Assembly (NCBI RefSeq): GCF_921293095.1
Contig: NC_060252.1
Location: forward strand, 74,482,866-74,546,865
Reading direction: 5' to 3'
Source of the DNA: Ischnura elegans
Taxonomy: Eukaryota > Arthropoda > Insecta > Odonata > Coenagrionidae
DNA length: 64,000 nucleotides
The stretch's first letter is position 1. Each line of letters opens with the position of its first letter. Below the pieces are notes generated by a model. The model saw only the letters and a program-made list of their open reading frames with translations. It did no database searches and had not been told where the DNA came from. Shown piece after piece: positions 1-64,000 of this stretch. Made by a program: the position numbers and the translations under genes.

Positions 1-109
1 GGCCTTTATTGCCATCTGATGACATCGTTACATTGCAACGATTGCAACAACAAAAAGTAGATTGAATATTTAAAAGAGTTGTGAAGAATTGCCTATAATA
101 CTCTCTTAA

Positions 110-339
110 GGCCGTTTTACACGGGGCACGCAATTGCGCAGTTGGAGCTGTATTAATTTCTTAAATGGCACGGAATTGCGAATGCATGAACGAAATTAGA
201 ACAGGGGCTATTTTGCCATCTCGCATCCACGCATTCTTGCATGTGTTCTAGCAATTCACTGCTTTACACGACGCAATTTTGACTGCGCCTTCGCTCGTAC
301 GTCAGATTGCACAATTCCGTGTACCATGTAAAACAGCCT
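110..339. mobile_element. piggyBac-type MITE, copy 1
   Basis: Terminal inverted repeats GGCCGTTTTACACGG and its near-complement lie just inside TTAA (left) and TTAC (right, one base changed). A second copy at 53408-53640 is closely similar and has perfect TTAA sites. No coding capacity. Confidence 0.75.
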
Positions 340-776
340 TTACAATTCGGTATTTTAAGCTATGAATGAAAACTAAAAGAATCTGGCACAAGACACTATC
401 CGTGGCCTTGAATCTGCTGCAGGCCATTTCGGCTTTAGGCACCAAATTCAAATCCTTGCAACTGTCAGGAGCTAGTTCCATAGTGCGGCCTTTATGTGAT
501 CGGTTCTTGCTACCGGTTCCATGGGCTTAGAACGGATAATACCAAAAACCAGGTACAGGAACTGTCCCATCTCTGGTAGTAACTCACTTGAAGCATTTTT
601 ATCGTATTTATCTGAATATATTTACCTGAGTATAATGAATTTTATGACATAAATATGAAATATGTAAATAGCATGAGCTTATATCCAAATGTTATTTGAA
701 AAAAAAATTTGAAGCAGTTATCATTTATTTTTAAAATCTTGCTGCTTTCATTTTACATTGGGTCTTCTTTTTATAG

Positions 777-904
777 GTTATTTTTGGCAACATGATACTG
801 GACCTAGGTGAGAGCAGATATGTCACCAAATTTGAAGATATTCGTCGTTTTCTCTATATTATTGATAAGATGAGCAAATGTAATGGAATTGAAACTGGTA
901 GGAG
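777..904 (+). CDS. Gene A exon (module part 2)
   Basis: The acceptor TTTTTATAG precedes GTT ATT TTT GGC AAC; the donor is AG|GTAAGA. It encodes a predicted mostly helical segment ending KCNGIETGRR, homologous to gene B exon 7. Confidence 0.8.
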
Positions 905-3900
905 GTAAGATTAAATTAGAAATTGAGCTTCTCATAAAGTTTTTTTCTGGATGATGATAAAGTTTTTTTCTAAATGAGATTTGTCTTGGTGTCAAATGCT
1001 GTTAGAGAATTCCTTAAGCGTTTGTTACTTTTAGAGGTTAAATAAGTGCTGGACCTGGTAGGTGAAGAGTCACTTGCCTATGATGGACTTTGAATATGAA
1101 GAGACATATGATGTATATGTGGGTATCAAGGATAAGACTGGTTTGTGGAGTAGAAAATCTTATTACCATAAGAGATTTGAGTCATAGGTACTCACCTTCA
1201 ATTTGAAGAAGGAAGCTGGATGGCTGTCGAAACTCTAGTCCCACTAAACTTGTATTTGTAGCTGGAGAGCCCAAAATCTTGCACACATCACGAGAATTTC
1301 AAGGTTTTAAATTGATTACATCTTGGTAAAACTGAGATTTAGGAACCAGGACAAAAACTGAAAGCTGCTCTGGGGCAGATATCCACAATGACCATAATTC
1401 ATTGATCATCATCAGTTATCATTTCAAGAAGCAGTAGAGAATGAAATAAGCGAGAATGAGAAATCGGTTAAAGATTGGGAAACCATTTAAAAAGGATACA
1501 GGAGGCTGCGAAAGAAGTTATTGGAAGAAGATAAGCTGTCAAGAATAAAAGAATGAAATAAGCGAGAATGAGAAATCGGTTAAAGATTGGGAAACCATTT
1601 AAAAAGGATACAGGAGGATGCGAAAGAAGTTATTGGAAGAAGAAAAGCTGTCAAGAATAATCCATGTATCATAGATTCTTAGAATTCTCAGTACTAGCCT
1701 TAGAACTAATTGATAAAGAAGAAAGTACTAACTGCAAGGAAGTAAGAAACAAAATAAGTCGCAAAGTGAGGTAAGCTAGAGAATTGTGAATGATTATCAA
1801 AGAATTACATTATGAATAAAAACTTTTGGGCTTTGTCGCCGCGTCAATTCTTGGGTGGCCCCAACGTTTCCTGACCGATGCTGGTTGCTTTTTCAAGGGA
1901 TTCTGAAGAGTTGGATATTCTGAGCTGAAGAATTCTTTTACATAGGTATCTGCGTCAGGTGGTGGGGGGAAGGGAGCGGGAGGTTGGAGGAGGCGGTTAC
2001 TGATTGTTTTTTCTCACTACGGGTTGCCAAGTACGGCTAATTTTACTGCCAGTGTCCCTGTTAAAATTGTTCTTTTCTTCTTTGGATATTTCAATGGCTT
2101 CTCTGAAGAGTCTCTGTTTAAAACAAAATTTTTTGATGAAGAAAGAAAGAAATTTATTAGGACTTACTTTTTGAGCATGATTCTTCATGGTAGTGAGGTA
2201 TGGATGATGACAGTAGCACAAAAATCAAGGTTAGAACCTTTCGAAATTTAGAAAAATTATGGAGATCAAATGGATGGATCTTGTGAGTAATGAGGAAGTG
2301 CTAAAAATAGTTGGAGAGAAATCTTATGAAAATCTTGAGTAAAAGACAGGAAAACTAAAATGGCCTCATCAAGAGACAACATGGAATAATGAACTGTTTG
2401 AAAATTTCACAGAGAAAAAAATCATTCGCCTTGACCGGGATTCAAACCCGGATCCCCCGATTTCCGGGTGAGTGCTATAGCCAGTTAAGCTACTGAGGCA
2501 TCACTCCTTATCTGTTATTAAAATTATCGTCGAAGTCAAGAACAGCCTAGGTAGGCAATGATACATAGAGGAAGTGATGAAGTGCATGAAGCGGAAGAAT
2601 TATTTAGTTATTAAAGTATTAGCAGAGTTGAGTGGAGAGCTGCATTAAACCTATCTGTGTATTGATGACATGATGATGACGATGATTTCAGTTAATGAAC
2701 TAGTAATTTAGTTCAGCATAATATTTCTGGCTATGTACAATTCAGTCCTTCTTCTCTATTATAAAAGCCAATTTATGGATACAAAATATTTGCACCAAAC
2801 TCTTTTAAGGTGATGCTATTGTCTCAACCAGTGGCACAACTATGGAGGATGAGGATAGATCCCCCCCTAAGCCTCAGAGAAATAATGAAATTATTTAAAT
2901 TTTAAGTGCAAATTTTATAGTTTACTGTTTTCCCTGTTGTGGTGATTTACCACATAATTACAAGTTAAATTCAAATTTTAAGTGCCAAAATGATATAAAA
3001 CGTACTTCCAGGCGTGTTATTTTTCGAAAATTTTCCCGGACCCCCATTGACTGGGGGAGGGGGATCATCCCACCCCAAGCAATGTTCCAAGTTATGCCAC
3101 TGGCCAAACATGTGCTTTTCCTGCGCTGATATCGCATTTCGTTCTTTTTCTCCTCACACAGAGCTTCTTCTTGCCCTGTTTATTTCATACCTGGTCTAGT
3201 GAGTGGGATACAATTTTGCTATATACGCTGTCCATATTGCCAAGGAGCATCGGAGGAAGCAGTGAGGATCAGGAGGTTGAAACGAGGGCACGAAAACGTG
3301 AAAGCAGAAGCCCAGGGAAAAGTCTGGAAAAACCTCAAGATGCTATCAGGTATCGGGGCATTGTAATTGTTTTGCATTTAAGGCCATTCCATGCCAACTC
3401 GAGAGAAGTTGTTGGCCTTTGGCCTCTCAGAGAAAAGAGTAAAAATACAATTAACTACTGTAATGATAATTTGTTAAATTTTCTGTTCTCTCTAAGCATG
3501 TAGAATAAAAATAGGTCATCGAACATCTATTTGCCTCGACTCCTGTGCAAAAAATGTGAAGGTGAAAATTTTATGTTCACAAAAAACACAATTCAGAAAA
3601 TACTCACCTTTTTTACATTTATTTATAGGAAAAGCCTCCACAGATGCCTTCTTATATCTATTTGAGAAGGCAAACATGTATGCCAATTTTCATGAAAATC
3701 AGAGAATTTCAGTCTTAAGTTGTTATTGAATGACCCTGTAGTATTTAAATTTTTAATTATAATCATGGGGTAGACATTGTTAGAGCATTCATATAAATAT
3801 TCTTGCTATGTCCCTGGGTTATACTGTAGCAATTTTTATCAAATTTTAAGACTGGTGCTGTTAGCAAGCCTCGAGGGAAAAGAATAGTAATTCAAATTAT

Positions 3901-6403
3901 TCAAATATTTGGAAAATATAAATTCCTTCTGAGAACTTAATGAAATTTGGAAACTGAATAAATTCTAATACAATTTCTTTGCAGAATACAAATCTCTTAT
4001 TTTATCATTGGTGCTCTTTGATTCATTTGCGCAGATGGTGTGCTCACCCTCAGAAAAAATTATGTACGAAGAAACTATAGATATACAGTAAGTTCTTGAT
4101 TATACGAAGCAGGATATTACGAAATTTTTGATAATACATTGTGAAATTGTGGTCCCAGTTATAAGCATATGATAAATACATGGCACTATTCAATAATACA
4201 AAGTTTTGAAATGCGGAATGTTAAAAAAATTACAAGCATCAGGCTCAGTCCCCTGGGGCTAATGGAATTTGATCATATGAATGACGGCAAAAAATTTGTC
4301 AAAAAAACTAGTTATTCTGGGATAAGTAGCTAAAAAAATCAGCGCTTCAAAATGGTAAATGATAGTCTAACTTTGGAGGGACAGGGTTTGCCTTATAACT
4401 TACTGTGAGAATCGAGGGAAAGTAGGAGTTCACAATTCAAAGGAATATGTAGGGAGTCAATGGAAAATGAAACTGTGGGAACTTTCGGAACATGTGGCAA
4501 CGAGAATTCTTACGACGTTTTTGTTGAGCGAGGAATGGATCCTGCAGGAACCTTGGGCGTTGGACGGCGGGTCAATGAGACAGCGATTTCCGCACTCAAA
4601 ATTTTGCCTGGCACACTGCTGTTGTGCAGGTTCAACTCGCTGCTTCCTTGGGTCGCGTTCTCGTGCCTTTTCCTCTCTCGGCTCCTCACCGACGACGGAA
4701 TCCCTGCTGCGACTGCTTCGACCTCGACTCAGGTCGCTCTCTCCTTCTCAAAACCTTCACTTTCTTATCCTCAATCCTCTATCTATCCCTTTTCTATCCT
4801 CTGGAAAAGCCTTATATAGGTCGCCTTGCCTCCCATAATGCACTACACACACTGTCGTCTGCACTTTCGATACTCATATTTCTTTTTTTCAGTGGGTATT
4901 TCGAATGCAGACGACCAACATCACTGCACTGATTTTGCACTTCATAACACAAAACAAAAATAAACCCAGTGACTTTTAGGTGCAAAAAATAATGTACAAT
5001 TTTTGACAAAGATCAGAAAAAAAATAAACCCCTCTTGCCAAAATTGCGAACATCTCCCATGATCGGCTCTCAAGAGTACATATCAAAAATTAAAAAGACT
5101 GTGATGGCGTTGGACCATCACAATATATACTTACCTATATATAGAGTCACTGTGGTGATTATTTATGGTTCTTTATAGTGATAATAGAACTACATGTAGT
5201 CATTGAAATGTACACCAAGTTTACAAAATTGCATCCTCCCCTGAATAAACTTCTTCTTCAGCCCCTGCCAACTATCCCAAAGGCTAGATCCATAACTTGG
5301 AGCTTGCCCTCCCTTCTTAGAGGAGAACCCAACCAGGGGAGGTCGACTCTCTCCCTAAGTTGTATACACCATTGATCCAATCCCCATGAAAAAATCATTT
5401 GATTTAGCCGATTGCCAGTCAGGTATACTACCTGATACACCACCAAGTCATCTTCTTCTAAAGGAAATCACAGACTGGGTTTACTGAACAAGGTATCTCC
5501 CCTCAAGTCACAGGAGATGGAGCTCATGCTTACGAAGCCACTGTCGGAGAATAAACCACTCTTAGTCGCTATCCCGCGACAGACATTTTCTAGTGTACTG
5601 CATAGAACAAGTGACTTTGTATGCAGTCACGCACACAGGTACTCCCCCTAAGGTTTCCTTTCCTTGAGCTGTCATCATCATGTTCATAGTGCTCCAAGTG
5701 TCTCCATCTTCCAGTTTGTCTTCTAAACTTTCACCCTGTGCCTTTCCCTGTCTAGAGAGTTTGCGCCTGGCCCCAAAGAAAATTGTAGATCTCCACCAGA
5801 CTCTGTATGCAATGTATATATCCTGCCCTCACTGGAGTATTTGCATATACATATGAAGGCCATATTTTTCTTAAGTTGTAATCATTATTGGACAGCAGAG
5901 TATTTAATGTATTTTGAAGCCTCAATGCAAAAATTCCTTGGTCTTTTAAAATGAGCTCATCTCAAGATACCATTTTGTAGTTACTGTACATTAATTGTAT
6001 AAAACTATACATGGTACATATATGTATATTTTATATTCCCAGTGTTCTTTGTGAACAATTTGTATGTAATATTCATACATTTTGTACAATTTATTCATTA
6101 GTTTTACTAGAGATACATATATGTATGCCCTTCTAGTGACTATGAGATATTTTTATAGTGAAAATGATAAATTTTTATAGTGGTTGTATAAAATCCCACA
6201 TTGCTTCTATGTACATATTGTAAATATATACATATGTAGTTCTTTAGTTTTTTAGGGCAGATCATTGCATATAACTTTTTTTATTTATTGTAAATTAGCC
6301 ACAATGCTGGGAATTTGCACTGTTGAGACTTATGCTGCTTTTACTTACGTTTCTAGATCTCTACCCAGAAATGAAGAAGGGTGTGAAGACTCCTGCACCA
6401 TGA
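777..6403 (+). CDS. Gene A, 3' part: tandem paralogue of the THAP gene (last three coding exons)
   Basis: This is a partial gene whose 5' exons lie before the window. Coding exons are 777-904 (128 nt, phase 0 to 2), 3162-3349 (188 nt, phase 2 to 1) and 6357-6403 (ending in TGA), all with AG acceptors and GT donors. The exon sizes and phases equal those of the last three exons of gene B (128, 188, 47 nt). The first exon encodes a peptide with 27 of 43 residues identical to gene B, including FEDIRRFLYIIDKM and KCNG. The second carries SCPVYFIPG, a cysteine-rich RCPYCQGASEE stretch and a basic helix-like RIRRLKRGHE tail. The C terminus is DLYPEMKKGVKTPAP. The 3' UTR also resembles gene B's (both have a GTTGTGA..AATTGGT-type stretch), so the duplication reached past the stop. 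Whether it also has a THAP domain cannot be seen here. Function is unknown. Confidence 0.8.
1100..1800 (+). pseudogene. Probable LINE linker-region remnant with a tandem duplication
   Basis: Broken frames read like the segment between endonuclease and reverse transcriptase of RTE-like LINEs, e.g. EAAKEVIGRR followed by AVKN. Stops and frame changes are frequent. Positions 1439-1550 are repeated at 1551-1660 with about two mismatches. This is a weak assignment. Confidence 0.4.
1837..2110 (-). mobile_element. Penelope-like element 3' fragment
   Basis: The minus strand encodes REAIEISKEEKNNFNRDTG followed by SRTWQPVV, the typical C terminus of Penelope-like GIY-YIG endonuclease proteins. Downstream on that strand (1905-1840) lies a sequence with a GGAAACGTTGG core like the hammerhead-bearing ends of these elements. 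The 5' part is missing. Confidence 0.65.
2130..2390 (+). pseudogene. RTE-like LINE C-terminal remnant
   Basis: Reads SMILHGSEVWMMTVAQKSRL followed by degenerate EMW-region and WMDLVSNEEVLK-type sequence, as in the C-terminal part of RTE-like LINE polyproteins (compare 16261-16653 on the minus strand). Interrupted by stops. Confidence 0.55.
2397..2515 (-). mobile_element. tRNA-derived SINE fragment
   Basis: The minus strand at 2499-2428 is tRNA-like, with an A-box-like TAGCTTAACTGGCTA and a B-box-like GGTTTGAATCCCGG, followed by the shared body GGCGAATGATTTTTTTCTCTG. Related copies occur near 26829, 27002, 61735 and 61870. Confidence 0.75.
2829..3102. mobile_element. hAT-type MITE (CAGTGGC family)
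   Basis: Ends CAGTGGCACAACTATGG and its complement CCAAGTTATGCCACTG are inverted. The interior has C/G runs and no gene. The TSD is not clear. It lies in a gene A intron just before exon 3162. Confidence 0.55.
3162..3349 (+). CDS. Gene A exon (cysteine-rich part of module)
   Basis: The acceptor is CTCACACAG and the donor is TCAG|GTATCG. The frame starting at 3163 is open throughout, and its length (188 nt) is identical to gene B exon 8. It encodes SCPVYFIPG, then FCYIRCPYCQGASEE, then a lysine/arginine-rich helix-like tail. Confidence 0.8.
4086..4405. mobile_element. Pogo-like MITE
   Basis: Inverted CAGTAAGTT / AACTTACTG ends, with TA at the left and TG (a degraded TA) at the right. The interior has tigger-like sequence (TTCTTGATTATACGAAG). 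It lies in the last gene A intron. Confidence 0.45.
4406..6356. other. Gene A intron, GC-rich island with no supported gene
   Basis: Positions 4440-4930 are richer in G+C than their surroundings and open in all three + frames, but none of the translations looks like a known protein. A TATATAGG stretch occurs near 4814. An old LTR or promoter fragment is possible. 4980-6350 is ordinary AT-rich intron. Confidence 0.4.
6357..6403 (+). CDS. Gene A terminal exon
   Basis: The acceptor TTTCTAG is followed by the codons for DLYPEMKKGVKTPAP and a TGA stop. It is matched by gene B's last exon (DLYPTMKKGAKASAP). No clear AATAAA lies soon after the stop, so the polyadenylation site is unresolved. Confidence 0.75.
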
Positions 6404-7809
6404 AGCTGTCCACTATGAAGGTGAAAATTGCTTGACTTGTACATCATGTAAATTCTGTCAGTGTTCAAGTGTTGTGAATGATTGGTTTTGTATATGGATT
6501 GAACATGGCACGCTCTTGTTATAGTGCTCAAAACTTAAAGCCTAACTTCGGAGACGTGCTTAATTTTCCATGGAAGAACTGTGTGATGCAGTGCACTTTA
6601 TTTATTTACTTCAAAGTATTTTTTATGCAAGTATGATATCATGCAGAGCTCTTCAACCACCTCCTTGGGTTCTAAAGTATACCATCCTTAGGAAAGTATG
6701 GTTGATGGCAATAACAAATTTGTGATTGTAATGATTGAATTTTCAAAGTTATGCTTAATTTTATGTATATAGATGTTTCCAGAACAAGCAGCTCATGTAA
6801 ATATTTTTGAATGATAACGTGAAAAATTGTCTTTCAGTATGTACAAAATACAGCTCATTTACCTTATCTGTATACAAAAATGTTTTATTACATTTTAGGT
6901 TTGTTGTATGTTTATGTGAAGTTTCATTTATCTCAGCTTATTTATTCTTTATTCACTAGAACGGTCATTCTGGGAATATAAATGAGGATCTCAACCAGGA
7001 TTGAAAGACTAATTGTCTCGATATTTTTACTGACAAAAGGTGCAAATATCAGTAAATCCTCTAATAGAGTGAATGTATGCTTCTTAAAACCATCATATTT
7101 TGTTAAATTATGTTTTGTGAAGGAAGTAATTTGGTGGAGCTACAAATCAGATATTTAATTTTTATACCCGAAACACTTGGGAGATATTGTGGAGTGGGAT
7201 CTTCTTAGCTGGAGGCTGTATATCAAAATCTCATGTGGGTTGATAAACCTTTCCAAGACTGGTTCAAGTAAAACATCATGCTTTGGCAAGGAATGGGTCT
7301 GCATTATGCTGTTTATTATGGATTATTGTTGCTCGGTGTTAATTAATTTTAACAGAATTGATCTTGTAATACTTCACATAATGTAGGATGAGAGGAAGGT
7401 AATTTTAATTAAATAGCCGACAACATATTATCTGCTTATGAAATACAGTCATGTGGTGAAGGTAACCTATATAACCTATAGTATACTCAGCAGGGTGTGT
7501 GTTGCTGATGACCAGGTGTGCATCAACTGTGGTGTGTCAAAATGACACAATATTTTTAGTCATTTCTACACTGAATAATAATGGTGTACTCTTTAGTTAT
7601 TCACATTGCTTATGTCAAATTACCATTCTAGTACCTACATTAATGGTACTTTCCTTGGTTACCACAAGTTGATACAGATGTCACTACAAATTCTCACCAG
7701 ATACATACATATGTATTCACAATTGATGGCAAAGTTGAGGTTGCTGAGTGTGTCATAGACCCTGCTGAATATTAGATAAACAATCACCTGAGAGCCCTAT
7801 GCTGATAGT
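6404..7809 (+). other. Gene A 3' UTR and intergenic sequence
   Basis: The first few hundred bases resemble the sequence after the gene B stop, indicating 3' UTR within the duplication. Beyond that I see AT-rich sequence without a recognisable gene. Confidence 0.5.
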
Positions 7810-8616
7810 TCGGTCATTCCATTTCAAATCAACCAACAACAATAAAATTTGTTGCTCAACATTTTTAATTTCCCTGAAAATTTTATCATTGGTTCCCTAC
7901 AAGTAGACATTCACAAAACACTATTTGAAAAATATTTTACAAGCCATACTTTTTTTGGCAGCCATTTTTAAAAGGGCGGCTGGGCAAATCTTGATGAAAA
8001 ATGTGGTTTACGTAAAGTTTAATTTTGAAGTTATTTTAAAAGATGACAGAATAATTAAAAAACCAGTGAGTTTATCTTGAAAAGAACTTTAGGAAACCAT
8101 TTTTTTTTAGAAAAGAAAGTTCTAGAAAAGGATGGAGAGCATTCCCAATACTGAAACTTTTACTGCAAGTAGTTTTTTTAAGTATTCAACTCAGAAATAA
8201 CATTTTATTAATGCGTCTCGTTTCCTTCATGAAAATTTATGGTGTTAAGAAGTTGGTACTTATTGACAAATTTTTGCTGAGTTCATACAGAAAATTTTTG
8301 ACCGACTGTCTTTTATGATAGAACAATTTTAAAATTGGTATCTTTAAGTTCTTTTCATGCTATACACACTGGTTTTTTAAAATTATTCTGATATCTTTTA
8401 AAATAGCTTCAAAATTAAACTTTATGCAACCCACGTTTTTCATTAAAACTTGCCCAGCCACCCTTTTAAAAATGGCTGCCAAAAAAGTATGGCTTGTAAA
8501 TATTTTCATATAGTGCTTTGTGGATGTCTACTTGTAGGTAACCAATGACAAAAATTTCAGGAAAATAAAAAATGTTGAGCAACACTATCTGGGTGATTTG
8601 AAATGGATTGACTCGG
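7810..8616. mobile_element. Foldback element with about 285-bp inverted arms
   Basis: Arms 7810-8098 and 8338-8616 are imperfect reverse complements; both carry, for example, GTTGCTCAACATTTTT near the outer end and AACCAGTG near the inner end. The 240-bp spacer has its own second, inverted copy at about 9897-10050. No open frame of note. Confidence 0.75.
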
Positions 8617-8639
8617 TTATCATTCTATCTGCTAATGGA

Positions 8640-9300
8640 GGCTTCTGCAGAGTGGTGCAGTAGGCATTGATAGGTTTCCAGGTTGTCCTCTGCATCAATT
8701 CAACTTCTTAAGGAAAGTTTTGCTGGCGTTGCTGCAGGCATCCTCAGGTTTGAAGTGTCAGATGCAAGTTTTTGCCTGGCTTATATTGGTCAGATGCATC
8801 TGGACTGGTTGATTTGTGAGAGAGTCTATTCCAGGTGATGGAGAGCAAATAATTTCTCCCTGTAGAAAGTGTATGTTTTGGCTATTTTGATAGCCACTTG
8901 AATGAATTGGGCATAGTTATGCTTATCTCTAGCCACGAGTCTAGCATTTTTGAGGTCCAGAGTGTGCATTGGTCCTTCCCATACTTAAACTGTACAATGG
9001 CGGATAAGTTAGAATGTCTATAATGGGGGCCCTTTGATGCTCCTTCATTCTGCATTTCATGACACTTGATGTTTGGCCACTGTATGCGTCTCCACAAGAG
9101 CATTTGACTTCATATGTTCTGCTTTGTATCTCCATGGGCAAGCGGTCCTTGGCCTAACATTGGATCCTGGCTTTCGTTATTACACTGTTAAAGCATGTTA
9201 CTATATTGAGTTTTGCAAGAATACTCATGACTTTTTCTGATACCCCAGCTACATAGGGAATGACTGTAAAATTGAAGCTTTTCTTCTCTTCTATATCCTG
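8640..9300 (-). mobile_element. Penelope-like element, GIY-YIG endonuclease remnant
   Basis: The minus strand reads IPYVAGVSEKV, then EIQSRTYEVKCSCGDAYSGQ, KCRMKEHQR, and in a shifted frame FKYGKDQCTLW and MLDSWLEISITM. This is the order of blocks in the C-terminal GIY-YIG domain of Penelope-like retroelements. At least one frameshift breaks it. Downstream (about 8755-8720) a CTGAGGATGCC...GCCAGCAAAAC stretch resembles a decayed hammerhead motif. Confidence 0.65.
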
Positions 9301-9405
9301 GTGAGTTTCCGCGATTGGATCCTTTTTAGGGCTTTATAGTTCCTTATACCTCTTCTCTTCTTCTGCAACCATGTTGTCTATAGCACTGAGGGAATTTCTC
9401 CTGGG

Positions 9406-9453
9406 AATTCATTTTTCCTGAAGGTTCAATAGAACCTTCAGGAAAAATGAATT
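9406..9453. repeat. Perfect hairpin, 22-bp arms
   Basis: Arms 9406-9427 and 9432-9453 are exact reverse complements around the 4-nt loop AATA. Confidence 0.95.
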
Positions 9454-9458
9454 TATGA

Positions 9459-9500
9459 AGGAGAAATGCTGCGTCATTATAATGACGCAGCATTTCTCCT
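9459..9500. repeat. Perfect 42-nt palindrome
   Basis: Arms 9459-9479 and 9480-9500 are exact reverse complements with no spacer; it begins AGGAGAAATGCTGCG. It sits five bases after another perfect hairpin. Confidence 0.95.
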
Positions 9501-9896
9501 CAAAGGAATCATCATCGCTAATGGAAAAAGCTAAAGAATGCTGAAGGTGGCTATCTTCTGTTGTAGTTGGCATTAAGGTACTGATTTGTGTGCATAGGTT
9601 TTCAGTACATAAGAGTGGCTAAGCCGTCCGTTCCGTTGGAGACAATTGAATTTTATGCATGAAGGGCGAGAAAGTGTTTAAATGGTGCTGAATTTATACC
9701 TTTTCCAAAATAACGAAAATTAAAATTTCTAAATTTTGGGAAAATATTTCATTAAAATTTAGTTAAGGAACCCCGGCAGAGTTCAGGGTTTAAGGTTACT
9801 CTGTCTTCTAGTGAATAATCAATGCTATTGTCTCCCTTTCATTCTTTATGAAGGTATTGGCAGAATTCGCAATTTCTCAAATAGGAGATGAGGAGG

Positions 9897-10050
9897 AAAT
9901 GTTTCTGTAAGAACTAAGCAACAATTTTTCAATATTTACAAAGTTTTTAACACCATAAATTTTTATGAAGAAACGATACACACTTATAAAATGTTACTTC
10001 TGAGTTGAATACTTAAAAAACTACTTGCGGTAAAAGTATCAGTAAAGAGG
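9897..10050 (-). repeat. Copy of the 7810-8616 foldback spacer, inverted
   Basis: Matches the reverse complement of about 8140-8275, including CTGAGTTGAATACTTAAAAAA and the ACACCATAAATTTT stretch. The long arms are absent. Confidence 0.65.
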
Positions 10051-10432
10051 AGTGAGGATAGATTATTTTTTTGCAGGGCATTACCAGAATTTGCACGAAG
10101 GCACTCCATTTTTTACAAAAATATTCAGGATTCTTTTCATAATTTCCAAGTCCATGAATGTCACAATATGACTGATACACGAATTTCTATCATCACGGTT
10201 CTAAGGTTCTAATCAATTAAGTATTCCGTTTTCCCGCCTTCTTCGAAATAAATGAGCGTGTGTGGCGTAGTGAGGTTGTCGCGTGGTGTTCGGTGTCTGT
10301 TGTATTCGTTATGGTTGTGGATTCCGTGGTTCTAATAAGAATTGAATTGAGTGTGAAAAAGAAGCTGTGTGGGAGGAACAGCTGTAGTTGTTAAGAACAT
10401 TGGTTGTTCATGAAAAAAGCTAAGTTTTCATC

Positions 10433-10552
10433 ATGGCGTTTCACTATGCCAGATACTGTTTCGTACCTGGATGCAGGTCTGGCACTAGGTCCCTACGTAC
10501 ATACAACAGGAAAAATAAAATAAAGAATCCCTCGCTGTTTAGCGCTCCTAAG
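10433..10552 (+). CDS. Gene B exon 1: start and first half of THAP finger
   Basis: ATG at 10433 opens MAFHYARYCFVPGC, giving the first two zinc ligands (C9, C14) right after the start, as in other THAP proteins. An in-frame TAA lies upstream in the leader. The donor is AAG|GTAATA after SLFSAPK. Confidence 0.85.
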
Positions 10553-13500
10553 GTAATACATTTGTTTTTCTCTTAGGCATTTGATGAAATCACAACACAT
10601 TTGGTATTCGTCCATGAACCTGCTATTAAACGACCTCGAACGTTGAGATTTGTGGTGCAGACTTAACGAAGCTGTGTTATAATTTTTTAGGAGCGCGATT
10701 ACACTTTTCGCGCAGTGAGGTATTGAAAATGGGTTTTTCCTGCTGTGTTAAATGCAGAAGGTCCTCGAAAGGGTTTAACAAATTGTCATCTTAAAAGCTA
10801 CTACTAGGGGAAGGATTATACATAGTTAACGTCCTTGAAATGACTGTTTTGAAGCTTCCTTGTTGGTCTGTCGAAAATTTTTGTACCAAGGCTGTTTTCA
10901 AGCCCGCCTTCAAAATTATTTTCATATTGTAAAGAGATGTCAAGCTGAAAAATTACGGGTCATTCCATGTCAAAACGACACTTATTAGACTAATTTTAAA
11001 TCTCCATTTTATATTTTGATAAAATTTGGTATGCTAATAGTGAGTGCTGAGGCAGATAAATGCCTAATTTCAATTTTTTATCAAACTATTTAGGAAATAT
11101 AGCTAGAAGAGTAAAATTGTCAAAAACAGGTCAAATAAAGGTGAATAGAACTTTTTCAAATCGCTCTCAGAGCTGTTCTGTTTGAGCTAGAGAGCTGAAT
11201 AGAGGGTAACAGTGTACTTATCGAAATACCACGAGGATAATTGGCGTTTTGATGAAAGTATGTAGTGTCATCGAATAGGGTGCCTTTTTTGTGCTCTTTC
11301 CATTGATATATAACACCCCCTATGAAGGGGACAGCATAGATTTTAAATTGTTTTTGCAAAAAAAAAATTTTGAATATATATTTTTACAAAAATTATATAA
11401 TTTAAAATGTGAAAAATCCATAAATACTTAGTACTGTTGTAAATCACATGGAAAAACATAATTGTGGGATGAAGATGTTTTCATCGATAAAACAAAAAAA
11501 AATTTCTGCTGCATGTTTTTCACTTTTAACCTTGTTTTGACCACATCTATGTTTTCAAAATCGGAATCCGAATATTCTACCAGTTGGTTAAAAAATATAG
11601 GAATAAACAATAACTCATATTTTATTTCTTCTTAAAATTTCTATTTGCTTTCTTCCCTGCATTGTCTCTCATTCGTAATTTCCAAATTTCTCACTTTCTT
11701 TCCTATATCTCTCTTCCCCTACTGAATTGTTCCAGTCTTCTACGACTGCTGGGTTTTTCCTCGCAGGCATTTCTTTAACTGTTTCCTTGAGCTGTCCATA
11801 TGCCCTTTTTATTCCTCCATCTTGTGGTTGCTTGAGGGTACACCTGGGCCACCACCTGGTTGATGGTGTATGCCTCATTTTCAACCTCCAGAATCCTATC
11901 ACCTAACTGCTGTAGGTATTTCACTCTCTTATTCACCTTTTTGTTAAATACCAAGGCTACCCCCATTGGCTTTACTCCCCGCAACTTTAACTACCCTGTT
12001 ACTCATCACTCCAGTAGTCCCCACTATTCTTCCATGTAACTTCACTTAAGTAGGTCAAACATACCTTTTCTCCATTTCTATTTTCTATTTTACCTGCTCT
12101 CATCATTGTCATTACATTAATGTTCCTTCATTCATTACTGCCCTTGCGTTCTTCATCTTCTTGGTATTACCTTTATTTTTTTGTGTGAAGTGGCACAGAG
12201 TATGGTTTTCATGTGATAATGACCTGAAGGATCAAGCTGCTCTGAACCACACTTACCCTTAAGAGCCATGTCACCTTTTTCTGAAAATTGATTAAAGCAT
12301 ATATAAGAGCGTTAAAAAGATTAAATATTGAGTATGTACCCTAGTATGAAATTAACTTAAGGAGATTCACGATTTTATATTTCATCAACTCAACATTGGC
12401 ACTACGTCATTATTGACTGTACACAGCTACACTACAGACTAGCAGCATACCTAAAGTGATCTTATGAGGAATGAGGTTGCAAATTTCATCTTTCTCTATC
12501 CTATATCTCATTCTTTTTTGCCAATTGGGTAGTCTCCTTCATCAAAGAAAAGGAAAGGTATTGATTGCGATACGTTACCCACCATTATTATATTCATGAT
12601 ATACAAATTATTTGGTTTTAAAGTTTCCAGTTTAGACGAGTGTTAATGGTCAATTTTAGCCTCATTTGAAAAAGGCCAGATTGGCGGCCATGCGATGCCA
12701 CCCCATTTGACGTCACAGGGACCTAGATGCTAAAAGAGTAGTCAGGAGTTTTACATCATCTGAGATTATAAATGCATGCATGAGGCACAGAGGTCAGGGA
12801 AACATCTCTTAATAATCACTTATCAAAATTCCCTATGGCCAGAAAGTTTTCTTTGTTTGATAGGGTAATAATAATCCCTATTTAAGCCAAGCGCAACCTG
12901 CTAGCAGTCTGAATTGTAGCGGAGCTCACAGCCTTGCACCAAGGTGGCCTCACATGGTGGCAGCCAGAACCAAAATGGCGTCACACGGGCCTTTCCCAGC
13001 ATTCATTCTTAGCTGTTGCGTTTTCGCACGCTTGAAATTTTTCACTTTTCATTTAATCGCAAAGATAGATATCGTCATTTAAAAATCTAAAAGTACTCCA
13101 GGAGTAATAATCTTTTGATTCAGGAAATAAAAAAAATAGGAAACCACCCTATTATGGTTAACTTGAAAAAATATTTTCCTAGTCATGACAGCATTTCCCC
13201 ACAGTCACAGTTGAAAAAAAATAATGGAAATCCCTCTGAAAATTTGCCTTGACATAAATTCAAGTGAGAATCCCAAGAATGGACACCAAATATTTATTGG
13301 TTTATATGAAGTGAGTGACCTCTATGGCCTCAAGGTCAACTGGTAAGAGACAACAACAAGGAGTTTTTCCCATGGAGTAAGTGTTGGTTGTGTGTGTGAA
13401 TACTCAATGGAAGCAGTCTTAGCTAGGCCCCTTACAATCTTTGCTAAGGTTCCTTCAGAGTTGAGTGAGCGATTGACTAGGGTTTCTGGTTGAGAGGTAG

Positions 13501-16500
13501 GGGTTGGTCACTGCTGAGAATCTTCCTGTTCCAGCATACCAACACAGCTGTGTTGGTACCTGCGACGTGGTTCCTACATAACTACCATTGGAGTTGTTCT
13601 CTCTTACGAGTATTTATCGGTTGTTCTAACGTTTACCTCAAATTTGAAAATCTTCATTGATCTCTCTTGGTTCCAGATTGAGGCCAATAATTTTAATGCA
13701 CATTTTGGTGACTCAAACTTCTTCCAATGATAGCAACTACATTGCTGTAGAGGAAGAGTTCTCTGGTTTCCAGCCGGGTCTAAGGGTTTTTCAGCACCAA
13801 CGTTTTGAAGGCTAAGTCTGCCATCATCTTCGATCTGGAAACCCGAGAACTCTTCCTCCAGTCTGTTCGCCGGAAAACCTTAGATCCTTCATTACATTAC
13901 TGTATATTATTTACCCTTTATATTATAATGTCGTCTTTCATTTTTAGGACCCCAAACTTAAGCAGTTGTGGGACCTTGCCATTTGTAGAAAAGACCGTAC
14001 TTTAAGCAGGAAAGATGTTGTGTGTGAAATACATTTTAAAGAGGATGAAATACAGAGGTATTATGAGACTTTACTTGCTAATGGTGAGATTCACAGGCTT
14101 GAAAGGACTCACCCTACATTGAAGAAGAATGCAATTCCATCAATTTTTCCATCACTAGAAAATCAGAGTGACAAGAGAAAGAGGGGTTGTCCTGTTGAAA
14201 GACTATCAGTTGTACTTGGCACCCAGGATTGTGATGTTGGTGTTATGGAGCCAAGACCTGAAAGTGAGGTGAAGACTGAGCTCTTTGACTTTCAAGTGCT
14301 CAAGGAAGAAGCCCCTAATATTGTACTCCCATCAGACATGTGGACTGTTGGTGTTCTGAAAGGGAATCAAGTGATATTTGCCAGTTGGAGTGAAGGTGAA
14401 ACTTTTGAAGCGAGAAAAAGGGTTTTGGTCAATGCAGAATTACAAGTCAAGGTCAGTTATGGGTAAATTAACTGTATTTTCAGTGTCATTACCCAATTAC
14501 AGTTTTTCTGATCAGTATTTGATGAAATGAATGTAGGAATTAATGGGATACTTTTGGTGCTAGATATTTTTTGGAAACGTTAATGCAGCACTGGACAACA
14601 TGAAGGAAGTCCACAGCCTTGCAGAAGTGTCTGCATTTTTGATTGTGATTGACCAGTTAAAAATCTGTTCGAATAAGAGGTGGGTCTTGATCTCTCTTAA
14701 TTTGCTTGTATGTTGTAAATATGAGTTATGTACTTACAACCATAATTTCTTTTTAGAACTTCAAATTGTTTGGGATACGCTATTCCAAGTGATGTGACTG
14801 AAGAAGAAACAGCTGCTGCCTTTTGTCGCTATTGCCAAAAAGCAGAGGTATATTCATTCGGTCTGAATAATGGTAACGAAGATTTTGACCCAGATGAAGT
14901 GCAGAACAAGGTACAGTGCAACCTCGATATAACGACACCCCACGGTGCTCCAATAAACACTCGTTATATCGAATTGTCGCTTTACCGGAGGTGGAGCAAA
15001 TAATAGCCAATATGTATACCTGTTGCGAACACTTATACAGGAACAGGAGTGGTGCGGCGAGAGATTAATTTCTATCCGATAAACGTAAGCATAAATCCAG
15101 ACAAAAGGCGATGTTTTTTTGAATCACTTAATTTCCTTACTCAAACTACGACTAACTATTCAAACAATTTATAAGCGCTACACTGAATAAAAATCATGCA
15201 AAGCATTGTTTTGTCAATCATTATGCCAATGCACAACCGAAGAAGCCATTTTTCTATGCACTTAATTAGCGCATTTATGTAATCATTCTAAAATTTTGGT
15301 ATTTTCCATTGAAAATTCAAAAATTAACTGATAAAACTGTATCGCGGTTATTTAATGCCTCAAATGTTTCCATTGGTGTATGTTTATTGTTCCTGTCGGT
15401 TAAGCGACAATGGGTGAAATAACGTATCGCATTTGTTTCTGCAGTTTACCACATGAATATGAGCACTCCATTAACTTCATTTCTAACAGATCGCTAGCAA
15501 TACAGAGATTAAGAAATCTTGGTTTAAGTTTTTTCCGGCGGTGAAACCCTCGCTATGGCGAGAGCCAACACCAAAAGGGCCTCGTTAAAACGAATTTTTT
15601 AACATGCTCATTATAGGATCGATTGACGGTGCATCGGCTATCTCTCGTAATAGCGGGGGTCTCGCTATAGCCCGTACTCGCTTTAACGAGGTTCCACTGT
15701 ATTAAAAAAACTCCTAATTCCATTTAACTCTGTAATCATTTAACCAAGAAGGTACATTAGAAAATCTAGTAGTTGCATGTATTTAATTATTTGAGTTGTG
15801 ATAATGTCAGGTGAACTATAATCTTAGTTATGGCTTCAGAAAAATTACTGCCGAGATATATTGTTTTTAAGAGAGATTACATTTATAGTTATATTCAACT
15901 TAACCCATTTACTGCCAGCCAATTTTGGGTGGTGCGTGCGAAGACTGCCAAGGCTTTTTTCTGGGATTTGCAAGATTTTAGATCTTAAATTATTTCAGCT
16001 ACTAAATTTTATTATTTACCGTGAAACCATCTTTGTAAGCAGCAGAGATAAAGCAAACGTGTATAATTGAGACGGCAGCTGTTGAAAAGGCCACAATCAC
16101 GAAATTAAATAAATCAAATAAGTTGGGCTGATAAATTGGCCTGACTTTGTAAGTGGCAGTTACTTTTACTTTAAACAGTAACATTTACTTTAAATAAGTG
16201 GCAGTTTTCACACAACAAGCGAGGGCCGATATATTGGCCCGATGGCAGTAAAAAGGTTAATCAAGAGTCATCAATCCTAACAATGGTTTCACACACCTCT
16301 ACACTCAGGTCTCCCATCAGCCTGTCAACACCTACATAATTTTTCTGCTTAACAACATTCACGGCCTGCTCCATGAATTTTTTTCCTAGTCCACCTCTGT
16401 CATTCTTCTCACCCACCAATCCTTCAGTATTAATTTTCATTAGACCCTCAGGATGTGGTTGATTAAATCTTTCCATCTTCTTCCCAAGGTTTTCAAAAGA

Positions 16501-19500
16501 CTTTTTTCTTACTTTTCTTAGAAATTCCGTATTACTCACATAATTTATCCATTCGACCTTCAGCGTTCTTCTGTGAAACCACATTTCGAAAGCATCCAAC
16601 CTAGATTTATCTGATGCTGCCATCGTCCATGCCTCAGTACAATAAAGAAGCATGCTCCAAATGTAAGTCCCAATAAATTGCCTCCTGACTTTTCAGCTGT
16701 AACTAGACCCTCTTTTTGAGGAATGCCCTCTTGGGTTGTGCTACTTTAAGTATAGTACTATTAGTAGTACTAGTACTATTTCCTTCTTGCTTTATCTGTC
16801 GCTGATTCCTCATCTACCCAAGTGGCAGAACTCCTTTGTCTCCTCAAGTTTAATGTTTCCTAGTTTCAGGTTGGCCTTCACCTCTACTTATACTTTTGTT
16901 TTCTTGGCATTGATTTTCAGATTAAATATTTATATCATTCAATAAGTACATTTCCTTAAATGAATCCTGGTGTTGTGCATTTACTTTTTGGTGTCCCATT
17001 TACTTTCAAGTTAACTAGCCTACTGAAAAAAAAACACCTCGTTAAATCAAGCGTAGACCATTCACAGAGATCTCTTGGCCTTACTATATCCATATTTTTT
17101 TACATGCAAATCATGGTACATTGCTAGGTACTTCTTCCAATGTGATTTTCATCATATATCATTCTCACAATAATCAGCTTGTACATGAGATATTAAGTGA
17201 ACTTCTAAAATGTTACTGTTTGGTTTCTATCTCATTTTGAGAAGAAGAGTATGGTGTTGGCGGATAAAGGAGTCTCTCCTGAAGGGAAGCCTCCTCCCAA
17301 GAGAGGAGTCAAGAAGAGGCTATGCGGGGAGACACATGCTGTGGACAGTTGTGAGATGGTTTTGGGGGAGGAGGAAGGCATGATGGAAGAGTTGTCTCCA
17401 CCTCCGAAGATGTATTCCCTGACTTTGCCACTGCACCTCCTCAGTCACCCACCCGTGGACTTCATCAGGTGTGAATGCATCATTGGTTGGTACTCATACA
17501 AGCATCGACTCTTGGGCAAAATTTTCACTTCTGCACATCGATTTCAGGAGTTGAATCGGACAATGGTTGTGTAAAACTCCAGCTGGTTTTTTTTTCGTAA
17601 CTCAGAAGTGCATTTTCAATGGTGGGTTACTTGTATAAATCCTCCCTTGTAGCAACTTCTTCATATCCCTAGTACGTTTGTCCCTTCCCTCAATGGCAAT
17701 CTGTTTATAGGAAACATGACCTCTCATTGTTGGTGGCAAACAATGAGACAAGAGGTATCTGCAAGCAAGGTTAGAATTTTTAACCAATTGGCTTGTTCAC
17801 CAATTTAATTTTTCTGAAAGTTGTAATAGATATTGAAAAATGAATAGTCCATTATTTTCCAGTTTTTCGATCCATTGCTTACTTCCCAAGCTATTTTCAA
17901 CAAACAAATTTCTGGTATACCCTTTTGCGGATAAGTTAATGACATCATGTCTTACAGATCACTGCTTCAGGGCTACTTCTCCACAATGTAATAATAATAA
18001 TAATAATTTATTCTCCGCAGACCATACAAATGTAGGTATCAGATTCGTCAGTATCACAGTATACATGGGTCATAAAGAAAATGATTCAATTTAACATTGT
18101 TTGTGATCATCACTAAAGAATTCATTTACAGTATAATAACATTTCATTATCAGATACTCTTTTAAGAGTTTTTTAAATACTTTTGTCGATTTTGTACACT
18201 TCACACTGTCAGGTAGTAAGTTATAGATTTTAGTACCCATAATCATTGGATTATTTGAAGATATCTTCTTTTTGTGAAAAGTTACATGAATATTGTATGC
18301 ATTTCTTGTGCCATAGGGGTGAATTTCTTCATTAATATTAAATTTATGAATATTTTCTTTCACCAAAATTGCTACACAATATATATTCATAGATGCAATA
18401 GTTAAAAGTCTTAGTTCTCTCATTAGTGGTTTACATGAAGTCCTTTGTGAAACACCCATTATACATCTAATAACTTTTTTTTTAACTAAAAAAATTTTTG
18501 GAGTAGGCTAGAGGAGGACCCCTATGGACTATTCCATAAGAAGCTGTAGTGTAAAAATTTGAGAAATAAACAGTTTTCAAAACATCTTGAGATACAGTGT
18601 TATAAAGAAACCTAATTTGATAGAGAACAGAATTTAGAGTAGAGCACAACTCTGAAACATGTATTCTCCAGCTTCCATTATTTTGCACATACAAGCCTAG
18701 AAATTTCACTTCCCTGGCAAGTGAGATAATGTTATCTTTAAGAGTTAATTCTGGCATATTATTTATACCAATATGGTTGATCAGCAGAACTTGTGTTTTA
18801 CTGGCATTAAGTTTTAGTTTATTGTTTTGACACCATTTGCAAATCCTCTCTAGCAGCTGCTGAGTCTCTTTAAATAGCCCCTCAATAGATTTACCAGCGA
18901 CTACAAAGCTATGTAGTGTCATCTGCAAATATGTAACACTGTTTTCACATTACATGAATTTGTTATTTTGGGCAAATCATTTACATAGAGTAAGAAGAGG
19001 ATGGGCCCTAAAATAGATCCCTGAGGAACGCCTGCAATAATTTCATAAGGATCAGACAAGCATTTCCCAGTTTTTGTAGTTATTTCAACTTTTTGTACTC
19101 TATCAGACAAGTATGAGGATATGATGTAGTGGGCTTTGAGTGGTTCATTCTTGTTTACATCCTTGTGAGTGAAACCTCACATCAGTGATAAATTCTCTCG
19201 GAATGAATAAATTAATCAGAAATCTCATGATGTCACTGATTCATGAATATTCAAGGGCAACTTTTGAGTTTTTTTATTTTAAATTTGCGAGCTAGTGTCT
19301 GAATGGAGAAAATAGTTTTTCTGTGGTAACCTATCTTTCCCTTCCGTCTGCGGAATTCTTTTGATGCATTGTGATTTCGGATCTTAATGAATGATCACTT
19401 TACAGTGTGAGGTTTACTGTTTTTCCATTGATTCAAGTGTAATGGTGGAGTAGAAATTGTGATCACTGACATTCTTCGTTCATGTTTCTTTCGCTTTCTT

Positions 19501-22500
19501 CACTTTTCAGCTTATTTTGCTCTTTAACCTTCTGTAATGAAGTTGGCTGTCATCATTTTTCCCAGTTTTATGTCTGTATCTCTTTTCATATCAATAATCG
19601 ATGCCTTCTCTGCATAAGCGCTCAACATTCACCCACCTAATCAAATCCACTCCTCTAGGAGCCCACAATACAAATGCGCTCATAAATGCTCACTTCCAAT
19701 TCTACAAGCTTCGTAGGTGAGTATTTGTGCTTCGGCTATAGGGTAGTTTCCTTCATCAAAGAAAACGAAAGGCATTGATTGCGATTCATTACCCACCATT
19801 AGTGTATTCATAATATACAAATTATTTCGTTTTAGAAATACCGGTTTAGACGAATGGCAATGGTCCATTTTTATCCTCATTTGAAAAGGGCCAGATTGGC
19901 GCCCATGCGATGCCACTCCACGTGACGTCACAGGGACCTAGTTTCTATAGGAGAAGATAGGAGTTATACATTGTCAGAGGTTACCAATGCATGCATGAGG
20001 CGCAGAGCTTAGGAAATCATGTCTCAATAATCACTTATTAAAACTGGCTAAGGTCGGAAAGTTTTCTTCGTTTGATAAGGTATTAATAATCCTTATCTAA
20101 GCCAAGCGCTACCAGCCAGCAGGGTACTCAGCTACCCGCTAGCAGCCTGCATCGTATCAGCGCTAAGCCTCGTCTCAAGATCACCTCACAGGGCGGCAGC
20201 GGGAATCAGAAATACGTCGTACGGAGAGATTTCCCGGCATTCATACTTACGCGTCGCGTTTTCGTGCGCTTGAAAATGTTCACTTTTCATTTAATCGCGA
20301 AAAATAGATATCGTCATTTAAAAATCTAAAAGCATGAAATACGTACTCCAGGAGTAATAATCTTCCGATATAGGCAATAAAAAATAATAGGAAACCACCC
20401 AATTGCCAGCTGAGCATATGCATATTGTTGGGCTCCTTGAAGAACGGATTTAATATTGTGTCTGATTGTTGAGCACTTGTGCAGTGGAGGTATCGTAGTG
20501 TCTAAATGTTCCATCTCAATCCATTTCCTCTTCCTGTAGTCCATTTATAATATTTTGCCTGTTCTCTTCCACTGATGTCTTCGTTGCATCATCTCATATT
20601 TAGTTCTCCGCTGGTTCTTGATATGTCAATTGATGATGGGTCTCTTTGTTGCTTTCTTTAGATTTTAAAATTTTAGGTGGCATTTCATTTTCACTCAATT
20701 TTAGCTTTTGTCTCAGGGTAGCTTTTGCAGTCTTTTATTTGGTTTCTGAAATTTGATTTACTGGAATGGAGTGAATTTGCTAATACAGCGATGTGAGGGG
20801 CAAGGGGAAATCACCAAATTAATAACACAAGGGTCGCAGCTACTTCACTCTTCTTCAGATGCCATCACTTTTAGACGTCAAAGTAGTGCTATTTTGAGCA
20901 ATCAACTTGCTACATGGTGGTTCATTTTGAAAACAAAATCCGTGAACTAAGTACAAATGACAAACAAGTCTTTCAGTAATTGGCTATTTTATAGGAAATA
21001 ATGATTTGATTCATGGCTCAACAAATAGCTTAAAACTTTAGCTAAAAATGCACTTAGAAGACCCTTAAGTGCTAAAACAGTCAGGGTTTACCAAATAAAA
21101 ATTGTGTGAAGTTTTGCAATCTTTAGATGCTCTAGTATAAACCATATTTGAGTGTATGGAATGAAATTTGAATGCTAAACTTTTCATTCCTCCTCCTGAC
21201 GGCATTCCCTTTCGGAGAAATGAAGAATTCGAAGTTCATTCCATGCTGCAGCACTCCCGGAAATTGTTTATACTAGTGCAAAAATTGTGTGGAATTCACA
21301 AAATGTAATCCACTTATTTATGGCTAAAATTAAGGTTCTTCATGATTAGCTCTTCAGTAGTTAGTTAGCATTGTTGAAGATACATGAATTAATTGTTGAT
21401 GGAATGACTCTTAAGTGGCTGTGTTTCAATATTGGGGCTTTTTTTCTACCGGCCTAGTTCTACTCCATCTGAGGAAAATGAAGGATCGGAGGATACTGCC
21501 TTACCATTGAATATTAAGGAGCTGTTGAACGTTGCACATCATATCCCAATGCCAAGTGATGCGTGGACACGGGGTGTTGTGAAGGGCAAGCGATTAATAT
21601 TTGCCAGCTGGAAAGAAGGAAAAGTGATGGAGGCTGAGAAAAGAGTGGTTGTGGATGAGGACATGAGTGTCAAGGTGGGTATATCCCTAAATGGTTTGTT
21701 TTTTATTAATTTGTTCTGGCATTTGTTGTGTATATTCATCATTAGTGAAATGAAAGCTTATTATGAATCGTGGAATTTTTATTGCTATCCTTAATTCATT
21801 ACTTTCAAGGAATTCTTGATGAAATTGCAGATGTACATAAGTTTGAGCAGATCAGGGTAGATCTATGTATGCATTAAAAACTTTTCTAAATGAAAGGGAT
21901 TTGTTCTGAAAAACTGATTCAAAATGAGGCCCAAATAATTTTAGACCTATAGGTGGAGGTCAGTGAAAGTGGTTTTATTTTTTGCTAAAATTCATTTTAA
22001 AACCATGTGATTTTGGTTTTATAGAAAATCTTGGCGGTGTTATTACAATGCTACAATTTTCACACGTTTATAGGCGTTTTATAATTTTATGGTACACCTT
22101 TCATGAATACTTATACTTTTAATAATCATTTTACATAACATTTAACACAATTTCGATTGTACAACATTTATGATAAAACTAAATGAAAGAATTGTTTCAA
22201 CTTATAGTGGTTCAAGTATGTAGTCTTGGTGAATATAAACGGCAAATTCCCACTACCTCATATGTGTATACTTCAAGAGCCATTCCATAATTTTTGGATT
22301 GTCAAGTTTCTCTACACTAAATAAAGCCTTTGAAAATGCTTCTGTAGTAGCAACAACAAGCTCCTCTTTTGCTTTCTTTGACTGAGTGACTGTTTGTTCA
22401 AATGATAACTGTCGTTTTGCAGGTCCCCTTTCTTTCACACATTTATGTGTATCGCTACTGATGTGCTTTAACAAAGTGTCACATCTTTCGAATTAAAATC

Positions 22501-25500
22501 TTTTATCGCAAACTTTGCACAGTAATACTCTGTATTTCACATAAAATCCTTCTCTGCTGAATTCTCTTGCCCTGGTGTGAACAGTATCACTAGCTTTTGG
22601 CATTTTTAAATTCCTATCCTTCGTTTTATATTTAAAGCTGGAACTATGGTAAAAAACAGTCCAACTGCAAAACACAACCTATCACGATTTTCAAACTTAG
22701 TGCTGGGTAGCTACGGTATAACCATAGTACTGTAAAACTTACAAATTGGACGAAATGTTTCATGTCGTGGGTTCCCTTTCGATACCCCTCACCCAGGTGT
22801 TGAGGGATGGTAGGACAGCAGCTAGGTACAACAAAATTGCTTAGTTTTGATTGCAGCTGTTGCCAATCGGTCAGGAAAGGCAGTGAAAGAAGCACACATA
22901 ACAAAACATAATCGGGTTCATAGAAACTTGAATAATTATTTCCCATTTATTGATCCTGAAACATCTAGAATGAGACACTTTCTCACCTGAAGAATTAGAT
23001 TTGGCCAATGTCGAAATGATTTTTTTTTGCATTTAGCTCGGTGGTGAGCCGAATATCCGATGATCCGTCCCCTGATAAGGAGAACCCCCTCTCCTCCTAT
23101 CCTTTCTGTTCCTTCCTTCCATAATATCTAATCCTCATTTTAAATATTTCAGGATTGATACTTGGGAATTGAAGAGAGAGGCTGTGATACATTTAACGGC
23201 AAATTCTGACGGAGAAATCACTAGAATGGGCGATATTACGCGGATGCGTTATGTGTGAGACTAAAGGAGCCAATTGACCTTGGAATCGTAATGAGATAGA
23301 GCAAATGAACGTTGGCAGTGTTAAACATTGAAGGCTTGGGCTTTAATAGATTATGACTCATTAGATGTGATTTTTTTGCTAATCCATCTAAAATCGCAAA
23401 AAACGTGAAATTTCGTTTTTATTTACCGATTTCGCGATATTTTGTGTTATTTCATGATGTTGTGTCTTGCGAAATGCACGGACCTCTACCTATAGGTCAG
23501 CTTCAGACTCTCAAGTGTGACATTTTATCATAAGGAGGATGAAATCACAAAAATGCATTGGCTTTAGAGTCTTTCTTATTAGATTTAGCCAAGTTGTAAT
23601 CTATTTGGATAAAATTTTTGTTCACATTGTATCTGAGTTTATTAAGCCACAATTTCACTTTTTTGTGCGGCTCTATGGAACATGTGGGCATAGAATGGTG
23701 GAGGGGACTGACAAAATTCATACTGCACAAATCTTTCATTGAAGACTGTAATAATGGATGATAAGTAAACAGGAATGATAGATACGGAGGATTTACTTGA
23801 ATTCAAAGGTATATGGGGTAAATTGTAGGAAGCAGAGTAAAAATATGTGATTAAGTAGGGTTACCATATTTTTGTTAATTCTCTCGCCACAATGGAAAAC
23901 AATCTGGGAATATTTACTATAGCTCATTGCATGGTAGTGTACAAGCCAGATTACTTCCCTGGTACCCTCCTACTCTTTATTTAAATTGAGAATCATGTAA
24001 GAATGTGCGAATGGAAGGGCATACATGAAGCTAATGTGTTACTGGAACAAAGTGTTGGAGTAGGCTCTCATCAATACGAACAACATTATGTATTTCGAAT
24101 TTCTTGTTTTTATCAAGTAAATCATTGGTCCTGATGAGAAGGCTAGTCCAATCCATTGTACATACAAGAAAAGTTAACACGAAATTACGAATGTTAGTCC
24201 CTGTCCTGGCAGTTATAAAATGAACTTTATTGCGAAGTTCCACAGGTTAGCAATGGCGTTTAGGTGGATATACACAACGGTATGTCATAATCATTGTGCT
24301 ACGTTTAAGTTCTCCTCGTGCACTGTGTGCAAGAATGTCAATTATGGTTCTGTCTTCAGTAGAAGATACTGAAGTAAAATATACTCTAGTAACCACACAG
24401 CAGTACATAATAACTTTCATTCCTGCGGAATCATGGTGACCCACTCATTACTGACCGTAAACGTGTGATAAGTCCTCTTCTGATGAACATCTATTACTAT
24501 TTCTTTTTTGGAAAAGAAAGGTTCACCTATTATTGTGTAATTGATGTTTAGTCACTTATATGAAATAAATGTTAGGATTCTTCCATTTGAAGTAAAATGT
24601 TATACTTTGAGTAAATAATTTATGTATTATTCTTATGTTTTTTTTACTTCATCCTGTAGTAATACATTGAATTTTATTTTCTAGGTTGTAATTGGCAACA
24701 TAACTTTAGCCCTAAATGAAATCAGAAATGTAAAGAAATTTGAAGATGTTGGTCGTTATCTGTATATTGTTGATAAAATGGCCAAATGTAATGGTGTTGG
24801 AACTGGAAGGAGGTAAGATTCAAATAGATATACATATTAAATGAATTTATGTGCCTGGTGTGATGTCTGACCTTAGAAGACTTAAATTGCATATTTGTTC
24901 AATTTTGCCAATCATATGCTTTCTTGCTGAAAAGAATTTGTGGGACACTCCAATGCCTCTCCCCCTGCTGGAAGTACATTTATTTCATTTGAAAATTTTC
25001 AGTTGGTTAGTACATAATGTTTTTGGTTGTTGACATAGTGATATTTGTTGGAGATTGGATATCAAATGGCGAAGAAGTGGATGCGTGAAGTATGGAATAG
25101 CGATACGAGCATTTTCTTATCACTCAAGTGAGAGTTGAAGGGAAATGAGTCATCATGAGAATAGAAAAATGTAACTAATGTTGTATTTCTTTATTATCAA
25201 GCACTACTATAGCCTTTGTTTTGCTCTTAGATGCATCATATCTCTTTATGAACAAATTATTGATGAACATGAAAATCGGATGCCTCTGTTTCAGCAGAGT
25301 TCTACAATTCCAACCACTTTCCTCGTAACACCTGCTTTGATCCCATTTTATCTCGCTCAATAAATTAGGTATCGATTATAATTAAGCATAGGAATTGCAA
25401 CATGCTTAATAAATTTGTGGGATAAAATTTTAATTTTGCTTTTCAATGGAAAAAGGTTGAGGTAATTGTGATCAAACATTAAAAATAAATGATAAGTCAG

Positions 25501-28500
25501 GTAGAACTGGTTGGAAAAGCATTCTATCATGAAAGAGAATTTTTAAGAGAGATAGGACTTTGAGGGAGTGGTAGATGATGACATAATGTTATGCGAATGT
25601 GTAAGTGATTATTTGGATTGCATAGAAATTGGGTGAAAATCGTTTTTAAATTTAAAATGCACATTTAGTGGAAGGTTAGTGCTTAGTAACAGGTACTCCC
25701 TGACTTACAACTGTCTATATGGAGTTAGTACCAAAATTATTTTTAAAAACAAGGTTTGAAAAATCCCCCAAATTTCTTCTTGAAAATTCCATGAGAATTG
25801 CACATGTTTTGTGGCAATGTATTTCTATCAGGACGTTATTCTCAATTTTTATTCATACCTTTACACCTCTTAAAGGATCTTGCCAAAAAAGCATGTGAAA
25901 TTCACAGAGCAAATTCACATCAATCAATCAACCTGTGGATTGGCTCTTTTGAAATGGTATCATGTTCTTCTTTCCTTTGCAGAGCTGCATCATGTCCTGG
26001 CTATTTCATACCTGGTCAAGTATGTGTGATGGGTTTTTGCCTCTCGCGGTGTGCCTTTTGCCAAGGGGCATCCGAAGAATTGATGAGGATCCGGCGAATG
26101 AAGCGAGGGCATGAACAGGTGCGGGCTGAAGTCCAAGAGAAAGCATGGAAGAACCTCAAGAAGCTATCTGGTATGTTGTCATTGTACTTCTCATTTTGGT
26201 GTAAGACTTTTGAAATTATCAGTGTGTTGCATGAAACACCAAGTGCACATCCTTTTCCGGGAAAAAATCAATATCTAACATTCAAACTAATTCTAGATGA
26301 CTGCTTTGAGATCAGTGGGCTCATATACTGTATTTATGTCGCTTTTACTGACATTTCCCCTCTTTTGCTGGTGGCTTCTTCAGGGTTCACTGTTAAAAGA
26401 AGTTTATTTGTAATCCATGGTCCACAAAAGCTTCAATCGGTTTCCAATAAAAAAAAATAATGGGAATAGAGTTTGGAAAATAAATAGACTTCTCCATTTT
26501 TTTTCTGTTGCATAATTCTAGAATTGATTGCAATTATTAATCAACAGCTATAACCATTTTGCCCGTAAGTTAACGAAGTTACCAACTCTTGCAAAGCAGG
26601 TTACCATTTCTCAGCCATTCCTCATCCTTGTGCATTGGCTTCTTGTGGTTTGTTGTTTACACTCTTGAGAGTGATTTCATCCTTCAGTCAGCATTTTTCT
26701 CTGAACAAGTTAATGAGACAAAACTCTATAAAGATGTATTTAAGTATACCAGGACTAGCCACCGTGATAACTTTACGGGAGTCACCCGCAATGCACAAAT
26801 TGTGTGAAAAATCCACAGAGAAAAAATCATTCGCCTTGACTGGGATTCGAACCCGGATCCCTCGATTTCCGGCTGAGTGCTTTAGCCAGTTAAGCTACCA
26901 AGGCGTCATTCTTCCCTGTGGAAATTTGTTGACTATACCGGACATGGAGTCCATACCACCATGTCCGGTATAGTCAACAAATTTCCACAGGGAAGAATGA
27001 CGCCTCGGTAGCTTAACTGGCTAAAGCACTCGGCCGGAAATCGAGGGATCCGGGTTCGAATTCCGGTCAAGGCGAATGATTTTTTTCTCTGTGGATTTTT
27101 TGCCCAATCTATAAAGATGTCACCAAATCACAAAAGGTGAGTGGCAACTGCCATCCACTTTGTTGTTTTGGTATTTGGGGAGAATGGCAGAATTTTTTTG
27201 TAACTAGTTTTTACCTTCCATCCTCTGAATTCTTTTGTTGAATTGCAATTTGAGGTGTTATTGAACAAGACCATAGTCACTTGTGCAACTGGTTTGCAGC
27301 TTTGGCTGCAAACAACTTTCCCTCCATGCAATAAGCCTTAAACCAAAAAATGGTGGGAATTTTATATTACCAATATCTTCATTATCCAGAGTATTCACTT
27401 GGTCCTTCTCTTGTGTACAGGCAGTCCCTGACTTTTGCACACAATGTGTTCCTGAAAACGTGTATGAAATTCGAATGTACAAATGTCGAACCATTGAGTT
27501 CCATACTAATTAGGGGTTATGTACCGCAAGAGTGAAATACACATACACACTAACACCGTATTTTTTGCTCAGATTTTATTTATATTAGCTAATGTTTAAT
27601 AATAGGTTAATAAAATTCCTCAATTATATAATGTCTTTCGAAAATATGCGGGAAATGTAAATAAAAGTTAAAAAAAAACAAGAATTCCGTTGTGGGTTCC
27701 CAGTGAAACTTTCTCTCGATGTTTAAGTGGACATTCCACTTAAAATGTCAATTATAAATAAAAAGACATATCAAGAAGTATAACAAAATGCAATTGCTGA
27801 ATCCTCACTCTTGATACCTTTAAATTTATATACCAAAATTCCTCGGCGGGTGACATCTCGTCACAGCGTATTTCGGGACAGAAACTAAAAGACTAAAGAC
27901 ATACAGAATTTGGATGTTATTTCTCACAATATCGTTGCTTAAGGTGTAAATCTCAGTCATGAATTAAACAGCACTCAAACGGAAAAAACACTATTAGGAA
28001 GAAGCACTTTTATTTATTAATTTTATTGAAAGCTGTGTGATGGCGTTTAGTCAACTTTTTTGAAAAATTTCTCTAATGAAGGCTGCCTTACAGCTTTTTT
28101 CTTCTCTCGACAAAAGAGCCTGTAGTAATCAGTGTCTTTCTCAAAAAAATCACCTTGATTAAAGTCAACGCTACCCTTGATCATATACGCTCATATTATC
28201 CGCATTTAATGCCATATGAAAAAGTTGAGTGTTAGGATGCGCAGTAAACATTGCGGGAATTTCAAAATTTTACAGATAGATGTTCAAAAGCACAAAAGGC
28301 ATAAGGACTTTCACCCAAATTTTGTTAGGACTACTATTGCAAAGCATGGACCAATGTCCATGGGGTTAAATATTTACAGTCATTTACCCCTGGACCTCAA
28401 AATTAAGATAGGTACCGAAGTATTTAGGAAAAAGGCGTTGAACTTTTTCCTCTCCAAAATGTTTTACTCTTTAAAAGAATTCTTTGATTCAAATTTTTTA

Positions 28501-28890
28501 AAGGAGTGGAATGAGTGATTAATTTTAGTTATATATACCATTTTTTAAGAATGTATTTTATATTATCTTGTACATGCACTTTGTGTAATTCATTGACGTG
28601 CTTTATATTGATGCACAATGCTGTTATCAATCTCTGGGCAAATAAATACTATTATTATTATTAAATTTAGTGTACGAAATTCGAGTAAAATGTGTCAGTT
28701 ATGAACGTACAAAAGTATGAATTGTACTAAAGTCTAGGACCGCCTGTATAATGCCCCACAGTCTACTTAAAAATGGGACAATTTTGTTGTTATGTGACTT
28801 GACATGACTCGATTAAATTGGATACATTATGATTTCTCCACAGATCTCTATCCAACAATGAAGAAGGGGGCAAAAGCCTCTGCTCCATAA
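10433..28890 (+). CDS. Gene B: THAP-domain protein with a duplicated uncharacterised module
   Basis: Nine exons join to 567 codons including the stop (566 aa): 10433-10552, 13948-14451, 14564-14679, 14757-14910, 17242-17468, 21458-21674, 24685-24812, 25983-26170, 28844-28890. All phases agree. Residues 1-107 form a THAP zinc finger: C9-x4-C14-x51-C66-x2-H69, Trp48, an FSAPKDP turn and the AIPSIF (AVPTIF-type) box at 102-107. THAP domains bind DNA through this C2CH zinc site, so a nuclear DNA-binding role is expected. Two related modules follow (about 167-272 and 405-515), each with PSDxWTxGVxKG, IFASWxEG, a GNxxxAL helix region, then C-x7/11-C-x-GYxIP and C-x2-C-Q. No DDE/RNase H transposase domain follows the THAP domain, so it is not an intact P-type transposase. 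Exon 5 is the least certain because it has no homologue here. Regulation cannot be read from the sequence. Confidence 0.85.
11650..12165 (-). pseudogene. RTE-like LINE endonuclease remnant
   Basis: The minus strand reads TMMRAGKIENRNGEKVCLTY, then SDEVTG, then PMGVALVFNKKVNKRVKYLQ, LGDRILEVE and ETVKEMP. These are the blocks of the EEP-type endonuclease at the start of RTE-like LINE proteins. Several frameshifts break it. It lies in gene B intron 1. Confidence 0.65.
12527..13150. mobile_element. Interspersed repeat with short inverted ends, copy 1
   Basis: Shares most of its length with 19741-20400 in the same orientation. Ends GGGTAGTCTCC and GGAAACCACCC are inverted. Contains TGACGTCA at 12708-12715. 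No reading frame. Gene B intron 1. Confidence 0.65.
13745..13895 (-). mobile_element. Penelope-type terminal sequence
   Basis: Shares GAGTTCTC-GGTTTCCAGCCGGGT, TTTTTCAGCACC and the AGTCTGCCATC block with the palindrome at 63330-63590. On the minus strand it reads GATGATGGC...GCC...AAAACGTTGG, a hammerhead-like arrangement. It ends about 50 bp before gene B exon 2. Confidence 0.55.
13948..14451 (+). CDS. Gene B exon 2: rest of THAP finger, linker, start of module 1
   Basis: The acceptor TTTTTAG precedes DPKLKQLWDLAICR. The exon carries C66 and H69 (VVCEIHF), the AIPSIF box, an acidic linker with a KRKRG basic patch, and then LPSDMWTVGVLKG and IFASWSEGETFEARKRV. The donor is AAG|GTCAGT, phase 0. 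Confidence 0.85.
14564..14679 (+). CDS. Gene B exon 3: module 1 middle
   Basis: A small exon of 116 nt, phase 0 to 2, found by homology to the 128-nt exons. It encodes IFFGNVNAALDNMKEVHSLA and ends in ICSNKR. Its presence is required to reconcile the phase of exon 2 (0) with exon 4 (2). The donor is AG|GTGGGT. Confidence 0.75.
14757..14910 (+). CDS. Gene B exon 4: module 1 cysteine part
   Basis: The acceptor TTTTTTAG precedes TSNCLGYAIPSDV, then AAAFCRYCQKAEV and an acidic tail ending DPDEVQNK. The donor AAG|GTACAG runs straight into the end of a pogo-like transposon that starts at 14914. Confidence 0.75.
14914..15699. mobile_element. Pogo/Tigger-like element abutting gene B exon 4
   Basis: Inverted ends CAGTGCAACCTCG(ATATAACG) and CGAGGTTCCACTG are flanked by TA on both sides (14912-14913 and 15700-15701). 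No intact transposase. The left TA is part of the exon 4 splice donor GTA. Confidence 0.8.
15904..16256. mobile_element. piggyBac-type MITE with TTAA sites
   Basis: TTAA at 15900-15903 and 16257-16260 flank inverted ends CCCATTTACTGCC and GGCAGTAAAAAGG. 353 bp, non-coding. Gene B intron 4. Confidence 0.75.
16261..16653 (-). pseudogene. RTE-like LINE C-terminal fragment
   Basis: 130 open codons read LLYCTEAWTMAASDKSRLDA, FEMWFHRRTLKVEWI, then NTEFLRKV, the usual C-terminal block after the reverse transcriptase of RTE-like LINEs. The 5' part is missing, so it cannot be active. Confidence 0.75.
17242..17468 (+). CDS. Gene B exon 5: linker between modules
   Basis: A 227-nt exon, phase 0 to 2, with acceptor CTCATTTTGAG and donor ATCAG|GTGTGA. 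It encodes a basic, proline-rich start (SPEGKPPPKRGVKKR), an acidic patch and SPPPKMYSLTLPLHL. It has no homologue elsewhere in the window; it is accepted because its phases fit exons 4 and 6 exactly. An acceptor three bases later is equally possible. Confidence 0.55.
17990..19135 (-). pseudogene. CR1/Jockey-like LINE, 5'-truncated and frameshifted
   Basis: The minus strand reads [20 protein letters not shown], then LLERICKWCQNNKLKLNASK and VKFLGLYVQN, then a C-terminal MGTKIYNLLPDSVK block. Frame changes at about 18920 and 18480 break it, and the YADD region is lost in one of these. The element ends at 17990 with an (AAT)n tail. Gene B intron 5. Confidence 0.75.
19136..19420. repeat. Old interspersed repeat, partial copy
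   Basis: Contains GTAACCTATCTTTCC.TTCC and the following ATTCTTTTGATGCATTGTG, matching sequence near 27195-27270 and 59720-59790. No ends visible. Confidence 0.4.
19741..20400. mobile_element. Interspersed repeat with short inverted ends, copy 2
   Basis: Similar to 12527-13150 along its whole length, with the TGACGTCA octamer at 19923-19930 conserved. Ends GGGTAGTTTCC and GGAAACCACCC. Gene B intron 5. Confidence 0.65.
20401..21457. other. Gene B intron 5, remainder
   Basis: AT-rich sequence; I see no gene, structured repeat or transposon end here. Confidence 0.5.
21458..21674 (+). CDS. Gene B exon 6: start of module 2
   Basis: The acceptor CGGCCTAG and donor AAG|GTGGGT flank 217 nt, phase 2 to 0. 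It encodes an acidic start, then MPSDAWTRGVVKGKRLIF and ASWKEGKVMEAEKRVVV, clearly homologous to the end of exon 2. Confidence 0.8.
22253..22603 (-). pseudogene. CGGBP1/hAT-like zinc-finger pseudogene
   Basis: From ATG at 22603 the minus strand reads MPKASDTVHTRAREF, then VLLCKVCDKRF, an in-frame TAA, FERCDTLLKHISSDTHK, a basic stretch, and FSVEKLDNPKIMEWLLKY. A C-x2-C...H-x5-H finger followed by the 'leucine-glutamate-lysine..NP' helix is the layout of CGGBP1-like proteins, which derive from hAT transposases. The single stop (22493-22495) and a loss of frame after about 22253 argue against function. Confidence 0.55.
22604..24684. other. Gene B intron 6, unassigned
   Basis: Two minus-strand frames (24031-24243 and 24247-24444) could be pieces of one decayed transposon protein, but I do not recognise them. 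The rest is AT-rich with no gene. Confidence 0.4.
24685..24812 (+). CDS. Gene B exon 7: module 2 middle
   Basis: 128 nt, phase 0 to 2, acceptor TTTTCTAG, donor AG|GTAAGA. It encodes VVIGNITLALNEIRNVKKF, a predicted helical stretch, and KCNGVGTGRR. It matches gene A exon 777-904 and, more distantly, exon 3. Confidence 0.85.
25983..26170 (+). CDS. Gene B exon 8: module 2 cysteine part and basic tail
   Basis: 188 nt, phase 2 to 1, acceptor CTTTGCAG, donor TCTG|GTATGT. It encodes SCPGYFIPGQVC, FCLSRCAFCQGASEE and the basic, probably coiled or helical RIRRMKRGHEQVRAE segment. The longer open frame around it (25798-26460) is only intron read-through. Confidence 0.85.
26540..27300. repeat. Old interspersed repeat split by the SINE dimer
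   Basis: Two halves (to 26737, and from 27108) match 59514-59790 when joined, e.g. GTTGTTTACACTCTTGAG and the later GTAAC..CTTCC block. It is the host sequence into which the 26738-27107 element inserted. Confidence 0.6.
26738..27107. mobile_element. Head-to-head SINE dimer (large hairpin) with 13-bp target duplication
   Basis: The 13-mer TCTATAAAGATGT flanks it at 26725-26737 and 27108-27120. The left half carries a tRNA-like unit on the minus strand (26904-26833) and the right half one on the plus strand (27002-27073). The arms are reverse complements from the shared body (AAATCCACAGAGAAAAAA) through the tRNA part to the centre near 26945-26962. The 13-bp duplication points to LINE-type target-primed insertion. 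Gene B intron 8. Confidence 0.8.
27418..28746. mobile_element. Pogo/Tigger-like element with a LINE nested in it
   Basis: Inverted ends CAGGCAGTCCCTGACTTTTG and ...AGTCTAGGACCGCCTG are flanked by TA (27416-27417, 28747-28748). Both ends carry a GTACGAAATTCGA-type subterminal sequence. Contains the LINE fragment at about 28180-28668. No transposase frame survives. Confidence 0.75.
28180..28668 (+). pseudogene. CR1/Jockey-like LINE C-terminal fragment
   Basis: 100 codons end in NFVRTTIAKHGPMSMGLNIY, SHLPLDLK and a FFLSKMFYSLKEFFDS tail, followed by a short 3' UTR and ATTATTATTATTAA. It resembles the C termini at 17990-18459 and 43998-44216 on the minus strand. Confidence 0.7.
28844..28890 (+). 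CDS. Gene B terminal exon
   Basis: The acceptor TCTCCACAG precedes the codons for DLYPTMKKGAKASAP and a TAA stop at 28888-28890. It is homologous to the gene A terminal exon. Confidence 0.8.
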
Positions 28891-29867
28891 AGTTTTATGA
28901 ATTTCTTATGGATAGCATCGTGGTGAAGAACTTGTTTGAGAATGTTTGCGGGCTCAGTAAACACTCTTTGAATCCTATGTAATGTATACTTTGTAATATT
29001 CATATGTTGTGAGTAATTGGTATCTTACATAGTGTGAATACGCAATTTTGATTTAATGATGCTGAAAATTAGATATTGCTGAGACATGCCTTCTTGTCTT
29101 GTTGGAATAATGCTTAAAACTGTAATTAATTTTTGTACTATATGATGTATATAGGTATAATGAGCTAAGAATTGTTCTTGATCTCGGTTTTAGCCAATCA
29201 AATATGGGAACAAAGTACAAAATATTTTTTCTATGTCAAGAAAATTTTAAATTTTATAACTGATAGTTATTAAAAATCCATATTTCATAAACTATCTACA
29301 CAACCTGTGTCAATGCTTTTACTTGGTTATATACGCTAAAACATTGTATACATGTATGTCAGTACACCTACTACTCTATGTTATTTATTCTGTCGTTAGC
29401 AAATAGGTATTTCAATACCTAATATGTGGCAGTTTGCTGTTTTAGTTCTGCAGGAGAATGGTAGATGGTGTCCAGTCCATGCAAATTTATAAAATGAACT
29501 TTCTAATGAAGAGAAGCTATTTTTTTGTTAATCCTAATTTATATTTATTGCTAATTTTTTATTGTAAATTAGCCGTAATTATCGTGATCTTTATCACTCA
29601 ATCTTTAATGGATCCTCATGTCTGCAGGTGAAAGAGTGTATTTTGTGATAAAATTTACCAGTCCAAGGCATGTAATTTAAGAAAGTGAAAACAAATGAGA
29701 ATCAGGCGCATACACAAGCAAGTGAAATATGTGACCTGTAATAATAATAAAAATGCTTATTATCCAGGGGACAGAGCATATGTCATAGGAGTTGTCAGGT
29801 TTAAAATAAATTGCAAAAATTGTTATCAATCAAACAAAATTAGGCTTTCATAATAACTGCTTACATA
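28891..29867 (+). other. Gene B 3' UTR and flanking sequence
   Basis: The first 150 bases resemble the gene A 3' UTR. The polyadenylation site is not resolved; AATAAAAA near 29745 is a remote candidate. No other gene is seen. Confidence 0.5.
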
Positions 29868-30130
29868 CAGGGATGCCGACTTACAAAAAAATATATTTGG
29901 GGGGCCCAAACCGGGGATCATGCCCTGGGAAATTTTATAAGTAGTGAGTTTTAAGTTTTTAAGCATTTTAGAAGAGTCATATGATCAACATTAGAACCCT
30001 GATAATTCGAATCTCGATATCTGGACACTCCAGGGAAAATTGGCAAGCCTGACACATTTTTTCCTCTCACCTATTACGAATTTTGGAGGGGGCTTGGGCC
30101 CCCTCAGGCCCCATGGAGTCGGCGCCACTG
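29868..30130. mobile_element. hAT-type MITE
   Basis: Ends CAGGGATGCCGACT and AGTCGGCGCCACTG are inverted. The 8-bp flanks CTTACATA and CTTGCATA differ at one base. 263 bp with no frame. Confidence 0.75.
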
Positions 30131-30424
30131 CTTGCATAACCATAGTAAGTGCATGTCAATATGTCAGTTTGATAATGTCAGTACATATTTCTGTATACAT
30201 ACCTTTCAAGTGAGCAGCCTGGTTTTTCATAGAGAAACTACTTCACTCTAAATTTAAAATCATTAATACTATTGATACCTCCAATCCCATAGGTATTGTG
30301 CTTTTGAAATGAGCCCCAAGGTTTTTGGTCCATGGTAGAGTTACTAAATGCCAGTATGATTATGGCATAGAGCATAAGGGTTCTGGTGAAGTGATTGTAG
30401 AAATCAGAGTTTTTGAGATATTAA

Positions 30425-32395
30425 TAACAATAATATTTATTGTTCTTGGACAAATTGTCCATTAAGAACATAAGATGAATATTACATACAAAAGAGATCA
30501 CAAAATAAACTTGTACTAAATATATCAAATATTTCCTAATGGAATTCAGCACAACTAACACATCAGGGCATAAAAATGAAATCTTGAAGTTAACTCAATC
30601 AATAATAAGAACATGAAAAAATACCGTATTCCTCCGAATATAGTCCCCCTCTGAATATAGTCCCCCCCCCCTAATTTTGAGGCTTGAGTTTTGGGAAAAA
30701 ATTTAAAAAATTGGTTTGAATATACATATAGTCCCCCCCTTAACTTTTATCATGGGCATTTTTGGGAAAAAAAGGGGGGACTATATTCAGACTTATACGG
30801 TAATTAAATAACTAAATAAGTAGAACATGAATAATGATAAATCATTTACTCCAACAATATATGGCATTCGATTTCAAACAGACCTGAGGTTAATGTTATA
30901 AAACATTAATTATGAATAGTTGAAATCTCAATGACGAATAAATAAATGCATAATTAACAAGTTTGAAAACCAGTAAGTACTTTCCATTAGCATGGACATA
31001 AATTTTTAAACATGCTAATGTAATTGCGACTGCGATATATTATGTATTTCACATTATTCAAGAGTTTGCAGGTGTTTTTTTTAGCACCATCACTTATTGC
31101 TACCAAACCCACATCTGTACAAACTAAAAATATTTATAAATGGTAACCACAGAAGTAGGCACACACATTACAATGAAAAACAATACAAGAGCACAAAACG
31201 AGGTCATACATTTTCGAGGTTTTTAATGAATTGAAGAAATCTTTGCTTGGAAGAAGACCGAGACATAGAATTTTTTACATTCTTTCGAATGCTATTCCAC
31301 AGGCGTGCTCCGACTACAGAAAATGATTTTTCATAGGTGGTGGTTCTGTGTCGGGGGGGTTATGAGAAAATCTGGAGCCATTCTTGTCAAGATTTGAGAT
31401 TTTTTTATCTCTTACAGAAAAAAATAGCTTTAGGTAGCTTGGCTGATCAGTATTGAAAAGAGAGAAGAGGTATATACCAAGCAGGTACTTTCTCTTGGCT
31501 TTTGCTTTCAACCAACCAAGAAGGTTGAAGTAGGGGGTAATGTGATCATCCTTTTTTATATTAAAGATAAACCTAACGCACATATTTAATGAGCGTTGAA
31601 TCTTAGCATTGTGCTCTTCAGTTAGATCCTGATAGACCAAACAGCAATAATCGATATGAGGCAATATTAGCGAGGACACTAGCTGCTTGCGAGTGTGAGG
31701 TGGCAGAAGGTCTTTTTGGGTTTTAAGCTGGTAGAGGATCACATTAACCCTATTGCACACGGCATGCACATGATTCTGCCAAGACAAGTTACACATCAAC
31801 GTGACACCCAGGTTTTTAACACAATTTGAATATGGTATTTCGGTATCACCAACTGTTATCTTCGGTATAGCGTTTACATCCAAGTTTCTGAGTAGATTTT
31901 TGGTACCAAGTATAATTGATTTGGTTTTGTTACAGTTAAGAACAAAGTTGTTACCAACAGCCCATGAGCTGATGGCTGTAACATCTTGATTTACTTTTGC
32001 AATTGCATCAATCAACTCATTCTTATGACAATGGTAGTAGATCTGCAAATCGTCTGCATATAGCATGTATTTACAGTGTTCAATACCGCTCGGGAGGTCA
32101 CGGATGTAGAGAGAAAATAAAAGAGGGCCAAGAACTGAGCCCTGAGGTACTCCACAGTGAAGATTAGCCCAATCCGATGTATTGCCAGTAGGGTCCTTGA
32201 CTGCTGGTTTTCGTCCATTTAGGTATGAGTGGAACCAATTTAGTGTTGCGCAGGAAAAATTAAGGTTTTTCATTTTTTGGAGAAGTCGGGCATGATTCAC
32301 AAGACCGAAATCATTTGTAAAGTCAAATAGAACAAAAATAGTGATCATTTGTTGATCAATATAGTAATCGATAAATTGAGATAGTCCCTTAACAT
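30425..32395 (-). pseudogene. CR1/Jockey-like LINE with long reverse transcriptase ORF
   Basis: The 344-codon frame 32348-31314 (minus) reads FDFTNDFGLVNHARLL, GVPQGSVLGPLLFSLYIRDL, YMLYADDLQIYY (polymerase aspartates present), LGVTLMCNLSWQNHV and LILPHIDYC. A frameshift near 31320 separates it from the SVVGARLWNSI C-terminal block. The 3' end lies at about 30425, with TTATT repeats. The endonuclease and the first part of the reverse transcriptase are missing, so this is a 5'-truncated copy, but its long open frame makes it the youngest LINE here. Confidence 0.85.
30624..30800. mobile_element. Pogo-type MITE, 177 bp
   Basis: TA on each side (30622-30623, 30801-30802) and inverted ends CCGTATTCCTCCGAATATAG and CTATATTCAGACTTATACGG, with internal repeats of ATATAGTCCCCC. 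It lies inside the 3' UTR of the LINE. Confidence 0.8.
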
Positions 32396-33930
32396 TTATT
32401 TAAATGAAAACCAGACAATAAGTATGTATGTATAAACAGAAGGAAGAAGGACATTCAAAATTTTGAATTAGTAAGTATCGACTTGGTCCATTTTAGATTG
32501 CAGGTGCCATGAGTTAGACCACTTTCGTCTGCAGATTGAAATATTTACGTTTCGTTATTTAAAATTTGTTGACCCTTAATTTCCATGCAGTATGCAGACG
32601 TGGGAGTATGGCTGCCAAATGACCAAATTGTGCATGCTCAAACGCCTACATATATGACACTATGTGCTCTAAGGCCCGACTCATGATACTTGAAAGCCAG
32701 GACTATTTTCTTAAATGCTTTTGAGTCCCAGCGAATGATCCAGGGAGGCCGAGATGAGGTGGAGAAATTAATGGAGGCTCATTCAGGACACACAGAAACG
32801 TATCACAGATCGGGAACTGATTAAAGAGTACATATATAAAGAATTTCATTGCAATTGTGGGATTTTTATTTTTCTCATATCTTTATCATGGACGTGGGTT
32901 GTAATGGCTAAAATAACCTCTTATTAGATTCCTTAAACTTAGCCACTGATGAGTACCCTCTTCCCACCATTTCTAAAAGTTGGCTAGATGTAAATTTATT
33001 GTAGATTGGATGTGCTCCTATTTTTACTGTTATAGTGAATGCCGAGACTACTCGTATGTTGAATGTAAGTATCCATGAGGAAAGATCTCTTCCGGGTGGC
33101 TTTGTTAATTGAAGGTCTGTGCTCAGTCCCTAGATTTTTTCAATGCACAATGAAGTGTTCCTAGTGAGATTTGATGGAACATCAGAATATCTGGATGTAT
33201 TGGTATATGTCCCCTTCCTGTTTTGTCTTGCCATTTCAGTTTATGCTTAATTACCATTCTTTCCTATGAAAAGCATGGTGGTGAGATGTTGTGTCGTAGG
33301 GGGTATGATTATTTTTGCATAAAAGGCATATCACTTGTGTTTGTGATCGAGGGCAATAAAACTAGCATCTGTTTCATACTGAATTTTAAGAGTGGACATC
33401 GGATTATGACGAGGAGGGGCAAGGTTAAAGGGAACTAGGTAAGCTAAACTTGCTCAAGGCACCCAAGGTAAGCCTTCTATTAATAAACATGGTTATTGAT
33501 TGAACTTGAACGTGGGCACTATGTTGACACTAGAAAACCATGTGGTAGTTCAAAATAGCTAAGATATTCGTTGATTGTAATTAATGAATCTTATTGTTTC
33601 CTATTGAGTTAAAATTCCTCTCGTTAAAAACTGCAAAATCAAATTGGGAAAGGCAGTTGAACCCCCTTGTGATAAGTGCAACTGTGGCAATTTCAGTAAA
33701 AGAATGGGGACAGCTGCTAGTTAGAATCTGCCTGCCCAGTGTGTCTGTTTTGATTTTGACCTTGGAATTTTAGTTTTTTGACATCATTCACTCATATTGA
33801 ACACTTAGTTGGATTGCATTTCAATAGGATAGACCTAATCGATATATATCACAAGAATTTTAATCTTTTGCTTGGTAGGTTATTTTAGTTGAGCTACTGG
33901 GGTTATAAAGGTATTTAAGTAAATGAAAGA
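32396..33930. other. Intergenic sequence
   Basis: I see no gene or bounded repeat in this AT-rich stretch. Confidence 0.5.
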
Positions 33931-33949
33931 TCGTAGCACTTTTCCACAA

Positions 33950-34210
33950 GAATTTTTAATGCGTACAACGCGTTTCGGCTCACTGAGCCATCATCTGGTA
34001 CAAGACACTTCAACACATGTGAAGATCCCTATTATACCCTTGAGAACGGAGGGGGGTAGGAGAGGATTTGACATCTTTCAGGATGTGGGGGGGGGGAGGG
34101 TGGGAACGGGTGTACAGAGTAGAGACAATGGGGAAAGATACAACTACGGGATGTGGAGAACCCACGTTGGAGGGAGGGTTCTAGTCATAACTGTAAAGTG
34201 ACGACAGGTG
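33950..34210 (-). mobile_element. Penelope-type terminal fragment with hammerhead-like core
   Basis: The minus strand at about 34003-33961 reads GTACCAGATGATGGCTC, a 3-nt loop, GAGCC, GAAAC and then GCGTTGTAC. This is a perfect 5-bp stem II between a CTGATGA-type box (one change) and the GAAAC box. Flanked by G-rich sequence without a frame. Confidence 0.55.
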
Positions 34211-34849
34211 GGGAAGAACCATAGCAAAACGGGAGGATGGGGTGTTGAGAAGAGTGAAAAAAGGTTGATAAAGGTATTTTAACCGTGGTATAGACGGTTA
34301 GAGGAATGAGGTATTGAGATAAAATTTTGTAGTATCGGACAATTTTTTTTACAAATTAAACGGAAGTTAGGGAAAATATATGAGAGCAGGGGGTAATTTT
34401 CGATTACATATCTTTGTACTTTAATACTAATAGGGTTAGGATTATCTCTTAATGGAGGATATGATAAATAAGTATTTTTTTCTTCTTCCCGTAATATCGC
34501 TGCCTTATACGGTAAATGATTTAGTGTTCAGATAAGATATTTGGATGGAAGTTCTTCGAAACTTCGGTAAAGTTTACTCTGTACACCTCTCGTTCATTCT
34601 GACCTTGATTCTGACGATCCATAACCCGCGGGCAGCAAAACCTACCGTAAAATAGCTGAAGGAAATAATCCGGAGCATCGTAGATGTCGGGCGGGAATAT
34701 AAAATTCACTGAAACATTTTAATTTTCAACTTAGGTTTTTTATTAACTGGCAGTTTGAGTGGTACATAACTGAAATTTAGTTAAGTTGAAGTTTTATTCA
34801 CTAATACTATTTGTTTTCATTGAATGAATTAATTATAATTTTTTCCGGG

Positions 34850-35100
34850 TGGCAACACTGCTGATATCAGTTTTCAAAACAACCGCAAAACATCTTGTCT
34901 GATCTTGGCATGTCACACGGTGATGCCTCTTATCTGAGTGGTACTCCTTTTATGTAATCTTTGCTGCTGTTTTTGCTTATTTATCCCGTCTTTTCTTCGC
35001 TGTTGAGATCACTTCTCGTTTCTGTCGTAGTTTTTAGTTCCCGTTGCTCGTGAGGGAAGTGTTTTTATATTCGTATCTGTGGAGAAGGGTTGAAGAAATA
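34850..35100 (+). promoter_or_regulatory. Probable ENOSF1 5' region
   Basis: The 250 bases before the ENOSF1 ATG have no transposon ends and contain CT-rich sequence (TTTATCCCGTCTTTTCTTCG). No TATA box is convincing. The transcription start is not determined. Confidence 0.35.
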
Positions 35101-35175
35101 ATGAAGATTTCTAATTTGACCGTGAAGGATATACGCTTCCCAACATCTTTAGAAGCTCATGGATCAGACGCAATG
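35101..35175 (+). CDS. ENOSF1: ENOSF1 exon 1
   Basis: Encodes [16 protein letters not shown] through GSDAM, the first strand of the capping domain; donor ATG|GTGAGC, phase 0. Confidence 0.9.
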
Positions 35176-38100
35176 GTGAGCGTTACATATTTGCCCAAAA
35201 GCGTTCTCGAGTTCTTGAAGTATGAGGAATCAAGAAAAGAACCCCTCCTGTTCCGTTTTGCTAATTAAATTGGATGAGAGTTTTTATCGATCATCATTAA
35301 CCGACTGGTCTACAATTGCATTAATGAAAGCCTTCATGGTTACTGTTATGAAGTAATACTAATGGGCACCTTTCATTTCAGCATTCCGATCCCGATTACT
35401 CCTGTGCCTACGTGGTGCTTCGTTGCGATGAAGGCACTCAAGGATATGGGCTAACATTCACAATTGGTCGTGGGACTGAAATAGGTCCGGTGATGTATCT
35501 TGTACAATATGTTTCAGATCCCATACTATATAGCTAGTAACTCATAGAATTATCATTTCTTTTTGTTTATATTCAGACATTTTATGGTGTAAAATCGTAT
35601 TATTTTTAGTGGTCCAAGCTGTGAAATCATTGGCGCACTTGGTGATTGGAAAGGATACCACTGAAATTTTTTCTAATTTTGCTGCATTTTGGCGGAGCCT
35701 AACAAGTGAATCGCAGCTGAGATGGGTAATCATTCTTATAATATCTATAACTTGGCTACTAAGCTATTAAAATGAATTATATTATGCATATGTTATTTGT
35801 AGCTTTCACGCCAGGATATGGGCGAATAGTTATTATTGGTTGTGCATCTGAAATAGTGACTAAAAACAGAGGCTACGAATGAAGGGCTCCACAGGAGACA
35901 ATCTTGCAGTACTTTTTGAATGTGTCTTTCTTCCAATGACATCGTGACCAGATTATCAGAGCAATGGTACACAAGGAAACTAAAGAACAGTTATATAGAC
36001 ATATGGACATACTATTCAAAAATGCTTGCAGACACTATACTGCTCAACTCCTTCCCTTGTTCACTAATTTTCAGAACAATTGCATAAACAGAGAACAAAT
36101 GCTCAAAAAAATTATGTTCCAAAACGTCCAAGATTTTTCAGAATCTTTTCAATATACTAATACCAGACAAAGGATTAGTAAACATATCAGCAATATTCAG
36201 ACACATTGAAAAGCAACATCACCGTCATATACAGACTTGCACAAAAAATGATAATCTTGGTGAAAATGCTTTATGGTGCATTCTGACCCTTAGTGAATAC
36301 TTGCAGAGGCCATTGCCCCTTGATTATCTGCCCTTGATTATGTTGGGACTAGTTATAAAATGACTCGCACCACTCTCTGGCACAAGATTTCTAAGCTGCA
36401 TCACTTCCTTTGTACTAATGATATTGTCTCATACTCAGCTTCCACGATGAAGAGTGATACTCTACTGTTTGCTAATCATTCCAACCAATAGCCCCCCTGC
36501 AAGTTTAATGACATAACCACTGAAGGATTTTCTGTCACTTGTATTATTAGCTTAATCTCTCACTGCAAAAACCCCCATGTATTACATGTTGCTCCCTCCC
36601 TTATTATCATTGGTGTGCAGATTATCCATCAGTTTCAGTCTCCTTTGATGTTGTCTGCAATCTTAATGAAAAATAAAATCTATAGTAAAAACACTCGGAT
36701 TATTGTACTTAAGTGAAAGGACGCATAAGGCTTATTATTTCTATCAGAATTCCCTTCGTAAAACAAAATCATATTTTTTACTTGATGTGTGATGTGTTAA
36801 GTTTACTTGGATTGCTCTGGTATTGTAGAAGACAATGAGTGGCACAAATAACTCTTGATTATTTTTTAAGGTTTCTTCAATGGATAAGCATCATAAATTA
36901 ATAAAATGTTGTCTTCTATTGTTAATCATATTTTTCGTACAGCAAATGCACAATTATTGTCACAGCCTGGCATATGGTTGAATAGAGCCCAAGAGAACCA
37001 GATACTTATGTCACCCTCTGAATATTTTTCATGTAACAACCAGGAAAGCTTAAACAGTAGTGGAATGTAGTTGTGGAAGTGAAGGCAGTAGCGGAACTGG
37101 AAGCAGAGACAAAGGGAATTGCGATTCCATTAGTCACAGCCATGTGTTCTCCCAGTTCCTAAAGGAACTGAACTATTTTGGTGTGTGATTTAATAGGTAC
37201 CTTAAAGCAATTCCTTAGAAATATGTATCAAGTGTAAAAATTGTAAATAATTGAATAATTTTCTGGTGGAAACCATGAAAAACATCATAGACTACGATGG
37301 TATTACTAGCTCCTGATTCAAAGAATACTTAATATATTTTAATTTGCCTATCACCGATCAAATGTTGTTACATTGCTTACTTCTTATATTTGGAAATCTC
37401 TGACCAAGAATGTATTAAGTTAAATGCCATTGAAAGCATCTGCAGGGTATAACAGTTAGCCCAGCCAGTTTTCCAAGATGTCCTGTGTGGTAGATGAAGG
37501 ACATCGTAAAAAATAGGAACTCTACTGGAAAGATCCAGCTTAGCTGATGAGGAGGTTGTAGTTGGCACATCTCTGTTAAAATGATAACTATTAGAACACA
37601 TGGGTGAATGGAGCCTTGTCATTCAAATTAGGATTTGTGGCCATATGAGCTGGGCTATAACCTCTTGGAGTCTTATTAAGGCTGCTATGAACTGTGAATG
37701 ATCATGCTGAATGATCACGTGATCATTCACAGGATCATGTGAGCAAAATAGAATATGTTCTAATTTTCACTGAATGATCATGGGCATGATATTTCATTCG
37801 CATGATCATCCACTCTGTACTAGTGGCCTTTAGAGGTCGGTAGCTGTAGGTATCTTCTTGTGCTGTGTAAAGTGTAGTATTGTGGGTAAGCTAAAGTTAT
37901 GAAAGCGGGTATTCTAACCTGTTGGCATTGTGATCCTATTCACTGAAATATTAAGTTGGTTGATTTCTGTTACTAGCATCATTCTGTAATCATCGGGATG
38001 TATGTAATTTTCACTATTATATTGTCTTACTTCTCTACTAGTTCCTCTTTTAACCAGTATTCCATTGTGGTGATAATTCTTAACTGGACAGACTTGGTTT

Positions 38101-41100
38101 TTAATCTGACTTTTGCCCTTTCAAAGAGTTTTCCAAATTCTGTTAGGGGTTAATTGGATCTGTAGACTTTTGAGTCATTTGTTACTTTATATTTTGATCT
38201 TCTCCTTGGTCCCTTTTCTCACATCTCCCTGCTACTTTGCACATGTTAGTGCCTGGAAATTTTAAAAGTGCTGTACTATTCAGCTTAACCATTGAAGGCG
38301 TAGTTTATTTTGAGTATCTCTAGTTAGTTTAGTTTAATATGAATGAAGTTAATTACTTGTAAACATAATGGGGTAATTCATATTAGGGCAACCATTAGTT
38401 TTGCTATTTCCTATCCTTATCTCATGTAAAACTTGAAAGTAACCCCTGTTTCATTTTGTCTCATAAGCAGTGGTGGATAAAGAAAAAACTCAAGCGAGTG
38501 GTTAGGTGCAAAATAAATGTTGGTCTACCTTTACTTTTATCGTAATAAAAAAAAAAGATCAAGTCACATGCAAAGTTTAAGAAAGTTTTATATAACTGAT
38601 TATACACATACACTAGACGATGCCATATTATGATATAAAAAAGTTAGGATTGTGGTTCCACAATGTTCAGCAATGCGGGTGGTCCCACAAGGGGGGCATG
38701 CAACCCCTGTACCCCACATATCTATTTGCCACCACTCATTAGTTACTCTTGTCGGCCTTCATTTATGATTGTAATCTTGAAGAATGAGGATGTATATGTA
38801 AGTTCAGGTAAAAATTGGCTGCTTATTTGCATTGTGTATGAGAAGGAAATTGCATGCTTTCAGGTTGGACCTGAGAAGGGTGTGCTTCACTTGGCCACTG
38901 CTGCAATTGTCAATGCCTTGTGGGATATGTGGGCTCGCATGGAAGGCAAACCAGTTTGGAAGCTGTTGGCTGATATGGACCCGGAAACCCTTGTGTCAAC
39001 AATTGATTTTCGCTACATGTGAGTGCAGCTGCTTGGCTGTTGTCCCATTTTTATTTTCTCTCTTTAAATCATTTAAGGAATATTTCACTCTCCTCAAATT
39101 TCAGTTATGTCCTCTTTTTGAATGCATCTTTCTTTTAGCATTTTAAAGCCTTTCTCTGTGAGGATGTGCTGCTCTATTCTCTGTTAGTAGTCGATGTATG
39201 TGACAACTTGTTGACAGCTTTCACAATCATAACAGGAATATCCACTGGGTGTCAAGGCGATACCACATTTGGATAAATATCCATTTTCATGTTGGTACTG
39301 TTGTTGCAACCTAGCAGGAAGCTTTCTGTAAAATAATCAGATTCACCTCAGTTCCTGATAAATTATTATGGTCCTGTTTCAGATTTTTCCTGACATCTGT
39401 ACCCTACTAAAGGCAATTCTGGGAAAAAATTGAAATAAATGATTTCCTCATTGTTTGCCTTTGGTTTTTATTGTAGTACTGATGTTGTGACTAAGGAGGA
39501 AGCTTTGCAGTTCCTGCGAGAAATGCAAGATGGTAAAGCAGAGAGGGAAGCAAAATTAATCAGTGATGGATATCCTGCATATACTACCCAAGTTGGTGAG
39601 TTGTGTTTTGGATAGTTGAATTTCATCATATAGTGTTAAAAATGAACCCATTATTTATTACTCTGGCCTTTTAGCAATCACCTTCGATGCAGTAGCAATT
39701 GTCACCTTCAGACTTATAATGTTTTGTCGTGCGAACTTCAGTAAAACTCTGCTCTCAAGTATTGATAGCCAATCGGCAGGTAGCTACCGCCTCTTGCTGT
39801 GAAGCAAAAATTTTCAAAGCACATTTTATCTAGTTTATTAATCACTTTAAAGCTCTAAGGCCCTATTCTTGTCTTATTTACGCAAGAACTACATAATGCT
39901 TATTACTACATGAAGGCAAATAATGGCAAAATACATTGGGTATTAGAGCTGGATAAATTTCCTTCACCTTGCTGTGATTTGCTTCAGAACCTATCATCAT
40001 ATAATCATAATTTCATTGGTAGGAACGATCATCAGGTCAAAATCAAATGCCGGGCGCAGAGGACCAATGTTAAAAAATTTTCATACCTGAATAAAACAAT
40101 TGAAGATTGGAACAGATTGCCTGCAGAGTTATTTGAGCCCTTTCCTAATAATGTAAAAATATTTAAGAAAAAGCTGAAAAAGTATTTAATTTTTTAGAAA
40201 TTTTAATTAAATTTTAAAATTTGTACAACTGTCTAGTTGATGTGTGACTTTGTGGGGATGTTGTGTTTTTCTTTTTTGTATATACATGTTACCACCTGGC
40301 CAGTTGCCAAATTGTAACTTATGCAATAATAATAATAATAATCATCAGTCAATAATCCTAAGATTGGTTTGACACAGCTCTCAATTCTTCTCTCCTATCT
40401 GCTAGCCTTTTTATAGGGACATTTTTCTTCTCTTTCACATCCTTAATAACCTTTTCCATGTAACTCATTCGGGGCCATCCCTTGCCCTTCTTCCCTTCCA
40501 CTTGCCCTTTTATAATTATTTTCTTAAGGCCGTTATCCCTCATGAGTCACGATACATCTACTCAAAATACTTGGAACTTAGAAATACATAATTGGAAATT
40601 TTTTCTGAATTCTGGGCAAACTAAAATTGTTGCATAAAAAAAAATAGTAGTGTGTTCAATTTTTAAAGCCATATATACCATTTATATGCCTTAAAAACTT
40701 CTTTTGTGTGTGCAATTTGAATTTTTTTATTCATTTACCAATAGGTTGGTCAGGATATCCCATGGAGAAGGTGAAGAGCTTATGTGAAAAGTACATAGCT
40801 TCTGGATTTGATAGCTTCAAGATTAAAGTTGGCCAAACTTTGGATGAGGATATTAGAAGGTGCAGAATGGTTCGGAATCTCATTGGATGGGACAATAAGC
40901 TGGTAGATATATTTTTCTAGTTTCATGCTCGTGCATAGATTGCATTTTGTAGTTGCTTTTTCCCTTGGGTGTCTTCTTCTTGTAACGGTTCGAACAGCGA
41001 GAGCCGCCCGCTTGACAACCGTTCGATCTCTCCCCGGACGTGTGATAATAAATTCCCCAATTCCCAAAATATAAAAATGCCCCTACTTAGACTTACCTTT

Positions 41101-41899
41101 TCAGGGCCCCAAATCAAGTCCCCCAATTGAATGCGCCCACACGCACACTCACTTACCAAAGGATTGAAGGCACTTGTGGCAATGGCAAATAATAGCAAAT
41201 TCAATAAAATCCTTTTCACCACTGATTTTAATAAATTAAATGACATTGATCCAAAGATTCACACATAAACCAAAATATACCCCAATCACAAATGATAAAT
41301 CTTCTTCAATAATACAACGGCGTCACCTCCAACATGAAATTTAACCACACGTCTTCTCCTTCAAATACTAATATCACTTCACCAATGATTATTATCCAAA
41401 GACTCTTGATGACAATGATCTCTTCCAATAGCAAATACATTAATGCACCTTGGTCCATGAACAATGTGAATGGTGTGAAATAAGACTCACAAAAGTTACA
41501 TTCAAGGCAATTATGAAATCATAAATAAGTCAGTTCAAATGGCCACCCGTCTTAAATCAGGGCTCAATGATACGCCAAGTAACTACTAAGATTCATAATT
41601 ATTGCTCAATCTTCTCAACGTGAGCACTCAAGTCTTGCAGGGCCGTGACGAAAGACCAGTCAACTGCGAATTCACTAAGGCCTTTAATGGAGAGTTCACT
41701 AGGGACTTTCGGAGGGGGGGACAATCTGGATTGCAAAGGACTTTTAGGGCGTTGGGAAATTCCAAGCTTACGTCCTTCTTTGATGTCCACGCCACCCTTT
41801 GCCAGCTGTCCACGTGCGTGCAACTTCATCCAACTGCCCAAGTCGTGCTACCACTGCTAGTCACTGCACTCACAATTCAACTTGCTTCGTGCCAGAGCG

Positions 41900-41945
<46 letters not shown>

Positions 41946-44900
41946 GCCTCGCGTCTCTGCCTTTTATCACCTCTCCTTTTACCCATAAACACCTCCGATT
42001 CACACTAACGCCCTCTTTTACTCAATTTAGAGGCGGGTTTTCAAATACCTTCCGGGAGAGAACCACAACGTCGCCTCTCCCGGAAATCCAATTCCACACT
42101 ATTTCACTGCATTTCACTTACACATAAACAAATATTATACATTTGAAACATAAAATTAACCCTTCACACAGATATTTAGTGCCGCCCTTTGTTCCCCACT
42201 GCCAAAAATGTGAGCGTGCGTGCAGACGTAACCCCAGCCGCGATATATTTTACTTTACGCATCGGGCCGACTCCGGTCCGCACCGTTACATTCTGTAATC
42301 CTTGAATATCCAAAGTTCATTAGGTAAACCTGAGCTTTGTCCCATGATGCGTAGTTTTAGTGGGTTATTTGGATCTCCTTAGAAGCTTTCATGGGCCTCT
42401 GAGCCTGTTTGAAGAGATAGAACTAGGAATCAGTTGAAATCTGTCAAAAATACTGGCTCTTGAAGTTTCCATGTTCCATAAATATCATTTCAAATATTAT
42501 GGAACATGGTTACTATATCTTATTTGATGTACCTATCTAGTTGTATTAAATATTTTGCTTTGAGTACAAGTTTTTAGCTCCAAGACCAGTGGTGTAGGGA
42601 GGGTGGGACTACATTTTGTGGGGGGAGGGGACCCCCTCTCCACAAAATGTAAAAACACTATTAATTTGCTTCAATACAGAAAACAAAATATGTATTGAAA
42701 AATCATAGATTTACAAAAGATTTCTCTGAAAAATGAAGTTTTTTTGATTATGAAAAGTTTTAAAATTAGTTTAAAACCGTCTGCATAGTACCCTGTTTTC
42801 TATGATTTTCCGTTGTGTGTTATGGTTTTTGCTTTGTGGTAAAACTTCCTTTTTTTCCTCTATGCAGATGGTTGATGCAAACCAGGTTTGGGATGTAGAA
42901 GAGGCAATTGAGCGTATGAAAGCTCTTGCAGAGTTCAAGCCCTTATGGATAGAGGAACCAACTTCTCCTGATGACGTTCTTGGACATCTTGCCATATCCA
43001 AGGTATGATTTATTTTTCCGAGTATGCTGAGTAGGATCGTAAGCCATCTTATGAAATAAGCATTTCTAGCTTCAGGCTGCATAAACCACTGTAATGCATC
43101 AGGATGGATATTTTAGACCCGTGTTTAAAATGGAATTAAGTCAAAAGAAATATGTATGGCAGGGTGAATTTCTCTGGTCGTCAATTTAATTTTTTTATAT
43201 AAATTCTGAAATATGAAGTGCAAAATTTTTCTCTGTGAAGCCCAAAAATATTTTTCACTCTGATATTTAGCTTTATTTACTTATGTTTTATTTCTTGAGC
43301 TAATTGTCCAACATTGGATTGGATTCAGGTTGTATTTTGGTTTTAAGCTCAAGTACCCATAGAACTGAGACCCAAAGATCCATGCCAACCAATCCCTAGT
43401 ATTCATCAATGGCTGTATAATAGTCAGAAATTTTTTTTCATGAATCAGGCCTTGAAACCATTAGGCATTGGAGTGGCAACAGGAGAAATGTGCTGCAATC
43501 GTGTGCTGTTTAAGCAGTTTCTGCAAGCAGGAGCTATGCAGTATTGCCAGATTGACTCCTGTCGGATTGGTGGGGTGAATGAGGTGCTGGCTGTTTATTT
43601 CATGGCTAAGAAGTTTAGAGGTTAGCTTTTGGTTTACATACATTTAAAAGGAAACAGAATTGAAGCCACTAATTCCAAAACAGCAGAAATCGATTCGGCA
43701 GGGACTCAGAACGAGGTTGTCCCCCAGAGAGTGGGGAATAAGGAAAATCTATTATTATTTTATTTGCCCAGTGATCTAGTACATTAAATAATCGCCCAGA
43801 TATAAGGCACGTCATATCATACAATATATACATATACATAAATACCAACATAATAAACAGTATATTTCCCTGTATACATAGTTACATTTAAGTGTTAAAG
43901 AGATCAAAGATCTCTTAATATATATATATATATAAAGATATAAAGAGATCTGGATATTTATCAACTAAATAATACATTTTTCTCAGTAAAAGTTTTTCTA
44001 CTTATTTTTGAACAAAATATCATCATTCACAATTTTAAGATCAGCAGGCAAATTATTAAAAAGTTTTATGCCCATTTCTCTGGGCCCCCTTTTAGCAACA
44101 TTTGTTCGTACAACATTATGATGTATATCACTATGAGATTTTGTATAATGACTATGTGCATAATTATGCAAAGTATAATTTTTTAGGTTGTTCTTAACAT
44201 ATATAATAGTTAACAATATACATGTAAAGAAAGTGGTAAAAAAAACAAGGAGGAAAAATGATATAGATGTATGTACATTTAATAGAAATTTTCATCCATT
44301 GACATATACTTTTCAAAAATGATTGCAACAATCAGAAGGAGAGAGTTAAAAAGTCAGGGGAAATGAAGTTGTTTGGCCAGGGAAAAGTCAGGAATTTTCA
44401 ACTGTGGAATCTTGTAACAACCCTAAGAAATGCTTATTTAAGGTACATACACATTTGGGAAAACTGGAACTTTAGTTTATGTTTTTTGTATGGGTGGCTG
44501 CTGTTTATTCATGTTGAAAAGTTAAAGTGGTGGCCTTGGCTCTGACTGCTTTGAAGGTCAATAGAAAAAGTGGATTGTATTTACAATTTTCTGAATGGTC
44601 AAGTGCCATTCTGAAATTCATGGATATGTTTAAAATTAATAATTGCACTTGTAATTGAGTGGTCTTAACCCTTTGTCAAGCATCTTCCATTTTCGGATGC
44701 CATTAGTTGCGTGGCATCTTACAGGAGCCATTCAAGTATGGCTAAATGAAGTATTTAAATGGTATTAACTTTTTAACTCTCTCCTTCTGATCATTGCAAT
44801 CATTTTTGAAAAGTATGTGTCAATGGATGAAAATTTCTATTAAATATACATCTATATCATTTTTACTCCTTGTTTTTTACCACTTTCTTTACATGTATAT

Positions 44901-47900
44901 TGTTAACTATTATATATGTTAAGAACAACCTAAAAAATTAGGTTTGTCTAAATGAAGTATTTAAATGTGGAAATAATTATTTTAAATGCAAAAAACGAAT
45001 TCATGAGAGAGTCAAATTGTGTAAATGTATGAAGTGTCAGTTTGTGAATGATATCTATCGGGAGGTTCATATCAATGAAAAACTCAATGCACCTTTTTTC
45101 AACATTTTGTTGGTTTTCGTTGCATGTACGTCTTCACAGCATGGTTTATGTGTACAGTAGATACAAATATTTTTTGACTTCTTCATGACAATATAACTTT
45201 CACATTTGCCATATTTTAATTTCATTGTTAGATTGTTTTTTATCCGACAAATGTGTCACTTCTTCCGAGCTGCTGAATGATCTTGCATTTTCCTCCTTCT
45301 CACCTCCTTGAGGAAAAATGTTGTTGTATCGTTACAAAAATAATAGCCATCTTATTTATTATTCTCGTCTTAATTTAATCATGTCGTCCTTTTCCTCAAC
45401 TTTGATGGTACGACAGTAATTTGAGATGTCCTCATCTGGCATGGTGAGTGTAGTTCTCACCCAGAACTAAGGGACAGGTGTGTGATTTGCACGCAGTCAG
45501 GGTAGGGGTGCCAGTTTCTTTCCCTTGTCACCTCGAGGATTTATATTTAGGGATGTCGGAGGGCTTGACCTAAGATTTGAACCAGGGATCCCTTGCACAG
45601 CAGAAAAATGCTCTACCCGTTAGGCTAACGCGCTCCCCTAGTCACATTTATGTGAAAATAAATAATTAGAGGACGAAATAGGGCTATGTACTTAACCAGG
45701 GTTCCCACTCGACCATGAAAACCTTAAAACCGTGAAAAAGCCGTGAATTTCGTCTACGGTGAAAAAACCTGGAAATAGCCGTGAATTTCGTCATAAAACC
45801 TTAGAAATCTCTCAAACTTGATTGTAGAACTACGATAGACAGATTAAAAGAAAAATCGATGCTTCGATCATGTTTCAAAGCCGAGTCACGTGATGTCCAC
45901 GCATTATTCTGCACACGTGTATTCGAAGCACAGTTGTTAATTGATCCGTGTGCCATGACAGCACATTGACCTTAAGCCTGCGATTGGAAGACATTAACCC
46001 TGGAAAAAAATCATGCACTTCTTCAATTCCCTGCCACCCTGCTCTCTCAATTTTCCCACTCACGCCCTTTTAGCCGGACCTGAATTTTGCTAACTATAGG
46101 TGATGTCATAAGAGATACTTTCATTGCTGCATTTGCATTCAAGGCATCTGTTGCGTTTGTTACATTTTTAGTTAACGTGCAGCCGATGATTGTTACGTGA
46201 TCAATATTTCTGCCTAAAATGCCTTATCTACAAACCGTGAATTTGATGACATTTAGACCATGAAAACCTGGAAAAAACCGTGAATTTTATAATGTAGTTA
46301 GAGTGGGAACCCTGTTAACAGTCATTAAAATATTGTTTTCTTTTTCTTTTACATCACGTGAAAAAAAATATTATTCTTGCGGTGTCATTAAGGTTAACAA
46401 TTTATTTATTTAACTCCAAAAACAGCAATAAGGCCTTTACATTGGATTATATAAGCAGCAATAAATTATGTAAAAGTGATAAATTATGATAAAAACAAGT
46501 AATAAAAAATTTTAAATTACAATAATGTTTAACTCATACAATACAAGCCAAAAGGTGGGTATCAGAATGAAAACCTTTGCATTAGACTTTAGAAATTGGT
46601 CTAGGAGACAAAGAGGTCAAGGGAAGAAGAAGTGTTTGTGAGGGCTTTGTAAAGAGAGGGTAAAAAAATAATGTAGTTAGTATTTTAGTCATCAAATGAG
46701 AAAATTTGAGGGAAAGATTATCTAGCAGCCAAGTTAGCTCTCGAGTGATGATTTCCATGGGGTCATTCTCAACTGCTGTGGAAGGCTGTACAAGTTTTGA
46801 TTTTAAAGTGATTGCAGCTCAACAGCCCATGCAGACCCTGATTCAAGAAGTTTAAAACTTTACCCTTACCCTGTGTGTACATAATGCTAACCATTCTTCA
46901 CACCAAAAAAATATAAATACATAATTATTACCTCAACACAGATGTTCACCCATACTCCACCAGAAAGCAAAAACTGCACCAACCATTTGTGTGAGCTAGG
47001 AAATCAGCTAAAGGGCCTAAGCATATTGTTCTGCAACTTTATCTTAAACTTCCCTTACAATTAGAAACTTTCACTACTGACAAGGTTTTAATAGACAAAG
47101 AGGAGGTATTTCTTCTCTCGAAATTGTAATATGCACTCAATTAATAAAATTCTATGTGAGGAGAACTTGTAAAGGGTCTAGCAGGTTAAGATGGTGAAAA
47201 GTGCTCCCTGATATTTTGAGAAATAAAAAAAATATAAACTTAAAGTGCATCAAAAATTATGTGTTTACCCAAACTTTCAGGCCTCAACAATGGAAAATAA
47301 CCCCAGAAATTATTGAAACACGATTTTCAGTTTTTTAACCATATCTCCAGTTTTTATTTTTGTAAAATCGTTTTCTTGATTTTAAATTGTGCATACAATT
47401 ATGGTCTACCATTCTGATTTTTTTTCAAAATTTTGAACTGAAAACTAAACTTTTACATAAGTTTGGAATTTTCAAAATTAAATTAAAAATTTTAGGAAAC
47501 AATAGACACACCGAAAAAAATATATGTTGTTACCCCTATCTTGAATTATAATCCTAATTTTTTTCAGATTTTTAAAATTGGTGGAACAGGGTCAAAAACA
47601 CGAATAATTCCTAGACCCTTTATGACAGTCTTTCTGTATTTATTTTGAATTCTTTTGTCCATTTCCATTTGTGATGTTCTACTATTTTCTATTGACGTGC
47701 CATGTATCTTAATCAATGTACGCATTGCTTTTTGATCCATTGACAAATTAAGTATTATTATTATTGCTTTGATTGTATTTTAGTTCCTGTTTGCCCGCAT
47801 GCTGGTGGGGTTGGCTTGAGTGAAATGGTGCAGCACCTTCAGATGTTTGACTACGTTTGCCTCTCTGGCACAATGGAGGGCAGGGTGATTGAGAGTGTGG

Positions 47901-50825
47901 ACCAACAACAGGAGCACTTTGAGCACCCAGCCATTGTGAAGAAATCGCGGTACATGGCGCCAATAGTGAGATGCCTTTTCTATACTATTTTCTTACCAGT
48001 TTCAAAATATTTTGAAGCATTCAGTCATATGTTAGGGTCTTGAAATTTTCAACTGACATTCTTTTAGGAAAGGAAAATTCATGTATGATTAGGCACGATG
48101 TGGTGGAAGTTCTTATAATTAGTAAAATTGGAAATTGCAATATTTCCACTGTTTTATTTTGACACTACGAACTTTGTGACAACTAACAACAAAACACGTA
48201 ATGTCAAAATAAAACCCAGTGGAAATATTGCAATGTCCAATTTTACTAAAAGAAAATTCACTTTGTACTTCCCATACTGCTTCTTTATTCTGGGTGTCTG
48301 GTGAGAGGGAGAATCAGGAATTATGCATGAATTTTTAGTTCCTGTGGTTATGCATGAATTTTTGCTCCGACCTGGAATTTCAAAATTTTTTATTTCAAAT
48401 TCATTTCACGTAACATTTTCCAGTTCAACACCCATTTTCTTCAAATTATGATGAATGGTGCCAAGTAAGGCATTCATAAATTAAGTGTAAAATTTCTATT
48501 CTTAATTGTAAATCTTTATATCAGTTATCAGTGGAGTAGCCAAGAGGGGGGGGGGGGGTCGGTTCAGGGGTTCTGGACCCCCAAAATATAAAAACACAAT
48601 TATTTTCCTTTATATATGAAAACAAAATATTGAAAAAATCATGAATTTACAAAATATTTCTTCAGCAAATGAAGATTTTTTGACTAGGAAAAGTGTTAAA
48701 ATTACTTTAAAACCCATTAGTTAAAAAAATCTTTACTAAAAAAAACGTTACTTCAAATGATTACTTACTTAAAAACAATACTTCAAAAATTTCCCCCCAC
48801 CCCCTGGTTTTGGACCCCCCCGAATGAAATTCCTGGCTACGCCACTGGCAGTAATCACATAAGATTAACCTGGAATTTTGTTAAATTTCCTGAAAAACTT
48901 GGTATCATGCATGAATTTTTCTGCTTTGATTGGCTGAATACCCTGTTATTATTAATGATGGAAAAATTAATTTCAATTAAAATTGAATGCCAAAGATTAA
49001 GGAAATCAAGATGGAGCCTTGATCTTCGAGTTTCTATCCAAACTTGAATTTTTCAACGATGCATTTGTGCGGTCTCATCCATTTTGAGATCACTTGTTTC
49101 AGATAATTATGATCGCACATTTTCGTCCAATATTAATAATTGAATGTCGTTAAAACTCCAGAGCATTAAATAAAATGTCAAGAAGGCTGGATACCTATGA
49201 AAAATCATTTTCATAGTAACTGCCAAGTGCGTAAAAAATGTTTGCATGGCAATAGCTCAGTAACTAAGGAGTTTTGACCCAATGTTTAAGGACAAAAAGT
49301 GCTTAAAATTGTCTCCATTACCACCTCCTTGAGTATTGCAGGTTCCTCCTGAAACACCCTGTATAAAATGTCTACTGGTCTGTCTAAACTTAGTGTATTC
49401 AGCTACCTTTGGAGCCCAAAGTGGCATCTCTTTTTTTTTTAATGTGAAAATTTTAAAAAGGTAAAAATGTGCAAAAAGGGTCAATGATGAACTTAAAAAG
49501 TATGTGACACTGCTTGACAATATTAAGTGACAACCAATTCATACCCAACAGTTTTCCTACTGGTGTGAATTCTTTGTACGGCATTTGAATAATATTCTCA
49601 TGAATTTATTTTAAGATCTGAAACTGTGGACGATTACTTCCTAAGAAGTTTACCAGTTACGTTATTCTTGTTGAATGATTGGCTATCACATTCATGAGAA
49701 ACTGCTGTGGTGGTATGGAGTAACTTGAATTGTGTTCTAAATTGTAAAGTTCATTGGAAAGCTATTTGCCATGCAAAGCAAGATTGTACGAGGGCGGTTT
49801 TTTTTCATCCTCCAATCGCTCGGCAAAAACACCATTCAAGCGACAGGCGGGATCTATGCCGATGCGCATCCTTAGCACCACACGTTCAATTAATTTCTGA
49901 GCGTGTTAGTTTGACAATGGTGGTAATCTCATTAACTACACTGCCTCAATTGACTCTCCTGCCAAGTGAGCACCGCAGAGCGACAGGGCTTCTGGCTCCA
50001 GAAAACTCACGGAATGGCTTCAGCATTGACATGTCTTCACTTTTATGCTGATAAAAGAGAATTTTTGCTTAGATGCAGCTGTTCAGTGTGAAACATTACT
50101 CCCATTCAAAACAAAAGAAGATATATGTTTGCTTCAGGAAGTGTTCTGATCCATGACAACGCCCATCATCTCAGCTCTGATGCAGCCCAACTGCTCCTTG
50201 AGCAATTTCAATGGACATTTTCGATCATCCGCCGAGCAATGTTGACCTAGAGCCGAGTGAATTCCATCTTTACGCTGAAATGAAGATTTGGCAGGAAGGG
50301 AAGCATTTTGAAATGGGCAATGAGCTTCAGGACAAAGGCAAAATTCATTGGTAGTCATGGGCAGCAACGTTCAATGAAGACGGTATAGTAAAGCTTGTCC
50401 ACTGGCACGACAATTCCTCAATCGCTGAGGCAATTGTGTCAAAATTATACCATAAGTGTGCTCAATATTTAGCAGTGAAATAATTTTTAATCAATCACTT
50501 CGTATTCTGTTCATGAGCCATTGGAGCTTGAAAACAAACGGCCCTTGTTAACATGGAAACTTTCTAAATTTTTATGCATGCATTTATTTCCATTTACTTA
50601 CTTCATTGCTTCATGATGTCTTCAATGGTTAAACCTGTTAATGTATCCTTTATCTGGATTGTGTGGTGAAAGTTTAAATTTTGTTTTGATTGACAGAATC
50701 CTGGATACAGTACATACCTCAAACAGAAGACTGTGGAGGAGCATGAATATCCATGTGGAAGAGTATGGAAGGAGTTAATTCAGTCAGGAAGATGGAAGAG
50801 CCCTGCTGATAATGTTAGAGTGTGA
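35101..50825 (+). CDS. ENOSF1: ENOSF1: mitochondrial enolase superfamily member 1 (L-fuconate dehydratase-like)
   Basis: Ten exons join to 448 codons including the stop: 35101-35175, 35382-35484, 35610-35725, 38864-39018, 39477-39595, 40745-40902, 42868-43002, 43449-43620, 47784-47965, 50697-50825. The 447 aa compares with about 443 in vertebrates. The family dehydrates sugar acids such as L-fuconate, using Mg2+ in a (beta/alpha)7-beta barrel behind an N-terminal capping domain. Predicted catalytic residues are all present: K215 and K217 (FKIKVG), metal ligands D245 (VDANQ), E271 (WIEEP) and E300 (ATGEM), then D323 (QIDSC) and H350 (CPHAGG). The cap contains [14 protein letters not shown], and the FRYI and GYPAYTT family blocks are seen. 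The start at 35101 is the first ATG (AAATAATGA) and matches the family N terminus; no clear mitochondrial targeting peptide is visible. Introns are loaded with transposons, but no exon is broken. Confidence 0.95.
35382..35484 (+). CDS. ENOSF1: ENOSF1 exon 2
   Basis: Encodes [15 protein letters not shown] through FTIGRGTEI of the capping domain; acceptor ATTTCAG, donor ATAG|GTCCGG, phase 1. Confidence 0.9.
35610..35725 (+). CDS. ENOSF1: ENOSF1 exon 3
   Basis: Encodes [16 protein letters not shown] to SESQLRW, helices of the capping domain; acceptor ATTTTTAG, donor TGG|GTAATC. Confidence 0.9.
35726..38863 (+). other. ENOSF1 intron 3
   Basis: A 3.1 kb intron without a supported gene. It contains a perfect 22-nt palindrome at 37708-37729 within a stretch of repeated ATGATCATG motifs (37690-37820). 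Confidence 0.6.
38864..39018 (+). CDS. ENOSF1: ENOSF1 exon 4
   Basis: Encodes [20 protein letters not shown], the EGKPVWKLL block and TIDFRYI. The acceptor CTTTCAG places it after a 3.1 kb intron; donor ACAT|GTGAGT. Confidence 0.92.
39477..39595 (+). CDS. ENOSF1: ENOSF1 exon 5
   Basis: Encodes [16 protein letters not shown] to GYPAYTTQV, the variable insert before the barrel; acceptor ATTGTAG, donor TTG|GTGAGT. Confidence 0.9.
39902..40340 (+). pseudogene. CR1/Jockey-like LINE 3' fragment
   Basis: 95 codons end in [20 protein letters not shown] and [11 protein letters not shown], a typical LINE C terminus, followed by a 3' UTR and (AAT)n at 40325-40340. ENOSF1 intron 5. Confidence 0.7.
40325..40545 (-). 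pseudogene. RTE-like LINE 3' fragment
   Basis: The minus strand reads [30 protein letters not shown] and [15 protein letters not shown], the last block of RTE-like polyproteins. Its 3' end meets the (AAT)n tail of the LINE on the other strand. ENOSF1 intron 5. Confidence 0.75.
40745..40902 (+). CDS. ENOSF1: ENOSF1 exon 6 (catalytic KxK)
   Basis: Encodes [14 protein letters not shown] and the FKIKVG motif whose lysines (215, 217) act as acid/base residues in this subgroup; acceptor CCAATAG, donor CTG|GTAGAT. Confidence 0.92.
40981..42290. mobile_element. Solo LTR, 1310 bp, in ENOSF1 intron 6
   Basis: Begins TGTAACGGT and ends ACCGTTACA (the TG...CA and short inverted repeats of an LTR), flanked by TTCT on both sides (40977-40980, 42291-42294). 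Contains a (GA)n run at about 41901-41945 and two AATAAA motifs near 41200-41230 on the + strand. No gag or pol sequence accompanies it, so it is a recombined solo copy. Superfamily uncertain; Gypsy-like by its ends. Confidence 0.75.
41901..41945. repeat. (GA)n microsatellite
   Basis: About 19 GA units inside the solo LTR. Confidence 0.95.
42587..42805. mobile_element. hAT MITE (CAGTGGCGTAGCC family), right end missing
   Basis: Starts CAGTGGTGTAGGGAGG and follows the family (ATGTAAAAACAC, AATGAAGTTTTTTTGATTATG) but lacks the right inverted end. It stops about 60 bp before ENOSF1 exon 7. Confidence 0.65.
42868..43002 (+). CDS. ENOSF1: ENOSF1 exon 7 (metal ligands)
   Basis: Encodes [13 protein letters not shown] and [11 protein letters not shown], carrying Mg2+ ligands D245 and E271; acceptor CTATGCAG, donor AAG|GTATGA, phase 0 on both sides. 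Confidence 0.93.
43449..43620 (+). CDS. ENOSF1: ENOSF1 exon 8 (third metal ligand, Asp of the dyad)
   Basis: Encodes [18 protein letters not shown] (ligand E300) and [12 protein letters not shown] (D323); acceptor GAATCAG, donor AGAG|GTTAGC. Confidence 0.92.
43745..44218 (-). pseudogene. CR1/Jockey-like LINE C-terminal fragment
   Basis: The minus strand reads [20 protein letters not shown] and [10 protein letters not shown]. The 3' end is the ATTATTATTTTATTTG run at 43750. ENOSF1 intron 8. Confidence 0.65.
44178..44967. repeat. Inverted repeat pair, right copy flanked by 20-bp direct repeats
   Basis: About 180 bp at 44178-44356 recurs inverted at about 44767-44943. The right copy (44762-44947) lies between two identical 20-mers starting CTAAATGAAGTATTTAAAT (44742-44761 and 44948-44967). 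Both copies include a piece of the LINE C-terminal region. Confidence 0.75.
45410..45640 (-). mobile_element. tRNA-derived SINE (second type)
   Basis: The minus strand has A-box-like GTTAGCCTAACGGG (45638-45620) and B-box-like GGTTCAAATCTTA, followed by a non-tRNA body to about 45410. Different from the 26738 family. ENOSF1 intron 8. Confidence 0.65.
45697..46314. mobile_element. TIR element with TTAAC flanks
   Basis: Ends CAGGGTTCCCACTC and GAGTGGGAACCCTG are exact inverses over 14 bp, with TTAAC directly on both sides. The interior repeats CCGTGAAAAA / CCGTGAATTT. Non-coding, 618 bp. Confidence 0.75.
46315..47783 (+). other. ENOSF1 intron 8, remainder
   Basis: AT-rich. The start (46395-46460) looks like a LINE 3' UTR, but no protein-coding remnant is recognisable. 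Confidence 0.4.
47784..47965 (+). CDS. ENOSF1: ENOSF1 exon 9 (catalytic His)
   Basis: Encodes [20 protein letters not shown], where H350 is the expected catalytic base, and ends KSRYMAPI. The 4.2 kb intron before it holds LINE and SINE copies. Acceptor ATTTTAG, donor ATA|GTGAGA. Confidence 0.92.
48120..48248. repeat. Hairpin with about 45-bp arms
   Basis: TAGTAAAATTGG.AATTGCAATATTTCCACTG and the following TTTTATTTTGAC recur inverted, ending CCAATTTTACTA, around a 40-nt loop. ENOSF1 intron 9. Confidence 0.8.
48529..48847. mobile_element. hAT MITE (CAGTGGCGTAGCC family)
   Basis: CAGTGGAGTAGCC start and GGCTACGCCACTG end. Flanks TCAGTTAT and GCAGTAAT share 6 of 8 bases. G-run at the left end. 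ENOSF1 intron 9. Confidence 0.75.
49789..50548 (+). pseudogene. Mariner-like element relic
   Basis: TA-flanked inverted ends of about 33 bp begin CGAGGGCGGTTTTTTTTCAT on the left; the right end reads TGAAAACAAACGGCCCTTGT. The interior + strand reads [20 protein letters not shown], then after a frameshift [18 protein letters not shown], the catalytic region of a mariner transposase. Much of the 5' ORF is deleted and stops are present. ENOSF1 intron 9. Confidence 0.8.
50697..50825 (+). CDS. ENOSF1: ENOSF1 exon 10 and stop
   Basis: Encodes [26 protein letters not shown] and a short non-conserved tail ending in TGA; acceptor TTGACAG. It follows a 2.7 kb intron that contains a hAT MITE and a mariner relic. 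Confidence 0.92.
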   Translation, partial: NPGYSTYLKQKTVEEHEYPCGRVWKELIQSGRWKSPADNVRV

Positions 50826-52007
50826 CCCATTATGCTTTTATTTTTATTAATCTTTATATAATTGAATATGTATTTGCCTTTTGAAAGAATAATTTTATCC
50901 TCCTAGCTAGTCTAATTGTGGAGATGAAGTTAATTATGGGAGCTGCTTGGGTGTGTGATTGCTTGTTTAATATTAGTGGCTGGGAAGTATATCCACGATT
51001 GCAGATTTTTCAATTATTCTGTGTCATTCAAGTAAAATGTGGTAATATATTTTTTTTAACTAAGGGGTATGTATTAAATTTTTGCATCAACATGTGATGG
51101 CGATGGCATTCAGACATACATAGTTATGTCGCATGTGGCACATTCCAGTGTCCATGGCTATGGTCTCTTTAGTGCAAATCTGGCACTAATTGATAAAAAC
51201 TGCATCTAAGTTGTAAGAAGTGCAAAAATTAAGGTTTGATATCCAGTGTGCATTCTAATGTTGGATATTTTGTGGAAGATTCACTGTCGTACGTTCAGCA
51301 GATCATAGAGTGTATGTATTACTTTTTGATGTTGGCAGTATGGCAGCTCCCACCTTCCACTTACTGCCATAGAATTTTTGAATGCAGTTAAATGATAATT
51401 ATGAGTTAGGTCACTATGGTGATATTTCAAGGTGACCAGGGATTGATTTGACCTTCTTAATTTACTGTTGGAGATAATTGTGTGATAAAATGGGTGGTTT
51501 TGCTCATACCTGGAAGCAGGGGTGGATTCAGGATTTTTTTCTGGGGGAGGGTGCAAGGAACTGACAGGTAAACGATCTTCTCATACTCGAGATTAAAAAA
51601 AAGATAAAACAATTAATGTATGAAATATTGTTTTTATTTTAATAATACATTTGTAAAAACGGAATTAAATGATTGAGGCTTGGTAATAATCAAAACAAAA
51701 CGAACATAATGATGACCATGTAAAAAATGTTGTCTATTTTATAAGCGTCTGGCTTTACCGATATTTTACCGGCCGTCCAAAATTGGTGTTTGTGCAAGGG
51801 GCCTTAGGATCAGCTGAAATTTACTGTAGTTTTGGTGGCTAATGTGGCTTTTTACATCTAAACATCTTGTTCACATTTCAGGGAAGTCTCCATTCATTGC
51901 TCTGCTCATGGCATCTTTTTTTCTGGCCGTTTAATCCAGGTCTGGGGGAGGAGTTTTTATATGTTTATTAGGGTGGTGGTCCTATGCTAAAGGTGCTATA
52001 AAAGTGT
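50826..52007 (+). other. ENOSF1 3' flank
   Basis: No gene seen. 51528 onward begins CAGGGGTGGATTCAGG, the left end of a hAT-type MITE whose right end is not clear. An AATAAT rather than AATAAA lies 60 bp after the stop. Confidence 0.45.
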
Positions 52008-53407
52008 GATTATCCCTTAGACCATATAAGCAAGTAGACCTGCCATGCTCCACCCCTACCATTGGCTTGCCGTGCGGCCAACATCTCCCCTCCACCCCCT
52101 TCCCTTTCCTCCCACTTTTGAGGCGGCGTGATGTCATGGTTGGGAAGTGCATCGTTGTAGTGCATGGCTACGAATGGGGATTCACTGTATCACTGCGGTA
52201 TTTTGACCATTTTCTTCACAATTTTTCAATTAAAGTACTAATATTTATTGCGTTATGCACGAGAAGTATTCTTTCAACCATGTTTGTATTGGTGAACTTA
52301 CAATTAATGAACAGTGACATTTTTCGGCATTGGCAGCGACGAAAACATATTGTGGCAGTAAAATGAAGAGGAAGCCCTTTGTACACTTCCGCAAATTTTT
52401 TTCTTATCTCGTTAGCAATCTAGCATCATTCGGAACATCGTTATCAAAGTATGAAATCTAACAAAAAAATTGGAAACGGGGGAATTTTAGAGAGGAAAAG
52501 GGTCATGGTGTAAAGAATTTGCCGGTCACCCACGAAGTAACGCGGCAACGCCTTCGCATATAGTATTTTTTTTAACGGTCACTTATGCGATCCAAATTGA
52601 ACTGCGTGCTAGTGCTATTAAACTAGGGAGTCAACAAATCAGCATTCAGATGATTTAGGTAAGAAATTAAGTTCTTTCATAAATGCATATTTTTTTATTT
52701 AGCAGACAGCTCTCGTGTTATTTATATTTTGTGATGGTGGAAAAAGGTCTGGCGCTGGCCTTGCAAGTGACACCTACGACTTACGTACGCTATGGAAAAT
52801 TCTGGGAATACATTATACCTGTTAATGCATTAATAATTTAGAAAGAAATAGAGGATTGGATAAAAAAAAAAATAAATTTGCTTTATAGCTATCAATTTTA
52901 TTTAATTTATTTACTTACTTATTAAATATTTCAATGTAATTACGTATGTATTCACAGAGTTTTCAATTAAATTTTTTGTAAATTATTTACGACTTAATTT
53001 AATTTTTTAGATTTTTGTCATAAGGCATAAGAAAAGAGGATGCAAATTCAAAGATCATCTAAGAAGTGAATCTCCTTTTATTAAAAAAATTCATAAGCGA
53101 TCACTTTGTCAAATGTGTGAAATGCAATGGATAATTTTCTATTTTTCACGTCAGTAGGAATGATATTTCTAAGCACTTGGAGATGAAGCACCTAAGAACA
53201 TGAAAGGTATTTAAATACTGCTGCATCTTCCTCCAAAATGCAGAAATTTTTAGTAATAACAACTTATGGAGACGAATAAAAGAAACTAGCATTAACAGAA
53301 GGATGTTTTTCTATGCTATTTTTCATAATCATTCCTTCATATCCCAAGGCCTGTTGTCAAAGTTATCAAAACGGTTTTGCATCGCACATGATACATAGCA
53401 CAGTTAA

Positions 53408-53640
53408 GGCCGTTTTACACGGGGCACGCAATTGTGCAGGTTAGAACTGCATTAATTTCTAAAATGGCGTGGCATTGTGCGAATGCATGAATGAAATTAG
53501 AACAGGGGCTATTTTGCCGTCTCGCATCCACGCATTCTCGCATGTGTTCTAGCAATTCACCGCTTTACACGATGCAATTTTGATTGTGCCTTCGCACGTA
53601 CGTCAGATTTCGCAATTCCGTGTACCGTGCAAACCGGCCT
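53408..53640. mobile_element. piggyBac-type MITE, copy 2
   Basis: Perfect TTAA on both sides (53404-53407, 53641-53644). Close relative of 110-339. Confidence 0.85.
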
Positions 53641-53993
53641 TTAAAACAGCTGCTGATTTGTTGCCCGCAGATGTGGAAAATATTGTTATAAAAATATATT
53701 TTTATTTCTTCATTACACTATGCGTGTTCAAATGCTGAAAGAATTTTGTGAAACTGCGGAAGTCGAATATAAGAAAATACTTTGTTACTGTAAAACGTGC
53801 TAGTTAGCTCTTTCGTCAACTGTAGATAGAATTTTGAAAATATTAAAAAAATTAATTAAAATAAATACCACATTTTTAATCAAGAACTCACTCCCCCTCG
53901 GTCAATGGTGTCCCACTCTATGATTGTTAAAATTTGGTCACCTTAGGTAAATATCTTGTAATGGTTAATGCTCTTGTATTACGTGTTAACATA

Positions 53994-54327
53994 CAAGGGC
54001 GTACCCAGGATCATAAATAGGGGGGGCAAGCCATGGTCTAGGGGGGGAAGCCAAGTTGTGACATTTTAGCATGGAAAAGATGAATGAAAGCAGCATTTAA
54101 GAAAATTATAGCAGCACTTTATTAGTTTATGAGATTATTTCCTTGAAAAAATAGTTTTATTTTAGTTACTTATCTTATACTAATACATATCATTTTTTGT
54201 TGGTTTGAAGGAAATTGTTGAATACTTTCAATTCAATTCAGTACTGATTTTGCTTAAAGACTTTTGCGATTTTTGCTTCTAGTAGGGGCAGCTGCCCCCC
54301 ACCTGTCCCTCGCTGGGTACGCCCATG
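53994..54327. mobile_element. hAT-type MITE (GGGCGTACCCAG family), copy 1
   Basis: Ends CAAGGGCGTACCCAGG and CGCTGGGTACGCCCATG are inverted. Flanks TTAACATA and TTTACATA differ at one base. Confidence 0.8.
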
Positions 54328-54668
54328 TTTACATATGACATTCTTAATCAATGTATTTAATACGATCGCTTCTTGCTTAATCATGGCTTATGTAACTTTT
54401 TGCACACAGTCAAGGATATAAGATGCCTTAGTTCATCACAAAAATATATCTTTTAAGTCTATAATCATTTTGCGTGCCCAATATCTTCACTTTTCAGCGA
54501 CTTTGCAGTGGATGAGCGTTAAAATATCTCAAGCGCTTTTACGGTATATCATCTGCATTCCCAACCGTGATGTCACGCTCCCTCTCTTCCCCGCTGTGCA
54601 ATGTTGGCCACAGCGTTCCGCCTGAACGGCGGGTCTACTTGCTTATGTATTTGGTCTAAGGATTATCC

Positions 54669-56840
54669 CATCAATCGTTATGATTTGTCTGCTTTTCATG
54701 ATAACTGTACAAATAACCAGGCATTCATATGTATCATTATATATAGAAATTCATAACATAATGTGAATGAATTATTAATGGAATTACTCTGATAGTCATG
54801 TATTTAGTGCCCATGGTGATTTATTATTTAGCCATATGCTAATTCTTTCTACAAATTTGCACCAGTAAATTATAGCTGTTGCGAATAAAATTGGATTTTT
54901 TGTTGTGGAAGATAGGAATTCTAATTTTGGCAAAAATTATGGCGTAGGTTTTATTTTAATGGAGAAGAGAATATATTTATAATAAAAATCACATTATTAC
55001 ACTTGCAAATTTTGTGTTTGTGACTTAACCACATTTATATCATATCATCATCAATTTAGATTAATATTTGGTAAGGAAAATGCTTTGAAAAATGGATTAA
55101 TGAATTTATCTCCAATACATACATGAATATAACATTAATACAAATTAGATATTAGCTCACCATGTTTTGCGATAGGTTGGTGAGTCTACAGCAATTAGAA
55201 AAATTTACAAAAAAGAGAAAACATCATTGAGCAACGATGAGTCAAATTGTGAATATTCAACTGCATTGTGAATATAATTTGAAAAGTCTGGAAAATTGGG
55301 AAACAGTCAGCAAAAATAATTTTTAGCACTATAATGTCTGTAAGGCAAGAGAATATTGATTTGGGTAATACGGTAGAGTAAGTCTGGGTCCGCTGGTCTC
55401 TCAAAAATGCTTCTTCATTAGGAGGAACTTTATGGTCCTCCTTGCACTTAAACAAATGTTGCATAATTTCAAAGTTTCCTTTAAAAATGTATCAATTTTG
55501 TTCATTATGTAACCTTTCTTTTGGCCTATTTGCATTTTTCCGTAAGTTTTAGTACTTCCTATGATATTGAAAAATCGCACCGATCTTGTTATCCATGTTA
55601 TACTTCCTCCGCTTTCTCTAGGGGTGGATTCAGCATCAAAGTTGGGGGAAGTCATTAGGTCATGCATGAGCTGGGTCCGGGGAGAAATGGAATACTCCCG
55701 GTAGAGACGGGCCTTTTTTTTGGTTAAAATAGTTTTAAAATACCCATTTTTAACACATTTTAGAGACTGAAATTTCATTTTTACTCTTAACAACAGGTCA
55801 ATGATGTCATAGCAAAATTAGCAGTGCTGGAATGCACTTTCTTTAACTTTTTTAGAAGTGTTTTTTTTTACTAGGTACTAGTTATTATTTATGCTTTTAT
55901 ACATGTTTTTAAATTTTGGTTACAAATGTACATATGTAGTAGAAATTTTATGTCACCAAAATTGATAAAAGTGTTATTTGAGTATTTTGCCTTTTGTTAA
56001 TGCGCTCTGGTACCATGAAACCTCTGCAACAGATGAAATTGAACAATTCAAGAAATTTAAAGATAGAAAAACATTTTTACTAATAAAAAACCATATTTTT
56101 TGGTAAAATTTGGGTAGTGGGGGTTATGACCCCAATATTCCTTCCCCCCTAAATGCACCCTGGCTTTCGCCCACCCTTTTACTAATCACGGCGTTGATAC
56201 AGTGGCAGATTCACGACCTGCGTGCCTCTTGGCTCAACCCATGGTTCAGACCGGGGCAGCAATGTGGTCTCAGATGGGATCAGCGATTAGTCTTGACGTC
56301 ACGTAGCTGTTTGCATGCATTCGAGACCTTTTGAAAAGAATCATTAATTGTAAATGTCTGTTTGATTATTTATCACGTTTCAGAACAATTATTAAGGTAA
56401 TTCTCATCAGTATACAGGGTAGACTGGGTACGGTAGCAACAGTCATCGTACAAGCAAAACTATAGGGAATAGCGGAGTGTGCTAAGGGAGAGAGGAATAG
56501 CTTGCATGTCTGAACCTGTGTCACAATATTGCGTCAGCCGCTGCACGCTGTGAACGCTAGCAGAGACCCATATTGGTATTCAACAGTTAAAAGTAAGTAT
56601 TTTTATTCGATTCATTTTGTTGATTGTTATTACATGAATGAAGGTAGAATGTTGAATGTTTTTTCTCGAAATAAGATAGAGATTATTGGTTTGACAGCAG
56701 CGATTACTTTGTCAGTAAGTTATTTTGTATCGACTTGGTGCTTGATTTTTTTGCGAAAGAGTGCGTTGGGTACGGTTGTGACATTTTTTCCTGAGTACGG
56801 ATGTGACACAAGTAAAAGTTTTTATCTAACCGCGAGTTTG
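54669..56840. other. Intergenic sequence
   Basis: No gene recognised. 55620-56160 has GGGGTGGATTCAGC and CCCCCTAAATGCACCC..GGC stretches typical of decayed hAT MITE ends, but I cannot define limits. Confidence 0.4.
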
Positions 56841-56940
56841 ATAGCCTAGTGGGGAGAGTGATTGGCTATTAATCAAGGAGTCCTGGGTTCACATCTCCTG
56901 GGTGAAGTTTTCGGACACCCCAAAAAACAAAATCGTTGAA
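56840..56940 (+). mobile_element. tRNA-derived SINE head (third type)
   Basis: TTTGATAGCCTAGTGGGGAG (A box) and GGGTTCACATCTCC (B box) stand 33 nt apart, followed by GGGTGAAGTTTTCGGACACC. A short body only. Confidence 0.6.
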
Positions 56941-57304
56941 CCTACTCTGTAATGAGCCTAAATCCAACATTTCAATTATTACTTTATGCGATGGCATTGG
57001 ATGGCAATTAAAATGCTGGTTTGAATGTTAGTTCTCCCTATTTGATGAAATATTGACAGCGAATGCATATGTACAGGAACAGAATTAAAAGTAATTTTAT
57101 TCTTAATTGTAATCCTACAGATTAATTTTTCAAACTAATTTTTAATCGTAATTAATGAAAAATTTGACAGTGTAATTTTACCTGAGCCAGATTACATTTT
57201 TTCAATACGTTTCCCATCATTGTTCAAATCCCTTCCCGCTCAGTACTCGCTCCATCGTATTGCCGTTACTCGTGAAATTTGAATATCAATTATCATGTGG
57301 TGTC

Positions 57305-57609
57305 CGAGAGCGTACCCAGGATCAAAACTAGAGGGGGGGCAAGCCGTGGTCGTTCAAGTTGTAAAACAGAAAATGTTTTGAAACGGAAATTTCAAGAAAA
57401 TTAATACAGCACTTCATTGGTTTTTTCAACTTATTTGCTCGGAAATAATATTTTAATTTTAATTACATGTTTAATACCAATATCACTTTTCTAGGATATA
57501 AAGAAAATTTGTTCAAAAATTGCGTTTTGAACTAAATTTACTATTAGATCTTGGGGGGGGGGGAGGGGGGGCAGGTGCCCCCTCCTGCCCCCCGCTGGGT
57601 ACGCCCATG
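57305..57609. mobile_element. hAT-type MITE (GGGCGTACCCAG family), copy 2
   Basis: Perfect 8-bp duplication GTGGTGTC (57297-57304, 57610-57617). Inverted ends around CGTACCCAG and CTGGGTACG. G-run near the right end. Confidence 0.88.
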
Positions 57610-57617
57610 GTGGTGTC

Positions 57618-58844
57618 CACCATGAGGATGCCTTAACCTGACATTTAGAGATTATTCCTAGGGAGGGAGACCGTCCCATACCCTTTAAAAATGAAGATTC
57701 ATATACGCGACTATTACCTTTGCTCTCCAAAATTCCAGCTTAAATGATGGGCGTAGCAACGAACTCTCTCGCCCAACAAGCATTTGCATTGAGTCGGAGC
57801 ATTTGACCTTTGTGGCTGGGAGCTAGGGGACTGCATAGAGGAGGCTCAATTCCATCCCATAGAAGGCTGATTTCTGTTGTCACTTCGGCCACAATTTGAT
57901 CGGATTTCAAAAATGTCCGCGGCGCTTTGATGAGTACAATGCGATATGCTTTTTTCCAATAATTTACAGTCTGGTCTTTTCAATTGCGACGAATAGCATG
58001 AAAGAGAAAGAATTTGATAAATCACATCATCATGAATGTAGATTTCGGTTGACACTCCTAATCACACCTTAATCTCCGTGAAACTCGGATCAATTCGTCC
58101 GTCAGCGACGCGAGTGGCGACTTCTGTAAACCCATTTAAATGCGCGGTGGTTGACAACGCATATAGAGACCGACTTGAGGATCCTCTTTTGTGATATTCA
58201 TGGCTGGGAGTGTGGTTCTCGGTTGCCCAAGGGTGTGGAGAGAAACCCAGGGGGGTGGGGGGGGGTTAAAGACCAGGGGGTTGGAATCGAAACGAGGACG
58301 GCGTAGAGGGTGACCAGGGATGGGGAGCAAAACATGTTTACTTTACGTGCGTGTTGCTGGGAAGGGAATTGGGACAACTCGAGGGTGGCACTAATGAACC
58401 CGACGCGTTTCCATGTGTCTGTTGTGAGTGGGGGAAGTGTAATTGGCTCCTCATGGAGGAAACTGCTGTCTAGGACTTCCTGCATTAAAGTGCAGCTATA
58501 AACACTATGGGCTCGTACAAAATTTTACTATGATTTTCTATTGTGATAGTCAAATTACTAAAACTATCCCGCTCGATATTAGTGTTTTTTTTTTAATTTT
58601 ATTAATATTAGTAGTAGTATGAAAATTTAGTGTACGTCGACGGCTAGGTCATTTCGCACCACTACTAATTCTTATACATCACTTATATAATTTAATTCCA
58701 ATACTACGACGGAAATAGAATAAAAATAAAGCCACAGCACATGTTCAATTCGCAAAATCATTGAGCATACTTAAATTTTATTAGCATTAATAAAATTAAA
58801 ATTATTATAAATATTTTTAAAATTTTATTTTACTAAAATTTATC
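57618..58844. other. Intergenic sequence, partly GC-rich
   Basis: 58080-58500 is richer in G+C and open in several frames on both strands, but shows no known protein. An exon of an unknown gene cannot be excluded. Confidence 0.35.
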
Positions 58845-59213
58845 AATATTAATGGATTTTTGGGAGTTACCCGCGTCAAGACTTTAAAATGGCCTATGTT
58901 TCCTCTCCTATGCCGGAGACCTCATCAGGGCTAATGACCGTGTCGCCTTTATTAAGCATCAATTTATAGGTGGTGGTTGCTGGCGGAGAATTTTCTCGAC
59001 AACGGATAGAGGATTAGCGAAATTTGGCTTCCAGTCATTTTTTTTTAGAAAGAAAGTAGTCCAGGAACTTCTCTGTCAGCACCCATCACCTTTAAATTGA
59101 TGCTCAAAACAGACGACACGGTCATTAGCCCTGATGATATTTACGGTATAGGAGAGGAAACGTTGATCATTTTAAAGACTTGGTGCAAGTTACCCCCAAA
59201 AACCATTAATATT
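58845..59213. mobile_element. Foldback MITE with about 130-bp arms
   Basis: Begins AATATTAATGG and ends CCATTAATATT. Arms share GGTCATTAGCCCTGATGA and TATAGGAGAGGAAAC blocks in opposite orientation. No clear TSD. Confidence 0.75.
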
Positions 59214-60922
59214 GGCCAAAAAACCATTTTTACGAAGAGGATATCAAACGAACATCCATTGGATTGAGATAAAAGCTTTGCTATGAAAAGAATCGTAATT
59301 ATAAAATATTTAAAATGCTAAAAGATACTCGAGCTAGCAAAAGTGGGAAAAACCTAATGATATCGACTTTCATCCATATTCATTTCAGACTCATTAATTT
59401 ATCCAGAATAATACACAGCAGAAAAGTGCCCACACAAGAGGGGGAAGCGAAAAACCTGCGAAAACCAATTGAGGAAGAGCTAATATAAACATGAATATAT
59501 AAAAATACAAGAAAATTTCAGCCTTGCAATGGACCTTGTGTGGTTCGTTGTTGTTTACACTCTTTTGAGCGACTCCTTCCCTCACAGTCAGTGGAAAGCC
59601 CTCTCTTAATAATCAAACGAACCAGAACTCTAATTACATCACCAACTCATGAAAAGTGGGCGGCAACTTCGGCGTTTTTCTCATTGTAAGCTTCCCTAGC
59701 GAATGAAAGAATAGGGTGGATTTTTTTGTCGTAACCTATCTTTCCGTTCTATTTAACAAATTATTTTAATTAATTGCGATATTAGGACTGACGGAACGAC
59801 CCGCTTTGTTCGACGTGGTTTTGTATTGACGATACGCATCTTGATTTTCATAAAAAGTATTCGTGCCACATAAAGAGAGAACATTAGTGAGAGCTAATTT
59901 ATTTAATCATTTAAATTATATCTTAATTAAATAACTCGGTAATTGTTCTTTGGATAGGCTATGGTCGATAGCATATGGATTTTCCATTGAATTTGTGCGA
60001 AGTTATAACTGCATTGTCAGCCATTTGTTTGACAAAAATGCATTTTTAATTATGTATATTTTTTTATAGAAATAAGTGGTGCCTATTCCACTTCTTCATA
60101 TTAAACTGAGAGGTAAATTATTTAAGTAGAAAAGCGGGCAGCACATACTGGGTAACACAATGCATAACTAAGTAAAACATCTACTAAAACTGTGAAGAAC
60201 AGAACACCGCTACAAGTCAATTGCATTACATGCCATGGGAACCTATGGGAAGACTTATATCGGCGAAACTGTCTGATCAGTTAAGGCCGTTTTGTGTCAT
60301 CTTCAGTCATCTTCTTCCCCATCTCTTTCCTTCATCCACTGTTCCCTCGACTGCTGTATTTTAAATACCCTTCCCTCTTAAAAATTCCCGATCCGATTCC
60401 CCTTTCTATATTGCATATTTCTCAATAATATTACGTTTCCCTTCATCTCAGCTACAAATCTTTAAGTTTGTTGCAAAAAAATCATCGCGTTCATTGCAAC
60501 GCGCTATATAAACCTCAGTTTTGGGTTAGGAAGGCTTCAAATTGCGGAAGCACTATGAATGATAAAGTTAATTTAAGATGCTTTGTTTTACTCTCAAAAT
60601 AAGGTATGGTTAATCTATCAAGTTTGCGCAATGTACTCTCTTATAAGAGAGTTTACGGAACTATTTATTGGCAGTGTTATCAAAAGGACAGAAATATATT
60701 AAAGAAATGCTTCCTCCACGTACCCAGGGAGGAATCATATGAAGCTATTCATAACTCGTAAATGATCGCAGAAATTAAACCATGTTCCGGAGATTGAAAG
60801 GACAGGAATACCGTAGTAGGGCAGTATGAGTGCTAAAAATAGCTGATATGAGAATCGCCTATGTAGCGGTAATTAGACAGCCTTCCTTTTTCTTCTATTG
60901 CCTCGTAAACTAGGACTTATAC
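59214..60922. other. Intergenic sequence with old repeat and Penelope scrap
   Basis: 59514-59790 is a copy of the repeat at 26540-27300. At about 60222-60275 the + strand reads GTYGKTYIGETV, the GIY-YIG block of a Penelope-like element. The rest is unassigned. Confidence 0.5.
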
Positions 60923-61174
60923 CAGTGGCGTAGCCGGGGGGAGGGGGGGGGGGTCCGGCCCCCCGAAGTATAAAAACACAAATTATTTTCCTTCATAAAA
61001 GAAAAAATATCGAAAATTATTTTGCATTAAAAATATTTCTTTAACAAATGAAGTTTTTTCGATTATGAAAAGTGTTCAAATTAGTTCGAAACCCATTACT
61101 TAGTACCCTGTTTTTCAAAAATTTCCCCCCCTGGTTTTGAACCCCCCCGAACGAAATTCCTGGATACGCCACTG
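60923..61174. mobile_element. hAT MITE (CAGTGGCGTAGCC family), 8-bp duplication
   Basis: ACTTATAC on both sides (60915-60922, 61175-61182). Ends CAGTGGCGTAGCC and GGATACGCCACTG. 252 bp; the best preserved of the family here. Confidence 0.9.
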
Positions 61175-61707
61175 ACTTATACCATTGCTTTCTCCGCCAA
61201 TAGGGAGGCATTTTGCTTATGGTCTGCATGATGTGAATTTTTCGAAGCACATCTGTACTTTCCTGAAAAGATTCCTACGAAATTTCAAGGACCGCATTAA
61301 AGGGAAAACTTGGAGAATGTACCGCCACGGTCAGCTGTTTGGCTATACGTTCCCTTTGCGATTTTCGTTGTAAGAGCGAAGGAAAATTTACCGTACGTAA
61401 TGATGGCAAACTGTGAATTTTTCGTAAAAAATGACTGCCCAAAAATATATAATTTACTCACGTGCATTTTAAAGGAAAGCTCATTTATAAATTTCCCAAT
61501 AAAATAAATGCTCAAAATTGGGTATTTTAAAATGGAAATTTACTTGAAAGCATTAACTGCTCACTGAGAAACTGCCTTTGTTTCATTCAGTCATAATAAA
61601 GAAATCTCTTGTTAGCAGCTGTAACTAAAATTGCAATGCGTGCAATGGGGTCTTTTATGCCGGCTAAGCCAATTATAATCTATCTAATGCCAAGCTACGA
61701 TTAGGGT

Positions 61708-61965
61708 GTGCGAAAAATCCACGGAGAAAAAATCATTCGCCTTGACCAGGATTCAAACCCGGGTCTCCCGATTTCCGGTCGAGTGCTTTAGCCAGTTAAG
61801 CGAAAATTGTGCAGTTAACTGGCTAAAGCACTAACACTGGCTAAAGCATAAATACACAATTTTCGCTTAACTGGCTAAAGTACTCGACCAGAAATCGGGA
61901 GATCCGAGTTCGAATCCTGGTCAAGGCGAATGATTTTTTCTCTGCGGATTTTTCGCACAATTTGC
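61708..61965. mobile_element. Second head-to-head SINE hairpin
   Basis: The left arm (minus) and right arm (plus) both run CGAAAAATCC, GAGAAAAAATCATTCGCC and the tRNA-like part to GCGAAAATTGTG. Between them GCTAAAGCACTAACACTGGC repeats parts of the tRNA-like A-box region. The right copy continues to about 62020 with the full SINE body. Confidence 0.8.
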
Positions 61966-62020
61966 GCATTGCGGGTGACTTCCGTAAAAGTTAACACCGT
62001 GGTTAGTCCCGGTATATTTA

Positions 62021-62921
62021 AAATGATGATCAAGGTGTTATTTTACTTGGAAAAAAATCCCAGAGTGAGAGTTATTCATTCAAACTGCATTTACCAAAGA
62101 GAAATGAATGAATTGACCAAGGAGGAATAACTTTTAGCTCTATTTTACCATTTGAAAGAGGTATTTTTTTTTGAAGAACGTGCCCCTTTACATAATTGAC
62201 TCGCACTGTATCATGTAGGAAAAATTGATATTGCCTTCCATTAAATTCCGTCGTAGCGCAGTCCTCTGCGGGTGGCCGACATGGCGTCCGCGCGTGTGAC
62301 TCATTGCCCTGCTGAGTTCCCCTTTCTCACTATTCTCGTAAGTGGAATCGTGGGGGTTGACGATACGTCGCCATTTGACCGCAATCAGCGTAGGATTCAA
62401 AGGTGGCCGCGGGTGGTCGAGATACGATGGGAGGAGAAAGACTGATTTATACAATTCAACGAAACTAGTGATCGTAAGAAAAGAGAGGTCATGTCCAGCA
62501 TCGCCTCTCATCCAGGGGAGTCTCTCCTTTAACAAAACACTGTCGATGGGCGGTCGCTTTGAGTACAGCCTACACGACATTACCGCCGTAATATTCCGAC
62601 CAATTGATTTGATGCTGTTGTTGCCACAACTCAGCGTAGCTGGTGGCAAAATGCTTCATCGTTTGGAAAATGGACACAAAAAGACTGGACTCCGCAATCG
62701 AATTATCATTATGGTTCACTTGTCACTGGTAAGAATGAAAACTCCAGAACTGGAACTGAGATGAGACCAACAAATTCCTGGGTGTATTGGTGAAATGATG
62801 ATACTATGAAGGCAAGTGGCTAGGGGAGGGGGGATATGGGGTATTAGCCACCCGCACCACAATCAAAGGGTCTTGTACTCCGTCGCTAGTAGGATGAAGA
62901 GCAGTGCCGGTGTATCGTTGT
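62021..62921. other. Unassigned sequence with long overlapping frames
   Basis: 62188-62649 (minus, 153 codons) and 62342-62764 (plus, 140 codons) overlap; neither resembles a known protein. Local G+C is raised. Left unassigned. Confidence 0.35.
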
Positions 62922-62929
62922 GATGTGGG

Positions 62930-63825
62930 CAGGGATGGCAAGTGAAACGAAATGAAAATTTTTCGTTTCGACTCGGAGCGAAACGAAAATACGAGGACTG
63001 GGTTTAGTTTGGTTCCCGCACGAAATTAAAATCACCAAGGAGTTTAGTTTCGACCCGGAACAAAACTGTACTCCCAGGAACGAAACTAAATTGATCGAAA
63101 CTCCGCTGCTGATAGTTAATTATCGATCCCAGAAGTTGAGTTGAGGGGGAAAAGAGGGAATAGTTACGACCCATTTCATGACAGACCCTTGCATGCGATT
63201 TTGCGATCACAGTTTTCCTGTTTGCCAAAATACGAATGCCCCAGACATCTAGTGACGGTAGGCCGAACCTCTACTTCATTCAACCGTACTTCGTAATGGG
63301 TGTGTGGGTCGAAACTAAACCGTCTGAACCGAGGAAGAGTTCTCGGGTTTCCAGCCGGGTCCAAGAGTTTTTCAGCACCGACTTTTCGAGGGCGAAGTCT
63401 GCCATCGACTTCAGGGTGAACATTCACCCTGTTCCACACCCACACCATAGGGTCAACATTCACCCTGAAGACGATGGCAGACTTCGCCCTCTTACCGTCG
63501 GTGCTGAAAAACCCTTGGACCCGGCTGAAAAACCCGAGAACTCTTACTCCAGTCTATTCGCCAGGAAAACCTTAGATCCTTCATAAACCGTTTGAAGGTG
63601 AAGCTAGTGGTCTCTCCGGTGCGAAGCATTATCTGTTTCGTTTCGTCCCAGAGGTTTAGTTTAGTTTCGACCCGAAGTAGTTTTGGCTCCGATTTCGTTT
63701 CGACCCTGAGTTTAGATCCTCGGGTTTAAATACATTTCGTTTCATTTCTACATTTCGCTCCGGGGAACGAAACTATTAAAATTTTATTGGTTTTGACTTT
63801 CGATTAGTTTCACTTGCCACCCCTG
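62930..63825. mobile_element. hAT-like non-autonomous element carrying a Penelope palindrome
   Basis: Perfect 8-bp duplication GATGTGGG (62922-62929, 63826-63833). Ends CAGGGATGGCAAGTGAAAC and GTTTCACTTGCCACCCCTG are inverted with one mismatch. Subterminal CGTTTCG / GTTTCGACC motifs repeat many times on both flanks, as expected of transposase-binding repeats. The centre (63334-63545) is a separate inverted repeat. Confidence 0.9.
63334..63545. repeat. Palindromic pair of Penelope-type ends
   Basis: About 85-bp arms from GAGTTCTCGGGTTTCCAGCC to TCAGGGTGAA recur inverted after a 40-nt centre containing CACACCCACACCATAGGG. Related to 13745-13895. Confidence 0.75.
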
Positions 63826-64000
63826 GATGTGGGTCGCATAAATTTAGGAGTTTTTCGATTACTTACCTTCGCTAATACCTCGAAAAGTATTGAGCGTTGG
63901 CGGATGAAGCATAAACTACACCTAATGGGTATTCATTTTCTATTATCTGGCAAAATTTGAACGATATCTGGTGGTTATACTTGAGAGACTTCCCTTGTTA

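Follow-up and report, generated by a model that had tools for sequence, protein, structure and literature searches.

The 64,000-nucleotide stretch of DNA analyzed here (hereinafter, the window) comes from chromosome 7 of the damselfly Ischnura elegans (positions 74,482,866-74,546,865) and contains a predicted gene of nine exons, gene B (window 10433-28890, plus strand). The predicted product consists of 565 aa; the reading frame includes no internal stop codons, all 8 introns are bounded by GT-AG, and the intron phases are, in order, 0, 0, 2, 0, 2, 0, 2, and 1. Exon 1 (10433..10552, +) carries the start codon and the first half of a THAP finger, with its C-x4-C, and has homologous counterparts both in paralogues and in the transposase-linked loci described below. 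Exon 2 (13948..14451, +) encodes the second half of the finger, with C-x2-H and AIPSIF, a box similar to AVPTIF, followed by a linker and the first third of a module that we denote module 1. The THAP finger is complete, as the initial annotation of this DNA maintained: residues 9-107 match the Pfam THAP domain (PF05485) with E 4.4e-13.

The rest of module 1 is encoded in exon 3 (14564..14679, +), which covers its middle with the GNxxxAL block and the first cysteine, and exon 4 (14757..14910, +), which includes the second cysteine and C-x2-C-Q and ends in a tail. Exon 5 (17245..17468, +) encodes a linker that is conserved in all five paralogues, the only genes in this comparison. Module 2 is split in the same manner among exon 6 (21458..21674, +; first third), exon 7 (24685..24812, +; middle, with the first cysteine), and exon 8 (25983..26170, +; the second cysteine, C-x2-C-Q, and a basic tail). 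The last codons and the stop come from exon 9 (28844..28890, +), which has a counterpart in each of the five paralogues. The two modules, of approximately 120 aa each (about residues 159-277 and 396-518), share 39% identity over 119 columns, and their alignment scores 246, whereas 2000 shuffled alignments averaged 27 and never exceeded 57. The annotated motifs of this repeat are right, and so are the annotated splice phases: the inner introns of both copies are in phase 0, then 2, in gene B and throughout the paralogues.

Several other features were detected in the window. Intron 8 of gene B contains an inverted pair of tRNA-Ser-like sequences with the anticodon GGA (26831-26905 on the minus strand and 27001-27075 on the plus strand), which are probably SINEs. 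A LINE-like reverse-transcriptase ORF is located downstream of the gene (31314-32399, minus strand; RVT_1, E 6.8e-20), and another one, with a match below the cut-off (RVT_1, E 1e-4), lies within intron 5 (18482-18949, minus strand). The ORF at 38648-39022 (plus strand) has a below-cut-off match to MR_MLE_N (E 7e-4) and is, we presume, perhaps an exon of an enolase-superfamily (ENOSF1-like) gene.

Gene B belongs to a family of five genes on chromosome 7, with A, Z, and Y located upstream in tandem; F lies on the opposite strand at a distance of about 29 Mb. Gene A, which figured in the initial annotation, proved to be a genuine paralogue: homology to gene B identifies its exons 7 (777..904, +; middle of module 2), 8 (3162..3349, +; end of module 2), and 9 (6357..6403, +) inside the window, the first six exons being upstream of it. 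All five genes show the same order, namely, the THAP half, module 1, the exon 5 linker, module 2, and the short last exon, with no internal stops, identical intron phases, and GT-AG at every splice site read. This recurrent layout is the strongest available indication that the nine exons of gene B form a single gene. Exon 1 was read in B, A, and Z, where the full set of THAP ligands is present; for Y, there is a candidate about 19 kb upstream, and a search for exon 1 of F found none; in Y and F, only the exon 2 half of the ligands is seen.

Genome searches at E up to 10 returned 22 matches to module 2 and 21 to module 1, all from five places on chromosome 7 except for one (E 1.9, contig C11); these searches missed the diverged single modules described below and hence show confinement of close copies only. 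When the ten modules are placed in a tree, a single branch with support of 100/100 separates modules 1 from modules 2, which implies that the doubling preceded the multiplication of the genes. Omega values are between 0.37 and 0.53 in all ten gene pairs, with the highest upper bound at 0.77 (500 codon bootstraps, exon 1 excluded). An intact frame under purifying selection, a mark of domestication, is thus present in all five genes. In each of the ten pairs, dN is greater in the exon 2 THAP half and the linker than in either module. Omega is moderate, and the faster evolution of the THAP half is compatible with changing targets and with relaxed constraint as well.

Each of the ten modules of the family contains the four cysteines reported for gene B, with the spacing C-x7-C-x18-C-x2-C in module 1 and C-x11-C-x18-C-x2-C in module 2 of all five genes. 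The cysteines are among the 21 columns that are invariant across the ten modules. They are also retained in two of the three complete modules from transposons (see below), those of loci L076 and L078, with the spacing C-x12-C-x19/20-C-x2-C; the L075 module lacks the third cysteine, and its relative L074 retains the last three. Because the cysteines are conserved through transposon and host copies alike, the four in each module likely form a metal site. The cysteine-containing part yields weak, below-cut-off matches to zinc fingers (zf-C17orf113, E 0.075; DUF4379, E 0.077, on L074).

Like the initial annotation, which could name no family for the module, we found none in Pfam: searches with module pieces, both halves, and alignments of ten and eleven members recovered only THAP above the cut-off. 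The best match for the module, DUF3587 (E 0.014; 15.3 bits against a cut-off of 25), was judged to be due to chance. Searches of the PDB by sequence and with two profiles yielded nothing relevant to the module; the CD4 matches (E from 0.0031) map to residues 31-128, that is, the THAP part, and were also considered fortuitous. Scanning viral contigs with the module alignment produced 85 stretches that fit a pattern, none of which was confirmed, and the module was not found in loci L001-L008 in a first pass. Comparison with intronless THAP transposases (nine rows) gave E 0.18 in hhalign, E 0.013 with a probability of 3.4% for an enriched profile, and E 0.086 at best in hmmsearch, at the position expected after the THAP domain. 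This is a weak hint that the module might belong to a wider P-type domain. In the intronless transposases L005, L041, and L042, located on other contigs, the stretch that follows THAP looks vaguely similar (W...VxF...LxVKV). None of the papers in the collection searched mentions both 'Ischnura elegans' and 'THAP', and among the papers listed in further searches, judging by titles and the beginnings of abstracts, none describes this family.

Relatives of the family outside the array were identified through the THAP exon. With the paralogue Y exon as the query, 133 matches at E up to 0.01 were obtained, the five family genes first, followed by THAP exons scattered across many contigs; among those from outside the family, the top 23 are 49-62% identical to the query. 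Five of these loci, L073-L076 and L078, were examined closely. L075, L076, and L078 encode one complete module split by introns in phase 0, then 2. In L074, only the first and last parts of the module are present, without exon 3, and in L073, the first two parts are found in a frame that differs from that of its THAP domain, the second part being matched at E 0.04 only. Some of these relatives, namely, L073, L074, and L075, are decayed. The examined stretches of L073-L076 yielded no further module, the L076 stretch ending inside the last module exon. When spliced, the single modules of L076, L075, and L078 scored 55.4, 38.5, and 46.1 bits, respectively, against a profile of the ten array modules; for L075 and L076, the best score among 2000 shuffled sequences was 7.8 bits. 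Alignment of the array modules with the transposon modules by hhalign gave a probability of 97.5% and E 6e-12. Another THAP-module locus of the L076 type, gene D, lies on chromosome 7 just before paralogue F (about 103213000-103215800, minus strand); RNase H was not matched within 20 kb of it. Gene D was considered as a single-module host gene and rejected: it resembles the L076 type, and its first module exon appears, by eye, to be frame-broken.

Downstream of the module, L074 contains ORFs that match the Pfam domain TNP-like_RNaseH_N (PF21787; E 2.9e-11), and the RNaseH_C part scores 19.8 bits, below the cut-off of 24. The RNase H exon of L074 has 60 matches in the genome at E up to 0.001; two P-type RNase H matches on chromosome 7, at 75309012 (minus strand) and 75364682 (plus strand), lie some 0.8 Mb away from the genes in tandem. 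We traced the linkage of these exons to the 30 best THAP matches outside the family (to E 3.8e-5, with 98 weaker ones left out). At 23 of the 30, including all five closely examined loci, a P-type RNase H exon lies downstream on the same strand, at a distance of 1.3-13.7 kb; at the other seven, no RNase H match was detected within 20 kb. None of the five array genes is followed by such an exon. A BLAST search with the downstream parts of L074 and two other THAP transposases found no match in the array (134,865 bases) or the far locus (36,000 bases) at E 0.1, with a sensitivity limited to the extent that the homologous exon 4 of the L074 module was missed in the array, so the genome-wide search with the RNase H exon is the stronger evidence that the catalytic core is absent. 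Thus, the RNase H core that marks a transposase of the P superfamily is present at L074 and was not detected in the array genes, which, judging by sequence, are derivatives and not transposases.

Because the single-module THAP loci lie near P-type RNase H exons, the module is taken to be the region between the THAP domain and the catalytic core in a lineage of P-like transposases, and the single-module relatives are presumably mobile. The module is accordingly no orphan and is not restricted to the gene B protein: elsewhere in the genome, it occurs in single copies at THAP loci that have a P-type RNase H exon nearby. Homology to transposase-linked genes and common intron phases are further marks of domestication that the array genes display, and the reading that suits the five genes best is that they are domesticated derivatives devoid of catalysis, in which the module has been doubled. 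Under this interpretation, the N-terminal part of the transposase, that is, the THAP finger and the following module with its putative four-cysteine metal site at the end, would have been kept, and the dimerization/HTH/RNase H part lost; doubling of the module would have come first, and multiplication of the family, largely as tandem copies, afterward. Taken as a whole, the reading of these genes as products of a P-superfamily-type THAP transposase that lost its catalytic part, doubled its module, and became a non-catalytic DNA-binding regulator seems probable to us.

The route by which the module was doubled is a separate matter. The doubling itself is borne out and is common to the five genes; the argument from equal phases to exon-block duplication, however, is weakened because phases 0 and 2 already exist in the single-module loci and so probably go back to the transposase gene, such that fusion with a neighbor would leave the same pattern. 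Such a fusion, in which module 2 (exons 5-9) derives from a neighboring copy devoid of its THAP exon and was spliced onto a gene consisting of THAP and module 1, is a distinct if minor possibility. Profile fit and charge suggest that module 2 resembles the transposon single module more closely than module 1 does: module 2 scores 46.0 and 29.8 bits on the L076 and L075 modules, compared to 32.2 and 21.5 bits for module 1, and its tail after C-x2-C carries a charge of +3 to +5, with +14 in L078 and +13 in L074, as opposed to -4 to +3 in module 1. The tandem arrangement of four of the five genes also agrees with a fusion. However, no THAP remnant was found before exon 6. Furthermore, when the three transposon modules are added to the tree, they are separated from the ten array modules with support of 100/99, albeit on long branches and with only three transposon modules, a result that lends no support to two independent captures; in this unrooted tree, modules 2 group together with support of 97/100, but modules 1 fall on one side of a branch in only 46% of the bootstraps.

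That same unrooted tree is compatible with the opposite direction of transfer, in which P-like transposons captured a THAP-module gene from the host, and the title of a paper by Quesneville et al. 2005 reportedly speaks of recurrent recruitment of THAP. We regard this scenario as improbable, given that the RNase H-linked THAP relatives are scattered over many contigs, whereas the two-module form was recovered solely from chromosome 7, in searches that, admittedly, also missed the single-module loci. Two separate neighboring genes, one made up of exons 1-4 (THAP and module 1) and the other of exons 5-9 (module 2), are even less probable: although 6.5 kb separate exon 4 from exon 6, the pair recurs in the same order and on the same strand in all five paralogues, the phases fit (0 into exon 5 and 2 into exon 6), and exons 5 and 9 are conserved. 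Finally, functionless, decaying transposon relics, as could be imagined from the transposon origin and the repeats in the introns, are hardly to be reconciled with five open frames, GT-AG at all the splice sites read, and omega values that stay below 1 in every one of the ten pairs.

For the domesticated derivatives that we favor, a mechanism can be proposed. The THAP finger would select the DNA site; each module would fold around one metal ion and make contacts with protein (or DNA), as in the transposase; and with two modules, the protein would gain an additional contact surface. Repression would be the most likely function, directed either at related P-like elements, through occupation of their ends, or at host promoters. 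By analogy with P-element proteins, the products are likely to be DNA-bound repressors or regulators. A regulatory role in the host is a serious candidate, with prospects not far below even, and repression of P-like elements is rated only slightly lower. A more ambitious proposal, which we consider rather unlikely, is that the four-cysteine domain, new to description, is typical of the whole P-type transposase lineage, and the host has made a multi-copy family of repressors in which the doubled module enables one protein to bind or bridge a pair of partners, be they transposon ends or transposase subunits, while fast-evolving THAP fingers track the changing elements. The apparent ancestor of the module can still be found in this genome next to transposase exons, and therein lies the interest of this family: the domestication seems to be traceable step by step, from the loss of the catalytic half through the doubling of one module to the multiplication of the genes. 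Attention is also drawn to a segment of a P-type transposase lineage, located after THAP and before the catalytic part, that no Pfam model covers.

Among the known systems, the family shares the N-terminal THAP domain with transposases of the P superfamily (THAP9/TNP-type), and in the damselfly relatives, the module is followed by an RNase H core (PF21787). The Drosophila P transposase consists of THAP, a leucine zipper, HTH, RNase H with a GTP-binding insert, and CTD, and the available parts of the review on this enzyme name no such module (PMC7776569). The array genes differ from the P-superfamily transposases in having no catalytic part. In animal THAP transcription factors, THAP can be accompanied by a coiled coil and an HBM motif; the array genes share with these proteins the complete C2CH THAP finger recognized by Pfam and differ in that the C-terminal part is the doubled module. 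Domesticated P neogenes, which occur in tandem in the Drosophila obscura group, and the truncated P-element repressors (the 66-kDa protein and KP) resemble the array genes in being THAP-bearing, catalysis-free products of a P-type transposase. The available parts of PMC9659126 contain no treatment of P neogenes. Truncated P-element proteins bind P DNA and repress transposition, according to the accessible text of the review (PMC7776569), and are the nearest worked-out precedent for the array genes, which differ from these repressors and neogenes in coming from another transposase lineage, in the additional four-cysteine module and its doubling, and in their nine exons.
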